Assembly: GCA_937860145.1 (NCBI GenBank)
Contig: CALMBF010000164.1
Span: forward strand, 1-64,000
DNA length: 64,000 nucleotides
Direction of reading: 5' to 3'
DNA from: an uncultured Geobacter sp.
GTDB lineage: Bacteria; Desulfobacterota; Desulfuromonadia; Geobacterales; DSM-12255
Part shown: one piece after another, positions 1 to 64,000 of the stretch
Position numbering within the stretch: the stretch's first letter is position 1
Layout: the number at the start of each line of letters is the position of its first letter
Position numbers and translations under genes: made by a program
Notes under the pieces: generated by a model
What the model was told of the DNA's origin: nothing
Databases searched by the model: none
Seen by the model: only the letters and a program-made list of their open reading frames with translations

Positions 1-804
1 CTCCCCTACTACGAGGGGAAGCGGGGCGGGAACAATTACGATGACACCGGCATGGCCTATTTTGACGGCACCCGGTGGCACCATGTCTGGTGCAATGCCA
101 ACGAGGCCTTCATCCTCGGCGACCGGCAGGACCGCAAGGTCGAACCCCATGCCTGGGAATTTCACGGCAGCAGGGTGGTCGAGGCGGATGCCGCCCATAT
201 TCTGATATCCAGTTCGCACCGGATCCGCCATGAGACGACCACTCTGGACATCGAGCGGTTCGCCCTGTTCCAGGCAGGGAAACCCTATTTCATCCTGGCC
301 CAGCGGGTCCGCAACAGCGGCCCGGCGGCGGCACGCTACTCGTGGGTCTACGGGGACGAGCCATGGGTCGGCAGTTACGGGACGAGCGGCGGCAACGTGG
401 GGTGGAGCAGGGGGAGGTTCCATTACTACGAGGGGAAGGTCGATACCGCCGCGAGCGACTTTGCCGGGATGGCCGACCTGGGGAACCCCGTTGCCGGGGA
501 GGTCCCCGGTGCCTACAGCGGCATGGCGAATTTTATCCAGTGGCTCGGTACCAGGCCCCCCACCTTCGTCTACTTTGCCAACCAGCTCGGCAGGTTTGCC
601 GAGGAGGGGCAGAAGGTCCCCCTTGCCAGCACGACGAACCGCTGCATCGGCCTGGAGTGGTGGCCTGAGCCCCTCCCCCCCGGTGGTGAGCATGTTTACC
701 TCCTTGCCATCGGCATGGCGGAGCGTGGGGGAGACGGCAAGCCGGTGAAACCGCCGGTCCAGATCGAGGGGGACGCCTTGGCCCGGGCTCTTGCGGCCCG
801 CTAG
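1..804 (+). CDS. C-terminal part of an unrecognised protein (5' truncated)
   Basis: The reading frame is open from the first base and ends with TAG at 802-804. The internal ATG at 52 is therefore probably not the real start, and the gene begins outside the window. The 267 visible residues are rich in Trp, Tyr and Gly, with no transmembrane segment or recognised catalytic motif. The texture (WHHVW, SWVYGDEPWVGSYG, GLEWWPEPLPPGGEH) looks like an all-beta protein, perhaps carbohydrate-related, but this is only an impression. It converges with the leftward gene ending at 811, six bases away, with no obvious terminator between them. I do not recognise the family. Confidence 0.75.
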   Translation, partial: LPYYEGKRGGNNYDDTGMAYFDGTRWHHVWCNANEAFILGDRQDRKVEPHAWEFHGSRVVEADAAHILISSSHRIRHETTTLDIERFALFQAGKPYFILAQRVRNSGPAAARYSWVYGDEPWVGSYGTSGGNVGWSRGRFHYYEGKVDTAASDFAGMADLGNPVAGEVPGAYSGMANFIQWLGTRPPTFVYFANQLGRFAEEGQKVPLASTTNRCIGLEWWPEPLPPGGEHVYLLAIGMAERGGDGKPVKPPVQIEGDALARALAAR

Positions 805-810
805 CATCAC

Positions 811-2394
811 TCACTCGATCAGGTTGCGGGCGGCGAGGTACTCCACGAGGGGCCAGTTGTCCGTGTTGAGGGGGACAGGGGCCTTGGCGGCAAAATCCTT
901 CATCTTGGCGGCATCGGAGATGAATTCAAGGTCGGCGGTCCTGCCGGGGCTGTAGGCTTCGATCCGTCTCACGATCTCCGCGGGAGGGGTGTCAAGCGGC
1001 TGCAGGGAGGCGACGAGAAACGGGATATCGAGGATGCGCCAGCTGTAGCAGTAGGGGAAGACGGAAACAAAGGTCTTGACGACAATGTCCGATCCTTTTT
1101 CCTTCAGCAGGTAGGTGGGGAGGAACATGCCGAAGATGCCGTTTTTCCCCATCCGTGATTTCACGATGGTGAAGTATTCCCGGGTGAAGAGAAACCCGGA
1201 GGATTCGTCCGTCGGGTCGGTTGCCTGGGAGGAGATGATGTCGTAGCTGACATCGTTGAGGTACAGGTACTTGCGGGCATCGGCGACAATGAAACTGACT
1301 CGCCGGTCCTGGAATATCCCGGGGAAGAAATAGCGGCGCGATGCCTCGATCACCCCCCTGTTGATCTCTACCACGTCGATGTTCTGCAGCCCCTTTTCCC
1401 TGCTGGCAGCCATGACGGTCTCACCGGTACCGAGTCCGATCTTGAGATAGCTCTTTGCCTCCGGCCGGTAGGCGAGCAGCAGGAACGACATCAGTTCCGG
1501 CGAAGGGTTCCCCACCGGGTCCGGCGATGCACCCTCCGGTTTCCCCCTAATGGTAAGACCATAGTGGTCAGTTGCCGTGACTCCCTGAGTGATTACCACC
1601 GTCCCCTCGGGATCGTCCTTTCTCCAGACAACCCTGAAAAATTCGGCTCCCTTGCGGAACCCCTCGTAGGAGGGGGTCCTGTTGGCGTTGTACAGGTTGA
1701 AGTAGTAGTCCCTCGGCGGCAGGGATGCGTGGGTTGCCGTGGCGAGCAGGAGCACGGCCAGTGCGGTGGCCTTTTCCCTTTTTCTGGCAAGGACGACGAC
1801 CGCCGCGAGAAAGTTGCAGAGGGAGGCGATGTAGAGGGTATTGTTCAACCCCAGGAGGGGGATGGTGACGAAGCCGGCCAGGACGGCACCGACGACCGAG
1901 CCGATGGTGTTGAAGGCATAGAGCCTGCCGGAATCCACGGAAACGTTCTCGATGGAGGTGACATAGCCGGCCATGGCCAGGGGGAAGGTCATCCCCATCA
2001 TGATGGTGGGGATCAGGAGCAGGACGAAAATGGTCACAAACTGGGTCAGGAGGAAAAGGGTCGGCATCCCCTTGAAGGAATAGTAGAGCAGGGCGAACAC
2101 CGGGGAGAGCCGATCGATGCAGGCGCTCATGATGACGCTGGTCAGGCAGAGGGCAATCTGGATGTGGCCGAAGGTGGCGGCAGGGTCGCGCCGTTTGGCG
2201 ACTCTGCCACCGGCCAGTGACCCGATGGCGAGGCCGGACATGAACGAGGCGAGGACGGTGGAGAGGGCATAGCCGGTGCTGCCGAATATCAGGGCGAGCT
2301 CCTTCGTCCAGAGCTCCTCGTAGATGAGTGCAGCCATGCCGGAGATGAAAAAGCCGACGACGAAAGGTGATTTTTTCACGGGAGTATCTCTCAT
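811..2394 (-). CDS. Membrane-anchored spermidine-synthase-like protein (fused MFS/spermidine synthase family)
   Basis: The 527-residue protein has about seven hydrophobic segments in residues 10-222, then a soluble Rossmann-type domain. That domain carries the SAM-binding signature GLGTGET (about 320-326), an acidic VVEIN strand end (about 341-345) and ADARKYL (about 371-377), as in polyamine aminopropyltransferases. The family's catalytic Asp, the first D of D-x-x-D-P, appears replaced by Gln in the sequence SSQATDPT (about 388-395). A true aminopropyl transfer is therefore doubtful. Fused membrane/spermidine-synthase-like proteins are common and mostly uncharacterised. It is the last gene of a leftward cluster with the TMTC-like and SGNH proteins, 56 bp after the former, suggesting a cell-envelope role. 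Confidence 0.8.
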   Translation of the reverse strand: MRDTPVKKSPFVVGFFISGMAALIYEELWTKELALIFGSTGYALSTVLASFMSGLAIGSLAGGRVAKRRDPAATFGHIQIALCLTSVIMSACIDRLSPVFALLYYSFKGMPTLFLLTQFVTIFVLLLIPTIMMGMTFPLAMAGYVTSIENVSVDSGRLYAFNTIGSVVGAVLAGFVTIPLLGLNNTLYIASLCNFLAAVVVLARKREKATALAVLLLATATHASLPPRDYYFNLYNANRTPSYEGFRKGAEFFRVVWRKDDPEGTVVITQGVTATDHYGLTIRGKPEGASPDPVGNPSPELMSFLLLAYRPEAKSYLKIGLGTGETVMAASREKGLQNIDVVEINRGVIEASRRYFFPGIFQDRRVSFIVADARKYLYLNDVSYDIISSQATDPTDESSGFLFTREYFTIVKSRMGKNGIFGMFLPTYLLKEKGSDIVVKTFVSVFPYCYSWRILDIPFLVASLQPLDTPPAEIVRRIEAYSPGRTADLEFISDAAKMKDFAAKAPVPLNTDNWPLVEYLAARNLIE

Positions 2395-2450
2395 TAAAGT
2401 GTGGGGCCACTCTAGCGGAAAATGCCGGTTTTGACAATAAACATGGTTAC

Positions 2451-4235
2451 TTACTTGCCGGAAAGTCTTCGGGATAGTGCAAGTTCCCGGTCGGCGGCTG
2501 CCAGCTCCCCGCGGTCCCGGTATATCAGCGAGGCGTTGTAGTGGGCCGCCTGGCTGTCGGGTGCAAGTGTGATCGCCCTGAGGAAGAGGGCGAGAGCCTC
2601 ACCGGTCTTCCCGTCCCCCGCCAGCAGGATCCCCCGGTCCAGCAGCGCCGGTACGAAGTCCGGCTTGAGCAGCAGTGCCGACCTGAACTTCTGCCCCGCT
2701 CCCCGGTGGTCCCCGGTGGCGAGCAGTTGCTCACCCTCCCGGCAGAGCTGGCCGGCCCGCTCCTCCAGCATCCGGTCGATGTCGGGGAAGATCTCGCGGG
2801 CCATGGCGAATTCTGCCCCGGCGGCCCGGGCATCCCCGGCCGCCTCGTGGATCCTGCCCAGGATCACGTGGGCCTGGGGGTTGCCGGGGAAGGTGGCATT
2901 GAGTTTTTTCAGCACGGCCCCGGCCTTGCGGTGGTCCCCTGCCTCAAAACTGATCGCTGCCAGGGCGAAAAGCGACTCCGGGGTGTACTCCTGCCGGCGG
3001 TAGCACTCGTCCAGGTACCTCAGGGCCTGCTCCGAGTCGCCGCTGTTGTAGTAGTACATCCCCAGGTTCTGGTAGCCGATCCCCCTGTCGGGGGCATCGG
3101 CGATCATCCTGGTGTACAGGGTGAGGTCGCTGCGCCAGATGCCGCCGCGCTCCAGGCCGATGACACCGTAGCAGAGGATGAGCAGTGCCAGCAGCCACGG
3201 GGAAAAGCTCTTTCCGTAGCGGTGCAGGAGCCAGGCGAGGGCGAGGCTGAACGCCAGAAGGGCGGGGTAGGCATGCCGGTCGGCCAGGTTGGCGGTGCCG
3301 ATGGGGACGATGTTCAGCACCGGGAGCAGAAAAAGCAGCCCCATGCCGGCGGCGAAGAGGATCAGCGGGTCGCGGCGCAACAGGAAGACCCCGCCGGCGA
3401 CGAACGACAGAAGCAGGAGGGAGATGCCAAGGGCGGAGCCGCTGACGGTGTAGATCGTCTTCAGGTTGAGGGGGACGATGAAGTTGACGAGGTAGGTGGC
3501 GAGTATCTCCGGCATGATGGTCAGCGCTTTGGTGCCCTGCAGTTCCCTGAGCAGGCTGCCGCTGACCACCAGGGAGCGGAGCAGCAGGTATGCGGCAGCG
3601 AGCAGGCCGAACGGGAGGTAGGTTCGCAGGGGGGGGCGCTTCCCGATACCAAGCCTGTCGTGGAGCAGCAGCACCAGGGGGAGGAGGAGGGCGAACTCCT
3701 TGGAGAGAAGGGCCAGGGCAAAGCAGAGCGCTGCCCGGGTGCGCCGTTCCTGCAGGTGGCTGATGAAGGCCTGGGTCATGAACAGGGTGCAGAGCAGGGT
3801 ATTCCTGCCGCCGGCATGGAAATTCACCGCTTCGGCGGCGACCGGATGGGCGGCGAAGATGAGGGCGGCGAAGAGGGCCGGCCGGTCATCGTTGCAGAGC
3901 AGCCTGACGAGGCGGTAGAGGCCGATACTTATCAGCAGGTGGAGGAGGATGTTGGTCAGGGTGAAACCCATCGCCCGGTCACCCCAGATGGTCCGGTCGA
4001 GCAGGAAGGAGAGGTAGGTGAGGGGGCGGTAGTAGCCGGTAGTGAGGCCGGGGAAGGTGTCCTCGCTCAGGAGCAGGCGCGGCAATGCCCGGATATCGGC
4101 AAGGAGTGGGTTGGCGACGATGATCTGGTGGTCGTCCCAGACGAACCCGTTCCGCAGGGAGGCCCCGTAGAGAACGGCGATGGCTGCCGTGACCAGCAGC
4201 AGGTGCAGCGGCCGTATCCAGGTGAGCCTGTTCAT
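2451..4235 (-). CDS. TMTC-like GT-C membrane protein with C-terminal TPR repeats
   Basis: The 594-residue protein has about ten hydrophobic segments in residues 10-370, followed by a helical-repeat region (about 385-590) with recognisable tetratricopeptide units, for example Y-Q-N-L-G-M-Y-Y-Y-N-S-G-D. The first periplasmic loop holds the double-Asp motif VWDDHQI (residues 32-38) and later YYRPLTYL. Both match GT-C fold glycosyltransferases such as the TMTC proteins, which use a polyprenyl-phosphate sugar donor to glycosylate exported proteins. The start overlaps the stop of the upstream SGNH gene in an ATGA junction (4232-4235), so the two are translationally coupled. The acceptor and the sugar cannot be told from sequence. 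Confidence 0.82.
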   Translation of the reverse strand: MNRLTWIRPLHLLLVTAAIAVLYGASLRNGFVWDDHQIIVANPLLADIRALPRLLLSEDTFPGLTTGYYRPLTYLSFLLDRTIWGDRAMGFTLTNILLHLLISIGLYRLVRLLCNDDRPALFAALIFAAHPVAAEAVNFHAGGRNTLLCTLFMTQAFISHLQERRTRAALCFALALLSKEFALLLPLVLLLHDRLGIGKRPPLRTYLPFGLLAAAYLLLRSLVVSGSLLRELQGTKALTIMPEILATYLVNFIVPLNLKTIYTVSGSALGISLLLLSFVAGGVFLLRRDPLILFAAGMGLLFLLPVLNIVPIGTANLADRHAYPALLAFSLALAWLLHRYGKSFSPWLLALLILCYGVIGLERGGIWRSDLTLYTRMIADAPDRGIGYQNLGMYYYNSGDSEQALRYLDECYRRQEYTPESLFALAAISFEAGDHRKAGAVLKKLNATFPGNPQAHVILGRIHEAAGDARAAGAEFAMAREIFPDIDRMLEERAGQLCREGEQLLATGDHRGAGQKFRSALLLKPDFVPALLDRGILLAGDGKTGEALALFLRAITLAPDSQAAHYNASLIYRDRGELAAADRELALSRRLSGK

Positions 4236-5443
4236 TGACTCTTCGGCCTCTGCTGCAGCCGGTCGGTGATCGCCCGGGCCAGCAGCAGGTGCCCTTCCCG
4301 GTTGAAGTGAATATCCATGGGGCTGCTGTTGTAGCAGCGCACCCCCTCGGCCTGCCTGGCCCGTACCGGCTCCAGCAGGTCGATGTAGTCGATCCCGGTG
4401 CGGCGGCGGATGGCACCGAGTGCGGCGCCGATCTCATCGTTCTGCTTGACTGCGTCCGGCAGGGTGGAACTGTAGGTCACCCGGCCGTTGGCTCCGTTCT
4501 CCTTGACCGGGATGTTGACCAGGAGAAAGGCAGTCCCCCGCTTGCCGGTCTCCTTCTTCAGGTCGCTCAACAGCCTCTCCAGCAGGGCGTTGATGGTCTT
4601 TTCGTCCCGGTGCTGCATCATCTCCATGTTCTGCAGTCCCCTGCCGTACTCGTCACCGAGACCACTGGCGACGATGAAGCGGCGGAGCGCCGGTACGGAG
4701 TTCAACCGGCCGGCGATAAACGGATAGGTATGGGTATGGCGGCGGAGGAATTTCTTCAGCCTGCCGAAGAGGGTGGTGGGGTTGCCGTACATCTTCCGTT
4801 CCGTCTCGGCGGTGCGGGGGACCGGCACGTTCCAGAACGTCAGGCCGCCATCATCGAGGGTGGCGCACGGTTTGGGGTAGCCGTAGCTGAGGGAGGTGGC
4901 GATCTCGTTGTAATCGTTGGCGTAGAAGGCGAGCACCACCAGGTCGGGGTTGTACTTGTGCCCCTCCTCGTTGTAGAGGAGGAACTCCTGGTCGGTTCCG
5001 TAGCCCGACACCCCCATGTTGATGACCTCGATGCCCGGATGCTCTTGTTCTATGATCGTGGAGAACATGTCCCGTTCCTCGACACCGAAGCCCCAGGCGA
5101 AGGAGTCTCCCAGGGCAAGGACCCGCGTTTTCCCGGCGGCTTTTTCGTAGGGATGGTCATCGTCCCGGAACCCGTTGGCGTTATGTCTCACATGGAACGA
5201 GGTGTTTGCGTCGATCCGGACGATGTCATCATAACCCGGTTTGTTGCGCCAGCCGAATACCGGGTCGTACTGGCAGAAAAAGCTCTGGATGTGGAAAAAG
5301 GGACGGGCCACGACTTTGCTGGGGTGGAACAGGGCCAGGCCCGTTTCGCACACCAGCAGGGCGGCTGTGAGGGAGGCGGCAATCAGGGCGGAGTCGATGG
5401 CAATGGTGCCGAGTCGGGTCGTCGGTTTACGGATGAGACGCAT
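4232..5443 (-). CDS. Membrane-anchored SGNH/GDSL-family hydrolase
   Basis: The chosen start is ATG at 5443, preceded by AAAGGAC. A longer frame opening at 5500 lacks a ribosome site. The 403-residue product has an N-terminal hydrophobic anchor (about 14-40), the NxxGFRD element before the active site, the nucleophile block LGDSFAWGFG with Ser114, and a C-terminal D-x-H dyad within DIHFNREGH. Members of this family deacetylate or acetylate surface glycans or act as lipases. The anchored form next to a GT-C protein suggests a surface polysaccharide or glycoprotein substrate, which is inference. It is the first gene of the leftward cluster. Confidence 0.85.
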   Translation of the reverse strand: MRLIRKPTTRLGTIAIDSALIAASLTAALLVCETGLALFHPSKVVARPFFHIQSFFCQYDPVFGWRNKPGYDDIVRIDANTSFHVRHNANGFRDDDHPYEKAAGKTRVLALGDSFAWGFGVEERDMFSTIIEQEHPGIEVINMGVSGYGTDQEFLLYNEEGHKYNPDLVVLAFYANDYNEIATSLSYGYPKPCATLDDGGLTFWNVPVPRTAETERKMYGNPTTLFGRLKKFLRRHTHTYPFIAGRLNSVPALRRFIVASGLGDEYGRGLQNMEMMQHRDEKTINALLERLLSDLKKETGKRGTAFLLVNIPVKENGANGRVTYSSTLPDAVKQNDEIGAALGAIRRRTGIDYIDLLEPVRARQAEGVRCYNSSPMDIHFNREGHLLLARAITDRLQQRPKSQ

Positions 5444-5513
5444 GGCTGGGCAGGTCCTTTGACGTTGCAGAGGGGAAGCCAATGGCAACGAGTGCAACAA
5501 CGGTCAATCTAGT

Positions 5514-5543
5514 ATAATAGGCGAAAAGGGCGTCCGGCGACAA
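5514..5543 (-). promoter_or_regulatory. Candidate sigma-70 promoter for the SGNH/TMTC cluster
   Basis: On the minus strand TTGTCG (5543-5538) is followed after 18 bp by TATTAT (5519-5514), four and five matches to the -35 and -10 consensus. It lies about 70 bp upstream of the start at 5443 in the divergent intergenic region shared with the radical SAM gene. Confidence 0.5.
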
Positions 5544-5639
5544 CATATTATCACGGCGGTTTCGGGGTAACGCACGGTTGTTTCCAGGGAGGATTTATGC
5601 GATAGTTGCACAGTAACTGAACTCTTCCGGAGAGCATTC

Positions 5640-6968
5640 GTGAAACTGACGCTGGTATCCCCCCCCTTCGGCGAGAAGGGGCAGAAATCCAAGGGACTCC
5701 CCATCGCTCCGCCGGTCCTGGAGTACCTGGCCGGCCTGACACTGCAGGTCCGTCCCGGGGTTGACATCGCCCTGGTCGACGCCAACAAAGAGGTGTTCGA
5801 TCCGGAACTGGCCGATGCGGACCTGGTCGGCTTCACCGTCCTGACCCCCCAGGCCCCCTGGGTCTATCGCACCGCCGACCGGCTCAGGGCCATGGGGAAG
5901 CAGGTCGTGCTCGGCGGCATCCATGTCTCGGCCCTTCCCGACGAGGCGGCCCTCCATGCCGATGCCATCGTCCTCGGCGAGGCGGAGGAGATCTGGGGCG
6001 AGCTTCTGGATGACGCCGCCCGCAGGAGCCTCAAGCCGGTCTACCGGGGGGGATTCCCCGAGCTTATGGGGCTCCCCCGGCCGGTCACCACCCTCTGGAA
6101 GACGAACTACGTCTACGGCTACTTCCAGACCTCCCGGGGCTGCCCCCACCGCTGTACCTTCTGCTCCGTGCACGAGTTCTTCGGCGGCCGGGTGAGGACC
6201 AGGCCCATCGACGAGGTCGTTGCGGAGATCGCCGAGAGCAAGCGGCGGCTCTTCTGGGGGATCGACGACAACGTCTGGGGGGTCAATGTGAACTACACCA
6301 TCGACCTCTACCGGGAGATGGGGAACACCCTGCGGGGGAAGTCGTGGTTCGGGTCCGGGGACCTGGTCTCCGTCGATCACCCCCGGTCTGAGGAACTGCT
6401 CACCAATGCCCGGCGGGCGGGGCTCACGGCGGTGCTGGTAGGGTGGGAATCCAACAATATCGGCAGCCTGGAGGAGTACAAGGCCACCAGCAAGCAGGGG
6501 CGGCAGCGGCGGGATGCCATTAAAAAGATCCGCGACCACGGCATCGAGGTGATGCTCTTCATGATGATCGGCGGCCGCCAGGACCGGCGGGAGGATTACG
6601 AGGGGATCCTCAAACTGTGCGACGAGCTGAAGGTCTCCGCTCACCCGGTGATGACCACCCCGTTCCCCGGAACCGAACTGTATGAGATCTACCGGCCCCA
6701 CCTCCTCCCCGGCCTTGACTGGGACATGTTCGACGGCAACCATGCGGTCTTCACCCATGACGATCCGGCCATGAGCGTGGAGTTCCGTGAGGATGCCATC
6801 GTCAGGCTCCGGGCTGAACTGTTTACCCTGCCCCGTATCCTCTCCCGCATCCCCCAGATCTCCTGGCGGGGGTTCCCCATGTCCCACATAACGTCGTGGA
6901 TGATCCAGTATCCCCAGGGGCGTGCCTTCAAGCAGTTTGCCCGGGAGCGTGCCCTACTGGGCACGTAG
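5640..6968 (+). CDS. B12-binding-domain radical SAM protein
   Basis: The gene starts with GTG at 5640 after GGAGAG. The 442-residue product has an N-terminal cobalamin-binding-type Rossmann domain (about 1-130, with DLVGFTVLTPQAPW and LGGIHVSALPDEA), lacking the classic DxHxxG histidine. A radical SAM domain follows, with the [4Fe-4S] cysteines C168-x3-C172-x2-C175 in RGCPHRCTFC. This architecture is shared by B12-dependent methylases and cyclases such as BchE and the HpnJ/HpnP-type enzymes. The substrate is unknown and no biosynthetic partner lies beside it. It is divergent from the SGNH cluster and convergent with the polyferredoxin gene. Confidence 0.9.
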   Translation: MKLTLVSPPFGEKGQKSKGLPIAPPVLEYLAGLTLQVRPGVDIALVDANKEVFDPELADADLVGFTVLTPQAPWVYRTADRLRAMGKQVVLGGIHVSALPDEAALHADAIVLGEAEEIWGELLDDAARRSLKPVYRGGFPELMGLPRPVTTLWKTNYVYGYFQTSRGCPHRCTFCSVHEFFGGRVRTRPIDEVVAEIAESKRRLFWGIDDNVWGVNVNYTIDLYREMGNTLRGKSWFGSGDLVSVDHPRSEELLTNARRAGLTAVLVGWESNNIGSLEEYKATSKQGRQRRDAIKKIRDHGIEVMLFMMIGGRQDRREDYEGILKLCDELKVSAHPVMTTPFPGTELYEIYRPHLLPGLDWDMFDGNHAVFTHDDPAMSVEFREDAIVRLRAELFTLPRILSRIPQISWRGFPMSHITSWMIQYPQGRAFKQFARERALLGT

Positions 6969-7017
6969 CTCGACCCACCCGCCCGTTTTTCTCAAGCGGA
7001 GCTTCCCCCGCTCTCCC

Positions 7018-8571
7018 TCATCGATAGGGATCCTCAGCCCCGGGGACGGCCGTGTCACCGGGCAGTGCAGCCGGCAGCGGTGCCCGGTCCCTGAGCGCAA
7101 ACACCTCGATCCCCGCCTTCCCCTCCAGGGGGCAGACGTTCTCGCAGATGCCGCAGCCGTTGCACAGCTCATCAACCACATAGGGGGCCTTCACGCTCAG
7201 CTTCTCCCCCCGGAACCCGCTCATGACGACCGTTTCGGAGCGGATTGCCTTCTGCGGGATCGGGCAGTGCTCCTCGCAGACGATGCAGTCGACCCGCTTG
7301 GCATAGGGGAGGCAGTGGTTCTTGTCGAAGACCGCCTTGCCGATCACCTCCCGCTTCTTGAGGTCCGGCGGCAGGTCGGGGATGGCCGCCGTGGGGCAGA
7401 CCTGGCCGCAGAGGGTGCAGTTGTACTCGCAGTACCCCAGGCGGGGGATGAGCACCGGCGTGTAGAGCCCCTCGACACCGGCCTGGGCGAGTGCCGGGTA
7501 GAGGGCGCTGCGGAGGCAGACCTTCATGCACTCGCCGCAACGGACGCATCGGTGCAGGAACTCCTCCTCGGTCCTCACCCCCGGCGGGCGGAGCAGGTGC
7601 GCCCTGGCTGCCGGGTCGCGGAACCGGAAGAGCCTGGCGAGGAAAAAGCCCGACAGGAGTCCGCCGAGAAGGACTCGCCGCTCCATGAGCGGTTTTTCCT
7701 CGCTGCGCAGCCCGAAGGAAAAACCGACCTTCCCCGTCGGGCAGGTGGCGACGCATGCCATGCAGGCCAGGCATTCCTCCTTCTGCATGAGCTCCCGGTC
7801 GAAGCCTGACGGGCAGGCGGCCGCGCAGCGGCGGCAGGAGGAGCAGGGGGCGTCGGGAGTCCGCACCAGCGGCGAGAAACGGGCCGCCATACCCAGCAGC
7901 GTCCCCAGGGGGCAGAGCCGCCGGCACCAGGTCCGCTCGCCGAAGCGTTCCAGGCAGATCACCAGCACCAGCAGGAGAAGGGAGGCAAACGCCAGGGGGT
8001 AGAGCGCCTCCCGGAAGGGGAGGAGATAGTCGTTCACCAGCCGGAAGCCGGGAGCCAGCAGGTCGCGCCCTTCCCCCATTATCCCGTAGAGCCCGCGCCA
8101 CCCTCCCCGCACCGTATCCCCCACCAGGGGGTGGAGGCAGAAGGTCAGCCCCCGCAGGAGGATGGCAATGGGGTCGAAGAGCCCGGCGATGTTGAGGTTG
8201 AAGAGGGCCGCCCCGAGGAGGGGGAGGAGCAGCCAGAACTTCACCCGGCCTGTCAGCCAGGAGGGGGGGACGGTTTTCCCGATCCTGCCGGTGACCAGGT
8301 CGAGCACTGTCCCCAGGGGGCAGAGCCAGCCGCAGAAGAATCGTCCCAGGAAGAGGGAGAAGAGGAGCACCAGGAGCCCGGGGAGGACGAGGGGGACGTA
8401 CCCCTTGGCTGCCAGCAGGGTGGTGACGGCCGTGAGGGGGTTGGCGCGGAAAAAGCCGTTCACCGCCGCGACGATCCGGTCGCTCCCCCGGTATTCGGTC
8501 ATGAGGAAGAGAACGAGGAAGAGGGCGAGGAAGATCAGCTGACTGATGCGGGCGGGGGTCGGTTTCTTCAT
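7018..8571 (-). CDS. NapH/NosR-like membrane polyferredoxin fused to a NapG/MauM-like ferredoxin
   Basis: The 517-residue protein has an N-terminal half with about five transmembrane segments and two FxCGWLCPLG / CRRLCPLG motifs of the NapH/CcoG/NosR family. Cluster-binding cysteine sets follow: SSCRRCAAAC, CLACMACVATCP, CVRCGECMKVC, CEYNCTLCGQVCP, CIVCEEHCP and CNGCGICENVCP. A hydrophobic stretch around residue 295 separates the NapH-like half from a second half resembling NapG/MauM. The protein probably passes electrons from the quinone pool or cytoplasm to a periplasmic acceptor. No nitrate or nitrous oxide reductase is nearby, so the partner is unknown. The start at 8571 has AGAGGT upstream. 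Confidence 0.85.
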   Translation of the reverse strand: MKKPTPARISQLIFLALFLVLFLMTEYRGSDRIVAAVNGFFRANPLTAVTTLLAAKGYVPLVLPGLLVLLFSLFLGRFFCGWLCPLGTVLDLVTGRIGKTVPPSWLTGRVKFWLLLPLLGAALFNLNIAGLFDPIAILLRGLTFCLHPLVGDTVRGGWRGLYGIMGEGRDLLAPGFRLVNDYLLPFREALYPLAFASLLLLVLVICLERFGERTWCRRLCPLGTLLGMAARFSPLVRTPDAPCSSCRRCAAACPSGFDRELMQKEECLACMACVATCPTGKVGFSFGLRSEEKPLMERRVLLGGLLSGFFLARLFRFRDPAARAHLLRPPGVRTEEEFLHRCVRCGECMKVCLRSALYPALAQAGVEGLYTPVLIPRLGYCEYNCTLCGQVCPTAAIPDLPPDLKKREVIGKAVFDKNHCLPYAKRVDCIVCEEHCPIPQKAIRSETVVMSGFRGEKLSVKAPYVVDELCNGCGICENVCPLEGKAGIEVFALRDRAPLPAALPGDTAVPGAEDPYR

Positions 8572-8703
8572 GGTGACGGTACCTCTGATTCGCCGTGACG
8601 GTTACAACGTGTGTCAGGCTTCGTTGCCACTTGCTGACTTAGAATGGTCCTCACGGCGGGATCGTTCGTACACCGTGCGAGGGGGGGACAGACTCCTAAC
8701 TCG

Positions 8704-9483
8704 TTACCGGCAGGCTTTCTTCACCACGGCCCACTCGACCGGGTCCATGATTGGCACGGTTGCAGCGGGCCGGTATTTCGCCATGAGCTCTGCCCGAGCA
8801 GCGTTGGCGGGGTGGTCCGACAGGATTGTCGGCATGGTCGGTCGCTGTCCGGCACGTCTGAAAAAGCCCTGCAGACCGGCGGGGTCGATGTTGGCGTCAG
8901 CCAGGCGTTTCAGGCCCCCTTCGTCCGCTTCACCCTCCTGTTCCCGGGAAAATCGCATGTGCAGGAGCATCCCCGCCAGCTGGGGATCAACGGTGCCCTG
9001 GCCGGTGAAGATGAACCTGATGGCCCCTGTCGTCAGGAGCCGGACGCACAGCGTCTGGATGATGTGCCGTCGCCTGACGTGCTCGATCTCGTGGGCCAGG
9101 ATGCCGGCCAGCTCCTCGGCAGACTCGGTCTGTTGCAGAAGCCCTTCGTAGACGTAAATCTCCCCCCCCAGGTAGGCAAAGGCGTTGACCGTCTTTCCCC
9201 GGATAACGGAGATCTTCACCGGGAACTCACGGTCTGCCGGGTAGAGGGGATAGACGCGCCTGATCACTCTGTCCAGGAGTGCAGCGGTTTCCTTGTTCCT
9301 GGTGACGTCGCTTGCCGTGATGTCCGGCAGCCCCCCTTGCCAAGCGGCGAGACGCTGCTCCATTGACCAGGGTATCTGCCGGGCGAAGAACGGCAGGCCA
9401 AGGGCTACGGCGCCGCCGGTCAGCAGAGCCGCCAGCAGCCAGATCACCCCTTTGGCCTTCGAACCGGGGCCGACGGCTGTCAT
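8704..9483 (-). CDS. M48-family metallopeptidase, membrane anchored
   Basis: Translation begins at ATG 9483, which shares one base with the stop of the preceding gene (TGATG), so the two are coupled. The longer frame beginning at 9786 is the wrong reading of that upstream gene. The 259-residue product has one N-terminal transmembrane segment (about 12-32) and the zinc motif HEIEH (LAHEIEHVRRRH), with the third ligand expected in the downstream E-G-E-A-D-E segment. M48 proteins such as BepA/YfgC and HtpX act in envelope protein quality control. Coupling to a YbjQ-domain protein suggests a joint envelope function. Confidence 0.88.
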   Translation of the reverse strand: MTAVGPGSKAKGVIWLLAALLTGGAVALGLPFFARQIPWSMEQRLAAWQGGLPDITASDVTRNKETAALLDRVIRRVYPLYPADREFPVKISVIRGKTVNAFAYLGGEIYVYEGLLQQTESAEELAGILAHEIEHVRRRHIIQTLCVRLLTTGAIRFIFTGQGTVDPQLAGMLLHMRFSREQEGEADEGGLKRLADANIDPAGLQGFFRRAGQRPTMPTILSDHPANAARAELMAKYRPAATVPIMDPVEWAVVKKACR

Positions 9484-10712
9484 CAGTGGAAGATGAAGCG
9501 GAGCAGGTAGAAGCCGAAGAAGATCAGGGTGATGACGATGGCGATCGGTCCCTGTTGCAGCTTGCCGGCCGACGCAGCGCTCCCCCGCTCCAGGTTGAGC
9601 ACCATGTTGGTGCTGTCTACGAAGGTTTCCCGGTCGCGGATGATGGCCTGAGGCGGAAGGTTCTGGTTCCTGGTGGTGACCCCCGGGAACTTCTTTACCG
9701 CCGTGCCGATGGCCATGAACTCCACGAGGCCGCCGCCGAGATCGTACACGCGGATCTTGACGCCGACCACCTCGTCGGCGCCGCATTTTTCCGCATCCTG
9801 CTCGATGCGGGCCAGGGCCTTTTCCCGGGCTTCATAGAGCATCTCGGTAAGACCGCCGACTTCACCACCCCCCAGGGTCTTCAGCGCCGACATGATACCC
9901 CCCTTGAGACCGAGAGAGTAGACCGATACCCCCATCACCAGCCGGATCGGCAGGTACCCGACGTTCACCATGTTCCAGAGCTCTTCGTTGGTCATGTCGC
10001 TGCTGACGGGGTTCCTGGTATAGTCGGCCAGGGCGGGGTGATAGGAGGCTGTTCCCACCATCACCATCTCCTGGGTGCCGAGGAGGGGCGAGATGGTTGT
10101 TTCGATGCCGATGACCGCATTGGCGCCGGCTTTCCGTGCCTCGGCGGTGATGCGCGAAAGGGCCAGGTGTCGGGTCTGGTCGAAAATTTTCGAATACTCG
10201 GGGACCTCCCCCCGGGCCAACCGTTTCAGGGCACCGACGATATTGCCACTGACACCGATGGAGTAGGCGACATTGCCGAAAACGAACCTGAGCGGTTTGA
10301 AGCCGCAGCCTACCTGGCAGTAGAGCTGCTGGGCATCGGCCGAGGTGGAGAATTTCAGATTTTCCTCGTTTCCATCCATGTGGACGGTGGAGGCCAGGGT
10401 GAGAAACTCCAGGTTGCTGCCGTGATTGACGATGTCGAAGGATACACCGGTGATGCCGATACCGCCGTACCGGCTCGCCTCGGCCATCATCCGGTCAAAG
10501 GCCTTCTGGCGGCCATCGTGAACCAGGTTGGTAACCTCGGTGACCTCGCCCCCGGCAAGGGTGGAGAGACCGGCACCGATGCCGCCGAGGACGCCGATGG
10601 CAACGACGCTGTTCCCGACGCACAGCTGTCCCGGTTTCATTCCCAATTTATCGAGGCAGAATATTTCGTTGCCGGAAAGGCCGGAAACCCGCTTGTGATC
10701 TTTGACTGCCAT
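9483..10712 (-). CDS. Triple YbjQ/UPF0145-domain protein with C-terminal membrane anchor
   Basis: The 409-residue protein contains three copies of a YbjQ-like unit. Each has a G-x-V-x-Y-S-x-G-x-x-G-x-I-x-x-A-L-K-x-L-x-x-G-E-V type core and a following helix K-A-x-x-R-x-x-x-E-A-x-x-x-G-A-x-x-V-x-G-I. A single hydrophobic segment (about 390-406) ends the chain. YbjQ proteins form pentameric rings and are often labelled heavy-metal binding, but their function is not established. AAGGAG lies five bases before the start. It is the first gene of a two-gene unit with the M48 peptidase. Confidence 0.85.
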   Translation of the reverse strand: MAVKDHKRVSGLSGNEIFCLDKLGMKPGQLCVGNSVVAIGVLGGIGAGLSTLAGGEVTEVTNLVHDGRQKAFDRMMAEASRYGGIGITGVSFDIVNHGSNLEFLTLASTVHMDGNEENLKFSTSADAQQLYCQVGCGFKPLRFVFGNVAYSIGVSGNIVGALKRLARGEVPEYSKIFDQTRHLALSRITAEARKAGANAVIGIETTISPLLGTQEMVMVGTASYHPALADYTRNPVSSDMTNEELWNMVNVGYLPIRLVMGVSVYSLGLKGGIMSALKTLGGGEVGGLTEMLYEAREKALARIEQDAEKCGADEVVGVKIRVYDLGGGLVEFMAIGTAVKKFPGVTTRNQNLPPQAIIRDRETFVDSTNMVLNLERGSAASAGKLQQGPIAIVITLIFFGFYLLRFIFH

Positions 10713-10873
10713 GGGTGCTCCTTGGGGGGTGGGTTATGAGCAGGATATCCTGGGCTGCTATCGTCATCAGTCCCGGCTCTGGAGTGATTGGGTGCAGAGC
10801 CCTGATGAGTGTTTGTTATAAGTCAGCAAGGGAACAATTACCAGTATAACGTGCTGTCTGGTGAAGGGATTAC
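10713..10873. other. Intergenic region without a recognised gene
   Basis: This 161-bp stretch separates the YbjQ-protein start from the stop of the NRAMP gene. I see the AAGGAG ribosome site of the YbjQ gene but no strong terminator or promoter. Confidence 0.6.
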
Positions 10874-12133
10874 TCAGGAAAGGTAGTCCAGCAGCAGCAT
10901 GACGTTGAGAGCCGTGACGATGGCGGCGATGCTCCAGAGCATGACGGCTCCCAGGGGGCGGTTGGCATGGCTTCCCATGACTCTCCGTGACGAGGTGAGC
11001 CAGAGCTGGAGAAAGATGGTCCAGGGGAGCTGCAGGCTCAGGAGGACCTGGGAGAAGATCAGCCCCTGGAAGGTGTCCCTGATGAAGAAGATGGCGCCGG
11101 CACCGACCACGAGGGTCAGGGTGATGCCGGTGCGGGTATGGCGGTCGCCGCTGTTGAAGGGTTCGCCGAACATGCCGGCAAAGATGCTCCCCCCTGCCAT
11201 GCCGGCGGTGATGGAGGATGCAATGCCTGCCAGGAGCAGGGCCAGGGCAAAGACCTGGGCGGCGGTGCTCCCCAGGAGCGGATGGAGCATCCGTTCGGCC
11301 TGGGAGAGCTCGGTGACGGAGATCCTGTTGGCGAAGAAGGTGGCGGCAGCCATGAGGATCATGGCGCTGTTGATCGCCCACCCCACCCCCATGGAGATGA
11401 GGGTGTCGAGGAATTCGAATTTCAGCTGGTACTGGATGACCTCTTCGCTCTCCCGGTTCCACTGCCGGCTCTGGATGATCTCCGAGTGGAGAAAGAGGTT
11501 GTGGGGCATGACCACGGCGCCGAGCACGCTCATGATGATGGGGAGTGCGCCGGCGGGGAAGGAGGGGGTGACCCACCCGGCGGCCGAGGCGTGCCAGTCA
11601 ATGGGGACCAGCCAGAGTTCGAAGATGAAGGAGAGGCCGATGAGGGAGACGAAGCCGATGATGAAACGCTCCAGCTTCCGGTAGGCGGTGCCGAACAGGA
11701 GCCAGAGGATCAGGGCGAGGAGCAGCAGGGCGCCGACTTTCAGGGGGAGCCCGAAGAGCATCTGCAGGGCGATCGAGCCGCCGAGGATCTCGGCAGTCGC
11801 CGTGGCGCAGGCGGCGAGGCAGGCTGAGGAGAGGAGGGGGCGGGAGACGATGCGGGGGAGGTGCAGGTGTGCCGCCTCGGAGAGGCAGAGCCCGGTGGCG
11901 ATCCCCAGGTGGGCGGCATTGTGCTGCAGGAGGATCAGCATGACCGTGGAGAGGGTCACCATCCAGAGGAGCCGGTAGCCGTGGAGCGAGCCGGCCGCCA
12001 CGTTGGCGGCCCAGTTGCCGGGATCGATGAAGCCGACGGTCACCAGGAGCCCCGGGCCGATGTACTTGCGGACATCGGACAGCACGGCCCGGACGTGGTT
12101 GTTCCAGCGGAAGAGGTCGGTGAGCCGTGTCAT
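10874..12133 (-). CDS. mntH: NRAMP-family divalent metal (Mn2+/Fe2+) transporter
   Basis: The 419-residue polytopic inner-membrane protein has about 11 transmembrane helices. It keeps both metal-coordinating signatures: DPGN in helix 1 (residues 37-40) and MPHN in helix 6 (residues 209-212). The Asp, Asn and Met ligands of Nramp transporters are therefore all present, supporting proton-coupled Mn2+/Fe2+ uptake. The family is sure; the symbol is by homology only. It is the last gene of a four-gene leftward run, 16 bp after the DUF362 gene. No MntR box or yybP-type riboswitch was seen upstream. Confidence 0.9.
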   Translation of the reverse strand: MTRLTDLFRWNNHVRAVLSDVRKYIGPGLLVTVGFIDPGNWAANVAAGSLHGYRLLWMVTLSTVMLILLQHNAAHLGIATGLCLSEAAHLHLPRIVSRPLLSSACLAACATATAEILGGSIALQMLFGLPLKVGALLLLALILWLLFGTAYRKLERFIIGFVSLIGLSFIFELWLVPIDWHASAAGWVTPSFPAGALPIIMSVLGAVVMPHNLFLHSEIIQSRQWNRESEEVIQYQLKFEFLDTLISMGVGWAINSAMILMAAATFFANRISVTELSQAERMLHPLLGSTAAQVFALALLLAGIASSITAGMAGGSIFAGMFGEPFNSGDRHTRTGITLTLVVGAGAIFFIRDTFQGLIFSQVLLSLQLPWTIFLQLWLTSSRRVMGSHANRPLGAVMLWSIAAIVTALNVMLLLDYLS

Positions 12134-12149
12134 CTGCCGGAGTCCTCCG

Positions 12150-13031
12150 TCAGACCCTGATGACCTTGATCCGATCGGGCCGCATCTCCCCCAGGCCTCG
12201 CCTGTGGGCTTCTACGGTGACGGCGATCTCCTCGGGCCTGAGCCCGAAGAGGGTGGTGGCGATGGCATCGGCGGCCACGATGTCGGTGGAGGCGACCACC
12301 TTGTTGAGCACCTTCACATCCCTGATATCCCCCCCCTGGGGGCCGTGGGCGGTGAGGATCCGGGTTGCGTCCACCACGGTCAGGTGCGTCTTGAAGACCG
12401 CGTTGACATCGGCCAGGGCCACCGCCAGCTGCTTGTGGATGGAGCCCCGGTTCCCCCCCATGATCCCCATGATGTTTTTCATGCCGATGGTAAGCTTTGA
12501 CAGGCCGTGGTGCTTCAGGACCGGCACGTTGATGAAGACATCGGCGGAGAGTGCCTCGCCGTAGAGTTCCCACTCGGAGAGCGCCTTGCCTCTCAGGGCG
12601 ACGTTCCTGTAGCGCTCCTCTTCGAGGTGCTTTACCTCGACGTTCTTCATCCCCTTCAGGGCAGCCTCGATGCCGCTGCTCTGGTAGCAGCGGCGCTGAT
12701 CGTTGCAGGTCCGGTCGAAGACCTTGACCTTCCTGGCCCCGGCCTGGAGGCACTCTTCCACGATCGTCCGCACCACCAGGGGGCTGGTGTTGGCGGCCAG
12801 TTCGGGGGTACGGTCCCACCCCATGTTCGGTTTGACCACCACCGTGTTCCCCGGCTTGACGAAGCGCTTCATTCCGCCGAGGGCGTTGATGGCAGAGCGG
12901 GTGATGCGGCCGTGGTCGGTCCCCTCGGCGACGGCGACGGTCGGCCCCTGGGCGGCACACAGATCCCGGAGCATGGTGCTCCAGAACAGCGAAGAGAGTC
13001 CTGCCAGTTTGAGAAAACTCCTTCTGTGCAT
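12150..13031 (-). CDS. Exported DUF362 protein
   Basis: The 293-residue protein begins MHRRSFLKLAGLSS, a twin-arginine-like signal, followed by the DUF362 fold: VVVKPNMGWDR, LKHHGLSKLTIGMKNIMG and the C-terminal ADAIATTLFGL. DUF362 proteins often occur with ferredoxin domains, but this one has no cluster-binding cysteines. Its function is not known. The N-terminal signal places it outside the cytoplasm or on the membrane. It lies 26 bp after the exported proteasome-like gene and 16 bp before the NRAMP gene, so it is very probably co-transcribed with both. Confidence 0.85.
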   Translation of the reverse strand: MHRRSFLKLAGLSSLFWSTMLRDLCAAQGPTVAVAEGTDHGRITRSAINALGGMKRFVKPGNTVVVKPNMGWDRTPELAANTSPLVVRTIVEECLQAGARKVKVFDRTCNDQRRCYQSSGIEAALKGMKNVEVKHLEEERYRNVALRGKALSEWELYGEALSADVFINVPVLKHHGLSKLTIGMKNIMGIMGGNRGSIHKQLAVALADVNAVFKTHLTVVDATRILTAHGPQGGDIRDVKVLNKVVASTDIVAADAIATTLFGLRPEEIAVTVEAHRRGLGEMRPDRIKVIRV

Positions 13032-13057
13032 CCCTGCCTCCCGTTCACCTCACGGCG

Positions 13058-13885
13058 TTATTTTTTCTTTGCCGGTTTCGTATGGGGTGATGCCTTGACC
13101 GGGGTGTCGTCAACCTCGGGACACTGTTCCTTGTGCTGGACCCACTCGATCTTTTTCGGGGAGATCCTGAGGATGTCGACCGGGCCGCTCACCTTGGCCG
13201 GTTCGGCCTTGGCCTCGGCCATGATCCAGTCGTTGATGAGGGTGACGGGGTTGAAGTCGCTGAAGTAATCCTTCTTGGCGCGCAGCTCGTTGATGGCATC
13301 CTGCATGCCCAGGAGCAGGATCTTCGGCTGGTCCGAGCCCGGTTTGGTGACGATGTCCTGGCGGAACAGCTTGAGCTCGACCGGGGCGTTCTGGGCGCTC
13401 ATGATGCGGTACTCCAGCATGGTGAGGGTGGTCCCCTTCTTTTCGGCACCGGCCACCAGCACCTGCATGGCGATCCGGTTGACCACGTCATCGGTGTACC
13501 AGCGGGAGAAGTATTTGGGGTCGGTGGTCCTGAGCTTTTCAAAGGCGGCCTGCAGCTTCCCCTGCACCGCCTTGTCATAGGCGGTCAGCCGTTCGCTGAT
13601 CGTCCCCTTGCCGGCAAAGACGTTTTCGGCGATGTCATAGGCGTTGAAATTGGCGGCGGATATGGAGGGCATGCCGGAGAAGACGAGGAAGATGTCGGAC
13701 ATCTTGGTGATCTTGCACTGGCTGATGGAGACGTCACGCTCGATCAGCACCTTGCTGTCGGCGCCGAGATAGACGGTGTCGCCCTGCTTGATGGCAATGA
13801 TGCTCGTGGCATCCGCCGTGGCGGTCATGGTGCAGAGGGTTGCGGCGGCAAACGCGATGCGCAGGATATGTGCCGGTTTCTTCAT
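13058..13885 (-). CDS. Exported proteasome-fold (Ntn hydrolase, peptidase T1-like) protein
   Basis: The 275-residue protein starts with a clear signal peptide ending ATADA, an A-x-A cleavage site after residue 26. The next residues, TSIIAIKQGDTVYLGADSKV, match the N-terminus of HslV and proteasome beta subunits. If cut there, the mature chain starts with Thr1, has Asp at position 17 and Lys at 32 (CKITKM), the catalytic triad positions of the T1 family. LVFSGMPS then aligns with the HslV glycine-rich strand. The C-terminus is Lys-rich (KPAKKK). Cytoplasmic HslV has no signal peptide, and no ATPase partner is adjacent. AAAGGAG precedes the start. Export and activity are inferred. Confidence 0.75.
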   Translation of the reverse strand: MKKPAHILRIAFAAATLCTMTATADATSIIAIKQGDTVYLGADSKVLIERDVSISQCKITKMSDIFLVFSGMPSISAANFNAYDIAENVFAGKGTISERLTAYDKAVQGKLQAAFEKLRTTDPKYFSRWYTDDVVNRIAMQVLVAGAEKKGTTLTMLEYRIMSAQNAPVELKLFRQDIVTKPGSDQPKILLLGMQDAINELRAKKDYFSDFNPVTLINDWIMAEAKAEPAKVSGPVDILRISPKKIEWVQHKEQCPEVDDTPVKASPHTKPAKKK

Positions 13886-13918
13886 GGTGCGGGTATCTCC
13901 TTTAAACAGGTGGTGAAT

Positions 13919-14293
13919 TTACTCCAGTACCTTGATATCCTTGATAAAATATTCGCTTTCCCCGAAGCAGGTCGTCGGTATCCCCTTGTGCTGCTCGTAG
14001 GTGAGGGTCACCCGCTTGCCGAGGGAGGTGTTGATCCGTTTCGCAAGGTTGTCGTCCCGGACCGAGAAGAAGAATTTCTCCGGGAGGGAGCCCGGGATGG
14101 CAACCAGGGTAAGCTCCCCTTCCCAGGTCTTGCAGAGCCATCCCTTCTGGGAAAACTTCTGCACGTAACCGGCCCGCTCCCCCCGGGAGTAGCTCCAGGT
14201 GAGGACGACCCAGAGATAGCCGGCAGACAGGGCGCAAAGGAGCGCGATCGTGATGAAAATCCAGGAGAATATCCCGGTTTTGCTGACGGGCAT
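13919..14293 (-). CDS. Small single-span membrane protein of unknown function
   Basis: The 124-residue protein has one N-terminal transmembrane segment (about 9-32), then a soluble domain with two cysteines (in WLCKTWEGE and TTCFGESEY) and several predicted beta strands. The segment ending FIKDIKVLE closes the protein. I do not recognise a named family. AGAGGT precedes the ATG. It is the first gene of the leftward run with the exported Ntn-hydrolase-like protein (33 bp downstream), DUF362 and NRAMP genes. Confidence 0.75.
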   Translation of the reverse strand: MPVSKTGIFSWIFITIALLCALSAGYLWVVLTWSYSRGERAGYVQKFSQKGWLCKTWEGELTLVAIPGSLPEKFFFSVRDDNLAKRINTSLGKRVTLTYEQHKGIPTTCFGESEYFIKDIKVLE

Positions 14294-14348
14294 GACCGTA
14301 CCTCTTTACAGGGTGGTTATCCTGCAAAGCTACCCTCGTGAAGCCCTC

Positions 14349-14400
14349 CTGTCAAGGTGTTAAACAGGCGCTTGACAGCGGGGTCCTTTCGGGGCATAGG
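14349..14400. promoter_or_regulatory. Perfect 8-bp inverted repeat overlapping the -35 elements of two divergent promoters
   Basis: CTGTCAAG (14349-14356) and CTTGACAG (14371-14378) form a perfect inverted repeat with a 14-bp spacer. Each arm contains TTGACA reading outward. Rightward, TTGACA (14372-14377) is followed by a weak -10 near 14395-14400. Leftward, TTGACA (14355-14350) is followed after 17 bp by TAGCTT. The layout suggests a dimeric regulator controlling both the aldo/keto reductase gene and the leftward four-gene run. Confidence 0.5.
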
Positions 14401-14426
14401 ATGGAACAGTACGGTGTGAGGAGGCG

Positions 14427-15380
14427 ATGGTGAAAAAGATTCCCCTGGGCAGTACCGGCATAGATATATCCCCCCTGGTCTTCGGCACGCTCCCCCTCGG
14501 GTTCCTGCAGGCAGACCTCTCCCCTGCGGAGGGGGGGAAACTGATCCGCTACGCCCTCGAGGGGGGGGTCAATGCCGTCGACACGGCGACCCTCTACGAG
14601 ACCTATCCCCACGTGAGGGAAGGGCTCAAGGGGTTCAGGGGCGAGGTGACCGTCATCACAAAGACCCATGCCCCGGACCCGGCAACGGCCCGGGCCCATG
14701 TGGAACGGGGGTTGAAGGATCTGGGACGGGAGCGGCTCGATATCGTCCATGTCCATGCGGCGCGCATCGCCGACCCCTTCACGGAGCGGGCCGGGGTGAT
14801 CGAGGAGCTGGTGAGGATGAAGGAAGAGGGGAAGATCGCCCACGTGGGGCTCTCCTCCCACTATATCTCGGCGGTGCGGAGCGTTGCCTCCCGCCCCGAG
14901 ATCGAGGTGGTCCACCCCCTCATCAACCGGACGGGGATGGGGATCCTGGACGGCCCTCCGGAGGAGATGGGGGAGGCGATCCGGCTCTGCGCCGAGGCGG
15001 GGAAAGGGGTCTACGCCATGAAGGCCCTGGCCGGCGGCAACCTGATTGCCGAGGCACGGGCCAGCTTCGCCTACGTCCTCGGTCTTGCCGGGGTGCACGG
15101 CGTGGCGGTGGGGATGCTCTCCGAAAAGGAGATCGATGCCAACATCGCTCTCTTCAGCGGCCTGTCCCCTGACCCCGTCGTCTGGAAGGAGCTGGAGAGC
15201 CGTCGCCGGCGGCTGGCGATCATGGCGAACTTCTGCAAGAGCTGCGGCAACTGCGTGGCGGCCTGCGGCAGCGGCGCCCTGACCCTGGTGAACGGCAAGC
15301 CGGTCGTCGACGAGGCCGCCTGCGTGCTCTGCGGTTACTGCGGGGCGGAGTGCCCCGAATTCATCATCAGGGTGGTTTAA
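14427..15380 (+). CDS. Aldo/keto reductase with C-terminal ferredoxin domain
   Basis: The 317-residue protein starts after GAGGAGG. It has a TIM-barrel aldo/keto reductase domain (about 1-260) with the Asp and Tyr of NAVDTATLYETY, Lys in VITKTHAP and His in VHVHAA, matching the catalytic tetrad. The last 60 residues carry two cysteine sets, CKSCGNCVAAC and CVLCGYCGAEC, for two [4Fe-4S] clusters. Such fusions are frequent in anaerobes and probably use ferredoxin-type electrons; the substrate is unknown. A low-complexity intergenic tract follows before the Nudix gene. Confidence 0.88.
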   Translation: MVKKIPLGSTGIDISPLVFGTLPLGFLQADLSPAEGGKLIRYALEGGVNAVDTATLYETYPHVREGLKGFRGEVTVITKTHAPDPATARAHVERGLKDLGRERLDIVHVHAARIADPFTERAGVIEELVRMKEEGKIAHVGLSSHYISAVRSVASRPEIEVVHPLINRTGMGILDGPPEEMGEAIRLCAEAGKGVYAMKALAGGNLIAEARASFAYVLGLAGVHGVAVGMLSEKEIDANIALFSGLSPDPVVWKELESRRRRLAIMANFCKSCGNCVAACGSGALTLVNGKPVVDEAACVLCGYCGAECPEFIIRVV

Positions 15381-15389
15381 GGGCAGGAC

Positions 15390-15446
15390 CGAGGTACGGG
15401 GCGCGGGGTGCGAGGTACAAGGCGAACGGTAAACGGGGCGGAGCGG
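15390..15446. repeat. Low-complexity intergenic tract with CGAGGTAC copies
   Basis: CGAGGTAC occurs at 15390-15397 and 15411-15418, inside a purine-rich series of related octamers (GAGGTACGGG, GGGGTGCGAGG, GGCGAACGGT). It has no coding potential and sits exactly between two genes, like two other intergenic tracts in this window (18641-18730 and 45110-45166). Confidence 0.5.
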
Positions 15447-15455
15447 TAACTAAGT

Positions 15456-16076
15456 ATGAAAGAACAGAGAACGGGAGAGTGCCCGGCGTTCGATGAAGTC
15501 GCCGGGCGGCTGGCAGGGGCCAGGATCAGCCTGCGGAGCCTGCCGGGCCATACCCGGGCGGCGGTGGCCATGGTCATCGGCCGTGACGGTGACGGTTGCC
15601 GTCTCCTGTTCATCGAGCGGGCTGCCCACCCCCAGGACCCCTGGTCGGGGAACATCGGCTTTCCCGGCGGCAAGGTCGAAGACGGGGACGACGGCTGCCG
15701 CCGTACCGCAGAGCGGGAGACCCTGGAGGAGGTGGGGCTGGACCTGTCAGGCGCCCGCTACCTTGGCCGCCTCTCCGACGTGCACGGTGCCCATCTCCCC
15801 ATCCTGGTCTCCTGCTTCGTCTACGGCGTGGAGCGGACCGACCTCCCTCTCGCCCTGAGCGACGAGGTGAAGGACGCCTTCTGGCTCCCCCTGGACTACC
15901 TGGTCGACCCCGCCCACCGGGGGGTGCACACCTTCACCTTTGCCGGCGACAGCTTCCAGGCGCCGTGCATCCGCCTCCCCTATCCTGACAAGCCGGTCCT
16001 CTGGGGGCTTACCCACCGCCTGGTGATGGAGTTTCTCCAGATTATCGGTCCGGCCGGCGCAGGGGGGCTGCCATGA
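15456..16076 (+). CDS. CoA pyrophosphatase-type Nudix hydrolase
   Basis: The 206-residue protein contains the CoA-pyrophosphatase signature leading into the Nudix box: LFIERAAHPQDPWSGNIGFPGG, then G-K-V-E-D-G and RETLEEVGLDL, giving the Gx5Ex7REUxEExGU pattern at about residues 70-95. Relatives such as NudL hydrolyse CoA and its oxidised or acylated forms to 3',5'-ADP and phosphopantetheine. Its stop overlaps the next start in an ATGA junction (16073-16076), so it is translationally coupled to the HNH gene. Confidence 0.88.
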   Translation: MKEQRTGECPAFDEVAGRLAGARISLRSLPGHTRAAVAMVIGRDGDGCRLLFIERAAHPQDPWSGNIGFPGGKVEDGDDGCRRTAERETLEEVGLDLSGARYLGRLSDVHGAHLPILVSCFVYGVERTDLPLALSDEVKDAFWLPLDYLVDPAHRGVHTFTFAGDSFQAPCIRLPYPDKPVLWGLTHRLVMEFLQIIGPAGAGGLP

Positions 16077-16398
16077 GTCCCCGCCGCCCCGTATCAGTCA
16101 AGCTCCCCAGCGCGGCCGAGGCCGAAGCCAGGGTCCGGGAGATGCGCAACGAGCTGGAGAAGAACGATCCCTACCGCTCCCGCTCCCTTCGCCTGCACGG
16201 CCTGATCTGCGCCCGCTGCGCCCGGGAGTTCGACGAGGCCACCGCCCACCTCCTCACCGTGCACCACAAGGACGGCAACCACAACAACAACCCAAGCGAC
16301 GGTTCCAACTGGGAGAACCTCTGCCGCGACTGCCACGACGACCTCCACTCCCGGGGCCTCCTGGGGGAGTATCTGGGTGGGAAAACGAAGGACCAGCC

Positions 16399-16402
<4 letters not shown>
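16073..16402 (+). CDS. YajD-family HNH nuclease domain protein
   Basis: The 109-residue protein is of the usual size for YajD-like proteins. It has a zinc-type CxxC pair (LICARCAREF), the HNH core (TVHHKDGNHNNNPSDGSNWENL) and a second CxxC (LCRDCHDDLH). The role of this small stand-alone HNH family is not well established; DNA cleavage or repair is possible. It is coupled by 4-nt overlaps to both the upstream Nudix gene and the downstream selB. Confidence 0.85.
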
Positions 16403-18305
<1,903 letters not shown>

Positions 18306-18309
<4 letters not shown>

Positions 18310-18596
18310 GCGAGACACGGACCAAAGAGGAGCTGGCGGCCACCGTTGATGTGGCCGAGTGGCAGTGGATCAAGCCCCACTGCGAGCGGGGGGTGCTGAT
18401 CACGGTCTCCCCCGGGCTGGAGCTGGCCGAGGCGGGCTTCAGGATCGCCACCGACGATGCTGCTGCTGTGGGTGCATGGATAGCGGAAGGGGTGATCGGC
18501 AAACCGACGGCCGAGGAGATCGGGGAGTGGGACCGTGAACCGGCCCGGCGTTTCCCGGTGCTCATCGTCAGCCCCTACATCCTGATGCAGAAGTAA
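18306..18596 (+). CDS. DUF2288 family protein
   Basis: The 96-residue acidic soluble protein overlaps the selB stop by four bases (ATGA at 18306-18309). It matches the small DUF2288 family by its texture (VAEWQWIKPHCERGVLITVSPGLEL, AWIAEGVIGKPT, FPVLIVSPYILMQ). Function is unknown. Its coupling to selB may be incidental. The assignment is from memory of the family. Confidence 0.75.
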
Positions 18597-18640
18597 CGGA
18601 TACAACAAGAAAGTCAACCGCCCGCTCCCTGCGGTCGCTC

Positions 18641-18730
18641 AAGGCGCAAAGGTCGCCAAGATCACGCAAAGAGAGACGAGAATCCGTATACCTGGCTTTC
18701 TTCGCGTATTCTTCGCGCTCTTTGCGGCTG
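18641..18730. repeat. Intergenic repeat with CGCAAAG arms
   Basis: CGCAAAG occurs at 18645-18651 and 18665-18671. The inverse CTTTGCG is at 18720-18726, and CGCAAAGAG (18665-18673) pairs perfectly with CTCTTTGCG (18718-18726). Between them TTCGCG is repeated. The 175-bp gap 18597-18771 contains no gene. The pattern resembles intergenic REP-like tracts in environmental proteobacteria. Confidence 0.5.
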
Positions 18731-18771
18731 TGCGGTGAACAGGTTTTCGATTTTACCCGAGGAGGTCAAGT

Positions 18772-19503
18772 ATGGCTGACACCAAGAAGGAACTTGCCTG
18801 CAGCGGCTGCAGCGCCGTCTGGGCAAAGAGCGGCACCACCAACTGCTGGAGCGGCGACCCGGCCACGGCACCCCCCCGGCCGGGGCACTGTCCCACGGCA
18901 ACCGGCGGGGAGATCATCGAGTCATCCTTTGCCGAGTATCGCGGGGACAGCGAGGATGCCCGGCTGGCGAGGGTGGCGGCACGGGTGGAGGGGCTCTGCT
19001 ACCAGAAGACACCGGGGAGCACGGCTGTGACCGCCCGCTGGACGAGGGTGGAAGATACGATCGCCCTGGCGAGGCTGATGGGGTGGAAACGGGTCGGCAT
19101 TGCCACCTGCATCGGCCTGCTGGCCGAGACGGACCAGCTGGCGGCGATCCTGCAGGCCCAGGGTCTGGAGCCCCTCTCGGTCTGCTGCAAGGCAGGGAGC
19201 ATAGACAAGAACAGCCTGGGGATCGCCGAAGAGGACAAGGTCCGCCCCGGAACCTTCGAGCCGGCCTGCAACCCGGTTGCCCAGGCAGAGCTCTGCAACC
19301 GTGCGGGGACAGACATGAACATCATCGTCGGCCTCTGCGTCGGCCACGACATGCTCTTCACCAAGTATTCGAAGGCGCCGGTCACGACGCTGATCTGCAA
19401 GGACCGGGTGCTGGGGCACAACCCCGTGGCCGCCCTCTACGGGCAGAGTTTCTACTACAAGCGGCTCCAGAAGATCCCCCTGGAACTGCCTGACGGCGAG
19501 TGA
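18772..19503 (+). CDS. DUF1847 cysteine-rich protein
   Basis: The 243-residue protein has a strong GGAGG ribosome site. It begins with a cysteine pair, CSGCSAVW, followed by further conserved cysteines (TNCWSGD, GHCPTA, LCYQK, IATCIGL, SVCCKAGS, EPACNPV, LICKDRV). This is the layout of DUF1847, found in anaerobes and probably metal or iron-sulfur binding. Its reaction is unknown. It ends 22 bp before the stem of a strong hairpin terminator. Confidence 0.82.
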   Translation: MADTKKELACSGCSAVWAKSGTTNCWSGDPATAPPRPGHCPTATGGEIIESSFAEYRGDSEDARLARVAARVEGLCYQKTPGSTAVTARWTRVEDTIALARLMGWKRVGIATCIGLLAETDQLAAILQAQGLEPLSVCCKAGSIDKNSLGIAEEDKVRPGTFEPACNPVAQAELCNRAGTDMNIIVGLCVGHDMLFTKYSKAPVTTLICKDRVLGHNPVAALYGQSFYYKRLQKIPLELPDGE

Positions 19504-19525
19504 ACCCAGGGAGCCCTTCCGGAAG

Positions 19526-19571
19526 AAGCAAACGGCCGGTTTTGCCATGACGCAAAACCGGCCGTTTGCTT
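19526..19571. terminator. Bidirectional Rho-independent terminator
   Basis: AAGCAAACGGCCGGTTTTGC (19526-19545) pairs perfectly over 20 bp with 19552-19571 around a 6-base loop. It lies between the convergent DUF1847 gene and the giant leftward gene ending at 19578. The A/T ends of the stem make it usable in both directions. Confidence 0.85.
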
Positions 19572-19577
19572 TGGGGG

Positions 19578-22500
19578 TCAGGGGCCCACATTGTCCCCGC
19601 TCTTGTAGGGGGGGGTGTATGCCATCCCCTCGGCAGAGAGGGACCAGCTCTGCCCGCTGAAGGAGCGGAGCCGGTAGCGGTACGGTTTCATGGGGTCGAT
19701 CCCTCTCCTGTCGGTGAAGCTTGTCGTTGCCGCACCGACGGTGGCTATCTGGACCCACACCCCGTCCCGGATCATCCGCTCGATGGCGAAGCCTTCCGGG
19801 GGGGAGCAGGGGCCGGGCGTACATGCCGCAGGGGTCCAGTCAAGCCGTACGACGAAGGCATTGAGGGGGGTGACGATCAGGTTCTGGCTGGTCACCATGA
19901 GCGGCGTCGTGACGCACTGCTGGGCGCTGTAGGCGGAATTGCCACCGGTGCTGTTCCATGCGCGCATCTGGTAGCAGTAGGTCGTGTTCGGGGTGAGTCC
20001 GTTGTCCGCGTAGCCAGCGGTAACCGGGGTGAGCGTGGGACAGGCAACGGTCGGGTAGGTCGAGCCGCAGTACTGCTGGCTGTACGGGAGTGCAACGTCA
20101 TCGATCTGGCTGTAGCCGCCCCCCCCGGTGCTCCGCTCGATCTTGTAGCTGCTGGCGCCTTTTACCAGGGGCCAGGAGAGGGTGGCCTGGGTCGCCCCGG
20201 TGGCCCCTGCCGTGATGACGGGTGCCGCGGCGGTCGTGGTGGTGGACTGGACGGCGCTGGTGGCCGAGAATCCCGCTGCCGAGTTGGCGCTGACCCTGAA
20301 GTAGTAGAGCGTCCCCGGAGAGAGCCCGGTGCTCGTGTAGGTGGTGACATCCTGGCCGACGCTCCCCACCCCGTTCGTCCAGGTGGAGTTGTCGAGGCTG
20401 CGGTCGATCTGGTAACCGGTATTGCCGGTTACCTGGGGCCAGGAGAGGGTGATGGACGAGGTGGTGATGCCGCTGAAGGTTATGACCCCCGGTGCTGACG
20501 GTTTCGTCGTCTGGGAGACGATGTTGCTGGAGGCGGAGTCCGGTGTCACCGGCGGCCCGGAGGGGCCCGTGGCGGCAACCTTGTAACAGTAGTACGTGCC
20601 GGGGGTGAGGCTGAGGTGGTTATAGGTCGTGGTGTTCATCCCCAGGACAAGGGGACCGCTCCAGCTGTCGTCGCTGCAGCTCGCCCCCCCCCGGACCTTC
20701 CAGTAGAGCTTGTAGCCGTTGTCTCCGGCGACATTGTTCCAGGTGGGGGTCAGCTGGCTCGTGCTGGCGGTGCCTGCGGCAGGTGCGACCAGTACCGGTG
20801 CCGGCGGGGTGATCGTGAGCCACTGCTCGTTGCTCCAGGCGGTGTAGTCGGTGGCGTTGTACTTGGCCCGGACCCGGAAGCGATAGGTGTAGCCGGAGAC
20901 CAGGCCGTTGTTGGCATCACCGGCGACCATCCTGGTGCTGCCGTCGGTCGGCTGGTTCATGGTAAAGGTCGTACAGGTGCCCGTGTTGACGGTGCGGACG
21001 GTGGGATTGTCGTTGTTGCTGGACTGGCAGCGTTCGACCTCGTAGAGAAGGGCAGTGGCGAGCCTGTCCCAGGAGACCTCAACCGGGTTGCCCCCCAGGG
21101 TCAGGCGGCGGAAGTTGTGGCCGACTTCCGGGTTCCAGTAGGAGGAGTTGGCGGTGACACCGGTTCCTGACGGCACGGTGAACTGGGCATTGCTGATCCC
21201 CGTCGTGACGGTGGTGCCGGCGGTATGGGGGAGCCTCCCCAGTTGGTAGATCCAGTAGGAGCTCGGGGTGAACAGGTCGCCGGCAGAGAGGTCGAGCTGG
21301 CGCCTCAGCTGCCACCCCCCCGCGGCAGGGGCGGTGTAGAACGAGAGGGTAGCCCCGCTCCGGGCAGAGCGGATTTTCCCCGCGGGCTCACTGGTCGGGA
21401 AGATGCGCGTATCGTTGACCGTGGCCACCGGATCATACAAGGTTACCCAGTAGGCCTCTGTTGCCTGGGCCGCGGCTCTCGGGTCGAAAATGGTGTAGCT
21501 GTCGCCACTGGCGATCTGGTAGGGGAAGGGGGGGTCGACGCTGATGCTGTTGGCGGTGTTGCCGGTGATCGTCCTGAACTGGCCGATGTTCCGTCCGCTC
21601 GACAGGTAGAGGTGGAAGCCCTGCCACTGGTTCGTGCTCCAGTTTTTCGCCGGCAGGGAGCTCCCGATGGTGTCCGATGAGTCGACCAGAAGGGCATTGG
21701 TGCTGGTTTTGCCGTCCTGGGTCGAGCCGTTGACGGCGGCGGTGCCGGCAATGACGTTGATCCGGTACGAATCGCCGGTGGGGGCGAAGATGCGGTAGGC
21801 ATCACCACTGCCGATGGGGGAGGTGAATCCGGTCCCCTCGACGGTCATGCTGCTGGCGTCGCTGGCGGTGATCCTGCGTGTCTGGCCGGCATTAGCCCCG
21901 CTGGCCATGTGCAGGTAGTAGTTCTGCCACTTGTTGATACTCCAGCCGGTCGCGACGGAGTCGACCAGCTTCGTCGCCGAGTTGCCGCTTGCGGCCGCTG
22001 TCCCCGCCGAAGCCGCCGGGTCGTTGGGGAACGGGCTTTCCAGGGTGATGCTCCCCGCCGTGTTGCCGGTTATCTTGCGCACCAGCTGGTTGTTGGGGCC
22101 GGAGGTCATCTGCAGGTAATAGTCCTTCCACTGGTCAGTGGCCCACCACCCCTTCCAGCTCGTTGCCGAACCGGCCATGGTCCTGGTGTCGTAGAGGGTG
22201 TTCACGGTTGCCGACCAGGCGGTTGACCTGCCGGTGTCCTGGAGGGGGATCCTGCCGCGGACGACCTGACTCTGGTAGCTCTTGCCCGGGGGGGACTGGA
22301 AGTCGATCCGGGAGGCGGCATAGGTGCTGGCGAGATAGAGGTAGGCCAGGGAAGAGTCCGCCGGGATCAGGCCGCTGCTGACCGAGTAGTCGAACTGGGT
22401 GTCGAAGTTCCCGGCAAGGGGTGACAGGTTTTTCAGGCTGAGGAGTTCGTAGTTGTAATTGTTGGCATACCCCGGTGCTGTCGAGGTGAACTCGACCGCG

Positions 22501-25500
22501 TTGCTGGTCAGCCTCAACCGGGCCGAACCCTGGGAGGCGCTGCCGGGGGATATTGCCGCCGAGATCTTGCCGCTGCCGCTCACGGCATCCACCGGCACGA
22601 TCATGTAGCTGTCGGTGGCATTGATCGTAGAGCCGAAGGGGGTCGAAACGGTAATCGTCGAGGCGCTCTTTCCGGTGATCAGCCGCGACTGGCCGTTGTT
22701 GCTCCCTGAGGTCATCTGCAGGTAGTACCCCTGGCTCCAGTCGGTCAGCCAGCTGTTCGCCGTGTCCACCAGCTCCGTTGTGCTGGTGCCGGGGCTGCCG
22801 GCTGCGGTTCCGGCGTAGGCGACGATCTGCGCTGCCGAGGCTATCACGTAGGAATCCCCGGGGACGATGGCGCTTTCGAAGGGGGGGGCAACGGTCAGCT
22901 TGCCGCCACTGTCGAATCCCGCGGTAATGAGCCGGACGTTGTTGACGTTGCTGCCGGAGGTCATCACCAGGTAGGAGCCGACGTAACTGGTCTGCCAGAC
23001 ATGGACCGTATCCACCAGCTGGGTCGTGCTGGAGCCTGCGCCGGTGGCCGTGCCGAAATAATTTGCCGCCCTGGCCGGTGGCGCGATCAGGTAGGTGTCA
23101 CCCGACGCAGTGGGGTACGGGAAGGGGTCGGTGGTGAGGGTTGTGGTCGTCTTGGCGGTGATTCTTCGGGCATGGCCGTTGTTGGCACCCGATGTCATCA
23201 TAAGGTAGTAGCCGGACCAGGTGTTGGCCCCCCAGGAATTGCCGCTATGTACCAGCTGGGTGGTGCTGCCGGCTGCGGTTGCCGTGCCGAAGTAGGAGGC
23301 TATCTGGTAGGTGTCCCCGGCGACGATCGCGGCGTTGAAGTTTGCCGTCGTATAGGGGTTGATGGAGCCGTTCAGCCCAATCGTCCGCTCCTGCCCGATA
23401 TTGGTGGCATTGACGCTGTTGAGGATCCTGATCTTAAAGTTGAGCCATTCGTTCAGCGACCAGTTCTTTTCGCTGTCCAGGAGGCTGTTCAGGACGCCGC
23501 TGTCGTTACCGGTGGCCTTGCCCGATACGGTCTGCAGGATCACGTAGCTGTCACCCTGGTTGATCGTCTCGGTGGCGAAGGCCGGGGAGGCATACACGGC
23601 GCTGTTGACGCTGCCGGCAATCCTGCGGGTATACGTGTTCCCTCCGGAGGTGATCACCACCGGCTGGCCGATGAAATAATCAGCCAGGCCCCAGTATTTC
23701 GAAACATCCTGGAGCACCGTGTACGAAGAGTCGAGCTCGGTGGTCGTCAGGGTAATGACCGGCTCGCTCGGCGGGGTGGTCTTGCAGACCGGGGGGCTGT
23801 AGACGGGCGGTGGCGGGATGGCTTCGGTGCTGTAGGCCTTGACCTTGTAGCAGTATACGGTGTCGAGGGCCAGGCCGGTATGGGTATAGGTGATGGTGTT
23901 TGCCGCCAGGCCCGTTGCCGCAGGAATGGGGGTGTACGTGCCGGCGATGCCGGTGGTGCTGACTTCGGCGGTGTAGTTGGTTTCCCCGGGCTGGGGATCC
24001 CAGTTCAGGGTCAGGGAAGTGCTGCTGGCCGGGGTGACGGTCAACGTCGGCGGGGTCAGGTTGGTCCAGGCGTGCAGTATGCTGCTGGCCGCCGAGGAGT
24101 TGGTGCCCGCCTTGGCGATGACCTGGTAGCGGTAATTGCTCCCCGCGGAGAGGCCGGTGGCAGAGTAGGTGGTTGTTGTCACGCCGGTCGCCTTGTCACT
24201 CCACCCCCCGTAGCTGCCGCTCGTTCCCCGGCAGGTGGAGGGGGTGGTGCTGTCGCTGCAGGCGGCCTGCTGGATTGTATACCCCGTCGCTTCGGGCACG
24301 GCTGCCCAGGAGAGGTCGATCTGGCTTGTCGTTACTCCCGCCGCACCGGTGAAGGTCGGGGCGGGGAGCGGCGTCGTGCCGCTCTGCTCGGTGCTCCAGG
24401 CGGAGTCGCCGGCGGCATTGGTTGCCTTGACGTGGAAATAGTAGGTCCTGTTCGGTGTCAGGCCGGATACGGTGCAACTGAGATTGGTATTCAGCGGGCA
24501 GCCCGAGGGGCCGAAGGTGCCGCCGGCCCCTTCCCGGTATTCGAGGGTGTAGGAGGTCACGTTGGCACCGGGGACCACGGGGTTTGTCCAGGAGAGGGTC
24601 ATGGCGGTGGTGGTTATGGCGGTCGGGGCAGCAAGGGTCGGGACGGCCAGTGCTGCCGTGCCGCTGGTTTCGTTGCTCCAGGAAGAATCACCGCCGCTGT
24701 TGACGGCCTTGACCCTGAAGCTGTAGCTGTTGGGGGCCGCCAGGCCGGTGGCGGTACAGCTCGTGGCGGCAACGTTGACGCACCCGGGGGCATCGGCGTA
24801 TGACCCCCCCCAGATCTTGAACTGGAGGGTATAGCCGGTTGCTCCGGTGACGCTGTTCCACCCCAGGGCCATCTGGGTGTTGGTTATGCTGGTCGGCGTG
24901 TTCAGGGTCGGGGCGACGGGCCTGGTCGGGGCCGACTGCTCGTTGCTCGGCAGGGAGTAGCCTGAGGGGCTGATGCTGCTGACGCGGTAGTAGTAGGTCG
25001 TCCCGGCACTGAGGCCGGAATCGGTGTGGGAGGTCACATCGCTCCCCTTTACCGCCAGTTCGGCCCAGCTCCCCCCGCTGCCGGTCTTGCGCTCGATCCG
25101 GTAGCCGCTGTTGCCGGCGATCTGGCTCCAGGAGAGGGATATCTGGGTCGTGGAGTCGACCACGGGCGGAGCGAGGATCGGGGCGGGGAGAGTCGTCGTG
25201 GCGCACTGTTCGATGGTACGGGAGTTGAGGCTTCCGGAGAAGGCGTAGATCCGGTAGCAGTAGCCGGTGTTCGTGGCGAGCCCCGTGTCTGTGAAACTCG
25301 TCATCCCCGCCGGGGCCGTGGTGACGGGAGTCCAGACACTCGTGGGGAGCACCGGGGCAGGGGTGCGGTCGACCTGGAACTGGGTTCCGGGGGTGTTGGC
25401 CCGCCAGGAGATGGTCATCGTCTGATAATCCGGGGGGGGCACCAGGGTTAAGGGTGCCGGTACCAGGATGTAGTCGTTCTTCTGCTTCACCACGAGGTAA

Positions 25501-28500
25501 TCGGGGTTGGAGGCATTGAGGGTAACCCCGGCGCTGAACGCCTCCCCCCGGTAGTTGGCGGCGATCGCCCTGGCTTCGTCCTGTCTGCCGCCGTCGTATA
25601 CGCTGGCGGAGAGGAATGTCCCCTCGAAATCGTAGATCAGGGAGAGGATGTCCGACGTGTCGTCATAGGCGGGGTCGGTGTCGGGACCGCTCCGGCTGTT
25701 GCCGGTGAGGTAGATGTAGCCGGAGGAGTCGACGGCCATCCCCGTCACGTAGTCGTAGCGGCCCGGCCTGTCGAAGTTCCTTTCCCAGATGACCGCGCCG
25801 TCGGCCGCGTTGTACCTGATGAGATGGAAGTCGCTGTCAGTGGCAGTGACATAGGAGGTGCCCGCCACGATCACCGCACCGTCGATGGGGTCCAGGGCGA
25901 CCCCTGTCCCCCGGTCATTGCCGTTGACCGGGGCCGCGGGACCGTTATGGACGGCGCGCCAGAGCTCCCGCGTGGGGACACTGTCGGCGCCGGCATACTT
26001 GAGGGTCAGCCACTCTTCGTTACCGCCGGCGTTAACGGCATATCCGGTCACGTAGAGGTCACCCTTCCTGTCGATGGCCAGGGCGAGACCGTGGTCGTCC
26101 CCGTTGCCCGCCCCGGCATAGATGTCGGACCAGACGAGCGCCCCGGTGGCGCCGGAATATTTGGCGGTGTAGATGTCGAAGTCGCCGGCGGCGTTTTCCG
26201 TGGAGCCGGTGATAAAGATATCTCCCGCCGTATCGAAGGCCACCGCGGACGGGTAGTCGTTGCCCTGGGCCGGACCAGCGTAGACGATCGGCGCCCACGG
26301 TCTGGTACCGTCGGGGCGGTACTTGATGATGAACATGTCTTCGTCCAGGGTGGCGTTGATGCCGTGGCCGATAACGACGATATTGTTGGCCCCGTCCCGG
26401 GACGCCTGGATGGCGGTCGCCTGGTCGATGCCCGCCTGGGTCCCGTACTGGTCGCTCCACGCCATGGGGGGATTGGCCGCCGGGTCGGTATGGGATGCGG
26501 AGCTGTACTTGATGGTGTAGAGGTCATCGCTCTTGTCGGAGCCGCCCGAAAGATAGGCCGTGCCGGTGACCACCGCATCGCCGTTGTTGTCCAGCACCAG
26601 CCCTGCCGCCATGTCGGTGCCGCCATCCCCGCTGTCGTAACGGGCTTTCCACGTGACCGACTTGTCGGTCCGGTTCAGTTTGATGGTCAGGTAGTCGAAG
26701 GAGTAGGCTCCTGCCACCCCCTCCTCGGTCAGGTCGCTGTAGCCGGTGACCACGGGATGGTCATCGCTGCCGGTGGTGATGCCGACCGCCTCGTCTTCCC
26801 TGTTGTCCGCGCCGTTGTACTGGTAGACCCACGAGGGGGGATCGTAGGTGATCACTTTCGTCAGGGCATGGCTTTCGTTGCTGTAGGCAGAGTCGCCGTC
26901 GGGGGTGTTGGAGGCCCGTACCCGGTAGTAGTAGTAGCTGTTGGGGGTGAGGGAGGCGTCACTATAGGCCGTGACATCGGCGGCAACCGTTGCGATCTGG
27001 GCATAGGCGCCCGCCTCACCCAGTTTGCGTTCGATGGTGAAGCCGGATTCGTTGGTCGAGTTGTCCTCCCAGGCCAGGGTGATGGTGCTGTTCGACGTGG
27101 CGGTAGCGACCAGTCCCGTCGGGGGATCGAGGGGGCCATGGTCGTAGCTGATGGCAAGGGTATCGAACAGGTTTGCCGCGGTATCGGTCCAACCGGCCAC
27201 GCAGACATTCCCCGACGGTGCCAGACCGATGCCGACCGGCCGGTCGTTCCTGTTGGCCGCGCCGTTGAAGCTCTGCTGCCAGAGGAGGGTGCCGTTGCTC
27301 TTCCGGTATTTCAGGGTCGTTATGTTCTCGTTGCTGCTCGTCACGGTGTAGCCGACTACGAAGACCCCGCCGGTGTCCCCCTCCTTCACCACCAGGTCGA
27401 CCGGTATGTCGGTGAAGTCGGCGCCGCTGTTGTAGATGGCGGACCAGAGCTTCGTGCCGTCCGTTCCCCGGTAGCGGGCGGTGTAGAAATCCTCGTTGCC
27501 GCTGTAGGTGTAGGTGTAGCCGGTGACGAAGATGTCGCCGCTGCCGTCGACCCGCAGTGCCCGGGGCTCGTCGTTGCTGCCGCCGTTATAGGTCGTTTCC
27601 CAGGCGAGGGTGCCGGGGGCCGCCGCCCCATACTTGGCGATGTAGATGTCGCTGTTGCTGCCGTTGGACAGGTAGCCGGACACGATGACGTTGCCGCTGG
27701 GGTCTGTCCTGACCGCCATGCCCCGGTCGTCGCCGCTGCCGGTCGAGGCCTTGCGCTGTTCCCAGACCAGAGCTCCTTCCGTCGTGTAGGAGCGGGTCAG
27801 GATGTCGAAATCCATCCCCCCCTTCGAGGAGGCGCCGGTGACCGCAATCCCGCTGGTGCCGGCGGCAATCGCCATGATCCTGTCGTTGCTGTTGTAGGGG
27901 GAGTTGTAGATCTCCGTCCAGACCGGCGCGGTGCCGGCGGCGGGATACTTCAGGATGAGGAAGTCGTCATTCCCCGAGGAGTTGGCGGAGTAGCCGGCGA
28001 CGTAAATATTGTCGTCCCCGTCAACGGCCAGGGAGGTGGCGATGTCGCTGCCGCCGGCCGCGCCGCTGAAGGTGTGCTGCCAGAGGAGGGTACCGTCGGC
28101 CGCGTACTTGATCGTGTGGATATCCGTGCTGGCGGCGTTCCAGACCGTACCGGTGACGATGATGTTCCCCTGTCTGTCCACGGCGACTGCCGTCGCCTGG
28201 TCATCACCGCCGCTCTTGTCGAAGGTCGCCCGCCAGGCTACGCCGCTGCCGTCGGCCTTGAACTTGGTCACCAGGTAATCGTTGTTCATCCCCCCGCTGT
28301 TGGTATAGCCCGCGACAATGATGTTGCCAGCCGGGTCAACGGCCATGGACTTTGCCTCCTGCCGTGCCGGCAGAGGGTCGGTGATGGGGAACGGGGTGAC
28401 GTAGTCTCCCCCCTTGCCGAATGCGGAGGCGGCAAGGCCGAGGGACATGACGACGGCTGCGGCCAGGGTGACCCATCGTCCACTGCGTTGCGGGAAGATC

Positions 28501-28532
28501 CCCTCCGTAGTGGCGGCGGATTGTTCTGTCAT
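19578..28532 (-). CDS. Giant exported scaffold protein: beta-propeller repeats, fibronectin type III domains and a novel ~65-residue repeat
   Basis: This is a ~2984-residue protein. I prefer ATG 28532 because AGGAG lies nine bases upstream; 28553 and 28580 are alternatives. A signal segment (ALLAA-type hydrophobic run near WVTLAAAVVMSLGLA) is followed by two SBBP-like propeller regions. Their repeats have the form A-V-D-x-x-G-N-I-x-V-x-G-Y and D-x-x-x-x-K-Y, and the regions encode about 27.1-28.4 kb and 25.5-26.85 kb. FN3 domains lie between and after them (for example TITLAWEDNST...YYYYRVRASN). Eight copies of a W/Y-rich repeat interrupt the FN3 series. There are no haem motifs. It is the second gene after the 28-haem cytochrome, so a cell-surface or matrix scaffold is likely. 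Confidence 0.85.
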   Translation of the reverse strand: MTEQSAATTEGIFPQRSGRWVTLAAAVVMSLGLAASAFGKGGDYVTPFPITDPLPARQEAKSMAVDPAGNIIVAGYTNSGGMNNDYLVTKFKADGSGVAWRATFDKSGGDDQATAVAVDRQGNIIVTGTVWNAASTDIHTIKYAADGTLLWQHTFSGAAGGSDIATSLAVDGDDNIYVAGYSANSSGNDDFLILKYPAAGTAPVWTEIYNSPYNSNDRIMAIAAGTSGIAVTGASSKGGMDFDILTRSYTTEGALVWEQRKASTGSGDDRGMAVRTDPSGNVIVSGYLSNGSNSDIYIAKYGAAAPGTLAWETTYNGGSNDEPRALRVDGSGDIFVTGYTYTYSGNEDFYTARYRGTDGTKLWSAIYNSGADFTDIPVDLVVKEGDTGGVFVVGYTVTSSNENITTLKYRKSNGTLLWQQSFNGAANRNDRPVGIGLAPSGNVCVAGWTDTAANLFDTLAISYDHGPLDPPTGLVATATSNSTITLAWEDNSTNESGFTIERKLGEAGAYAQIATVAADVTAYSDASLTPNSYYYYRVRASNTPDGDSAYSNESHALTKVITYDPPSWVYQYNGADNREDEAVGITTGSDDHPVVTGYSDLTEEGVAGAYSFDYLTIKLNRTDKSVTWKARYDSGDGGTDMAAGLVLDNNGDAVVTGTAYLSGGSDKSDDLYTIKYSSASHTDPAANPPMAWSDQYGTQAGIDQATAIQASRDGANNIVVIGHGINATLDEDMFIIKYRPDGTRPWAPIVYAGPAQGNDYPSAVAFDTAGDIFITGSTENAAGDFDIYTAKYSGATGALVWSDIYAGAGNGDDHGLALAIDRKGDLYVTGYAVNAGGNEEWLTLKYAGADSVPTRELWRAVHNGPAAPVNGNDRGTGVALDPIDGAVIVAGTSYVTATDSDFHLIRYNAADGAVIWERNFDRPGRYDYVTGMAVDSSGYIYLTGNSRSGPDTDPAYDDTSDILSLIYDFEGTFLSASVYDGGRQDEARAIAANYRGEAFSAGVTLNASNPDYLVVKQKNDYILVPAPLTLVPPPDYQTMTISWRANTPGTQFQVDRTPAPVLPTSVWTPVTTAPAGMTSFTDTGLATNTGYCYRIYAFSGSLNSRTIEQCATTTLPAPILAPPVVDSTTQISLSWSQIAGNSGYRIERKTGSGGSWAELAVKGSDVTSHTDSGLSAGTTYYYRVSSISPSGYSLPSNEQSAPTRPVAPTLNTPTSITNTQMALGWNSVTGATGYTLQFKIWGGSYADAPGCVNVAATSCTATGLAAPNSYSFRVKAVNSGGDSSWSNETSGTAALAVPTLAAPTAITTTAMTLSWTNPVVPGANVTSYTLEYREGAGGTFGPSGCPLNTNLSCTVSGLTPNRTYYFHVKATNAAGDSAWSTEQSGTTPLPAPTFTGAAGVTTSQIDLSWAAVPEATGYTIQQAACSDSTTPSTCRGTSGSYGGWSDKATGVTTTTYSATGLSAGSNYRYQVIAKAGTNSSAASSILHAWTNLTPPTLTVTPASSTSLTLNWDPQPGETNYTAEVSTTGIAGTYTPIPAATGLAANTITYTHTGLALDTVYCYKVKAYSTEAIPPPPVYSPPVCKTTPPSEPVITLTTTELDSSYTVLQDVSKYWGLADYFIGQPVVITSGGNTYTRRIAGSVNSAVYASPAFATETINQGDSYVILQTVSGKATGNDSGVLNSLLDSEKNWSLNEWLNFKIRILNSVNATNIGQERTIGLNGSINPYTTANFNAAIVAGDTYQIASYFGTATAAGSTTQLVHSGNSWGANTWSGYYLMMTSGANNGHARRITAKTTTTLTTDPFPYPTASGDTYLIAPPARAANYFGTATGAGSSTTQLVDTVHVWQTSYVGSYLVMTSGSNVNNVRLITAGFDSGGKLTVAPPFESAIVPGDSYVIASAAQIVAYAGTAAGSPGTSTTELVDTANSWLTDWSQGYYLQMTSGSNNGQSRLITGKSASTITVSTPFGSTINATDSYMIVPVDAVSGSGKISAAISPGSASQGSARLRLTSNAVEFTSTAPGYANNYNYELLSLKNLSPLAGNFDTQFDYSVSSGLIPADSSLAYLYLASTYAASRIDFQSPPGKSYQSQVVRGRIPLQDTGRSTAWSATVNTLYDTRTMAGSATSWKGWWATDQWKDYYLQMTSGPNNQLVRKITGNTAGSITLESPFPNDPAASAGTAAASGNSATKLVDSVATGWSINKWQNYYLHMASGANAGQTRRITASDASSMTVEGTGFTSPIGSGDAYRIFAPTGDSYRINVIAGTAAVNGSTQDGKTSTNALLVDSSDTIGSSLPAKNWSTNQWQGFHLYLSSGRNIGQFRTITGNTANSISVDPPFPYQIASGDSYTIFDPRAAAQATEAYWVTLYDPVATVNDTRIFPTSEPAGKIRSARSGATLSFYTAPAAGGWQLRRQLDLSAGDLFTPSSYWIYQLGRLPHTAGTTVTTGISNAQFTVPSGTGVTANSSYWNPEVGHNFRRLTLGGNPVEVSWDRLATALLYEVERCQSSNNDNPTVRTVNTGTCTTFTMNQPTDGSTRMVAGDANNGLVSGYTYRFRVRAKYNATDYTAWSNEQWLTITPPAPVLVAPAAGTASTSQLTPTWNNVAGDNGYKLYWKVRGGASCSDDSWSGPLVLGMNTTTYNHLSLTPGTYYCYKVAATGPSGPPVTPDSASSNIVSQTTKPSAPGVITFSGITTSSITLSWPQVTGNTGYQIDRSLDNSTWTNGVGSVGQDVTTYTSTGLSPGTLYYFRVSANSAAGFSATSAVQSTTTTAAAPVITAGATGATQATLSWPLVKGASSYKIERSTGGGGYSQIDDVALPYSQQYCGSTYPTVACPTLTPVTAGYADNGLTPNTTYCYQMRAWNSTGGNSAYSAQQCVTTPLMVTSQNLIVTPLNAFVVRLDWTPAACTPGPCSPPEGFAIERMIRDGVWVQIATVGAATTSFTDRRGIDPMKPYRYRLRSFSGQSWSLSAEGMAYTPPYKSGDNVGP
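21480..22227 (-). repeat. Protein-coding repeat block, copies 6-8 of the ~65-residue module
   Basis: Within the giant scaffold three successive units share the pattern W-x4-W-x2-Y-x-L-x-M-x-S-G-x-N-x-G-x-x-R-x-I-T-x-N-x3-S-I-x-V-x-x-P-F-P, then S-G-D-S-Y-x-I. Copy boundaries are approximate. The same module occurs at 22587-23760 and once in the neighbouring cytochrome (29397-29612). Confidence 0.7.
22587..23760 (-). repeat. Protein-coding repeat block, copies 1-5 of the ~65-residue module
   Basis: Five degenerate tandem units contain Y-L-x-M-T-S-G-x-N-N-G-x-x-R-x-I-T and G-D-S-Y-x-I signatures. The first two are the most divergent. The spacing of W, YL, TSG and GDSY is kept, suggesting one folded domain per unit. 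I do not recognise the domain. Confidence 0.65.
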
Positions 28533-28584
28533 AGGAATAAGCTCCTGGTTCATCTGGCATCTCCGGCTGAAAGGTTTCATTGTC

Positions 28585-31500
28585 TTACCACGGGGTCACG
28601 TTGTTCCACAGATTGCCGTCCGGCCATTGTGCCGGCGGGGTCCTGGAGTCGTAGGTCGGGGTGAATCTCCCCACGTGACAGGCAGTGGTCGCCTCGAAGT
28701 TGTTGGTATTGGTCCGCGCATAGTTCATGCCCCCGATGGGGAAGCCGCGGTGTTCCCAGCCATTGCCATGTGCACTGGCTGGCTGCTGTTTGTCCGCCGC
28801 CCATGGTTGCCCGCCGGAGACGATCCCCCCCCGGTGCTTGAAGTCCAGGCAGTTGGTCTGCATCAGGCGGGGCAGGCCCGAATTGTGGGGCTGGTGGCAC
28901 TTGGAGCAGGTGAAGGAGTGTTCGCTGTTTACCCCCCACTCCTTGACCGATTCGTGGATACGGTCGACGGTCTTGAATCCCGTGGCACCGTTGTTTCTGT
29001 TCACGCCGTCGGTGAGGTTCTCTTTCGTATGGCAGTTCGTGCAGAGTCCGGCAAACTGGTCGGCCTTTTCGTTGATGCGGGCGCCGCCGAACGTGTTGCG
29101 GTCCAGGTAGATCCTGTTGCTCGGTGCCGTTGGTGACGGGACGTTGTTGTACCAGCTGTATGTCTGGGTGTTGGCGCCCCAAGAGCGGGGTTTGCCGTTG
29201 TAATCGCCGGTTCCCGTGTAGACCGAGCCGACACGGTTGCCGGTGGGGACGGGAGGCGGTGCATCCTCCTTGTAGGGGGAGGTCATCCAGGTCCCTTTGA
29301 GAAGGGGCAGGGCATAGGGCTGTCTCTCCCCCAGGGCAGGGGTTACCCCATGGGGGTCGTGGCACGGCGTGCAGAGTCCGTTCACCGTCGCTGCATAGGG
29401 TATGACCTGATAGGTATCCCCGCTGGCAACGGCACTGGTAAACGGCTCGACCGTCAGCCCCGTTGCACCGTTGGCGAGGATTTTTCTGATCTGGCCGCTG
29501 TTAAGGCCGCCGGTCATGAGCAGGTACCGGTTCTTCCAGGTATCGACGGTCCAGGTTTTGGCGCTGTCGACCAGGGACGCCGTGTCGCCACCGGTGGCGG
29601 TACCCGTTTCCTTGGCAAGGTGGGGGAGGGCTCCCGCCGGTTGTGACGCGTTCAGGTGTCCCCCCACGATGGTCTTCATGATATCCCGTTCGGTAAAGCG
29701 GGCAGTGGAGCCTTTGGTCCCCTGGCCGAAGCGGGAGGTGTCCTTGTATCCCATGACCGGCGCCGTTGCTCCGAAGGTGGACTTGTACCCCCATGGTGTC
29801 TTGCCGTTGGGGGTCGAGGTGCCCGTTGTTTCGGAGTTGTGGCAGTCGAAGCACTGGCCGGCACCCGCGCCGTAGGGGTTTACCCCCGACGTCCCGGCCG
29901 AGGCCTTGTAATCGAAGGTGTACCCGCCGATGTTCTGCTTGGTCTCCTTCAGGTTGCCGCCGTTGTTGGTTCCGTTGAACGTGGTGTAGCTGGTGGTGGA
30001 GCCGACGACCTTGGAGCCGTGGGAGTTGTGGCAGTCGAAGCACTGCACGTTCCGGGTCCCTTCGCCGCCCCGCGTTATATCGATGGCGCCGTCGTAACCC
30101 GATGCCGCACTCCACCCCCCCTGGTTGGCGACTGCATTCCCGTGGGCGGAGAATGCCTTGGTCAGGGTGTCCTTCCGGTTGGCAGTGGGGTAGGTGGTGG
30201 AGTTGTACTTGCCCCATGGCCGGGTCGTGTCCTGGCCATAGCGGGAGGCGATGCTCTGGTAGTCCCAGGCGTACTGCCGCGGGGTCCGGTAGTCTCCGAA
30301 CGGCTCGCTGTCGTTGTTCTGGTCGCTGTGGCAGGAGATGCAGTGGGGGGTTATCTTGCCGACCTCGGTCCGCTCGCCGGCGGTACCGATGCCGACGGCC
30401 AGGAAGCGGGTGACGGTGGCTTTCCCCTCCGGGGTCGAGTAGGCACGATAGGTCGCCGGGCGCCTGCCCGGCTCCCAGAGGACCAGGTCCACATAGTCGT
30501 TCTTGACGGAGGAGTAGTTCTTGTAGTTGTAGCCGGTGTGGTAACGGGTGTCGATCAGCCCTTCGGGTGTCGACTCCCAGTGGCAGGCATAGCAGTGCTT
30601 GTTGGTGACGTCCACCCCCTGGACGTGGTGGGAGTTGGCCTTCATCTGCCCCATGATGTCCATCCGCTTGCCGATGGTGCCGGCATGGCACTTGGTGCAG
30701 TCCCGGGGGAGGCCGAAGGCGGTATGCTTGGGTATCGGCTTGTTGCTGTTGTGGCAGCTGTTGCAGGCCTGTTGGTTGGCGTGGCTGTCGGCAAAGCGGT
30801 GCTCGTGGCAGGAGGTGCAGATGCGGGTATAGTTGTGGCCGTCCCCCGAGCTGCTGGTGTAGTGCTTGCTGTCCGGGGAGTGGCAGACGTTGCAGATGCC
30901 GTCGAAGGGGGCGGTCTTGCGCGCATAGCTGGTGCCGGACTGCTTGTCCACGAAGGTGACGTCGGCCCGGGTCTTGGGAATGCCGAACGTGCCGTCCGTT
31001 GTGGTGGCCACCTTCCTCTGGATCATGTAGATGTTGCTGTCGCCGTGGGGGTCGTGGCAGTCCCAGCAGAACTTACCCCCCTTCCAGGTGCCGGTAACCC
31101 TGCCGCTCAAGTCCTTCGTCCACCCCCCCGATACCATGAATGCCCGGTAGTGCTTGTAGCCGAAGTGGGCCGAGGTTGCCCGTGCCTTCTTGGGCTTGAT
31201 GAAACCGGTGCCGGGATCGAATCCGAGGGAGTATTTCCTCGGATTGTCCGGCGGGGCGGTGTGGCACTCGGTGCACTGGCCGCCGCTGTCATCGTCGTGG
31301 CACTGGAGACAGACACCCATCATGATGTACTGGTTCTTGACGTCGCTCTTCTGCTCGGCCGTCCAGACCCCCGCGTTGACATTGTGTCCCTTGTGGTTGC
31401 CGCCCGTGAAGAGGCCGTCGTCCGTGTCGTGACAGCCGACGCAGGTCGAGGTGGCCGTGTGGGTCGGGTACCTGGTCTCAGTCCCCCCGCCCGGCAGCTT

Positions 31501-33546
31501 GAAGACAATGCCGCTTGCGGTGGCCTGGGGTGCCAGGGATTCGGCCTGGTTGACGTGGCAGCCGATGCATTCGGCGTCGGTCCGCTCCATGTGACAGTAG
31601 ACGCACTCCTTCTCGAAACGCCGCTCGTACTGGTGGTGCATCTGCAGGCGATAGGGGTTGCGCGCGTCATTGTGGAGGATGCTGTTGTCATGGCAGTACC
31701 AGCAGGGATTGCCCGGGAAGTTGGCTGCCGGGTTGCCCGAGACGGGATAGCGCCCGGAGGTCGAATAGCGGCCATGGCCGGTTGTCTCCCACTCAAGCTG
31801 GTTTATCTTCGCTCTCTGGCCATCGAATGCCGCGAAGTTGTCAAGATCCGCCGCGGTTGTCCGGTGACAGCCGAGACAGGTGATGGCGCTGTTGACCGAG
31901 CCGCCCCAGACGGGATCGGTCCCGCCGGTATGGCAGCCGCTCCCTGTGCCCGAGCAGGTTTTCGATGCGGTGTTGTAACTTGCCCCGGGCTCCTTGAAGG
32001 CGACATCCTTTCTCTTGTTCACATGGTTGCTGCCGTTCAGGTGGGAGACCTCTCCCATGCTGCCGGGTGGGATCCCCGTCGCGTGGCAGGAGGTGCAGGT
32101 GCCGTTGACGATGGTCTCCGCATGGCAGATGTCACAGGTGAAGCTGGTCTGGGCGTGCCGGGCGTGGGAATTGGCCCGGGGGGTGCCCGGCCCCTGGTTC
32201 GGGAACATGGGCATGGCTCCCATCCACCGGTTCTCCGGAGCCCAGTCGGTTTTCACCGTCCAGACCTTGCCGGTGACCGTGTCGATCCTGCCGTCGTGGC
32301 AGCCACTGTTCGAGCAGCTGCCGACCGGGTGGCCGTGGCAGGTGTTGCACTCAGTTTTCGGTTCGGTCCAGGCAAAGGGGCGGACCTGTTCGGGGTCGGT
32401 GGTGCCGTCGCTGTGGCAGTAAATGTTGCTGCAGACCTTGGTTTCCGGGTCGTAGCCGGCAGGGGGGCGGTTGTTCAGGCTCCAGTCCGGATGGATCACG
32501 ACGTTCTTGACGCCATTGACGTGCTTGGTCCTGTCACTCAGCCCCCCCGTGCTGTCGACCGTTTCGTAATGGCAGTAATAACAGGGGTACTTCCGTATCC
32601 ACTGGGGGCCGACCAGGCGGTGGTGACCGTTGGAGGCCATGGTCAGGTCCGGGGTGCAGTATCCCCGTGAAGCGCTCCAGATCCCGAAGCCGACACAGTT
32701 GCCGGGGGTGCTGTCCGTGGTTTTCCCGCGGTGACAGGTGAAGCAGTCGGTTGTTTTCGTGTCTGACCAGGTGAGCGGTTTGACCGGCGGGTTGCCCCGG
32801 CCGTCGCTGTGGCAGTAGGTATCGACGCAGCTGCCGTTGCGGGCAGGATTCATGCTTGGCAGATAGGCTGGGTAATCGTTGGTGCCGCCGCTGTAGGTGC
32901 CGCCCGAGTTCGGCGGGGTAAGGAACTGGACCGCGATGCCCCGCTTGCCGGCACCTGATGCGTGGGCAAACGTATTGTCTTCGGCAAGGTGGTTCCGGTG
33001 GCATCTGCTGCAGCTGTCCGTCGCTGTCCCGAAGTAGTCGCCATGTTTTTTCCCGTGGCTCCCGTCTAATGGCGGAGTGTTGTGGCACGAGGTGCAGGTC
33101 ATGAGTGAGCGGTCATCCCCCCACCGGGGAGTCTGGCTCTCAAAGTGGCAGTTGACGTTGGTGCAGTTCCCCGGGAGTGGTGTGGCAGTCTGCTGCCAGG
33201 CTGTTGTCCTGTTGTTGTACGTGGTGACCTGGGGGGAAACGTTCAGGTGAGGGGAGAGGGAGATCATGCCGTCCCGGTGGGCAGAGTCGTACGTTGCGCT
33301 CCCGGGATGGCAGGTGGCGCAGCGCTCACCTGCGGAGCCGAAGGCAACGTGTGACCGATGGTTGCCGATGAACCCTCCCGTGCTGATGTTGCGGTATGAC
33401 GAGTCGACCGGCCTGATATCCTTGGTGCTGCCCGTCCCGTGGCAGTCATAGCAGTTGAGTGGGGCTCCGGAACTGTCCCCGGCATAAAGGATGAGACCGG
33501 CTGACAAGGAGAGTGCAATCAGTGAAGCTGTCTTTATGGGGTTCAT
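28585..33546 (-). CDS. Secreted multihaem c-type cytochrome with 28 CXXCH motifs
   Basis: The start is ATG 33546, with CAGG eight bases upstream; a GTG at 33555 is less likely. The 1653-residue protein has a signal peptide ending near ILYAGDSSGA. By eye it has 28 CXXCH motifs, four CX4CH (TNVN, VDTY, SNIY, SNSG spacers) and one CX6CH. One copy of the ~65-residue repeat shared with the downstream scaffold protein sits at about 29.4-29.6 kb. Near the C-terminus CLDFKH and TTACH look like haem motifs that have lost one cysteine. An outer-surface electron conduit is likely. It is first in a two-gene leftward unit. Confidence 0.93.
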   Translation of the reverse strand: MNPIKTASLIALSLSAGLILYAGDSSGAPLNCYDCHGTGSTKDIRPVDSSYRNISTGGFIGNHRSHVAFGSAGERCATCHPGSATYDSAHRDGMISLSPHLNVSPQVTTYNNRTTAWQQTATPLPGNCTNVNCHFESQTPRWGDDRSLMTCTSCHNTPPLDGSHGKKHGDYFGTATDSCSRCHRNHLAEDNTFAHASGAGKRGIAVQFLTPPNSGGTYSGGTNDYPAYLPSMNPARNGSCVDTYCHSDGRGNPPVKPLTWSDTKTTDCFTCHRGKTTDSTPGNCVGFGIWSASRGYCTPDLTMASNGHHRLVGPQWIRKYPCYYCHYETVDSTGGLSDRTKHVNGVKNVVIHPDWSLNNRPPAGYDPETKVCSNIYCHSDGTTDPEQVRPFAWTEPKTECNTCHGHPVGSCSNSGCHDGRIDTVTGKVWTVKTDWAPENRWMGAMPMFPNQGPGTPRANSHARHAQTSFTCDICHAETIVNGTCTSCHATGIPPGSMGEVSHLNGSNHVNKRKDVAFKEPGASYNTASKTCSGTGSGCHTGGTDPVWGGSVNSAITCLGCHRTTAADLDNFAAFDGQRAKINQLEWETTGHGRYSTSGRYPVSGNPAANFPGNPCWYCHDNSILHNDARNPYRLQMHHQYERRFEKECVYCHMERTDAECIGCHVNQAESLAPQATASGIVFKLPGGGTETRYPTHTATSTCVGCHDTDDGLFTGGNHKGHNVNAGVWTAEQKSDVKNQYIMMGVCLQCHDDDSGGQCTECHTAPPDNPRKYSLGFDPGTGFIKPKKARATSAHFGYKHYRAFMVSGGWTKDLSGRVTGTWKGGKFCWDCHDPHGDSNIYMIQRKVATTTDGTFGIPKTRADVTFVDKQSGTSYARKTAPFDGICNVCHSPDSKHYTSSSGDGHNYTRICTSCHEHRFADSHANQQACNSCHNSNKPIPKHTAFGLPRDCTKCHAGTIGKRMDIMGQMKANSHHVQGVDVTNKHCYACHWESTPEGLIDTRYHTGYNYKNYSSVKNDYVDLVLWEPGRRPATYRAYSTPEGKATVTRFLAVGIGTAGERTEVGKITPHCISCHSDQNNDSEPFGDYRTPRQYAWDYQSIASRYGQDTTRPWGKYNSTTYPTANRKDTLTKAFSAHGNAVANQGGWSAASGYDGAIDITRGGEGTRNVQCFDCHNSHGSKVVGSTTSYTTFNGTNNGGNLKETKQNIGGYTFDYKASAGTSGVNPYGAGAGQCFDCHNSETTGTSTPNGKTPWGYKSTFGATAPVMGYKDTSRFGQGTKGSTARFTERDIMKTIVGGHLNASQPAGALPHLAKETGTATGGDTASLVDSAKTWTVDTWKNRYLLMTGGLNSGQIRKILANGATGLTVEPFTSAVASGDTYQVIPYAATVNGLCTPCHDPHGVTPALGERQPYALPLLKGTWMTSPYKEDAPPPVPTGNRVGSVYTGTGDYNGKPRSWGANTQTYSWYNNVPSPTAPSNRIYLDRNTFGGARINEKADQFAGLCTNCHTKENLTDGVNRNNGATGFKTVDRIHESVKEWGVNSEHSFTCSKCHQPHNSGLPRLMQTNCLDFKHRGGIVSGGQPWAADKQQPASAHGNGWEHRGFPIGGMNYARTNTNNFEATTACHVGRFTPTYDSRTPPAQWPDGNLWNNVTPW
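29397..29612 (-). repeat. Single copy of the scaffold-type ~65-residue module inside the cytochrome
   Basis: The segment reads A-S-L-V-D-S-A-K-T-W, W-K-N-R-Y-L-L-M-T-G-G-L-N-S-G-Q, R-K-I-L, then V-A-S-G-D-T-Y-Q-V. It matches the repeat in the adjacent giant protein position by position at the W, YL, SG and GDTY landmarks. It lies between two haem-binding regions. Confidence 0.75.
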
Positions 33547-33555
33547 GCTGGCCAC

Positions 33556-33789
33556 CTGCCGTGAGTAACGATCTGTTGTGCACTGTATGAAAAACGTTGT
33601 TTAGCTGAAAATAATTAGATGTTTATTATGCAAAAAGCAGGCCCTATCAAGGGATGCCAACATTAAAGGAAGGAGATGCTGCACGGGGCAGAAACGAGCT
33701 GCCGACGAGAGGGAAGCAGTGGGGTAGTGTAGCGGAGAAGGGATGAAAACCCGGCAGGTGAAACAGGACGGCGACAACAGGAGACGACG
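33556..33789. other. Upstream region of the 28-haem cytochrome
   Basis: No gene is seen in this 234-bp stretch. It is more AT-rich than the flanks over 33590-33660 and contains a -24/-12 type sequence on the minus strand (33643-33630). Confidence 0.6.
33630..33643 (-). promoter_or_regulatory. Candidate sigma-54 (-24/-12) promoter for the cytochrome/scaffold unit
   Basis: On the minus strand GG (33643-33642) and GC (33631-33630) are separated by exactly 10 bases, in GGCCTGCTTTTTGCA. The TTTGCA half fits the -12 consensus; the -24 half (GGC only) is weaker. Transcription would start about 70 bases before the ATG at 33546. Confidence 0.4.
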
Positions 33790-34338
33790 TTAGCCGCCCA
33801 TTCGGCTGAGGGGGTATTCGGCAAGTTTCACGTGGGAAACCGAGTTCCCGGAGAAGATGCTCTCGAAGAGGTGGAAGGCGGCGACCTGAAACGGGGAGGG
33901 GGCAAATGAGCCGTGGAGTTGTTCGAACTCCCTGACGAGGCTGAGTGGGGTCCCCTTGAGCCTGGCTATGGTTATGTGGGGGGCAAAGGGGCGCGTTTCT
34001 CCCGGAATGCCGGCATGCTGCAGGGCGCTCTCCACCCCCCTTTGCACGAGGAGGAGGGTGCTGTCGGCATGAACCCCTGCCCAGAGGATTCGCGGGGACT
34101 TCGCGGGGGGGAAGTGTCCTATGCCGGCAACAGCCAGCTGGAAGGGTGCCCCGCGAACGGTTGACAATCCCTTCTTGACAGCCAGCAGGGTCTGTTCGTC
34201 AACTTCGCCGATGAAGCGCAGGGTGAGGTGCAACTGGTCCGGGCTCACCCAGCGGCCTCCGGGAAGATCGTTCCTGATGGCGAAAACTTCCTCCTTGAGC
34301 GTGTCCGGTAGCTCGATGGCCACAAACAGCCGGTGCAT
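33790..34338 (-). CDS. thpR: RNA 2',3'-cyclic phosphodiesterase
   Basis: The 182-residue protein is a typical ThpR/LigT 2H phosphoesterase with the two HxTx motifs, HLTL at 37-40 and HITI at 121-124. It opens 2',3'-cyclic phosphates on RNA, and homologues also ligate half-tRNAs in vitro. An AG-rich ribosome site precedes the start. It follows the CapA-like gene by 15 bp and is probably co-transcribed with it. Confidence 0.92.
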   Translation of the reverse strand: MHRLFVAIELPDTLKEEVFAIRNDLPGGRWVSPDQLHLTLRFIGEVDEQTLLAVKKGLSTVRGAPFQLAVAGIGHFPPAKSPRILWAGVHADSTLLLVQRGVESALQHAGIPGETRPFAPHITIARLKGTPLSLVREFEQLHGSFAPSPFQVAAFHLFESIFSGNSVSHVKLAEYPLSRMGG

Positions 34339-34353
34339 ATCCTCCCCCTCCCG

Positions 34354-35388
34354 TTACTGCAGGGCGATCTCCTGTTTGCGCCTCTCCACCAGGTAGCTGG
34401 CGGTACCCTGCGAAAATGACGTTCCCATGTCGGCGGAGAGGCGGGCAAGGTGTCTGGCGACATCCTCTCCTCCGGCACCGTCGAGCGGGCGCGGCTGATA
34501 CCTGACGTCGCTGTACAGCACGTTCAGCGGGATCACCTCCACGGCGCTGATGCCGTTGTCGAGCGTTATGCGGGCGATCATGCTCCTGTCCGCTTTCCTG
34601 CTCCGGCTGGCAAAGGCGAAATTGCCGAGGCTGTAGAACACAACGCCGTGCTTGTAGTACTCGATCCCCTGCAGGACGTGGGGGTGGTGACCGAGAACCA
34701 CATCGGCTCCGGCATCGATCGCCCGGTGAGCCGTGTTCTTCTGGTATCCCCTGGGGAAGTCGTCACACTCCGTTCCCCAGTGAAACGATACGACGACGTA
34801 GTCGGCCGACTGTCGTGCCCGTGCGATATCGGTACGATAATAGGCCTCGTACCCGGGAGCCGTGCCGGCCCTGTCAGTGCCGGCATAGAACTCGGCCGGG
34901 TAGGTGAGGGAATAGGCAAGGAGGGCGATTCTTTTCCCCCTGACGGTGACGATGCTCGCCTGTCGGGCGTTGCCGAGGTCGGTGCCGGCGCCCGCATGGG
35001 AGATGCCGGCGCCGTCCAGGGTGGCAATGGTCTCCCGCAGGCCTTTGGCACCGAAATCGAGGATATGGTTGTTGGCAAGGGAGAGATGGGTAAAGCCGGC
35101 CCGCTGCAGGGCTGCAGCCGACGCGGGGGCACTCTTGAAACGGAATTTCTTCCCGGTGAACTCTTCGCCGGAGTTTGTGAGGGGAGATTCCAGGTTGCCG
35201 ATGGTGATATCTCCCCGCCGCAGCAGGGAGGTGGTGGCCAGAAACGGGTAGTCGTAGCCGGTGCGTTTGAAGAGAGCGGTCCCCGAGCCTGCAAGCATGA
35301 TGTCGCCGACCGCATTGATGACCACCGGTTCCGCCGGTGCCGAGGCGGGGAAAACAAGGAGAAGGATAAAAGGAATCACTCTGCGCAT
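34354..35388 (-). CDS. CapA-family exported metallophosphatase-like protein
   Basis: The preferred start is ATG 35388; an in-frame TTG lies at 35400, and neither has a strong ribosome site. The 344-residue product has a signal peptide (VIPFILLLVFPASAPAE) and the CapA/PgsA fold motifs VNAVGDIMLAG-like (INAVGDIML), GNLESPLT, LANNHILDFG and VVSFHWGTE, ending in the metal-site LGHHPHVLQGIE. Relatives take part in poly-gamma-glutamate or capsule export, but most single copies are uncharacterised. It is divergent from serS. Confidence 0.88.
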   Translation of the reverse strand: MRRVIPFILLLVFPASAPAEPVVINAVGDIMLAGSGTALFKRTGYDYPFLATTSLLRRGDITIGNLESPLTNSGEEFTGKKFRFKSAPASAAALQRAGFTHLSLANNHILDFGAKGLRETIATLDGAGISHAGAGTDLGNARQASIVTVRGKRIALLAYSLTYPAEFYAGTDRAGTAPGYEAYYRTDIARARQSADYVVVSFHWGTECDDFPRGYQKNTAHRAIDAGADVVLGHHPHVLQGIEYYKHGVVFYSLGNFAFASRSRKADRSMIARITLDNGISAVEVIPLNVLYSDVRYQPRPLDGAGGEDVARHLARLSADMGTSFSQGTASYLVERRKQEIALQ

Positions 35389-35414
35389 AAAGGGGGCCAA
35401 TGGTGGTCAGGATG

Positions 35415-35443
35415 TTGACTATGCCTCGGGCAAGTGCTAAAGA
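35415..35443 (+). promoter_or_regulatory. Candidate sigma-70 promoter for serS
   Basis: TTGACT (35415-35420) is followed after 17 bp by TAAAGA (35438-35443), giving a start about 30 bases ahead of the serS ATG. The -35 is good and the -10 is moderate. Confidence 0.5.
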
Positions 35444-35446
35444 TAA

Positions 35447-36757
<1,311 letters not shown>

Positions 36758-36776
36758 CCGGAAGAAGATAAGTGTT

Positions 36777-36862
36777 GGAAGAGTGGCCGAGTGGTTGAAG
36801 GCGGCGGTCTTGAAAACCGTTGAACGAAAGTTCCGTGGGTTCGAATCCTACCTCTTCCGCCA
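36777..36862 (+). tRNA. tRNA-Ser (anticodon UGA)
   Basis: The 86-nt cloverleaf has a GGAAGAG/CTCTTCC acceptor stem, anticodon loop CTTGAAA with anticodon TGA, a long class II variable arm, GTTCGAATC T-loop and encoded CCA. It reads UCA and UCG-type serine codons. There is no clear separate promoter in the 19-bp gap after serS. Confidence 0.97.
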
Positions 36863-36952
36863 TATATACAGAGAGCTTGGAGTTTCATGTCCCCTTGGTT
36901 TCGGCACAGGAGCCGAACCTTCTAACCATGAATCTGAAGCTTGGGCAGAAAC

Positions 36953-37045
36953 GGAGAGATGGCCGAGTAGGTCGAAGGCGCTCGCCTGCTAAGCGAGTAT
37001 ACTGGGAAACCGGTATCGAGGGTTCGAATCCCTCTCTCTCCGCCA
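36953..37045 (+). tRNA. tRNA-Ser (anticodon GCU)
   Basis: The 93-nt class II tRNA has GGAGAGA/TCTCTCC acceptor stem, anticodon loop CTGCTAA with anticodon GCT, a long variable arm, GTTCGAATC T-loop and encoded CCA. It reads AGC and AGU. A small stem (GGTTTCGGC with GCCGAACC, 36897-36919) lies between the two tRNA genes and could aid processing. Confidence 0.97.
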
Positions 37046-37075
37046 TTTTATGGCACATTACCCCCGGGGAGTTTG

Positions 37076-37573
37076 ATGGTACGGCAGCTGGCAATTTTTA
37101 TAACGGCGGGTATTGTCTGTTCGCTTGGAGTCCTTTCAGGCTGCAGCAAAAAGGAAGAACCTGCCAAGCTGCCAGCCACTCCGCCCGCTGCCCAGGATTC
37201 CACGATCAGAAAACAGGCTGAGGTCGCGGTTCCCGCTGCAGTGAAGGGTAAATGGAAATCGGTCAAGCTGAGCATTCTGGACAAGGAGACCAACCGGGAG
37301 GGCTACGTAACCATTGACATCGGCAAGACGATGAAGGTCAATGGGACCAACCTTGTTATCACGGTAGAGAACTTCCTCCCCCACTTCATCATGGAGGGGA
37401 CTACCCTGACCTCCAGTTCAAATTCACCGAAAAACCCGGCTGTGCAGGTCCACATCACCGAGAACGGCCAGGAAGTTTTCAGGGGGTGGCTGTTCACCCT
37501 CTACCCCAATACCCACGCATCACAGCACAGCAGATACGGTTTCGGCCTGGTCGATTTCACCCCGGCCAGATAG
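37076..37573 (+). CDS. DUF2155 lipoprotein
   Basis: The chosen start is ATG 37076 with GGGGAG just upstream; a TTG three bases earlier is too close to that site. The 165-residue product has a lipoprotein signal with the lipobox LSGC, a Pro/Ala linker and a beta domain with the DUF2155 texture (WKSVKLSILDKET, GWLFTLYP, HSRYGFGLVDF). It is probably anchored to a membrane facing the periplasm. The role is unknown. It is followed by a clear terminator. Confidence 0.85.
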   Translation: MVRQLAIFITAGIVCSLGVLSGCSKKEEPAKLPATPPAAQDSTIRKQAEVAVPAAVKGKWKSVKLSILDKETNREGYVTIDIGKTMKVNGTNLVITVENFLPHFIMEGTTLTSSSNSPKNPAVQVHITENGQEVFRGWLFTLYPNTHASQHSRYGFGLVDFTPAR

Positions 37574-37597
37574 TCCGTCTCAACCGATAACCACTCG

Positions 37598-37630
37598 AAG
37601 GCCATGGATTTTCCATGGCCTTTTATTTTT
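37598..37630 (+). terminator. Rho-independent terminator after the DUF2155 gene
   Basis: AAGGCCATGG pairs with CCATGGCCTT around a 5-base ATTTT loop (37598-37622), followed by TTATTTTT. It closes the serS/tRNA/DUF2155 stretch before parA. Confidence 0.85.
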
Positions 37631-37796
37631 CTCGCGCGACCGCCGTTATGGCGGCGGACTCCCTCCACGTTACCCAGTGCTCCGGCATGGGTAGTAACCC
37701 GCTGATTTTGGAAAAATCTTTTCTCTGCCGTGGAAGTATGGTAGTTTTCATTCCCTCCCACGGGTTGGGTAGAATGCCAGGAAAAAAGGTACAACC

Positions 37797-38570
37797 ATGG
37801 CACGTATCATCTGCATAGCCAATCAGAAGGGGGGGGTGGGAAAGACCACGACGGCGGTCAATCTTGCCGCCTCCTTGGCAGCCGCCGAAAAGAAAGTGCT
37901 GCTGGTGGACATGGACCCCCAGGGAAATGCCACGAGCGGGGTCGGTATCGACAAGAGCCAGTTACGCAGAAGCATCTATGATGCCATGATAAACAGTGTT
38001 GACCCCGATGCCATCATGCAGGCCACCGAGCTGAAAACACTGACGATCCTCCCGGCCACGCCCGATCTGGCAGGCGCCGAACTGGAACTCATCGAGATGC
38101 CGGAGCGGGAATGGCAGCTGAAAAAAATCCTTCACCCTCTGCGGGATCGGTACGATTTCATTCTAATCGATTGTCCCCCCTCCCTCGGCCTGTTGACCGT
38201 TAACGCCATGTCGGCGGCTGACAGCGTTCTGGTTCCTCTGCAGTGCGAATTCTATGCCCTCGAGGGGTTGTCCCAGATTACCCGGACCATCAAACTGGTC
38301 CAGAAGGGCTTGAATACGGGGCTGAGGATGGACGGTATTGTCCTGACCATGTACGACGGAAGGAACAACCTGTCCCGGCAGGTAGAAGAAGAGGTGCGCA
38401 CCCACTTTGGTGAACAGGTGTTCAAGACGATAATTCCCAGAAACGTCAGGCTCTCGGAGGCGCCGAGCCACGGAAGACCGATCATCCTGTATGATATCGC
38501 GTCCCGTGGGGCGAGTGCCTATCTGGATCTGGCCGGCGAGCTCATGGCGCGTGGAGGGGTGAATGGTTAA
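37797..38570 (+). CDS. parA: Chromosome-partitioning ATPase ParA (Soj)
   Basis: The 257-residue chromosomal-type ParA has the deviant Walker A motif KGGVGKTT (11-18), MDPQGNATSG and IDCPPSLGLLT. It is a nucleoid-bound ATPase that moves ParB-parS complexes. AAGG precedes the ATG. It overlaps parB by eight bases. Confidence 0.96.
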   Translation: MARIICIANQKGGVGKTTTAVNLAASLAAAEKKVLLVDMDPQGNATSGVGIDKSQLRRSIYDAMINSVDPDAIMQATELKTLTILPATPDLAGAELELIEMPEREWQLKKILHPLRDRYDFILIDCPPSLGLLTVNAMSAADSVLVPLQCEFYALEGLSQITRTIKLVQKGLNTGLRMDGIVLTMYDGRNNLSRQVEEEVRTHFGEQVFKTIIPRNVRLSEAPSHGRPIILYDIASRGASAYLDLAGELMARGGVNG

Positions 38571-39399
38571 GAAAACGGGGCTCGGCAAGGGGATCGGAGC
38601 GCTGCTCAAGGCTGATGACAAGGCGCAGGGGAACTATTTCATCTGCCCCATCGAAAATATAAAACCGAACAGGGCACAGCCTCGCAAGACCTTTGATGCC
38701 GACAAGCTGGAGGAGTTGGCGGCCTCCATCCGGGTGCAGGGGATCATCCAGCCCATCGTCGTGATCGAAAAGGGGGCGCACTACGAGATCATAGCCGGCG
38801 AGCGCCGCTGGCGTGCCGCCCAGAAGGCCGAGCTGCGCGAGGTGCCGGTTGTCATTCAGAATGTGAATGACAACGTCGCCCTTGAAATGGCCCTGATCGA
38901 GAATATCCAGCGTGAAGACCTGAACGCGGTGGAGGAGGCCCACGCCTACCGTTCCCTCATGGAGACCATCGGGCTGTCCCAGGAAGAGATGGCAAAGCGG
39001 GTCGGCAAGGACCGTTCTACCGTGGCCAATTCCCTGCGACTCCTGAAGCTGCCGGAAGACGTCCAGAGGGACATTATTGCCGAGCGCCTGACCATGGGAC
39101 ATGCCCGGGCACTCCTTGCCCTCGAGGAGCCGGAACTTATCCGCAAGGCCAGAGAAGACATCCTGAAAAGGCACCTCAGTGTCCGCAGTGCCGAGGCCCT
39201 CGTGAAGAAACTGAAGAATCCCGTGCCGCAGAAAGGGGTGAAGAAGCCGGAGCGGGAGCTGGTTGACCTCGTGGAGCAGCTGAAGCGGCGGTTCCAGGCG
39301 AAGGTCGACATCAAGGCTGGTAGCCGGGGGGGGAAGATCGAGATCAGCTACAGCGGCCGGGAGGAGCTGGCGCGCATCGTGGAGCTGCTGGGAATCTGA
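38563..39399 (+). CDS. parB: Chromosome-partitioning protein ParB (Spo0J)
   Basis: The 278-residue protein has the N-terminal NRAQPRKTF box, the CTP-binding/ParB-N motif AGERRWRAAQ, a helix-turn-helix (LSQEEMAKRVGKDRSTVANSLRLLKLP, in part) and a C-terminal dimerisation domain. It binds parS and loads as a CTP-dependent clamp. GGAGGGG lies inside the parA 3' end as its ribosome site. One degenerate parS-like site was noticed at 33824-33839. Confidence 0.96.
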   Translation: MVKKTGLGKGIGALLKADDKAQGNYFICPIENIKPNRAQPRKTFDADKLEELAASIRVQGIIQPIVVIEKGAHYEIIAGERRWRAAQKAELREVPVVIQNVNDNVALEMALIENIQREDLNAVEEAHAYRSLMETIGLSQEEMAKRVGKDRSTVANSLRLLKLPEDVQRDIIAERLTMGHARALLALEEPELIRKAREDILKRHLSVRSAEALVKKLKNPVPQKGVKKPERELVDLVEQLKRRFQAKVDIKAGSRGGKIEISYSGREELARIVELLGI

Positions 39400-39622
39400 A
39401 GGAGAGGACATTCTCCCGGTCCTCCGCGAATGACCCGGATGGTGGGAGTGTTGGCGGCTGTTGAACCTAGGTGCCGTAGAGCTTAAATGCCGCTAATCAA
39501 AAGGAAATTGCTTGACAATGTAAACAGGCATGTGGTAGCAATCACGTGTTTATGGTCCGGGTATGAGCATGCCCGTCCTTCGTGTATGCAGTATACAATC
39601 CCGAAAAACAAGAGGTGGCAGC
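39400..39622. other. Intergenic region between parB and the ATP synthase operon
   Basis: No gene is seen in this stretch. It contains the candidate atp promoter (39512-39541) and the AGGTGG ribosome site of the b' gene. A possible frame opening at 39563 is only an upstream extension of that gene. Confidence 0.6.
39512..39541 (+). promoter_or_regulatory. Candidate sigma-70 promoter of the atp operon
   Basis: A perfect TTGACA (39512-39517) is followed by a weak -10, TAGCAA, with an 18-bp spacer. It lies about 80 bases ahead of the first atp gene. Confidence 0.45.
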
Positions 39623-40048
39623 GTGATTAACATAGATCTGGCGATACTGATTCAGCTGGTCAACTTTCTGGTCCTGATGTTCATACTGAATGTCTTCCTC
39701 TACAAGCCGATCAGGAAGGTCCTTGCCGAGCGTCAGGGTCGCATCGCAGAAGCAAAAGGTCGCGCAGAGGATGTTGATCGGGACGTGCAGGGGAAGATGG
39801 CAGAATACGAGGCACGCCTCAAGGCCATGAAGTCGGGTGCTGCCGACGAGCGGGGGGTCTTGGTCAAGGAGGCCCAGGTTGAGGAGGCTGCCATACTGGA
39901 AGCTGCCCGCAAGGAAGCATCTGAAACCCTTGCCGCCATCAAGACCAGGGTAGCCAAGGAGTCAGCCGACGCCAGGGTGCTCCTCCAGGAGCAGGCCAAG
40001 GCGCTGTCCGTCGATATATGTGAAAAGGTTCTCGGAAGGAGCTTGTAA
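39623..40048 (+). CDS. atpF': F0F1 ATP synthase subunit b'
   Basis: GTG at 39623 with AGGTGG upstream gives a 141-residue protein of normal length; the frame could open at 39563 but that adds unrelated residues. One N-terminal transmembrane helix (about 5-25) is followed by a long charged coiled coil. It forms the peripheral stalk as a heterodimer with b. It begins the atpF'FHAGDC operon, which lacks atpB, atpE and atpI. Confidence 0.9.
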   Translation: MINIDLAILIQLVNFLVLMFILNVFLYKPIRKVLAERQGRIAEAKGRAEDVDRDVQGKMAEYEARLKAMKSGAADERGVLVKEAQVEEAAILEAARKEASETLAAIKTRVAKESADARVLLQEQAKALSVDICEKVLGRSL

Positions 40049-40049
40049 T

Positions 40050-40670
40050 ATGAAGCGCTGTATGGAAGTTATACGCAAGCCGGTAGTCGTTGCAGGTGCA
40101 CAGGTCATCCTGCTGATTCTGTTGGCCGGCTTCGGCTTCGCCAGTGAAGCCGGCGGCGAGGCCCATGGCGGAGGCCATGGTGGTGCAGCCCAGTGGAAGG
40201 ATTTCATGTGGCGCTGTGTGGACTTTGCCGCCCTCGTCATTGTCATGGTCTGGGCAGTGAAGAAAGCTGACATGAAGAAGGCCCTGGCAGACCGCCAGGC
40301 GGGGATCGATAAAGCCCTGCGCGAAGCTGACGAGCTCAAGGTTGCCGCCGAGAAGAAGTTTGCCGAGTACAATGCCAAGCTGGCCCAGGCCAACAAGGAA
40401 GCCGAGGAGTTGCAGAAGGCCATCCGTGAGGAAGGCCTTGCCGAAAAGACGCGCATTGTTGCAGAAGCCCAGGCGGCTGGTGAAAGAATCAAGTCGCAGG
40501 CACAGATGATGGCCGATCAGGAGATCGTCAGGGCCAGGTCCGAACTGCGCGAAGAGGCTGCACGTCTTGCGGTGCAGCTGGCCGAGCAGACCCTCAAGGG
40601 CGCGGTTCGCGCTGATGATCAGGATCGGCTGGTTGGAGAATATCTTACCAAGGTGGTGGAATTACATTGA
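40050..40670 (+). CDS. atpF: F0F1 ATP synthase subunit b
   Basis: ATG 40050 follows AGGAG by eight bases; the ATG at 40020 is inside the previous gene. The 206-residue protein has an extra N-terminal hydrophobic stretch (about 11-31), a Gly/His-rich linker (GGEAHGGGHGG), then the membrane anchor (about 54-70) and the long coiled-coil stalk. The extra N-terminal segment looks like a signal peptide or a second span, which is also seen in some delta-proteobacterial b subunits. Confidence 0.92.
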   Translation: MKRCMEVIRKPVVVAGAQVILLILLAGFGFASEAGGEAHGGGHGGAAQWKDFMWRCVDFAALVIVMVWAVKKADMKKALADRQAGIDKALREADELKVAAEKKFAEYNAKLAQANKEAEELQKAIREEGLAEKTRIVAEAQAAGERIKSQAQMMADQEIVRARSELREEAARLAVQLAEQTLKGAVRADDQDRLVGEYLTKVVELH

Positions 40671-41209
40671 GCGCGAACGCTATAGCACGTCGTTACGCCA
40701 AGGCACTCGTCCAGATTGCTGCCGAAGAGAGTGCCGTGGAGAAGTTTCATGGTGAGCTGGCGAGGATAGAGAAGTTGTTTGCCGACTGTCCCGAACTCGG
40801 CTCGCTCCTGTCCAATCCCGCATACGGTATCGAAGCCAAGCTTGAGGCACTTCGCGAAGTCGCCGACAAGCTGCAGCTCTCCGAGACCATCCGCAATTTC
40901 CTCCTTCTCCTCCAGGAGAGAAACCGTGTGGGGTGTCTTGCCCAGATCATCTCCTGCTACAGTGTCCTGGCAGACGAGCTGTCTGGCGTGCTTCGCCCGG
41001 TCGTCACCACCGCCCTCCCCCTCGACGAGGGTCGGGTGGCTGAAATCAAGGCGGCTCTGGAGAAGAGCACGGGGAAAAAGATCATTCTGCAGGTCGAGGT
41101 TGAGCCCTCACTTATCGGTGGCATTGTTACCAGGATCGGCGACAAGGTTCTGGATGGTAGCGTGAAGACACAGTTAGTACGAATTGAAGATATATTACAG
41201 AAGGGGTGA
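40667..41209 (+). CDS. atpH: F0F1 ATP synthase subunit delta
   Basis: The 180-residue protein starts at TTG 40667, overlapping the atpF stop in a TTGA junction. It carries the delta/OSCP fold with ARRYAKAL near the start and a C-terminal LDGSVKTQL. It clamps the peripheral stalk to the top of the alpha/beta hexamer. The rare TTG start next to a translating ribosome suggests coupled, possibly limited, synthesis. Confidence 0.93.
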   Translation: MSANAIARRYAKALVQIAAEESAVEKFHGELARIEKLFADCPELGSLLSNPAYGIEAKLEALREVADKLQLSETIRNFLLLLQERNRVGCLAQIISCYSVLADELSGVLRPVVTTALPLDEGRVAEIKAALEKSTGKKIILQVEVEPSLIGGIVTRIGDKVLDGSVKTQLVRIEDILQKG

Positions 41210-42730
<1,521 letters not shown>

Positions 42731-42750
42731 ATCAAGGACGGATTTTCGTT

Positions 42751-43620
42751 ATGCCAAGTCTCAAGAGTATTAAAAAGCGTATCAGCTCGGTCAAAAACAC
42801 GCGCCAGATCACGAAAGCCATGAAAATGGTTTCGGCTGCCAAGCTCCGCCGCGCTCAGGAAAACGTGGTTGCCGCCCGCCCTTACGCGACAAAACTGGCG
42901 GAAGTGCTCGGGCGTCTGGCTGCCAGTGTCCCTGCCGACTGCAGCCCGCTTCTTCAGCGGCGCGAAGGGGCCAGCAAGGCTCTTTTGGTGGTGGTGACCT
43001 CAGACCGTGGACTGTGCGGCGGGTTCAATGCCAACCTGTGTAAAGCAGCAGACCGCTTTGTCAAGGAGCGCAAATCCGATTACGCAGAGTTGAAAATCAT
43101 GACCCTTGGCCGCAAAGGGTATGATTTCCTCAAAAATCGCCACGGTGTCTGGAAGAATCACGCCAATATCCAGTCGAATCTGACGTTCCAGACCGCGGTC
43201 GTCCTCGCACAGGAAATCATCGAAGGCTATCTGGCCGAAGAGTACGATGAAGTTCATGTCCTGTACAACGAGTTCCGCAGCGTCATGTCCCAAGAGATCA
43301 CCTTTACTCAGCTCCTGCCGGTGACTCCGCCTGCATCGGAAGCAGAGGAAACGGTGCCGCGCGAATACATCTACGAACCGGGCCAGGGTGAACTCCTTGC
43401 CGAACTGCTCCCCAAGCATATCGAAGTGCAGATCTTCAAGACGCTTCTGGAGTCGGTTGCCGGTGAACATGGTGCACGTATGACGGCCATGGACAGCGCC
43501 TCGAAAAATGCCACCGAGATGATCGGCAAGCTGACTCTCATCTACAACCGGGCTCGTCAGGCTGCGATCACCAAGGAGCTGATGGAGATCATCTCCGGGG
43601 CCGAGTCGGTAAAAGGTTAA
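42751..43620 (+). CDS. atpG: F0F1 ATP synthase subunit gamma
   Basis: The 289-residue rotor shaft protein has the conserved N-terminal helix ([18 protein letters not shown]), [12 protein letters not shown], and the C-terminal helix ending [24 protein letters not shown] precedes the start. It is normal in length. Confidence 0.97.
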
Positions 43621-43646
43621 TAAGGATACGATCCATTAATTAATAG

Positions 43647-45089
<1,443 letters not shown>

Positions 45090-45109
45090 AAAATCTGGCT
45101 AATGGCGCG

Positions 45110-45166
45110 AGGCTAAGGGCTAAAGGTTCTGGAATTGCCCGGACTTTATCCCTTAGCCCTTAGCCT
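45110..45166. repeat. 14-bp inverted repeat between atpD and atpC
   Basis: AGGCTAAGGGCTAA (45110-45123) and TTAGCCCTTAGCCT (45153-45166) are perfect inverse copies around a 29-base spacer. Each arm is built from a repeated GGCTAA-type unit. The right arm ends just before the atpC ribosome site GAGG (45168-45171). It could fold in the mRNA. It resembles the simple intergenic tracts at 15390 and 18641. Confidence 0.75.
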
Positions 45167-45177
45167 AGAGGTTATAT

Positions 45178-45591
45178 ATGGCTGAAAAACTCAAACTAGA
45201 ACTGGTTACACCCTACAAGAAAGTCCTCTCCGAAGAGGTGGACGAGATTACCGCGAGCGGATCCCTTGGTGAATTCGGAGTTCTCCCCGGCCATGCTCCG
45301 ATGCTCTCCTCCCTGAAGATCGGCGAGTTCAGCTACAAGCAGGATGGAGTGATCCACAACATGGCTGTGAACTGGGGTTTCCTTGAGGTGGAGGATGACC
45401 GCACCACCGTACTCGTGCAGACCGCCGAGCGTGCCGACGAGATAGACCTGGAGCGGGCAAAGGCTGCCATGGGACGTGCCGAGGAGATGCTGAAGAAACT
45501 GACACCGGAAGATAAGCAGTTTAAAATCTACGAGGCCGCTCTTGAGCGGGCAATCATCAGGATGCAGGTTGCCGGCAAGTCAGTAAAGTAG
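45178..45591 (+). CDS. atpC: F0F1 ATP synthase subunit epsilon
   Basis: The 137-residue protein has the epsilon beta sandwich (LELVTPYKKVLSEEVDEI, GEFGVLPGHAPM) and the C-terminal two-helix inhibitory domain. GAGG lies before the ATG. It ends the atp operon and is followed by a terminator. Confidence 0.96.
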   Translation: MAEKLKLELVTPYKKVLSEEVDEITASGSLGEFGVLPGHAPMLSSLKIGEFSYKQDGVIHNMAVNWGFLEVEDDRTTVLVQTAERADEIDLERAKAAMGRAEEMLKKLTPEDKQFKIYEAALERAIIRMQVAGKSVK

Positions 45592-45610
45592 TATTATCAC
45601 CTTCCTTCAC

Positions 45611-45638
45611 AAGCGGCTTTCGGGCCGCTTTTTTTTTA
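45611..45638 (+). terminator. Rho-independent terminator of the atp operon
   Basis: AAGCGGC (45611-45617) pairs with GCCGCTT (45624-45630) around TTTCGG, followed by a run of seven T. Confidence 0.92.
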
Positions 45639-45723
45639 TCCGGCTACTGGCGCAACGCATTGTCAACGGGAAGACTGATCTGCCAGTAAGTTCTTGGACA
45701 GTCAATCACGGGGAGTCTGAACG

Positions 45724-46734
45724 ATGAGCAGGCCTGTCATAGCGGTGACCATGGGCGATCCGTGCGGCATCGGCCCGGAAATAATCGCCCGTTCGCTTGC
45801 GGACGAATCGGTGTGGGAGTCCAGTGTCCCCGTTATCGTTGGTGACGGTGCGGTCATGGCTCGGGCGGTAGCGCTGACGGGTGTGGACATGCCGATCATC
45901 CCGGTGCAACCGGATACCTGGCCTGGAGCAGGATGTGCAAGGGGGGTGTATCTCCTGCAGACCGGTTCGCTGGACGCTGTGGACATGCAGTACGGTCAGC
46001 CCACCCTTGCCACGGGGAGGGCGGTCCACGACTATATTACCACCGCTGCACACCTCTGCTTGTCCGGGAGTGTTGCCGCCATGGCAACGGCCCCCATCAG
46101 CAAAGAGGTCCTCAACAGGGCGGGTTACCACTATCCGGGGCACACGGAACTCCTTGCGGAGTTGACCGGCACGGAGGAGTTCGTTATGATGCTCGCCGGC
46201 GACAAGTTGCGTGTGACGCTCGTCACCATTCATGAAGCCCTTGCCGCTGTTCCGTCCCTCATCACGGTCGAGAAGGTGCTTGCAACCATTCGAATAACGC
46301 ACAAGGACATTGCCCGTTATTTCAAGCGTGACCCGAAAATTGCCGTCCTTTCCCTCAATCCGCACTGCGGAGAAGGGGGCTTGTTCGGTAGCGAAGAAGC
46401 AGCAATCATCTTACCTGCCATTGAAAAGGCACGTGCTCTGGGGATAGATGCTCATGGACCGCTGTCGGCAGATACGCTCTTTCATTTCGCGGCACAGGGA
46501 GACTATGATGCGGTCGTCTGCATGTACCACGACCAGGGACTCATACCGTTGAAGCTCCTCCATTTCGACGATGGAGTCAACATCACGCTGGGACTTCCGC
46601 TGATCAGGACATCTGTCGATCACGGAACGGCATACGGGATTGCTGGCCGGGGCTGTGCCTCTGCTGCCAGCATGACGGCCGCCATCAACGTCGCTGCAAG
46701 GATGGCTGCGAGTACATCGGTTATCGGTGATTGA
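45724..46734 (+). CDS. pdxA: 4-hydroxythreonine-4-phosphate dehydrogenase
   Basis: The 336-residue NAD-dependent enzyme of pyridoxal 5'-phosphate synthesis has GDPCGIGPEI, the metal-binding histidines in GHTELLAE and YHDQGLIPLK, and RTSVDHGTAYGIAG at the C-terminus. GGGAG precedes the start. Length and motifs are normal. The next gene starts one base after its stop, so they probably form one transcript with mtgA. Confidence 0.96.
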   Translation: MSRPVIAVTMGDPCGIGPEIIARSLADESVWESSVPVIVGDGAVMARAVALTGVDMPIIPVQPDTWPGAGCARGVYLLQTGSLDAVDMQYGQPTLATGRAVHDYITTAAHLCLSGSVAAMATAPISKEVLNRAGYHYPGHTELLAELTGTEEFVMMLAGDKLRVTLVTIHEALAAVPSLITVEKVLATIRITHKDIARYFKRDPKIAVLSLNPHCGEGGLFGSEEAAIILPAIEKARALGIDAHGPLSADTLFHFAAQGDYDAVVCMYHDQGLIPLKLLHFDDGVNITLGLPLIRTSVDHGTAYGIAGRGCASAASMTAAINVAARMAASTSVIGD

Positions 46735-46735
46735 G

Positions 46736-47815
46736 ATGAATGACAGGACAAGCCGCGAGCTGCAGAGCGACCCGCGGCATCATGCCACCATGGATACGCT
46801 GATGGAGATCGCTAGGACGCTGGCATCTCCCCGCGACATCGGTGAGATACTTGAGCAGATCATGCTGCAGGTGAGCCGGCTGCTCAATCCGAAGGCATGG
46901 TCCCTGCTGCTCCGTGATGAAGAGACCGGAGAGCTGGAGTTCGCGGTCGTCGTCTCGGAAATTGCCGAAAAACTCAAAGGAGTCAAGGTGCCGCGCGGAC
47001 ACGGTGTGGCCGGGTGGGTAGCAGAGCACGGCGAGGCGGTCATCATCCCGGATGTCAGTCGCGATGAGCGTTTTGCCATGGAAATCGACAAGTCGTTCTC
47101 GTTCAGGACACGGTCCCTTGCCTGCGTCCCCTTGAAATGCCAAAACAAGGTGTTCGGGGTGATCGAACTGATCAACAGCCTTGAAGAGAGGGAATTCAAC
47201 CAGTTCGATATGCAGGTGTTGACGACCATTGCCGATTTCGCGGGTATTGCCATCTCCAACGAGCGGGCTATCGCCAGGATCAAACTGATGGTGATAACCG
47301 ATGACCTTACCGGCCTGTTCAATGCCAAGTACATATTTGATCAGGTGGCCTACGAGGTTGAACGGGCCAAGCGTTACTCAACGCAGGTGTCGCTGGTGTT
47401 CTTTGATCTGGACAGGTTCAAGAATGTCAACGATACCCATGGTCATCTCGTCGGCAGTGCTCTCCTTGCGGAAGTAGGGGCTCTCGTTAGAACACACATT
47501 CGCAGCGCCGACAAGGGTGCCAGGTACGGTGGCGACGAATTTGTCGTCCTTCTCCCCCAGACCGACAAGGGGGGGGCTCTCAGTTTTGCCCGCAAGCTGC
47601 ACAAGGCCATCGAGTCAGAGGTTTTTAGCGCCAATAGTGGGATGAACCTGAAGATAACCGGAAGTTTCGGCGTGGCGACCTATCCTGAAGATGCGACAAC
47701 GTCCAATGAGCTGGTTATCGCGGCTGACACGGCCATGTACCGTGCCAAGGAGCTCGGTCGCAACGGCGTCTGTGTTGCGGGCAGCGACAGTATCGACGAT
47801 GGTTTCAGTAGATGA
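46736..47815 (+). CDS. GAF-GGDEF diguanylate cyclase
   Basis: ATG 46736 lies right after the pdxA stop with GGTGA upstream; an overlapping GTG at 46727 is possible. The 359-residue protein has an N-terminal GAF sensor domain (about 20-175) and a GGDEF domain with the intact active motif RYGGDEFVVLLP. An RxxD inhibitory site (RSAD) sits five residues before GGDEF, so c-di-GMP synthesis with product inhibition is expected. It has no transmembrane segment, so it senses a cytoplasmic ligand. Its stop overlaps the mtgA start (ATGA). Confidence 0.93.
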   Translation: MNDRTSRELQSDPRHHATMDTLMEIARTLASPRDIGEILEQIMLQVSRLLNPKAWSLLLRDEETGELEFAVVVSEIAEKLKGVKVPRGHGVAGWVAEHGEAVIIPDVSRDERFAMEIDKSFSFRTRSLACVPLKCQNKVFGVIELINSLEEREFNQFDMQVLTTIADFAGIAISNERAIARIKLMVITDDLTGLFNAKYIFDQVAYEVERAKRYSTQVSLVFFDLDRFKNVNDTHGHLVGSALLAEVGALVRTHIRSADKGARYGGDEFVVLLPQTDKGGALSFARKLHKAIESEVFSANSGMNLKITGSFGVATYPEDATTSNELVIAADTAMYRAKELGRNGVCVAGSDSIDDGFSR

Positions 47816-48759
47816 AAAAGTACCTTGGCTTCGGTATCCTGCTTCTGGCAGCCTACATCGGATACATTGCTGTTTCCCTCTTCCTTCTCCCCCCCATAGC
47901 GGATCTCAAAAACAGAAAAACGACGATGACTATCCAGATCAAGGACTGGCAGGGAGCATACCACAACTTTCTGCTTGGTCCGAAAAACAGGTACTGGACA
48001 CCGGGGGGGAACATTCCCGCCGAGATGAAGTGGGCAGTGGTCCTGGCTGAGGATGCCAATTTTTACCGGCACGAAGGGGTGGATGTCAAGGCGATCAAAA
48101 ATGCCATACGCCATGACCTGGAAAAGAAGTCATTTGCTCGGGGCGCGTCGACGCTGACCCAGCAGCTGGCAAAGAATATTTACCTCTCCCGGGAAAAAAC
48201 GGTCACCAGGAAGCTGAAGGAGCTCTATCTTGCCCTGCGCATGGAACAGGAGCTGACCAAGGGAAGAATCCTTGAACTCTACCTGAACGTGGTCGAACTG
48301 GGGCCAATGGTGTACGGAGTGGGACACGCTTCCCGTTATTACTTCGGCAAGACGACGGATGAGCTTACCCCCCGGGAATCCGCGTTCCTCATTGCCATGC
48401 TCCCCGGTCCGCGGGTGGCGTACAACCCGTACCGAAACCTGGACAAGGTGCTGAAACGCTCCGACGTGATCCTGAAGCTGCTACGAAATAAAAATGTGCT
48501 GAGTGGTGAGGAATATGCTGCGGCCATCGCCGCAGTTCCGAATATCAACGGATTGCAGCGCAAGGTCGATGAAAGTATCAGGAAAGAGGATACCTTCGCC
48601 AACCAGAGCAGTGTGGCAGGCAGAACGGGGAGTGGGGAGCAGCCTCCGGAGGGAGAAAAAAAGGAGCAGGCAACTCCAGGCCAGGCCACGGATACACCCG
48701 CTCCTAACAGCAAGGAAGGCGCCGAGCCGGTCGGAACCAACGGGGCATCGGGGCGGTAA
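47812..48759 (+). CDS. mtgA: Monofunctional peptidoglycan transglycosylase
   Basis: The 315-residue membrane protein polymerises lipid II into glycan strands. It has an N-terminal anchor (about 5-25) and GT51 motifs: EDANFYRHEG with catalytic Glu80, GASTLTQQLAKNIYLS and LELYLNVVELGP. The C-terminal tail after about residue 260 is low-complexity (Glu, Pro, Ala, Gly) and longer than in the E. coli enzyme. It converges with the leftward PP-loop gene, five bases away. Confidence 0.92.
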   Translation: MKKYLGFGILLLAAYIGYIAVSLFLLPPIADLKNRKTTMTIQIKDWQGAYHNFLLGPKNRYWTPGGNIPAEMKWAVVLAEDANFYRHEGVDVKAIKNAIRHDLEKKSFARGASTLTQQLAKNIYLSREKTVTRKLKELYLALRMEQELTKGRILELYLNVVELGPMVYGVGHASRYYFGKTTDELTPRESAFLIAMLPGPRVAYNPYRNLDKVLKRSDVILKLLRNKNVLSGEEYAAAIAAVPNINGLQRKVDESIRKEDTFANQSSVAGRTGSGEQPPEGEKKEQATPGQATDTPAPNSKEGAEPVGTNGASGR

Positions 48760-48764
48760 CCTCT

Positions 48765-49766
48765 CTATATCCTGTAGGGTTCCACATCTTCCGGTAAAAA
48801 AGAGTTATTGCAGCTGAACTCCCTCTCCCCGCCGGCAATCACCTTCAAACGCGCCGGTTCATTTCTGGCCGCCTTCGTGTATCTGAGGAGAATCCTTCCG
48901 GCCGTATCAAGGGCGGCCTCGTCGGCCTGACCGATGAGCAGTCCGTATGGGCTTCCACCATCCTCCCAACGGATGATGATTTCCCCCTCCATGGCGTACT
49001 GAAACAGCAGGTTATTCTCCTCCTCATCCCTGCCGACGATCAACCGGACCGAAGGGGCCAGGCGGAAGTGTCTCCCGACCCGCAGCAGTCGAAAGTCGCG
49101 CGCATCCAGTTTTTCGGCGTGGGAGAAGATGTCCCTTACCTTCGAGGCGTAGGAGACCTCCGTCAGGAGGCACCCTCCTGCAGGGTTCGGGTACTCCTGC
49201 ACCCCCAGTTCGGCGGCGAGACGTATCTGCTCCTTCCGGGAACGCCCCTTGATGGCAGGGAGTTTTTCCCGGTCTATCCATCCTTCAAGTTCAGGTTTCG
49301 TGGGGGGGAGAAATCTGGCCGAGAGGGGGCGGAGCAGGAGGCCCTCCAACCCGCAATCGACCTCCACAACCCGCAGGGCGTCGCGGCGCTGGCTCATGGG
49401 GCGCTGGCCGAGAACTTCGCCGGTGATGACGAAATCGGCACCGGTTTCCACCATCAATTCCCTGGCTTTCCTGAGAAAATAGGCATGGCAGTCTATGCAG
49501 GGGTTCACTGCTTTACCGTAACCATGCCGGGGATTGCGCAGCATTTCAAGATACTCTTCGTCGAGGTTGCAGATGGTGAGTGTGACATTGAGCAGTTCGG
49601 CTCCACGTCGGGCATCATACTTGCCGCTGTCCGAATCGGGGGAAACGCCGAAGAAGGGGGAGGTGAAATGAATGGCCCTGACATCGATTCCCTGAACCTG
49701 CATCAGCCTGATGGCAAGGGTGGAATCGAGGCCGCCGGAGAAGAGAGCGATAGCTTTACGCTGCAC
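48765..49766 (-). CDS. PP-loop ATPase, ThiI/MnmA-like tRNA thiolation family
   Basis: The 333-residue protein has the PP-loop SGGLDST (10-16), NPCIDCH with two cysteines (about 88-94), GADFVITGEVLGQRPMSQ and a later CLL motif (AGGCLLTE). It belongs to a group related to MnmA and ThiI, which adenylate tRNA bases for sulfur insertion, and is often annotated simply as a thiouridylase. The true MnmA domain set is incomplete here, so the exact modification is unknown. Confidence 0.8.
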   Translation of the reverse strand: MQRKAIALFSGGLDSTLAIRLMQVQGIDVRAIHFTSPFFGVSPDSDSGKYDARRGAELLNVTLTICNLDEEYLEMLRNPRHGYGKAVNPCIDCHAYFLRKARELMVETGADFVITGEVLGQRPMSQRRDALRVVEVDCGLEGLLLRPLSARFLPPTKPELEGWIDREKLPAIKGRSRKEQIRLAAELGVQEYPNPAGGCLLTEVSYASKVRDIFSHAEKLDARDFRLLRVGRHFRLAPSVRLIVGRDEEENNLLFQYAMEGEIIIRWEDGGSPYGLLIGQADEAALDTAGRILLRYTKAARNEPARLKVIAGGEREFSCNNSFLPEDVEPYRI

Positions 49767-50009
49767 GGTTATAACTCCACGTAAAATTAATGAAGGACAC
49801 GCCTCTTACAAAATAGACGAAACGAACCGATTACTCAAGGGGGTTGGCAGGTGCGCAACAATAATCCAGCAGTGGCACCTCTCTGTACGGTGCCAATCTG
49901 GCAACGGCAGGGAAGACACCGGAGGATGCAGGACTTATCCCGTGCAGTGATCAGGGACTAAAAATGTCTTGCACGTGAGGGTGTTGCGTGCTATATCTGT
50001 CAGATCAGT
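49767..50009. other. Intergenic region before tRNA-Pro
   Basis: This 243-bp stretch contains no gene. A 7-bp perfect inverted repeat, TGGCACC/GGTGCCA, lies at 49873-49895, and the tRNA promoter is at its end. Confidence 0.6.
49969..49997 (+). promoter_or_regulatory. Sigma-70 promoter of tRNA-Pro
   Basis: TTGCAC (49969-49974), a 17-bp spacer and TATATC (49992-49997) place the start a few bases before the mature tRNA end at 50010. Confidence 0.7.
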
Positions 50010-50086
50010 CGGGGCGTAGCGCAGCCTGGTAGCGCACCTGCTTCGGGAGCAGGGGGTCGGAAGTTCGAATCTTCTCGCCCCGACCA
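50010..50086 (+). tRNA. tRNA-Pro (anticodon CGG)
   Basis: The 77-nt cloverleaf has CGGGGCG/CGCCCCG acceptor stem, anticodon loop TTCGGGA with anticodon CGG, GTTCGAATC T-loop and encoded CCA. A terminator follows at once, so it is a single-gene transcript. Confidence 0.97.
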
Positions 50087-50096
50087 AAAAATTAGG

Positions 50097-50130
50097 GGGG
50101 TTGCGGCATAAGCCGCAGCCCCTTTTTTCT
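50097..50130 (+). terminator. Rho-independent terminator of tRNA-Pro
   Basis: GGGGTTGCGGC (50097-50107) pairs with GCCGCAGCCCC (50112-50122) with one G-T wobble and an ATAA loop, followed by six T. Confidence 0.9.
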
Positions 50131-50590
50131 TTTCAGAGAACTCATTCCCCATTCCCTTCCTCAGCTGCAGAACTATCATCCACTGACATCTCACGTTTTA
50201 AGTGAAAAAACGACAGAACCAGACACACCCGTCAGTACTCACACTTAACTCCAAGTCTCACCGCGCACTTCAGAGAAACAAGCTTTATTACATGGTTAAG
50301 ATCCTAACCGGCAGCAGGTTGGTAGCATACGACGGAAAGAGAGCGATGGTGGTGGGGGGAAGGGGAAATCCTGTCATCTGGCTGTCTTTTCCCCTGTCGA
50401 AGTGAAATCGCGGCTTATGACCAGATTGTAAAATTAAAATTAACAGCATTTTATGGAGTAAAAGTGAATTAATAATTATCATTAATAAATAAATTCACAG
50501 CTCTCTAATCTCGTTTCGTAAGTGATTTCAATAGGGCTGAATTTTAACCGGAAATTACCGGCTGAACAAGGTGCGGTTGCCTGAAGAACA
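50131..50590. other. AT-rich gene-free region upstream of the cytochrome cluster
   Basis: No supported gene lies here; short frames such as 50202-50405 lack ribosome sites. GC content falls sharply over 50430-50520. An imperfect palindrome with TGAATT/AATTCA ends spans 50465-50497 around AATTATCATTAA, faintly like a Fur box. It may hold regulator sites for the sigma-54 promoter just downstream. Confidence 0.6.
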
Positions 50591-50604
50591 GGCACATTTC
50601 TTGC
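50591..50604 (+). promoter_or_regulatory. Strong candidate sigma-54 (-24/-12) promoter
   Basis: GGCACATTTCTTGC has GGCAC at -24 and TTGC at -12 with the invariant GG and GC exactly 10 bases apart. It is about 70 bases before the small gene at 50673 and heads the cytochrome cluster. It would need an enhancer-binding activator. Confidence 0.65.
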
Positions 50605-50672
50605 TCGACTCATAAAGTCCTAAAATTAATTTAATTGCACATTGCTTATAAATTAGTTCAAAGGAGGCTTGC

Positions 50673-50972
50673 ATGGCTTCAACCTGGTGCAAGAACATGA
50701 GCTTCCCGGAGCCGCAGATAATAGAAAGCCATATCCTTGCGGCGCTGCTTACCTATGAGCCGCATACCGAATACGCCCCCTACATGGGAGCTGACGGTAG
50801 AGTTTACTTCAAGGTCTACGGAGCATTTCAGGAAACCATCGACCGCCTGTATGCTGGTGAATCGGCTCCACTGCTGGAATTCATGGCTAACCTGAAAAAG
50901 CTGCGCGACATAATTTTCACGATGAAATTCGACAAGAAATTCCACCGGGTCAAGGCACAGAGATTTGGCTAG
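50673..50972 (+). CDS. Small protein of unknown function, first gene of the cytochrome cluster
   Basis: The 99-residue protein has a strong AAAGGAGG ribosome site. It has no signal peptide, transmembrane segment or haem motif, and only one cysteine. It is a mixed-charge soluble protein with likely helices in the middle and a basic end (MKFDKKFHRVKAQRFG). I do not recognise it. It lies between the sigma-54 promoter and the 2649-residue cytochrome, 71 bp before the latter, so it is probably co-transcribed and may be a regulator or accessory protein. Confidence 0.75.
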   Translation: MASTWCKNMSFPEPQIIESHILAALLTYEPHTEYAPYMGADGRVYFKVYGAFQETIDRLYAGESAPLLEFMANLKKLRDIIFTMKFDKKFHRVKAQRFG

Positions 50973-51043
50973 TCGTGCGAGAGTGCCCGGGGCAGCTGGA
51001 CTCATACACATTCACACTGCGGTAATTTTGTTGGGAGGCCGTC

Positions 51044-54000
51044 ATGGTTAAGATAGTGGCTACGGTAGTGCAAAAAATTAACTCGCTTCGGAGAACAGGC
51101 GGGTTACTTTTTCTAGGAGCGCTTGTTTCGTGTGGAGTCACGCTCTCACCCCATGATTCCGAGGCCGCGATCGGCACGACATCCCAGAACTGGCCGACTA
51201 CCCCGATATACGCCAATGCCGCCTACCCTTCGGCTGCCATCACCTACAACGCAGTAGCTGGCAACAACCGACTGCTGGTGGTGGGGATCTCCTCTTCGAC
51301 CACAGCCGTGGCCCAGGCACAGCCGACGGTATCCTACGGTGGTGTAAGCATGACTCCCGCCGTCGGATACAGCGCCACCGCTACTCAGCAGCACTCATAT
51401 CTCTTCTATCTCCCGATCGGCACGTCGGCCACAGCTGACACGGGCAAAACGATTGCGATCAGCATCAGTGGCGGAACTTCGCGCTACTGTATTGTGAATG
51501 CAGCAGTTTACACCGGTGTTGATCAGACGAGCCCGGTATCCAGTCCGGTACGGTCCAGCAACAATACAACGGCCAGTACCGTTGTCGGACCGTTCACGTC
51601 GGTTGTCAACAGCGGACAGCTGGGTATATCCATTCTGAATACGGTCAGGACCGGGACGTCGAAAGCCAATGCGGGAACCATAACCATTGGTACGACAGGC
51701 CACATCTGGACCCAGATCAGTACTGCTGCCAGTAACAGGATAATTGGTGCCCTGAGAACGACTTTTGCCACCACCTCCAACGTAAACACGGCCACGGCCA
51801 CCCAGCATACCTCTTCGGCAACAACCCTGAACTCCACCGCTGCCATCACCATCAAACCGATCCAGGGTATCACGGTTTCCAACGGTTCGTCGGTGGCAGG
51901 CAACAAATCAGTCTGGGTTAATGATGGTGCCAATTCAAATAACATAGTGGTTGACGCCTTCGCCATGACTGCGGATGCAGCAACGACAGTTACCGGCATT
52001 ACCTTCACGGCAAACGCCAACACTACGAGCACTAACATTTCCTTAATCAAGATCTGGCGCAAGGTTGGGGCAAACCTTGTTGCCTGGGAGGGAAGCGATG
52101 TTCTTGTAGGGAGTGCTTCGGCAACTGGCGGGGCGGTAAACTTCACGATAAATGAATCCGTCTCCACTGCGACCCAGAATTACATCGTCACATACGACAT
52201 CGCTCCCGGCGCAACGGCCTCGACAGGGAACGTCCTCACCGGCACTATCACCGCCATAACACCTGCCGCAATTTCACTGACCGATACGTCGGCACTGAGT
52301 GCGTCAATCTACATCTATCCGACGGTAACCCTTGGCACAGGGATCGAGCCGCCTGCTGTCCGTCTTTGGAAATCGAGTGCTCCAACCAGGCTTGATGCCT
52401 TTACCCTGGTGCATAACAGTTCACTGGCTACTGATAACGACTCAATTTCCATCGTCACTGTTACCATGACGCCGACGTACATTTCCGGAGGTACAGGTGG
52501 GACACTCTCCAAAATCAAGTTGATGGAGATAGTTGACGAAGCAAATATCGTGTACGGGAGTGCTACTGGTGCGACTGCGGGGGACGTCTGGAATATACCC
52601 ACGAGCGGATTGACCGTCACTTCGACGCTGAAAACCTATTATGTTCGCATTTCGACCGCCGACTCAATCACCCCGTCTGTTACCGATACATCCGGCACCA
52701 TCACCGGTTACTACGCATTTGGAGGTACGGTAACCGCCCTTTCCCATAATGCTAGCAGCAAATTATCCCCCAATGATAATACCAGCCAAACTCTTATCAT
52801 CGATATGGAAACGCCTATTGGGCCAACGTATGTAAATGCAAAATCCGGAACAAATGGTGGCGAGATCGATCTCGATTGGGATGAGGCAAGTGATGCGCAT
52901 AGCGGAACACTTCATCCTGCTACCCCGTATCTGATTCGCAGAAGCCTGCCCGACGGATCATATCCATCTGTCAGGTGTACTGACGGAGTTGACTTGGCCA
53001 GTGTCGCAGGGGTCAGTATTGACTATGTAAATCGCAAGGTCACCGATAAAGGACTTATTGACACGACGGGGACACGTTACTATTACCGCGTTTGTGCTTT
53101 GGATGCACAGGGGAACGTGAGTGACGGTTTCGGTGCATTCGCAAACTCCCAAGTCACTATGATTTGTAACATACCCCCGACCATCGCCCTGACACCATCC
53201 ACCCAGTTGATCAAGTCCACGAACAGTACGCCATTTACCTTCACAATCACGAACAAAGATCAAGGGCCGTGCCCAGACACAACCTTTAACCTTTCGTTAG
53301 TCGATGAAGTTGGCAACAGTACGCACTTTGACAAAGTTGTTCCTGAAACAGTGACGGTTGGTACCGGTTCGTCGGGAACAGGCACGCCGGTTGGCGCTTC
53401 CAAAGACATCATCATTACCGGCAAGCCCCAAGCAGCTCAGCTCGAACAGTACAAGTTTGCCGTTCTGGTAAGCACGTCTGGAGATACACACGGAGCTGCA
53501 ATCAAAACGGCTCAGGTCACGGGCATACTTAATGATATGCCGCCGATTGTGCATAATGCAGCCAATATGGGGCTGGATAAATACGGCCAATGGGGGCAGA
53601 CGTATACTTGCGCGACCTGTCACTCCAACAGCACCACGAATATCAAGGGTGTCTTCAATGTCATATCTACACCAATCGGGAGAAGGAACGTTGTCTTTAC
53701 CAAAGTCTCCTCAACAATCTCTGATCAGAATGGAGTTTTTGGTAATGATCTGCGCTCCGTGGGCAGGAATATTTCCACTAACGTCTGCTCTGTATGTCAC
53801 CACCGAACTACACAGCACCAGTACAGTGCGACCAAGGCTGATTTGAATTACGGAAATGGTCAGGGAGTGACCGGTCCTGACTCAAATACGGCGTATACTA
53901 CGGACCATCACAATTCAAGGGACTGTATTCAGTGTCATACACATAATACGGCATTCCGCTCCATCACCGGAGTTTGTGGTGACTGTCACGGGAATAAGGT

Positions 54001-57000
54001 CTCCGGTTATTTCCCGGTCAATTTGCAGACGATGGTTCATGATAAAGTTACTAATGCGCTTGGAAATGCTCCGCTGAATTACGGGGCACACCTTACTCAC
54101 AATAATGGCAAGATGACGTGTGGAGCATGTCACAACACCACAAATCACGGACTTCTGACCACTGGGTGGCTCGGGGACAGAATCCTGGAAATGGGCTTTA
54201 CCATAAGTAAAGATACATTCAGTGGATTCAACCCGAACCAGAGCATACAAGCTGGTACGTTCTACGGTACACAATTCCTCAGCAGTCCATATGTCTGGTC
54301 TGCCGGGCCTGGAACAACTATTGTACAGACAGGTGATTATAATGCTTCCTGCAGTACCTACTGCCACGGGAATTGGCCCGGTAACAGCGGATCTATAACC
54401 ACCCCGATCTGGGTCGGTACCGGCCAGGCTGCCTGTGGTACTTGCCACAACGCCAGTGGTGAAGCTCCGCCCGCATCCGGCAGCCACACAAAACATGCGG
54501 CCAATTTCGGGCCCGGTCTCGGCATCGCCTGCAGCAAGTGCCATGGTGCATTTGCCAATTTCACCGGCGTCAACCACATCAACGGTCAGGTTCAGTGGGA
54601 TTTGTCCGCATACCCTGGTGCAACATATAACGGATCCCCCGCAAATAGCACGGGCGCTCCTGCCCCGACAGCCTCGATTAATTACGCTACATGCAACAAC
54701 CTGTACTGCCACAGTGACGTCCAGGGCAAGGATGGCAATGGCACCGGCGGGCCGAGCAGCTACAGTGTAGCTAAATGGGGGGACCCGACCACCGCGACTT
54801 GCGGTTCCTGCCACCCAGACCCCAATACGTCCGGTTCACACCCCAGCCATGAAAATGTCGTGATAGCGTTCGACTGTCACGTCTGTCACGACAACGGTGG
54901 TACAACCTCTCCTCGTAATCATGCCAACGGAATTATAGACTTTCAGTTTGTCGGCCTGGGTCAGAACACTGTCTATTCACTTGGGACCGCGGTTCCAGTC
55001 GGAACCGGTTTCGGTACGTGCAGCACCAGTAATTGTCACGGCAGGTACACCCGTGCCTGGGGAACAAGCTCGTCCGGTTTGGAGCTCTGCGACAAGTGTC
55101 ACGGTTCCGCTACCTCTCCCCGCGGTTTCTACGGCACCCAGGGTCCTGACGGCACTCTCAGCGTCTACTCGTCTGCCGTAGGTGTTCACGACATTCACCT
55201 GCAAAACCTGAACTCCCCCCGAAAGGCTTCATTTGCCCGCTATACCTCCTATGCCATAGGGTTTAGCTGCAGGCAGTGTCATTCCATGCCAAACGGGCCG
55301 TTTTCCGCAGGCCACATAGATACGCCGCTACCCGCAGAAGTACCCTTCAGCAATGTCAGTTCCATTGCCAACACCGGCATGGTTAAGTTCAGCTATTACA
55401 CAACGCCGACCTACAATGCGGCAACCCAGACCTGTAGTGCCGTATGGTGCCATGGCGCGGGCATGAACTCCAACAATTCGACCGGCCCCTACGTCGGGAT
55501 CTCCCCCAGTATTCAGCGCCAGGTTCCTAAGTGGAATGTGCCGTATCTGACCGGCACTGGTGCCAGCGACTGCACCAAGTGTCACGCTCTGCCGCCACCC
55601 GCGCCGGATTCAAACTATATCCACTACGGCCAGACATTGGCAAATTGCAAGAGTTGCCACACGCACCTGACTGATGACGGCTACGGCTTCAAGAAAAAGT
55701 CGTTGCACGTCAACGGTGAAATTGACGGCGACTGCACCAAATGCCATGGCTATCCGCCGATCAACAACATCGTCGGCGATCACGATGGCTTGGCAACACC
55801 GGCACAGGGAGCGCTCCGGCTCGGCACAGCCGGTGCCCATAGTGCTCACGTTCTCAATGCGAATATCGGCAAGAATTGCCAAACCTGCCATTACAACTAC
55901 AACCCGCTGATGACGAAGGATGGCTCGGGGCAGCTTGAAATAGGTTTCAACGGCCTCAATGGAACTGTCATCTCCGGAACGTTCGCCGGTTACTCGAATA
56001 GCGACACCCATCCCAAGTGGCTTGCGACGAATGCAGGTACGTCCATCCAGAAGGTGACGACCGGAGCCAACGTCTGCTCCAACCTCTACTGCCACGGTGG
56101 CGGAACGTTAACGCTTCCGGCTCTCGGTGGTGGTGGCAACCCGGCGCCGAACTGGGAGGGAGGTCCTGCCGATGCAGCGTGCGGCAGCTGTCACGGAGCA
56201 GACATTTCCAGTGTACCTTCCGGCGGCTCACATACCAAGCATGCCCTCGCAACGGGTGGTGGCCCGGGCATTGCCTGCACTGTCTGCCACAAATCCGTGG
56301 CTGACATGTCCCACGTAGACGGGGCAGTCAGTTGGTATCTTGACCACGACAACCCTGTCATGGGCGCGAACGCAGCCTATGACGGCATCTCCTCGGGCAG
56401 GATCGTTGGTCTTGCCCCGAGGAACAACGGCACGGATTACCGCAACTGCAGCAACGTGTACTGTCACAGTAACGTTCAGGGCACCAACGGTGTCGGCGCT
56501 CCGACATCCTACGTAACAGTCAAATGGGGTGCCAACGGTACGCTCGACTGCGGCAGCTGCCACAAGAACATGGCAACCGATGCAGCTGCAACCGGAAGCC
56601 ACGTGAAGCACGCGAATACCGGTGCTACAAACATGGCTCTCTCCTGCGGCTACTGCCACCAGGACGGCGGGAGTGGCAGTCTCAACCATGCCGACAACAT
56701 CATCTACGTGAACTTTACCTCCTATGTCGGCGGTACGTATAGCAACAACAACCGCGTAGCGGGCTCCGCAGCCGGATACGGGACCTGTTCCGCGACTTTC
56801 TGCCACGGCACCAAACCATCGCCGGCATGGGGGAGCAGCGGCCCGCTTGCCTGCAACGCCTGTCACAGTGCGAGTGCCGACCGGACGGCGAACCCAAGCT
56901 GGTCGGGACGCCATGCCACCCACTACAACTACTCGACCTTGCCGACAACCTACAATGAAACGCTGACGGATTACAGCAACAACAAGAAGTACCGCTTCAA

Positions 57001-58993
57001 CTGCAAGCACTGTCACGATGCGGATTCCACGAAGCACAGCCTCAAGCCATATAGTTCTACCGCATATGCCCGGGTCTTCTTCGGCCTCTCCACCAACCGG
57101 CGCGGGAAGTACGCCTACGGCGCGGCCCAGGGGGCGACGGACAACGGCTTCAAGTACACGGCCGGCTCCTGCAACACCAGTTACTGCCACTCCAACGGCC
57201 GCCAGGGCGCACCGCTGGTCACCACCCTTACCTGGACGACGGCGCCGACAACCGGAAGCAACTGCCTCTATTGCCACGACGGCAAGAAAGAAACGGGAAC
57301 ATCATCCCTCTCCGCCCGCCACGACCGCCACATGAACCCGTCCGTCAATGCCAGCCTCGGCCTCGGTAACGGGCAGAACTGCCAGGATTGCCACATGAAG
57401 ACGATCGCTGCCGACAACGTGACGATCCTGAACAAGTTCTACCATGTGAATGGCTACGTGGATTACTCCAGCGTTCACGGTGGCCCGACCAACTACAACC
57501 GGACGACCAAGGTCTGCTCCAATGTCTACTGCCATTCAAACGGCAACGCCGGTGCATTTGTCTATGTCAACATGACCGGTCAGAAGGCGTGGGGTGGTAC
57601 CACCAACACGTCGACCTGCAACTTCTGCCACGGCCGCAGCAACGTCGCGGGCACACCCGATTATGCAAACGGCGGCGCCAATACGGCTACCGCAAACCTC
57701 CACCCGGGTCATATGTCCGGTCTTGCCGACACGACCGGCTGCTCCTACTGTCATAGAAGGACAGCCAACTCCACTATTGCCAACAAGTTCGTTGATTACT
57801 CGGCAGGTACCACCCACCTGAATGGCGGGATAAATGTCTACTTCGACAAGTCCAGGGCCTTCATCGGTACCAAGGCAACGGTCAGCACCGTGGGGTACCA
57901 GACAACCTGCAGCCAGATTGTCTGCCATGGTCAGGGTGCGCCGGTCTGGGGTACAGCCACCACCGCTCACCAATGCCAGAAATGCCATGGTTCAAGGTCA
58001 ACGGCGTTCACGACCTTCTCCTCACCGCAGGTCGCGCCGGGCTATGGCTCCGACGGTACCGACACGTCCATGACCAAGAAAGCGGCGACCGACCCCCGTG
58101 TCGGCGCCCACCAGCGCCACCTGGTTTCCAATGCCATTTCCGCACCGGTCAAGTGCGGCGAATGTCACGTGGCCGTCACAAGCATCCGCGCCGGCAATCA
58201 CTGGAACTACTCCACCGCCACCCTGACCTTCAATGGCCGGGCGACTGCCAACAGCCATACGCCGACGGTGTCCCGTACCAGTGGCATCATGCAGTGCAGC
58301 AACACCAACTGCCATACCGGCAAATACAACTCAGGCACAACGATCGCACCATTCTGGAACGCCACCGGCATGGTGAAGGAGACCGGCACCACCGTCGCTG
58401 CCTGCACCAAGTGCCACGCCATGCCGCCGTCAGGTTACACCGGCCACCCGGCTGCACTGAGTGATACCGCCGCCATATCGACAATCTATGGTACATGCGG
58501 CTCCTGCCACTCGAACCTGAGCAACAGTGCGACCAATGTGGGGAATGCCTTTGCCAACAAGGCACTCCACATCAACGGCACCATCAACTACGTCTCCAAT
58601 TGCGACGGCTGTCACGCCTATGACCTGACCGGTGGCGGCACCACCTGGACTCCGGCGCTTACCGGCGGTTCCGGGACGGGAGCTCACATCAAGCACATCG
58701 CCTTCATCAAGTCGCGGCTGAGCATCGCCACACTGACCCCGACAGGGCAGACCTTCGGCAGCGGCGAGCCGGCAGCCGTCTGCGGTACCTGTCATACGAA
58801 CACCCTGTCCGAACACGACAACGGCTCTCGCCAGATCACTTTCGGCACCGGCGGGACCACGAACACGATGGGTGCTGGCTACAGCGGTAGCATGAGCCTG
58901 CTCTTCGGCAGCACGAACCCCTCGTTCAGCACGGGAGCCAAGTCCTGCTCGAACCTGTCCTGTCACTACTTCACGACGCCAAACTGGTATTAG
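51044..58993 (+). CDS. Giant adhesin-like multihaem cytochrome with 31 CXXCH and 11 CX4CH motifs
   Basis: The 2649-residue protein starts after GGGAGG. Its N-terminus has a hydrophobic run ending in LVSC, a possible lipobox. Residues to about 855 contain no haem motif and are Ser/Thr/Asn-rich beta domains plus an FN3-like unit (RYYYRVCALDAQGNV). From about 856 on there are by eye 31 CXXCH, 11 CX4CH and one CX3CH (CSTYCH), mostly as the Geobacter CX4CH...CX2CH pairs. It ends TPNWY like the next gene. The 5' half is visibly more AT-rich than the 3' half. It is probably an extracellular electron-transfer protein tethered by its N-terminal domains. Confidence 0.93.
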   Translation: MVKIVATVVQKINSLRRTGGLLFLGALVSCGVTLSPHDSEAAIGTTSQNWPTTPIYANAAYPSAAITYNAVAGNNRLLVVGISSSTTAVAQAQPTVSYGGVSMTPAVGYSATATQQHSYLFYLPIGTSATADTGKTIAISISGGTSRYCIVNAAVYTGVDQTSPVSSPVRSSNNTTASTVVGPFTSVVNSGQLGISILNTVRTGTSKANAGTITIGTTGHIWTQISTAASNRIIGALRTTFATTSNVNTATATQHTSSATTLNSTAAITIKPIQGITVSNGSSVAGNKSVWVNDGANSNNIVVDAFAMTADAATTVTGITFTANANTTSTNISLIKIWRKVGANLVAWEGSDVLVGSASATGGAVNFTINESVSTATQNYIVTYDIAPGATASTGNVLTGTITAITPAAISLTDTSALSASIYIYPTVTLGTGIEPPAVRLWKSSAPTRLDAFTLVHNSSLATDNDSISIVTVTMTPTYISGGTGGTLSKIKLMEIVDEANIVYGSATGATAGDVWNIPTSGLTVTSTLKTYYVRISTADSITPSVTDTSGTITGYYAFGGTVTALSHNASSKLSPNDNTSQTLIIDMETPIGPTYVNAKSGTNGGEIDLDWDEASDAHSGTLHPATPYLIRRSLPDGSYPSVRCTDGVDLASVAGVSIDYVNRKVTDKGLIDTTGTRYYYRVCALDAQGNVSDGFGAFANSQVTMICNIPPTIALTPSTQLIKSTNSTPFTFTITNKDQGPCPDTTFNLSLVDEVGNSTHFDKVVPETVTVGTGSSGTGTPVGASKDIIITGKPQAAQLEQYKFAVLVSTSGDTHGAAIKTAQVTGILNDMPPIVHNAANMGLDKYGQWGQTYTCATCHSNSTTNIKGVFNVISTPIGRRNVVFTKVSSTISDQNGVFGNDLRSVGRNISTNVCSVCHHRTTQHQYSATKADLNYGNGQGVTGPDSNTAYTTDHHNSRDCIQCHTHNTAFRSITGVCGDCHGNKVSGYFPVNLQTMVHDKVTNALGNAPLNYGAHLTHNNGKMTCGACHNTTNHGLLTTGWLGDRILEMGFTISKDTFSGFNPNQSIQAGTFYGTQFLSSPYVWSAGPGTTIVQTGDYNASCSTYCHGNWPGNSGSITTPIWVGTGQAACGTCHNASGEAPPASGSHTKHAANFGPGLGIACSKCHGAFANFTGVNHINGQVQWDLSAYPGATYNGSPANSTGAPAPTASINYATCNNLYCHSDVQGKDGNGTGGPSSYSVAKWGDPTTATCGSCHPDPNTSGSHPSHENVVIAFDCHVCHDNGGTTSPRNHANGIIDFQFVGLGQNTVYSLGTAVPVGTGFGTCSTSNCHGRYTRAWGTSSSGLELCDKCHGSATSPRGFYGTQGPDGTLSVYSSAVGVHDIHLQNLNSPRKASFARYTSYAIGFSCRQCHSMPNGPFSAGHIDTPLPAEVPFSNVSSIANTGMVKFSYYTTPTYNAATQTCSAVWCHGAGMNSNNSTGPYVGISPSIQRQVPKWNVPYLTGTGASDCTKCHALPPPAPDSNYIHYGQTLANCKSCHTHLTDDGYGFKKKSLHVNGEIDGDCTKCHGYPPINNIVGDHDGLATPAQGALRLGTAGAHSAHVLNANIGKNCQTCHYNYNPLMTKDGSGQLEIGFNGLNGTVISGTFAGYSNSDTHPKWLATNAGTSIQKVTTGANVCSNLYCHGGGTLTLPALGGGGNPAPNWEGGPADAACGSCHGADISSVPSGGSHTKHALATGGGPGIACTVCHKSVADMSHVDGAVSWYLDHDNPVMGANAAYDGISSGRIVGLAPRNNGTDYRNCSNVYCHSNVQGTNGVGAPTSYVTVKWGANGTLDCGSCHKNMATDAAATGSHVKHANTGATNMALSCGYCHQDGGSGSLNHADNIIYVNFTSYVGGTYSNNNRVAGSAAGYGTCSATFCHGTKPSPAWGSSGPLACNACHSASADRTANPSWSGRHATHYNYSTLPTTYNETLTDYSNNKKYRFNCKHCHDADSTKHSLKPYSSTAYARVFFGLSTNRRGKYAYGAAQGATDNGFKYTAGSCNTSYCHSNGRQGAPLVTTLTWTTAPTTGSNCLYCHDGKKETGTSSLSARHDRHMNPSVNASLGLGNGQNCQDCHMKTIAADNVTILNKFYHVNGYVDYSSVHGGPTNYNRTTKVCSNVYCHSNGNAGAFVYVNMTGQKAWGGTTNTSTCNFCHGRSNVAGTPDYANGGANTATANLHPGHMSGLADTTGCSYCHRRTANSTIANKFVDYSAGTTHLNGGINVYFDKSRAFIGTKATVSTVGYQTTCSQIVCHGQGAPVWGTATTAHQCQKCHGSRSTAFTTFSSPQVAPGYGSDGTDTSMTKKAATDPRVGAHQRHLVSNAISAPVKCGECHVAVTSIRAGNHWNYSTATLTFNGRATANSHTPTVSRTSGIMQCSNTNCHTGKYNSGTTIAPFWNATGMVKETGTTVAACTKCHAMPPSGYTGHPAALSDTAAISTIYGTCGSCHSNLSNSATNVGNAFANKALHINGTINYVSNCDGCHAYDLTGGGTTWTPALTGGSGTGAHIKHIAFIKSRLSIATLTPTGQTFGSGEPAAVCGTCHTNTLSEHDNGSRQITFGTGGTTNTMGAGYSGSMSLLFGSTNPSFSTGAKSCSNLSCHYFTTPNWY

Positions 58994-59023
58994 TGTAGTC
59001 TAATAAATTGGGAGGGAAACGAG

Positions 59024-60901
59024 ATGCACAAAGATGCTCTGAGAGAGAAACGAAGACGATGCATTGTAGGCCTGCTGGCACTGCTGCTGCCACTCATCGC
59101 TCTGACACTGCCCCATGAAGCAGTATCAGCGACGATCAGCTGTAGCAACGGTCTTTCCGGATGTCACTTCAACAATAACATGGTCAAGGACGGGACCGCC
59201 CGGAACACACCTGCCGGTCGCTTCCTCGGTACCCATGCCCGTCACTCAGGCTATTCGACCTCGTCGGCAAAGCGTGAGTACCAGTATGCCTGTACCAAGT
59301 GCCACCCGAGCACCGGCTACACCAACGCCCACCAGAGCGGTTTCAAGAACATAACCGGCGCCAGCCTCCCCGGCAACCGCTACTCGGCAGGGAAAAAGAT
59401 CACCAATACCAACAGCCCGGCCTTCGGTAACTGCGGCAACATCTACTGTCACAGTACCGGCCGTGCCACCGGCATGGGGATGGTCCAGTACAGTTCCGTC
59501 CGCTGGGGCGGCACGGAAGGGTGCCGCGGCTGCCATGCCGGTCGTGTCTCCGCTACTGGCGCACCGGCACGCAGTATCGGCAACTTTACCCTGACAACCT
59601 CCCACTCCCAGCACCTGAAATATGCGGCAGCCAGCATGAACTGCCAGATCTGCCACTCCAAGACCGCCACCGATGCCGCCACCCTGAAGAGCTACACCGG
59701 GGTTGTGCGCCATGCCAACGGCGTACGGGACGTCACCTTTACCGGTGTCGCCTATGGCACCTACACCTCCTACAAGAGCACGGAAGTCGGCTCATCCGGC
59801 AACACCAAGACCTGTAACAACATATCATGTCACGGGGGCAAGTCCCGTGGCCCCTGGTCGGCAACCACCACGAACAACAACCACACCTGCGTCCACTGCC
59901 ATGGTGTCGACGGCCAGACGTCCCTCCGTGCGGACAAGTACAATGCGGCTCCCGGCTGGGGCGGGACCGGTACCAGCACCGATCAGATTTCCGTCAGCAC
60001 CGACATCCGGGTAGGCGCCCACTTCGTCCACCTCTCGTCGGTCTACATGCCGAAGCTCAAGTGCAACGAGTGCCACAGCGTGCCCTCGACCCCGTTCGAA
60101 GGGACCCACATGGCAGTGCCGCGCTACAACAGCCAGACACTGACTTTTGCCCAGGCATCCACGGCCATCAAGAACACCACGACCACGGCATTTACCGCCG
60201 GTACTGCGGTGGCAGCGGCGACCTGTACCACGACCTTCTGCCACGGCTCCAAGATGCCGAAGAATGACACCTCTGGTACTGACAAGAGTCCGTCGTGGAA
60301 CGCCAACCTTACCACCGGCACCCCCGGTACAGCCGAGTGCGCCCGCTGCCACGGTAACCCGCCGACCACCGGAACAACTGCAACCGCCCACAGCGGCAAG
60401 ACGGCAACCACCTCCTGCGTACAGTGCCACGCCATGGTCGTCGATGCAACGGGTAAGGTCATCAACAAGGCTCTGCACATGAACGGTGCCGTCGAAGTCA
60501 CATCCGACTGCAACGGCTGCCACAAGTACGATGTCACCGGTACCAATCCCTGGCTTAACACGACTGGTACCGACCTGGCGCACTACAAGCACATCACCTT
60601 CATCAAGAACCGTCTCGGGTACGGTGCGCTTGCGGTAACCGGCCAGACATTCGGTTCCTCTGCTGAAAACGTTGCAGTCTGCGGCACCTGCCACACCAAC
60701 ACCCTGTCGCAGCACAACGACGGCTCCAAGCAGATCACCTTCGGCGCCGGTGGCACGACCTACACCATGGGTGCGGGCACCGCCAACAGCATGAGCCTGC
60801 TTTTCGGCGGCTCGAACCCGGTCGCCAGCGGCACAACGGGCGTCAACATCACCTGTTCGAACCTGATGTGCCACTACGCTACAACGCCGAACTGGTACTA
60901 A
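59024..60901 (+). CDS. Multihaem c-type cytochrome (9 CXXCH, 4 CX4CH, 1 CX6CH)
   Basis: The 625-residue exported protein has a signal peptide (residues about 10-36, ending AVSA) and starts after GGGAGG, 30 bp behind the giant cytochrome. The first motif is the unusual CSNGLSGCH. Its first ~480 residues are closely similar to the next gene, while its last ~190 residues match the end of the previous one, including the TPNWY C-terminus. It is therefore a chimera of its two neighbours, or their link. A secreted electron carrier is likely. Confidence 0.93.
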   Translation: MHKDALREKRRRCIVGLLALLLPLIALTLPHEAVSATISCSNGLSGCHFNNNMVKDGTARNTPAGRFLGTHARHSGYSTSSAKREYQYACTKCHPSTGYTNAHQSGFKNITGASLPGNRYSAGKKITNTNSPAFGNCGNIYCHSTGRATGMGMVQYSSVRWGGTEGCRGCHAGRVSATGAPARSIGNFTLTTSHSQHLKYAAASMNCQICHSKTATDAATLKSYTGVVRHANGVRDVTFTGVAYGTYTSYKSTEVGSSGNTKTCNNISCHGGKSRGPWSATTTNNNHTCVHCHGVDGQTSLRADKYNAAPGWGGTGTSTDQISVSTDIRVGAHFVHLSSVYMPKLKCNECHSVPSTPFEGTHMAVPRYNSQTLTFAQASTAIKNTTTTAFTAGTAVAAATCTTTFCHGSKMPKNDTSGTDKSPSWNANLTTGTPGTAECARCHGNPPTTGTTATAHSGKTATTSCVQCHAMVVDATGKVINKALHMNGAVEVTSDCNGCHKYDVTGTNPWLNTTGTDLAHYKHITFIKNRLGYGALAVTGQTFGSSAENVAVCGTCHTNTLSQHNDGSKQITFGAGGTTYTMGAGTANSMSLLFGGSNPVASGTTGVNITCSNLMCHYATTPNWY

Positions 60902-60961
60902 GTGAAACCGTACGTCAGCACCCAGTAGGACATGCATAACCTTATAAACAGGAGCAGCACA

Positions 60962-63900
60962 ATGGGGAACATCATGAATGCAACGCACCGTAATGACTAT
61001 CACATCACGACACGCATTGATTTATTGAGTTTTCTGTTGCTGCTGCTCCTGTTTGCCCCTGTGTTAATTATGCCACCCGATGCGTCGGCATCTGCCATCA
61101 GTTGCAGCTCCGGCGTGTCGGGTTGCCATTTTAACCCGACGGTCAAGGACGGCACGGGACGCAACGTCCCTACCGGGCGGTTCACCGGTTCCCATGCGCG
61201 GCACTCGGGCTATTCGACGGGGAGCAAGAGGCAGTACCTCCTCGCCTGCACCGCGTGCCATCCCAGCAGCGGCTATACCAACAACCACCAGAGCGGTTTC
61301 AAGAACATCACCGGCAGCAGCCTTCCGGGCAACCGCTACTCTGGCGGCAAGAAGATCGCCAATACCAACACGCCGGCATTCGGCAACTGTTCGAACATCT
61401 ACTGCCACAGCACCGGTCGAGCCACCGGCATGGGGCAACTGCAGTACAGCTCGGCACGGTGGGGGGGGACGGAATCCTGCCTCGGCTGCCATGGCGGCAG
61501 GAATGGCTCAAACCTCCCCGCCCGCAGCGTGGGGAATTTTACCCTGACGACAACCCATTCCCAGCACCTTAAATATTCGTACACCGACATCAATTGCCAG
61601 ATCTGCCACGCAAAGACAGCAACCGATGCCACAACCCTGAAAAACTTCACCGGGGTGAATCATCATGTGAACGGTGTCCGAGACGTCACCTTCACCAATC
61701 TCGCCTATGCCTCCTATACGTCGTACAAGAGCACCGAAGCCGGATCCATCGCCAACACCAGGATCTGCACCAACACCTCCTGCCACGGCGGCCGGACGCG
61801 CAGCGCCTGGTCGGCAACCACAATCAACACTGACCATCAATGTTCCCACTGTCACGGCACTGCCGGTACGTCTGCGGCAACCCAGGTGACAGGGACATCT
61901 CGTTATAATCTCCGCTTCTTCGCCCCGGGGTACAAGAAGACCGGCACGGTCGGAACCAGTACGGACCAGAATGTCGCCAGCAACGACCTGCGCGTCGGTT
62001 CTCACTTCAAGCATCTCTCCAGCGCCTACATGAGAAACATCAAGTGCAACGAGTGCCACAAGGTCCCGTCAACTCCTTTCTCTGCTGATACGAATCACAC
62101 GCTGAACACGCTGCGTTACAACTCGGGGACCCTTGACTTCAGCCAGTCATCGTCGGCGAGGATTCTGATCGGTGTTGCTGCCGGGTCAACTCCGGCCCAG
62201 CTCGCCGCATTCGCAGGGTACACCAACGGGACTGCCATCAAGTCGGCCTCCTGTTCCAGCGTCTACTGCCACGGCAACCGGCTGAAAAACGGTGCTGCCG
62301 GCGGTACCTACACCAGGCCGTACTGGAACTACTCGGCCATGATCAACTACACCGATAAGACCAACGCCTGCGGCCGCTGCCACGGCAATCCGCCGACCAG
62401 CGTGTCTTCTCAGCACAGCGGTAAGACCCCCACAACCTCCTGCAGTACCTGCCATGCGTCGGTCGTCAACTCGTCCGGGGTGATCATCAACAAGGCCCTC
62501 CATATCAACGGGCAGGTCGAAGCCACCAGCGGCCATGCCTTCCCCTACCCGGGCGCGACCCACAGCGTGGCGACCGGGGCGACCAACCCGTCGGCTAACT
62601 GCTCCTGCCACGACTACACCAACGCCGGCACCTACCCGGTGGCCGCCGGCACGGCCCCGGCCTGCAAGGCCTGCCATACTGTCGGCCTGCTGAGGACCGT
62701 TGCCACCTCCTCCTGCTACGACTGCCACGGTGCCAGCGCCACTGACGGTAACCCCAACGCCGGCACCACCTTCCCCAACTGGTCCGGTGCCCACCCGGCC
62801 CACGTCACCAGGGGGGGGATGACCTGTAACCAGTGCCACGCCACCGGTGGCACCGGCAACACCAACCATGGCAACAGTAACCGCACGGCCAAGACCCGCA
62901 CCACGGTCAACGTCAGCGGCTCGTTCACCTATGTCGCTGCGACCCAGACCTGCTCCAACGTCGCCGGCTGCCACGGCACCGCGGTCTGGAGCGTGACGAC
63001 GATGGACTGCATCTCCTGCCACGGGGCAGCCCTCGGGGCGCGGCGAGCAGTCACCGGCGAAATGGGCGGCTCGGCGACCACCAATTCGCACCATATCACG
63101 AGCGGTACCCTGACCAAGTGGCACTGCATCATCTGCCACGCCGAGGGTAACCCGTCTACGGGCGGTACGACGACACTCCACAAAAACAGTGCCGTCGACC
63201 TTCGGAACGTCGACGCCGTGTCGACGGCGTCGAACGGCGGTACGGCCGGCACCAACTACTGGTCCATTCCGAATACAAAAACAGCCACGGATTACACCAA
63301 TATCGACACCTTCTGTTTCCGTTGCCACGATTCAGCAGGGGCGGCACAGATCGCGTGGAACGGTTCGGCTCTCAGGTATACGGGCGGTACGGCACCCTCC
63401 GCAGCAGAGGCCCTGACGCCGTTCGCCGATAGCCTGACCAACAGCTACGACCAGGTTGCCCGGACGCGTGTCCTTGATGTCGACACCCAGTTCACCACCA
63501 CCAACTACTCCCACCATGCGGTCAAGGCGGCCAAGTACACGGCTGCCGGTGGTCTGCCCTTCAACACGGTCGCGATCCTCCAGGGGGGCAACGTGGACGA
63601 CAACTCGCGGCTCCACTGCCACGACTGCCACTACCTGAACGGCCACGGCACGGCCAACAACGAATACATGCTGCAGAACAGCTCCGGGGCGGACACGCTC
63701 CATACCATCAGTACCTATGTCTGCCTCAAGTGCCACACATCGACCTACAGCACCAACGCCCATACCGGCGGCAATTCTGGTGATTTCGTCGATACTGCCG
63801 GTGCAATCGGCATCGCCGCCCGTGCCGGCGGCAAAACTGACGGTAACATCACCGGCATGAGCTGCGCTTCCTGCCACAACGTCGGCGGCACCGGCTGGGG

Positions 63901-64000
63901 CGGCATCCACGGGGGGAACAACACCTACACCCAGGGTGGTGGCGGTTCCCAGTCCACCTACCGGTTCATGCCGGGAATGAACAACAACGGGTACACCGTC
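60962..64000 (+). CDS. Multihaem c-type cytochrome, 3' end outside the window
   Basis: ATG 60962 follows AGGAG by seven bases, and the frame stays open for 1013 codons to the window edge. The signal peptide is FLLLLLLFAPVLI-type, ending near DASASA. By eye the visible part has 16 CXXCH, three CX4CH, one CX5CH (CSNVAGCH), one CX6CH (CSSGVSGCH) and one CXCH (NCSCHD). The first ~480 residues resemble the previous gene. The rest is different and includes CHDCH. It probably belongs to the same secreted system and transcript. Confidence 0.92.
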   Translation, partial: MGNIMNATHRNDYHITTRIDLLSFLLLLLLFAPVLIMPPDASASAISCSSGVSGCHFNPTVKDGTGRNVPTGRFTGSHARHSGYSTGSKRQYLLACTACHPSSGYTNNHQSGFKNITGSSLPGNRYSGGKKIANTNTPAFGNCSNIYCHSTGRATGMGQLQYSSARWGGTESCLGCHGGRNGSNLPARSVGNFTLTTTHSQHLKYSYTDINCQICHAKTATDATTLKNFTGVNHHVNGVRDVTFTNLAYASYTSYKSTEAGSIANTRICTNTSCHGGRTRSAWSATTINTDHQCSHCHGTAGTSAATQVTGTSRYNLRFFAPGYKKTGTVGTSTDQNVASNDLRVGSHFKHLSSAYMRNIKCNECHKVPSTPFSADTNHTLNTLRYNSGTLDFSQSSSARILIGVAAGSTPAQLAAFAGYTNGTAIKSASCSSVYCHGNRLKNGAAGGTYTRPYWNYSAMINYTDKTNACGRCHGNPPTSVSSQHSGKTPTTSCSTCHASVVNSSGVIINKALHINGQVEATSGHAFPYPGATHSVATGATNPSANCSCHDYTNAGTYPVAAGTAPACKACHTVGLLRTVATSSCYDCHGASATDGNPNAGTTFPNWSGAHPAHVTRGGMTCNQCHATGGTGNTNHGNSNRTAKTRTTVNVSGSFTYVAATQTCSNVAGCHGTAVWSVTTMDCISCHGAALGARRAVTGEMGGSATTNSHHITSGTLTKWHCIICHAEGNPSTGGTTTLHKNSAVDLRNVDAVSTASNGGTAGTNYWSIPNTKTATDYTNIDTFCFRCHDSAGAAQIAWNGSALRYTGGTAPSAAEALTPFADSLTNSYDQVARTRVLDVDTQFTTTNYSHHAVKAAKYTAAGGLPFNTVAILQGGNVDDNSRLHCHDCHYLNGHGTANNEYMLQNSSGADTLHTISTYVCLKCHTSTYSTNAHTGGNSGDFVDTAGAIGIAARAGGKTDGNITGMSCASCHNVGGTGWGGIHGGNNTYTQGGGGSQSTYRFMPGMNNNGYTV

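Follow-up and report, generated by a model that had tools for sequence, protein, structure and literature searches.

Two adjacent genes, one for a multihaem cytochrome (P0002) and one for a giant haem-free protein (P0001), make up a two-gene cassette that is spread over several bacterial groups and whose partners are inherited together. The example studied here lies in a stretch of 64,000 nucleotides, called the window below. The cassette probably encodes an adhesive pair for extracellular electron transfer that is decorated with accessory barrels (probability about 0.6); we infer that the two proteins are exported, assemble physically and serve in electron transfer. Work on extracellular electron transfer has yet to settle how cells place their very large secreted cytochromes on the outside, and the cassette, found in Geobacterales, Nitrospirota and others, offers a candidate scaffold for every cytochrome of this kind. 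In the open-access literature searched, neither the cassette nor the presence of this barrel in a cytochrome was found to be described; the barrel, the cytochrome motif families, FN3 domains and propellers are each already known.

In the preferred reading, a secreted cytochrome (mostly with 21–46 CxxCH motifs) and a secreted giant of propeller and FN3 domains would form the conserved cassette. The giant most likely keeps the cytochrome in place, on the cell surface or within the matrix, and fastens it to something, and electrons would leave (or enter) the cell along the haem chain of the cytochrome. A single insertion in one clade of Geobacterales may have placed an accessory barrel in a surface loop of the cytochrome, and the giant would have gained the barrel separately, at two other places. 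Barrels, together with a lectin-like sandwich, would make the complex adhere; in the giant of the window, the barrel seems to have been multiplied eightfold, with three copies interrupting the predicted sandwich. A wider proposal, which is put forward only tentatively, is that the cassette represents an undescribed extracellular electron-transfer machine, in which a giant cytochrome is firmly joined, in several phyla, to an adhesive scaffold of propeller and FN3 domains on the megadalton scale, and in which barrels of the phage-hub type were gained by either partner to set the attachment surface, matrix or partner cell.

The gene pair and its shared unit

Both genes lie on the minus strand, P0002 upstream and P0001 downstream, and P0001 begins 4 bp past the stop codon of P0002 (Table 1). 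The start of P0002 is either a GTG at 33555 or an ATG at 33546. The number of its CxxCH motifs, 28, is a lower count, because four CX4CH motifs come on top of it. By eye, a hydrophobic stretch similar to a Sec signal is seen at the N-terminus of both proteins, and no lipobox is visible in P0002. P0001 is composed of β-propeller repeats (SBBP; TIGR02608, delta-60), FN3 domains, eight copies of the unit described below and a predicted ConA-like sandwich. Housekeeping genes (LigT, PGA_cap, seryl-tRNA synthetase, DUF1847 and SelB) flank the pair, and an Rfam search of window positions 28000–36000 gave no match.

Table 1. Positions of the two genes and of the features within and beside them, in window coordinates
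Feature	Position	Strand	Remarks
Multihaem cytochrome P0002	28585..33555	-	1656 aa; 28 CxxCH and 4 CX4CH; N-terminal hydrophobic signal
Giant haem-free partner P0001	19578..28580	-	3000 aa; no CxxCH
Cytochrome unit (P0002, residues 1315–1386)	29398..29613	-	Placed just before haem motif VNGLCTPCHDPHG
Type-D block (P0001, about 1613–2499)	21084..23744	-	About 880 residues; holds c1–c8 and the split sandwich
Unit c1	23529..23729	-	Profile; weak, 20 bits
Unit c2	23295..23522	-	Profile; 28.6 bits
Unit c3	23079..23294	-	Profile
Unit c4	22836..23060	-	Profile
Unit c5	22593..22817	-	Profile; copy used for fold prediction
Unit c6	22020..22214	-	Profile; C-terminal edge missing
Unit c7	21783..22010	-	Profile; matches the GTA hub barrel again in the 511-residue model
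Unit c8	21483..21755	-	Profile
ConA-like sandwich, first half (P0001, 2019–2118)	22227..22526	-	Predicted model
ConA-like sandwich, second half (P0001, 2374–2470)	21171..21461	-	Predicted model
Terminator-like hairpin 3′ of P0001	19532..19548	-	Consensus match only

The unit shared by the two proteins is about 70 residues long, and its copies in P0001 span residues 1618–2366. A profile was built from five clear copies (c3, c4, c5, c7 and c8), and it recovers the three weaker copies at 20–48 bits, which confirms the eight scaffold copies of the original prediction. The single cytochrome copy, said there to be inserted between haem regions, is equally firm. It scores 74.9 bits with the five-copy profile (sequence E 2e-23), whereas no single domain scores above 2.4 bits in 400 cytochromes with shuffled sequence, and it is located between the 25th and 26th CxxCH (residues 1235 and 1395). 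Conserved columns of the unit are W, G, N, R, I, T, F and GD.Y. No Cys or His was found in the twelve units that occupy this site in different cytochromes, therefore the haem chain is not extended by the unit. Cys is likewise absent from 23 units of the giants classed below as type D.

P0002 resembles the large outer-surface multihaem cytochromes of Geobacter, in that both PF09698 (CxxxxCH/CxxCH) and PF22113 (MtrC/MtrF-like) score above cut-off; the PF22113 domain II/IV profile gives 41.3 bits against a cut-off of 30, a sign of partial kinship only. It differs from them by the barrel inserted in it and by the giant partner inherited along with it. Cytochromes of the MtrC/OmcA type have about ten haems, whereas the CxxCH motifs of P0002 are three times those of MtrC. 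When P0002 was compared by phmmer with the PDB, including the OmcS, OmcE and OmcZ filaments, no chain was matched at E ≤0.01.

A run of other multihaem genes is present on the plus strand of the window at 51044–64000 and in the continuation of the contig (L019, 4278–8693). Within the window, it encodes proteins of 2649 aa with 31 CxxCH, 625 aa with 9, and at least 1023 aa with 16. Past the window end follows a protein with 22 CxxCH, whose C-terminal family is that of P0002. The unit is absent from all multihaem proteins of this run.

The cassette across bacteria

Loci were gathered through the conserved C-terminus of the cytochrome (alignment A3), which yielded 80 named loci in addition to order-wide loci of Geobacterales. 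Besides the window, a cytochrome of the P0002 family stands directly before a P0001 homologue in 56 distinct loci, and the intergenic gaps are mostly −40 to +30 bp. Most intact cytochromes fall in the range of 21–46 CxxCH, lower counts being those of contig-end pieces. Record titles assign the cassettes to Geobacteraceae, Nitrospirae, Desulfobulbaceae, unclassified Deltaproteobacteria and one gammaproteobacterial MAG, where MAG labels need caution; Geobacter sp. OR-1 and Geomobilimonas are culturable Geobacterales with a cassette. Homology among all compared giants extends over about 1600 residues at the N-terminus, and types A, B and D share a further stretch of about 490 residues at the C-terminus. 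When the trees of cytochromes and giants from 22 cassettes were compared, 12 of 19 splits were in common, against a mean of 0.2 and a maximum of 4 with shuffled labels; 6 of 8 splits were shared for the 11 cassettes of types A and D. Adjacent genes that are inherited together should show such agreement whether or not their products touch. The original prediction is supported as far as the coupling of the two genes goes, by the further loci and the concordant trees, and is not supported in the reason that it gave, the sharing of the module. Its view of two neighbours of otherwise unrelated build has to be revised as well, since this build is no accident: the giants of these pairs share the homologous regions given above.

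There are several minor observations on loci of this kind. The source genome has a third cassette (L280, G000:C167:12000-24346) consisting of a cytochrome with 27 CxxCH and a giant of 2540 aa, neither with the unit, which serves as an internal comparison. In two loci of Geotalea toluenoxydans (L168 and L188), the giants are distributed over at least four ORFs beside shortened cytochromes, and these loci are apparently decayed or assembly errors. Three open frames of 3816–4360 aa on G000:C134 (near 23026, 34884 and 48570) show weak matches to the cytochrome C-terminus.

A predicted hub-type barrel and a predicted split sandwich

The AlphaFold2 model of unit c5, made with 40 aligned units, has six strands (pLDDT 88.8, pTM 0.78). 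In the structure comparison by VIA-align, its best match is the hub protein of RcGTA (6tba_7A, residues 170–248; Z 10.2, 1.7 Å over 73 of 75 residues), followed by the hub of roseophage R4C (Z 9.4), and both stand well above the following rows. The next matches are phage tails, tailspikes, Dit proteins and glycan-active enzymes at Z 6–7.5, for which the comparison tool warns of a mere common arrangement. It is well supported by this predicted model that the unit is a small β-barrel of the gene-transfer-agent or phage hub type. The corresponding family, PF09356 (Phage_BR0599), is named by 15 of the 40 units with a best E of 2e-4. No single unit reaches its cut-off of 22.9 bits, the best of the own genome having 22.3 bits; the whole of P0001 scores 47.5 bits, which is reached only as the sum over repeats. 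For the hub family TIGR02218, P0001 scores 21.8 against a cut-off of 80.5. A tblastn search with c5 against 50,697 phage records gave no match, and a unit from outside the cassettes found one cyanophage protein; the phage link therefore rests on fold and profiles. Matches of the unit profile to the Pizza6 propeller in the PDB were dismissed, because no single stretch passes and the score merely adds up across the designed repeats.

Thus, the unit has in common with the hubs of phages and GTAs (PF09356/TIGR02218) the same barrel fold over its full length and a weak but recurrent sequence match. The units differ in that they are carried, single or arrayed, by bacterial cytochromes and FN3 giants, in that they have no attachment, iron-sulfur or clip parts, and in that no phage or GTA structural gene cluster adjoins the pair of the window. 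In the RcGTA hub, four cysteines around the barrel bind an iron-sulfur cluster (PMC7296036), and these cysteines are missing both from the twelve same-site cytochrome units and from the 23 units of type-D giants. Haem proteins would here reuse a building block of phage tails as a bolt-on module.

The C-terminal part of the array was modeled together with its surroundings. In this 511-residue model (P0001, 1990–2500), which is of middling confidence (pLDDT 74, pTM 0.72; the five models range from 74 to 49), units c6–c8 sit between the two halves of a ConA-like sandwich. The predicted sandwich matches 3mep and 3o12 with Z 13.1 over 156–159 residues, and it also matches GH43 C-terminal domains and PL7 lyases with Z 11–13 over 155–190 residues; no Pfam family was recognised in the rejoined halves. 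Its predicted fold is that of ConA-like lectin and glucanase sandwiches (3mep, 3o12, PL7, GH43 C-terminal, and the evolved Dit CBM 5ly8), from which it differs by the interruption with three hub-type barrels. A similar case is the tailspike LKA1 gp49 (4ru4; Z 6.5), in which an insertion barrel lies within a loop of another β fold, although the barrel there is hosted by the helix of a polysaccharide lyase instead of by a haem protein or a lectin-like sandwich.

These matches bear on an alternative in which the units are sugar-binding modules and both partners grip the same polysaccharide, be it that of the cell's own capsule, of its biofilm matrix or of a partner cell, so as to keep the haem protein where electrons pass. 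It is possible, with the odds against it. The region of the RcGTA hub that corresponds to the unit (residues 168–249) has been termed an oligosaccharide-binding domain because it resembles the barrel inserted in LKA1 gp49 (PMC7296036), and the corresponding region of the R4C hub is termed likewise (PMC10276861). Phage tailspikes, Dit proteins and glycan-active enzymes are among the fold neighbours, and the same block has a predicted sandwich resembling lectin, PL7 and GH43 domains. However, the authors of the LKA1 study regarded the role of that barrel as unclear and only suggested a possible part in substrate binding (PMC5701251); since the name of the hub domain leans on this likeness, sugar binding by the unit has the standing of a hypothesis. 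The fold alone is uninformative on sugars, because Uba1 and V-ATPase subunits have the same barrel, and the conserved columns of the unit may simply hold the barrel together. The barrels are perhaps sugar-binding, and it is possible that the units of both partners bind the same ligand. The barrel at least gives a concrete suggestion for what the decorations may do, namely binding to matrix or sugar.

Distribution and insertion history of the unit

Statements on whole genomes are based here on profile searches. In the source genome of 3.96 Mb, the unit is confined to the pair of the window and to a paralogous pair on contig C79, whose cytochrome has at least 18 CxxCH and one unit and whose giant of 2947 residues has seven units. 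Units were detected in 24 of 141 Geobacterales genomes. Of the 44 unit ORFs examined in this order, window pair excluded, 29 are part of cytochrome-giant cassettes, 5 encode giants that lie at the end of a contig, 8 encode further multihaem cytochromes and 2 are haem-free strangers. As a control for query bias, a second profile was made from 14 units whose hosts are haem-free or unrelated proteins from beyond Geobacterales, none of them from cassettes. It matched in 25 of the 141 genomes, on essentially the same ORFs, and query bias was rejected as the source of the cytochrome link. Outside the class, the CxxCH count is below five in 28 of 30 unit-host ORFs, and no cassette is among the 30; another order of the same class has two unit hosts, with 30 and 34 CxxCH. 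Because the outside hosts are mostly haem-free, the unit is seen as a general module, and its tie to cytochromes as specific to this class; the tie may be due in part to the abundance of multihaem proteins there. The expected concentration of profile hits in multihaem cytochromes and their neighbours is thus real within Geobacterales and lost outside the class. The module is not rare, as had been supposed, but a widespread PF09356-like barrel of hub fold that is present in many hosts.

Within the cytochromes, the unit occupies one orthologous loop, seven residues before LCTPCHDPHG, and where a cytochrome lacks it, a short loop takes up this exact site. The eleven unit-bearing cytochromes of Geobacterales form one clade (support 100/98). 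A Nitrospirota cytochrome (L177) has a unit (1961–2036) at the Geobacterales site, yet its surrounding cytochrome groups with Nitrospirota. This twelfth same-site unit breaks the simple story of a single insertion, and it possibly arrived by transfer of the C-terminal part of the cytochrome.

In giants of types B and C, the unit is placed after the first propeller. The giant of the window is of type D, and its block of about 880 residues is missing from the closely related, otherwise collinear giants of type A. The giant of L068 has the block, and its flanks group with those of L066 and L069, both without it, so that at least two gains or losses of the block have to be assumed. In the tree of units, which has few columns and many open forks, grouping is by insertion site and not by cassette. 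Each of c1–c8 is orthologous across three giants (seven copies in L018), no cytochrome and giant units of one cassette are sisters, and c2 weakly joins the cytochrome units. Recent copying of the unit between neighbouring genes is not supported by this tree.

This history allows another explanation, in which the units are passive, that is, an insertion-tolerant barrel spreads by recombination among large secreted β-rich proteins without contributing any function. It would account for the different sites in different lineages, for the presence or absence of the block among giants with closely related flanks, and for a unit that is optional everywhere and common in unrelated secreted proteins. 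It is nevertheless unlikely, since all the copies of the array were kept as separate orthologues, the block is 66% identical between the window and L068 and thus no less conserved than the flanks (59%), the loop insertion is retained throughout the whole cytochrome clade, and matches in Geobacterales are almost all within cytochrome systems.

Counting the window, 57 cassettes could be compared for the unit: it is in both partners of 3 (the window, the C79 pair and L068), in the cytochrome only of 13, in the giant only of 19, and in neither of 22. A role for the units as mutual contacts that link the cytochrome to its giant is most improbable, since beyond the three cassettes that fit it at least one partner has no unit in 54 of 57, the unit tree follows insertion sites, and no positive association is seen between a unit in the cytochrome and one in the giant (Fisher p 0.07, odds ratio 0.27, towards avoidance, with loci that are not independent), which makes the unit an unlikely glue. 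The preferred reading and these alternatives overlap in part, and so do the probabilities attached to them. In the preferred reading, the barrel is probably an adhesive or spacing decoration and not a partner contact, because it is accessory, occurs eightfold, brings no haem ligand and interrupts the sandwich.

Two further loci have features of the same kind. In a deltaproteobacterial genome (RIFOXYD12; L197, 1334–8088), at least eight units are carried by a giant that is split between two ORFs, and this array, which lies outside Geobacterales, is an independent one. A weak unit match is also present in an open frame of about 15,080 aa (L278, G070:C1 near 132316).
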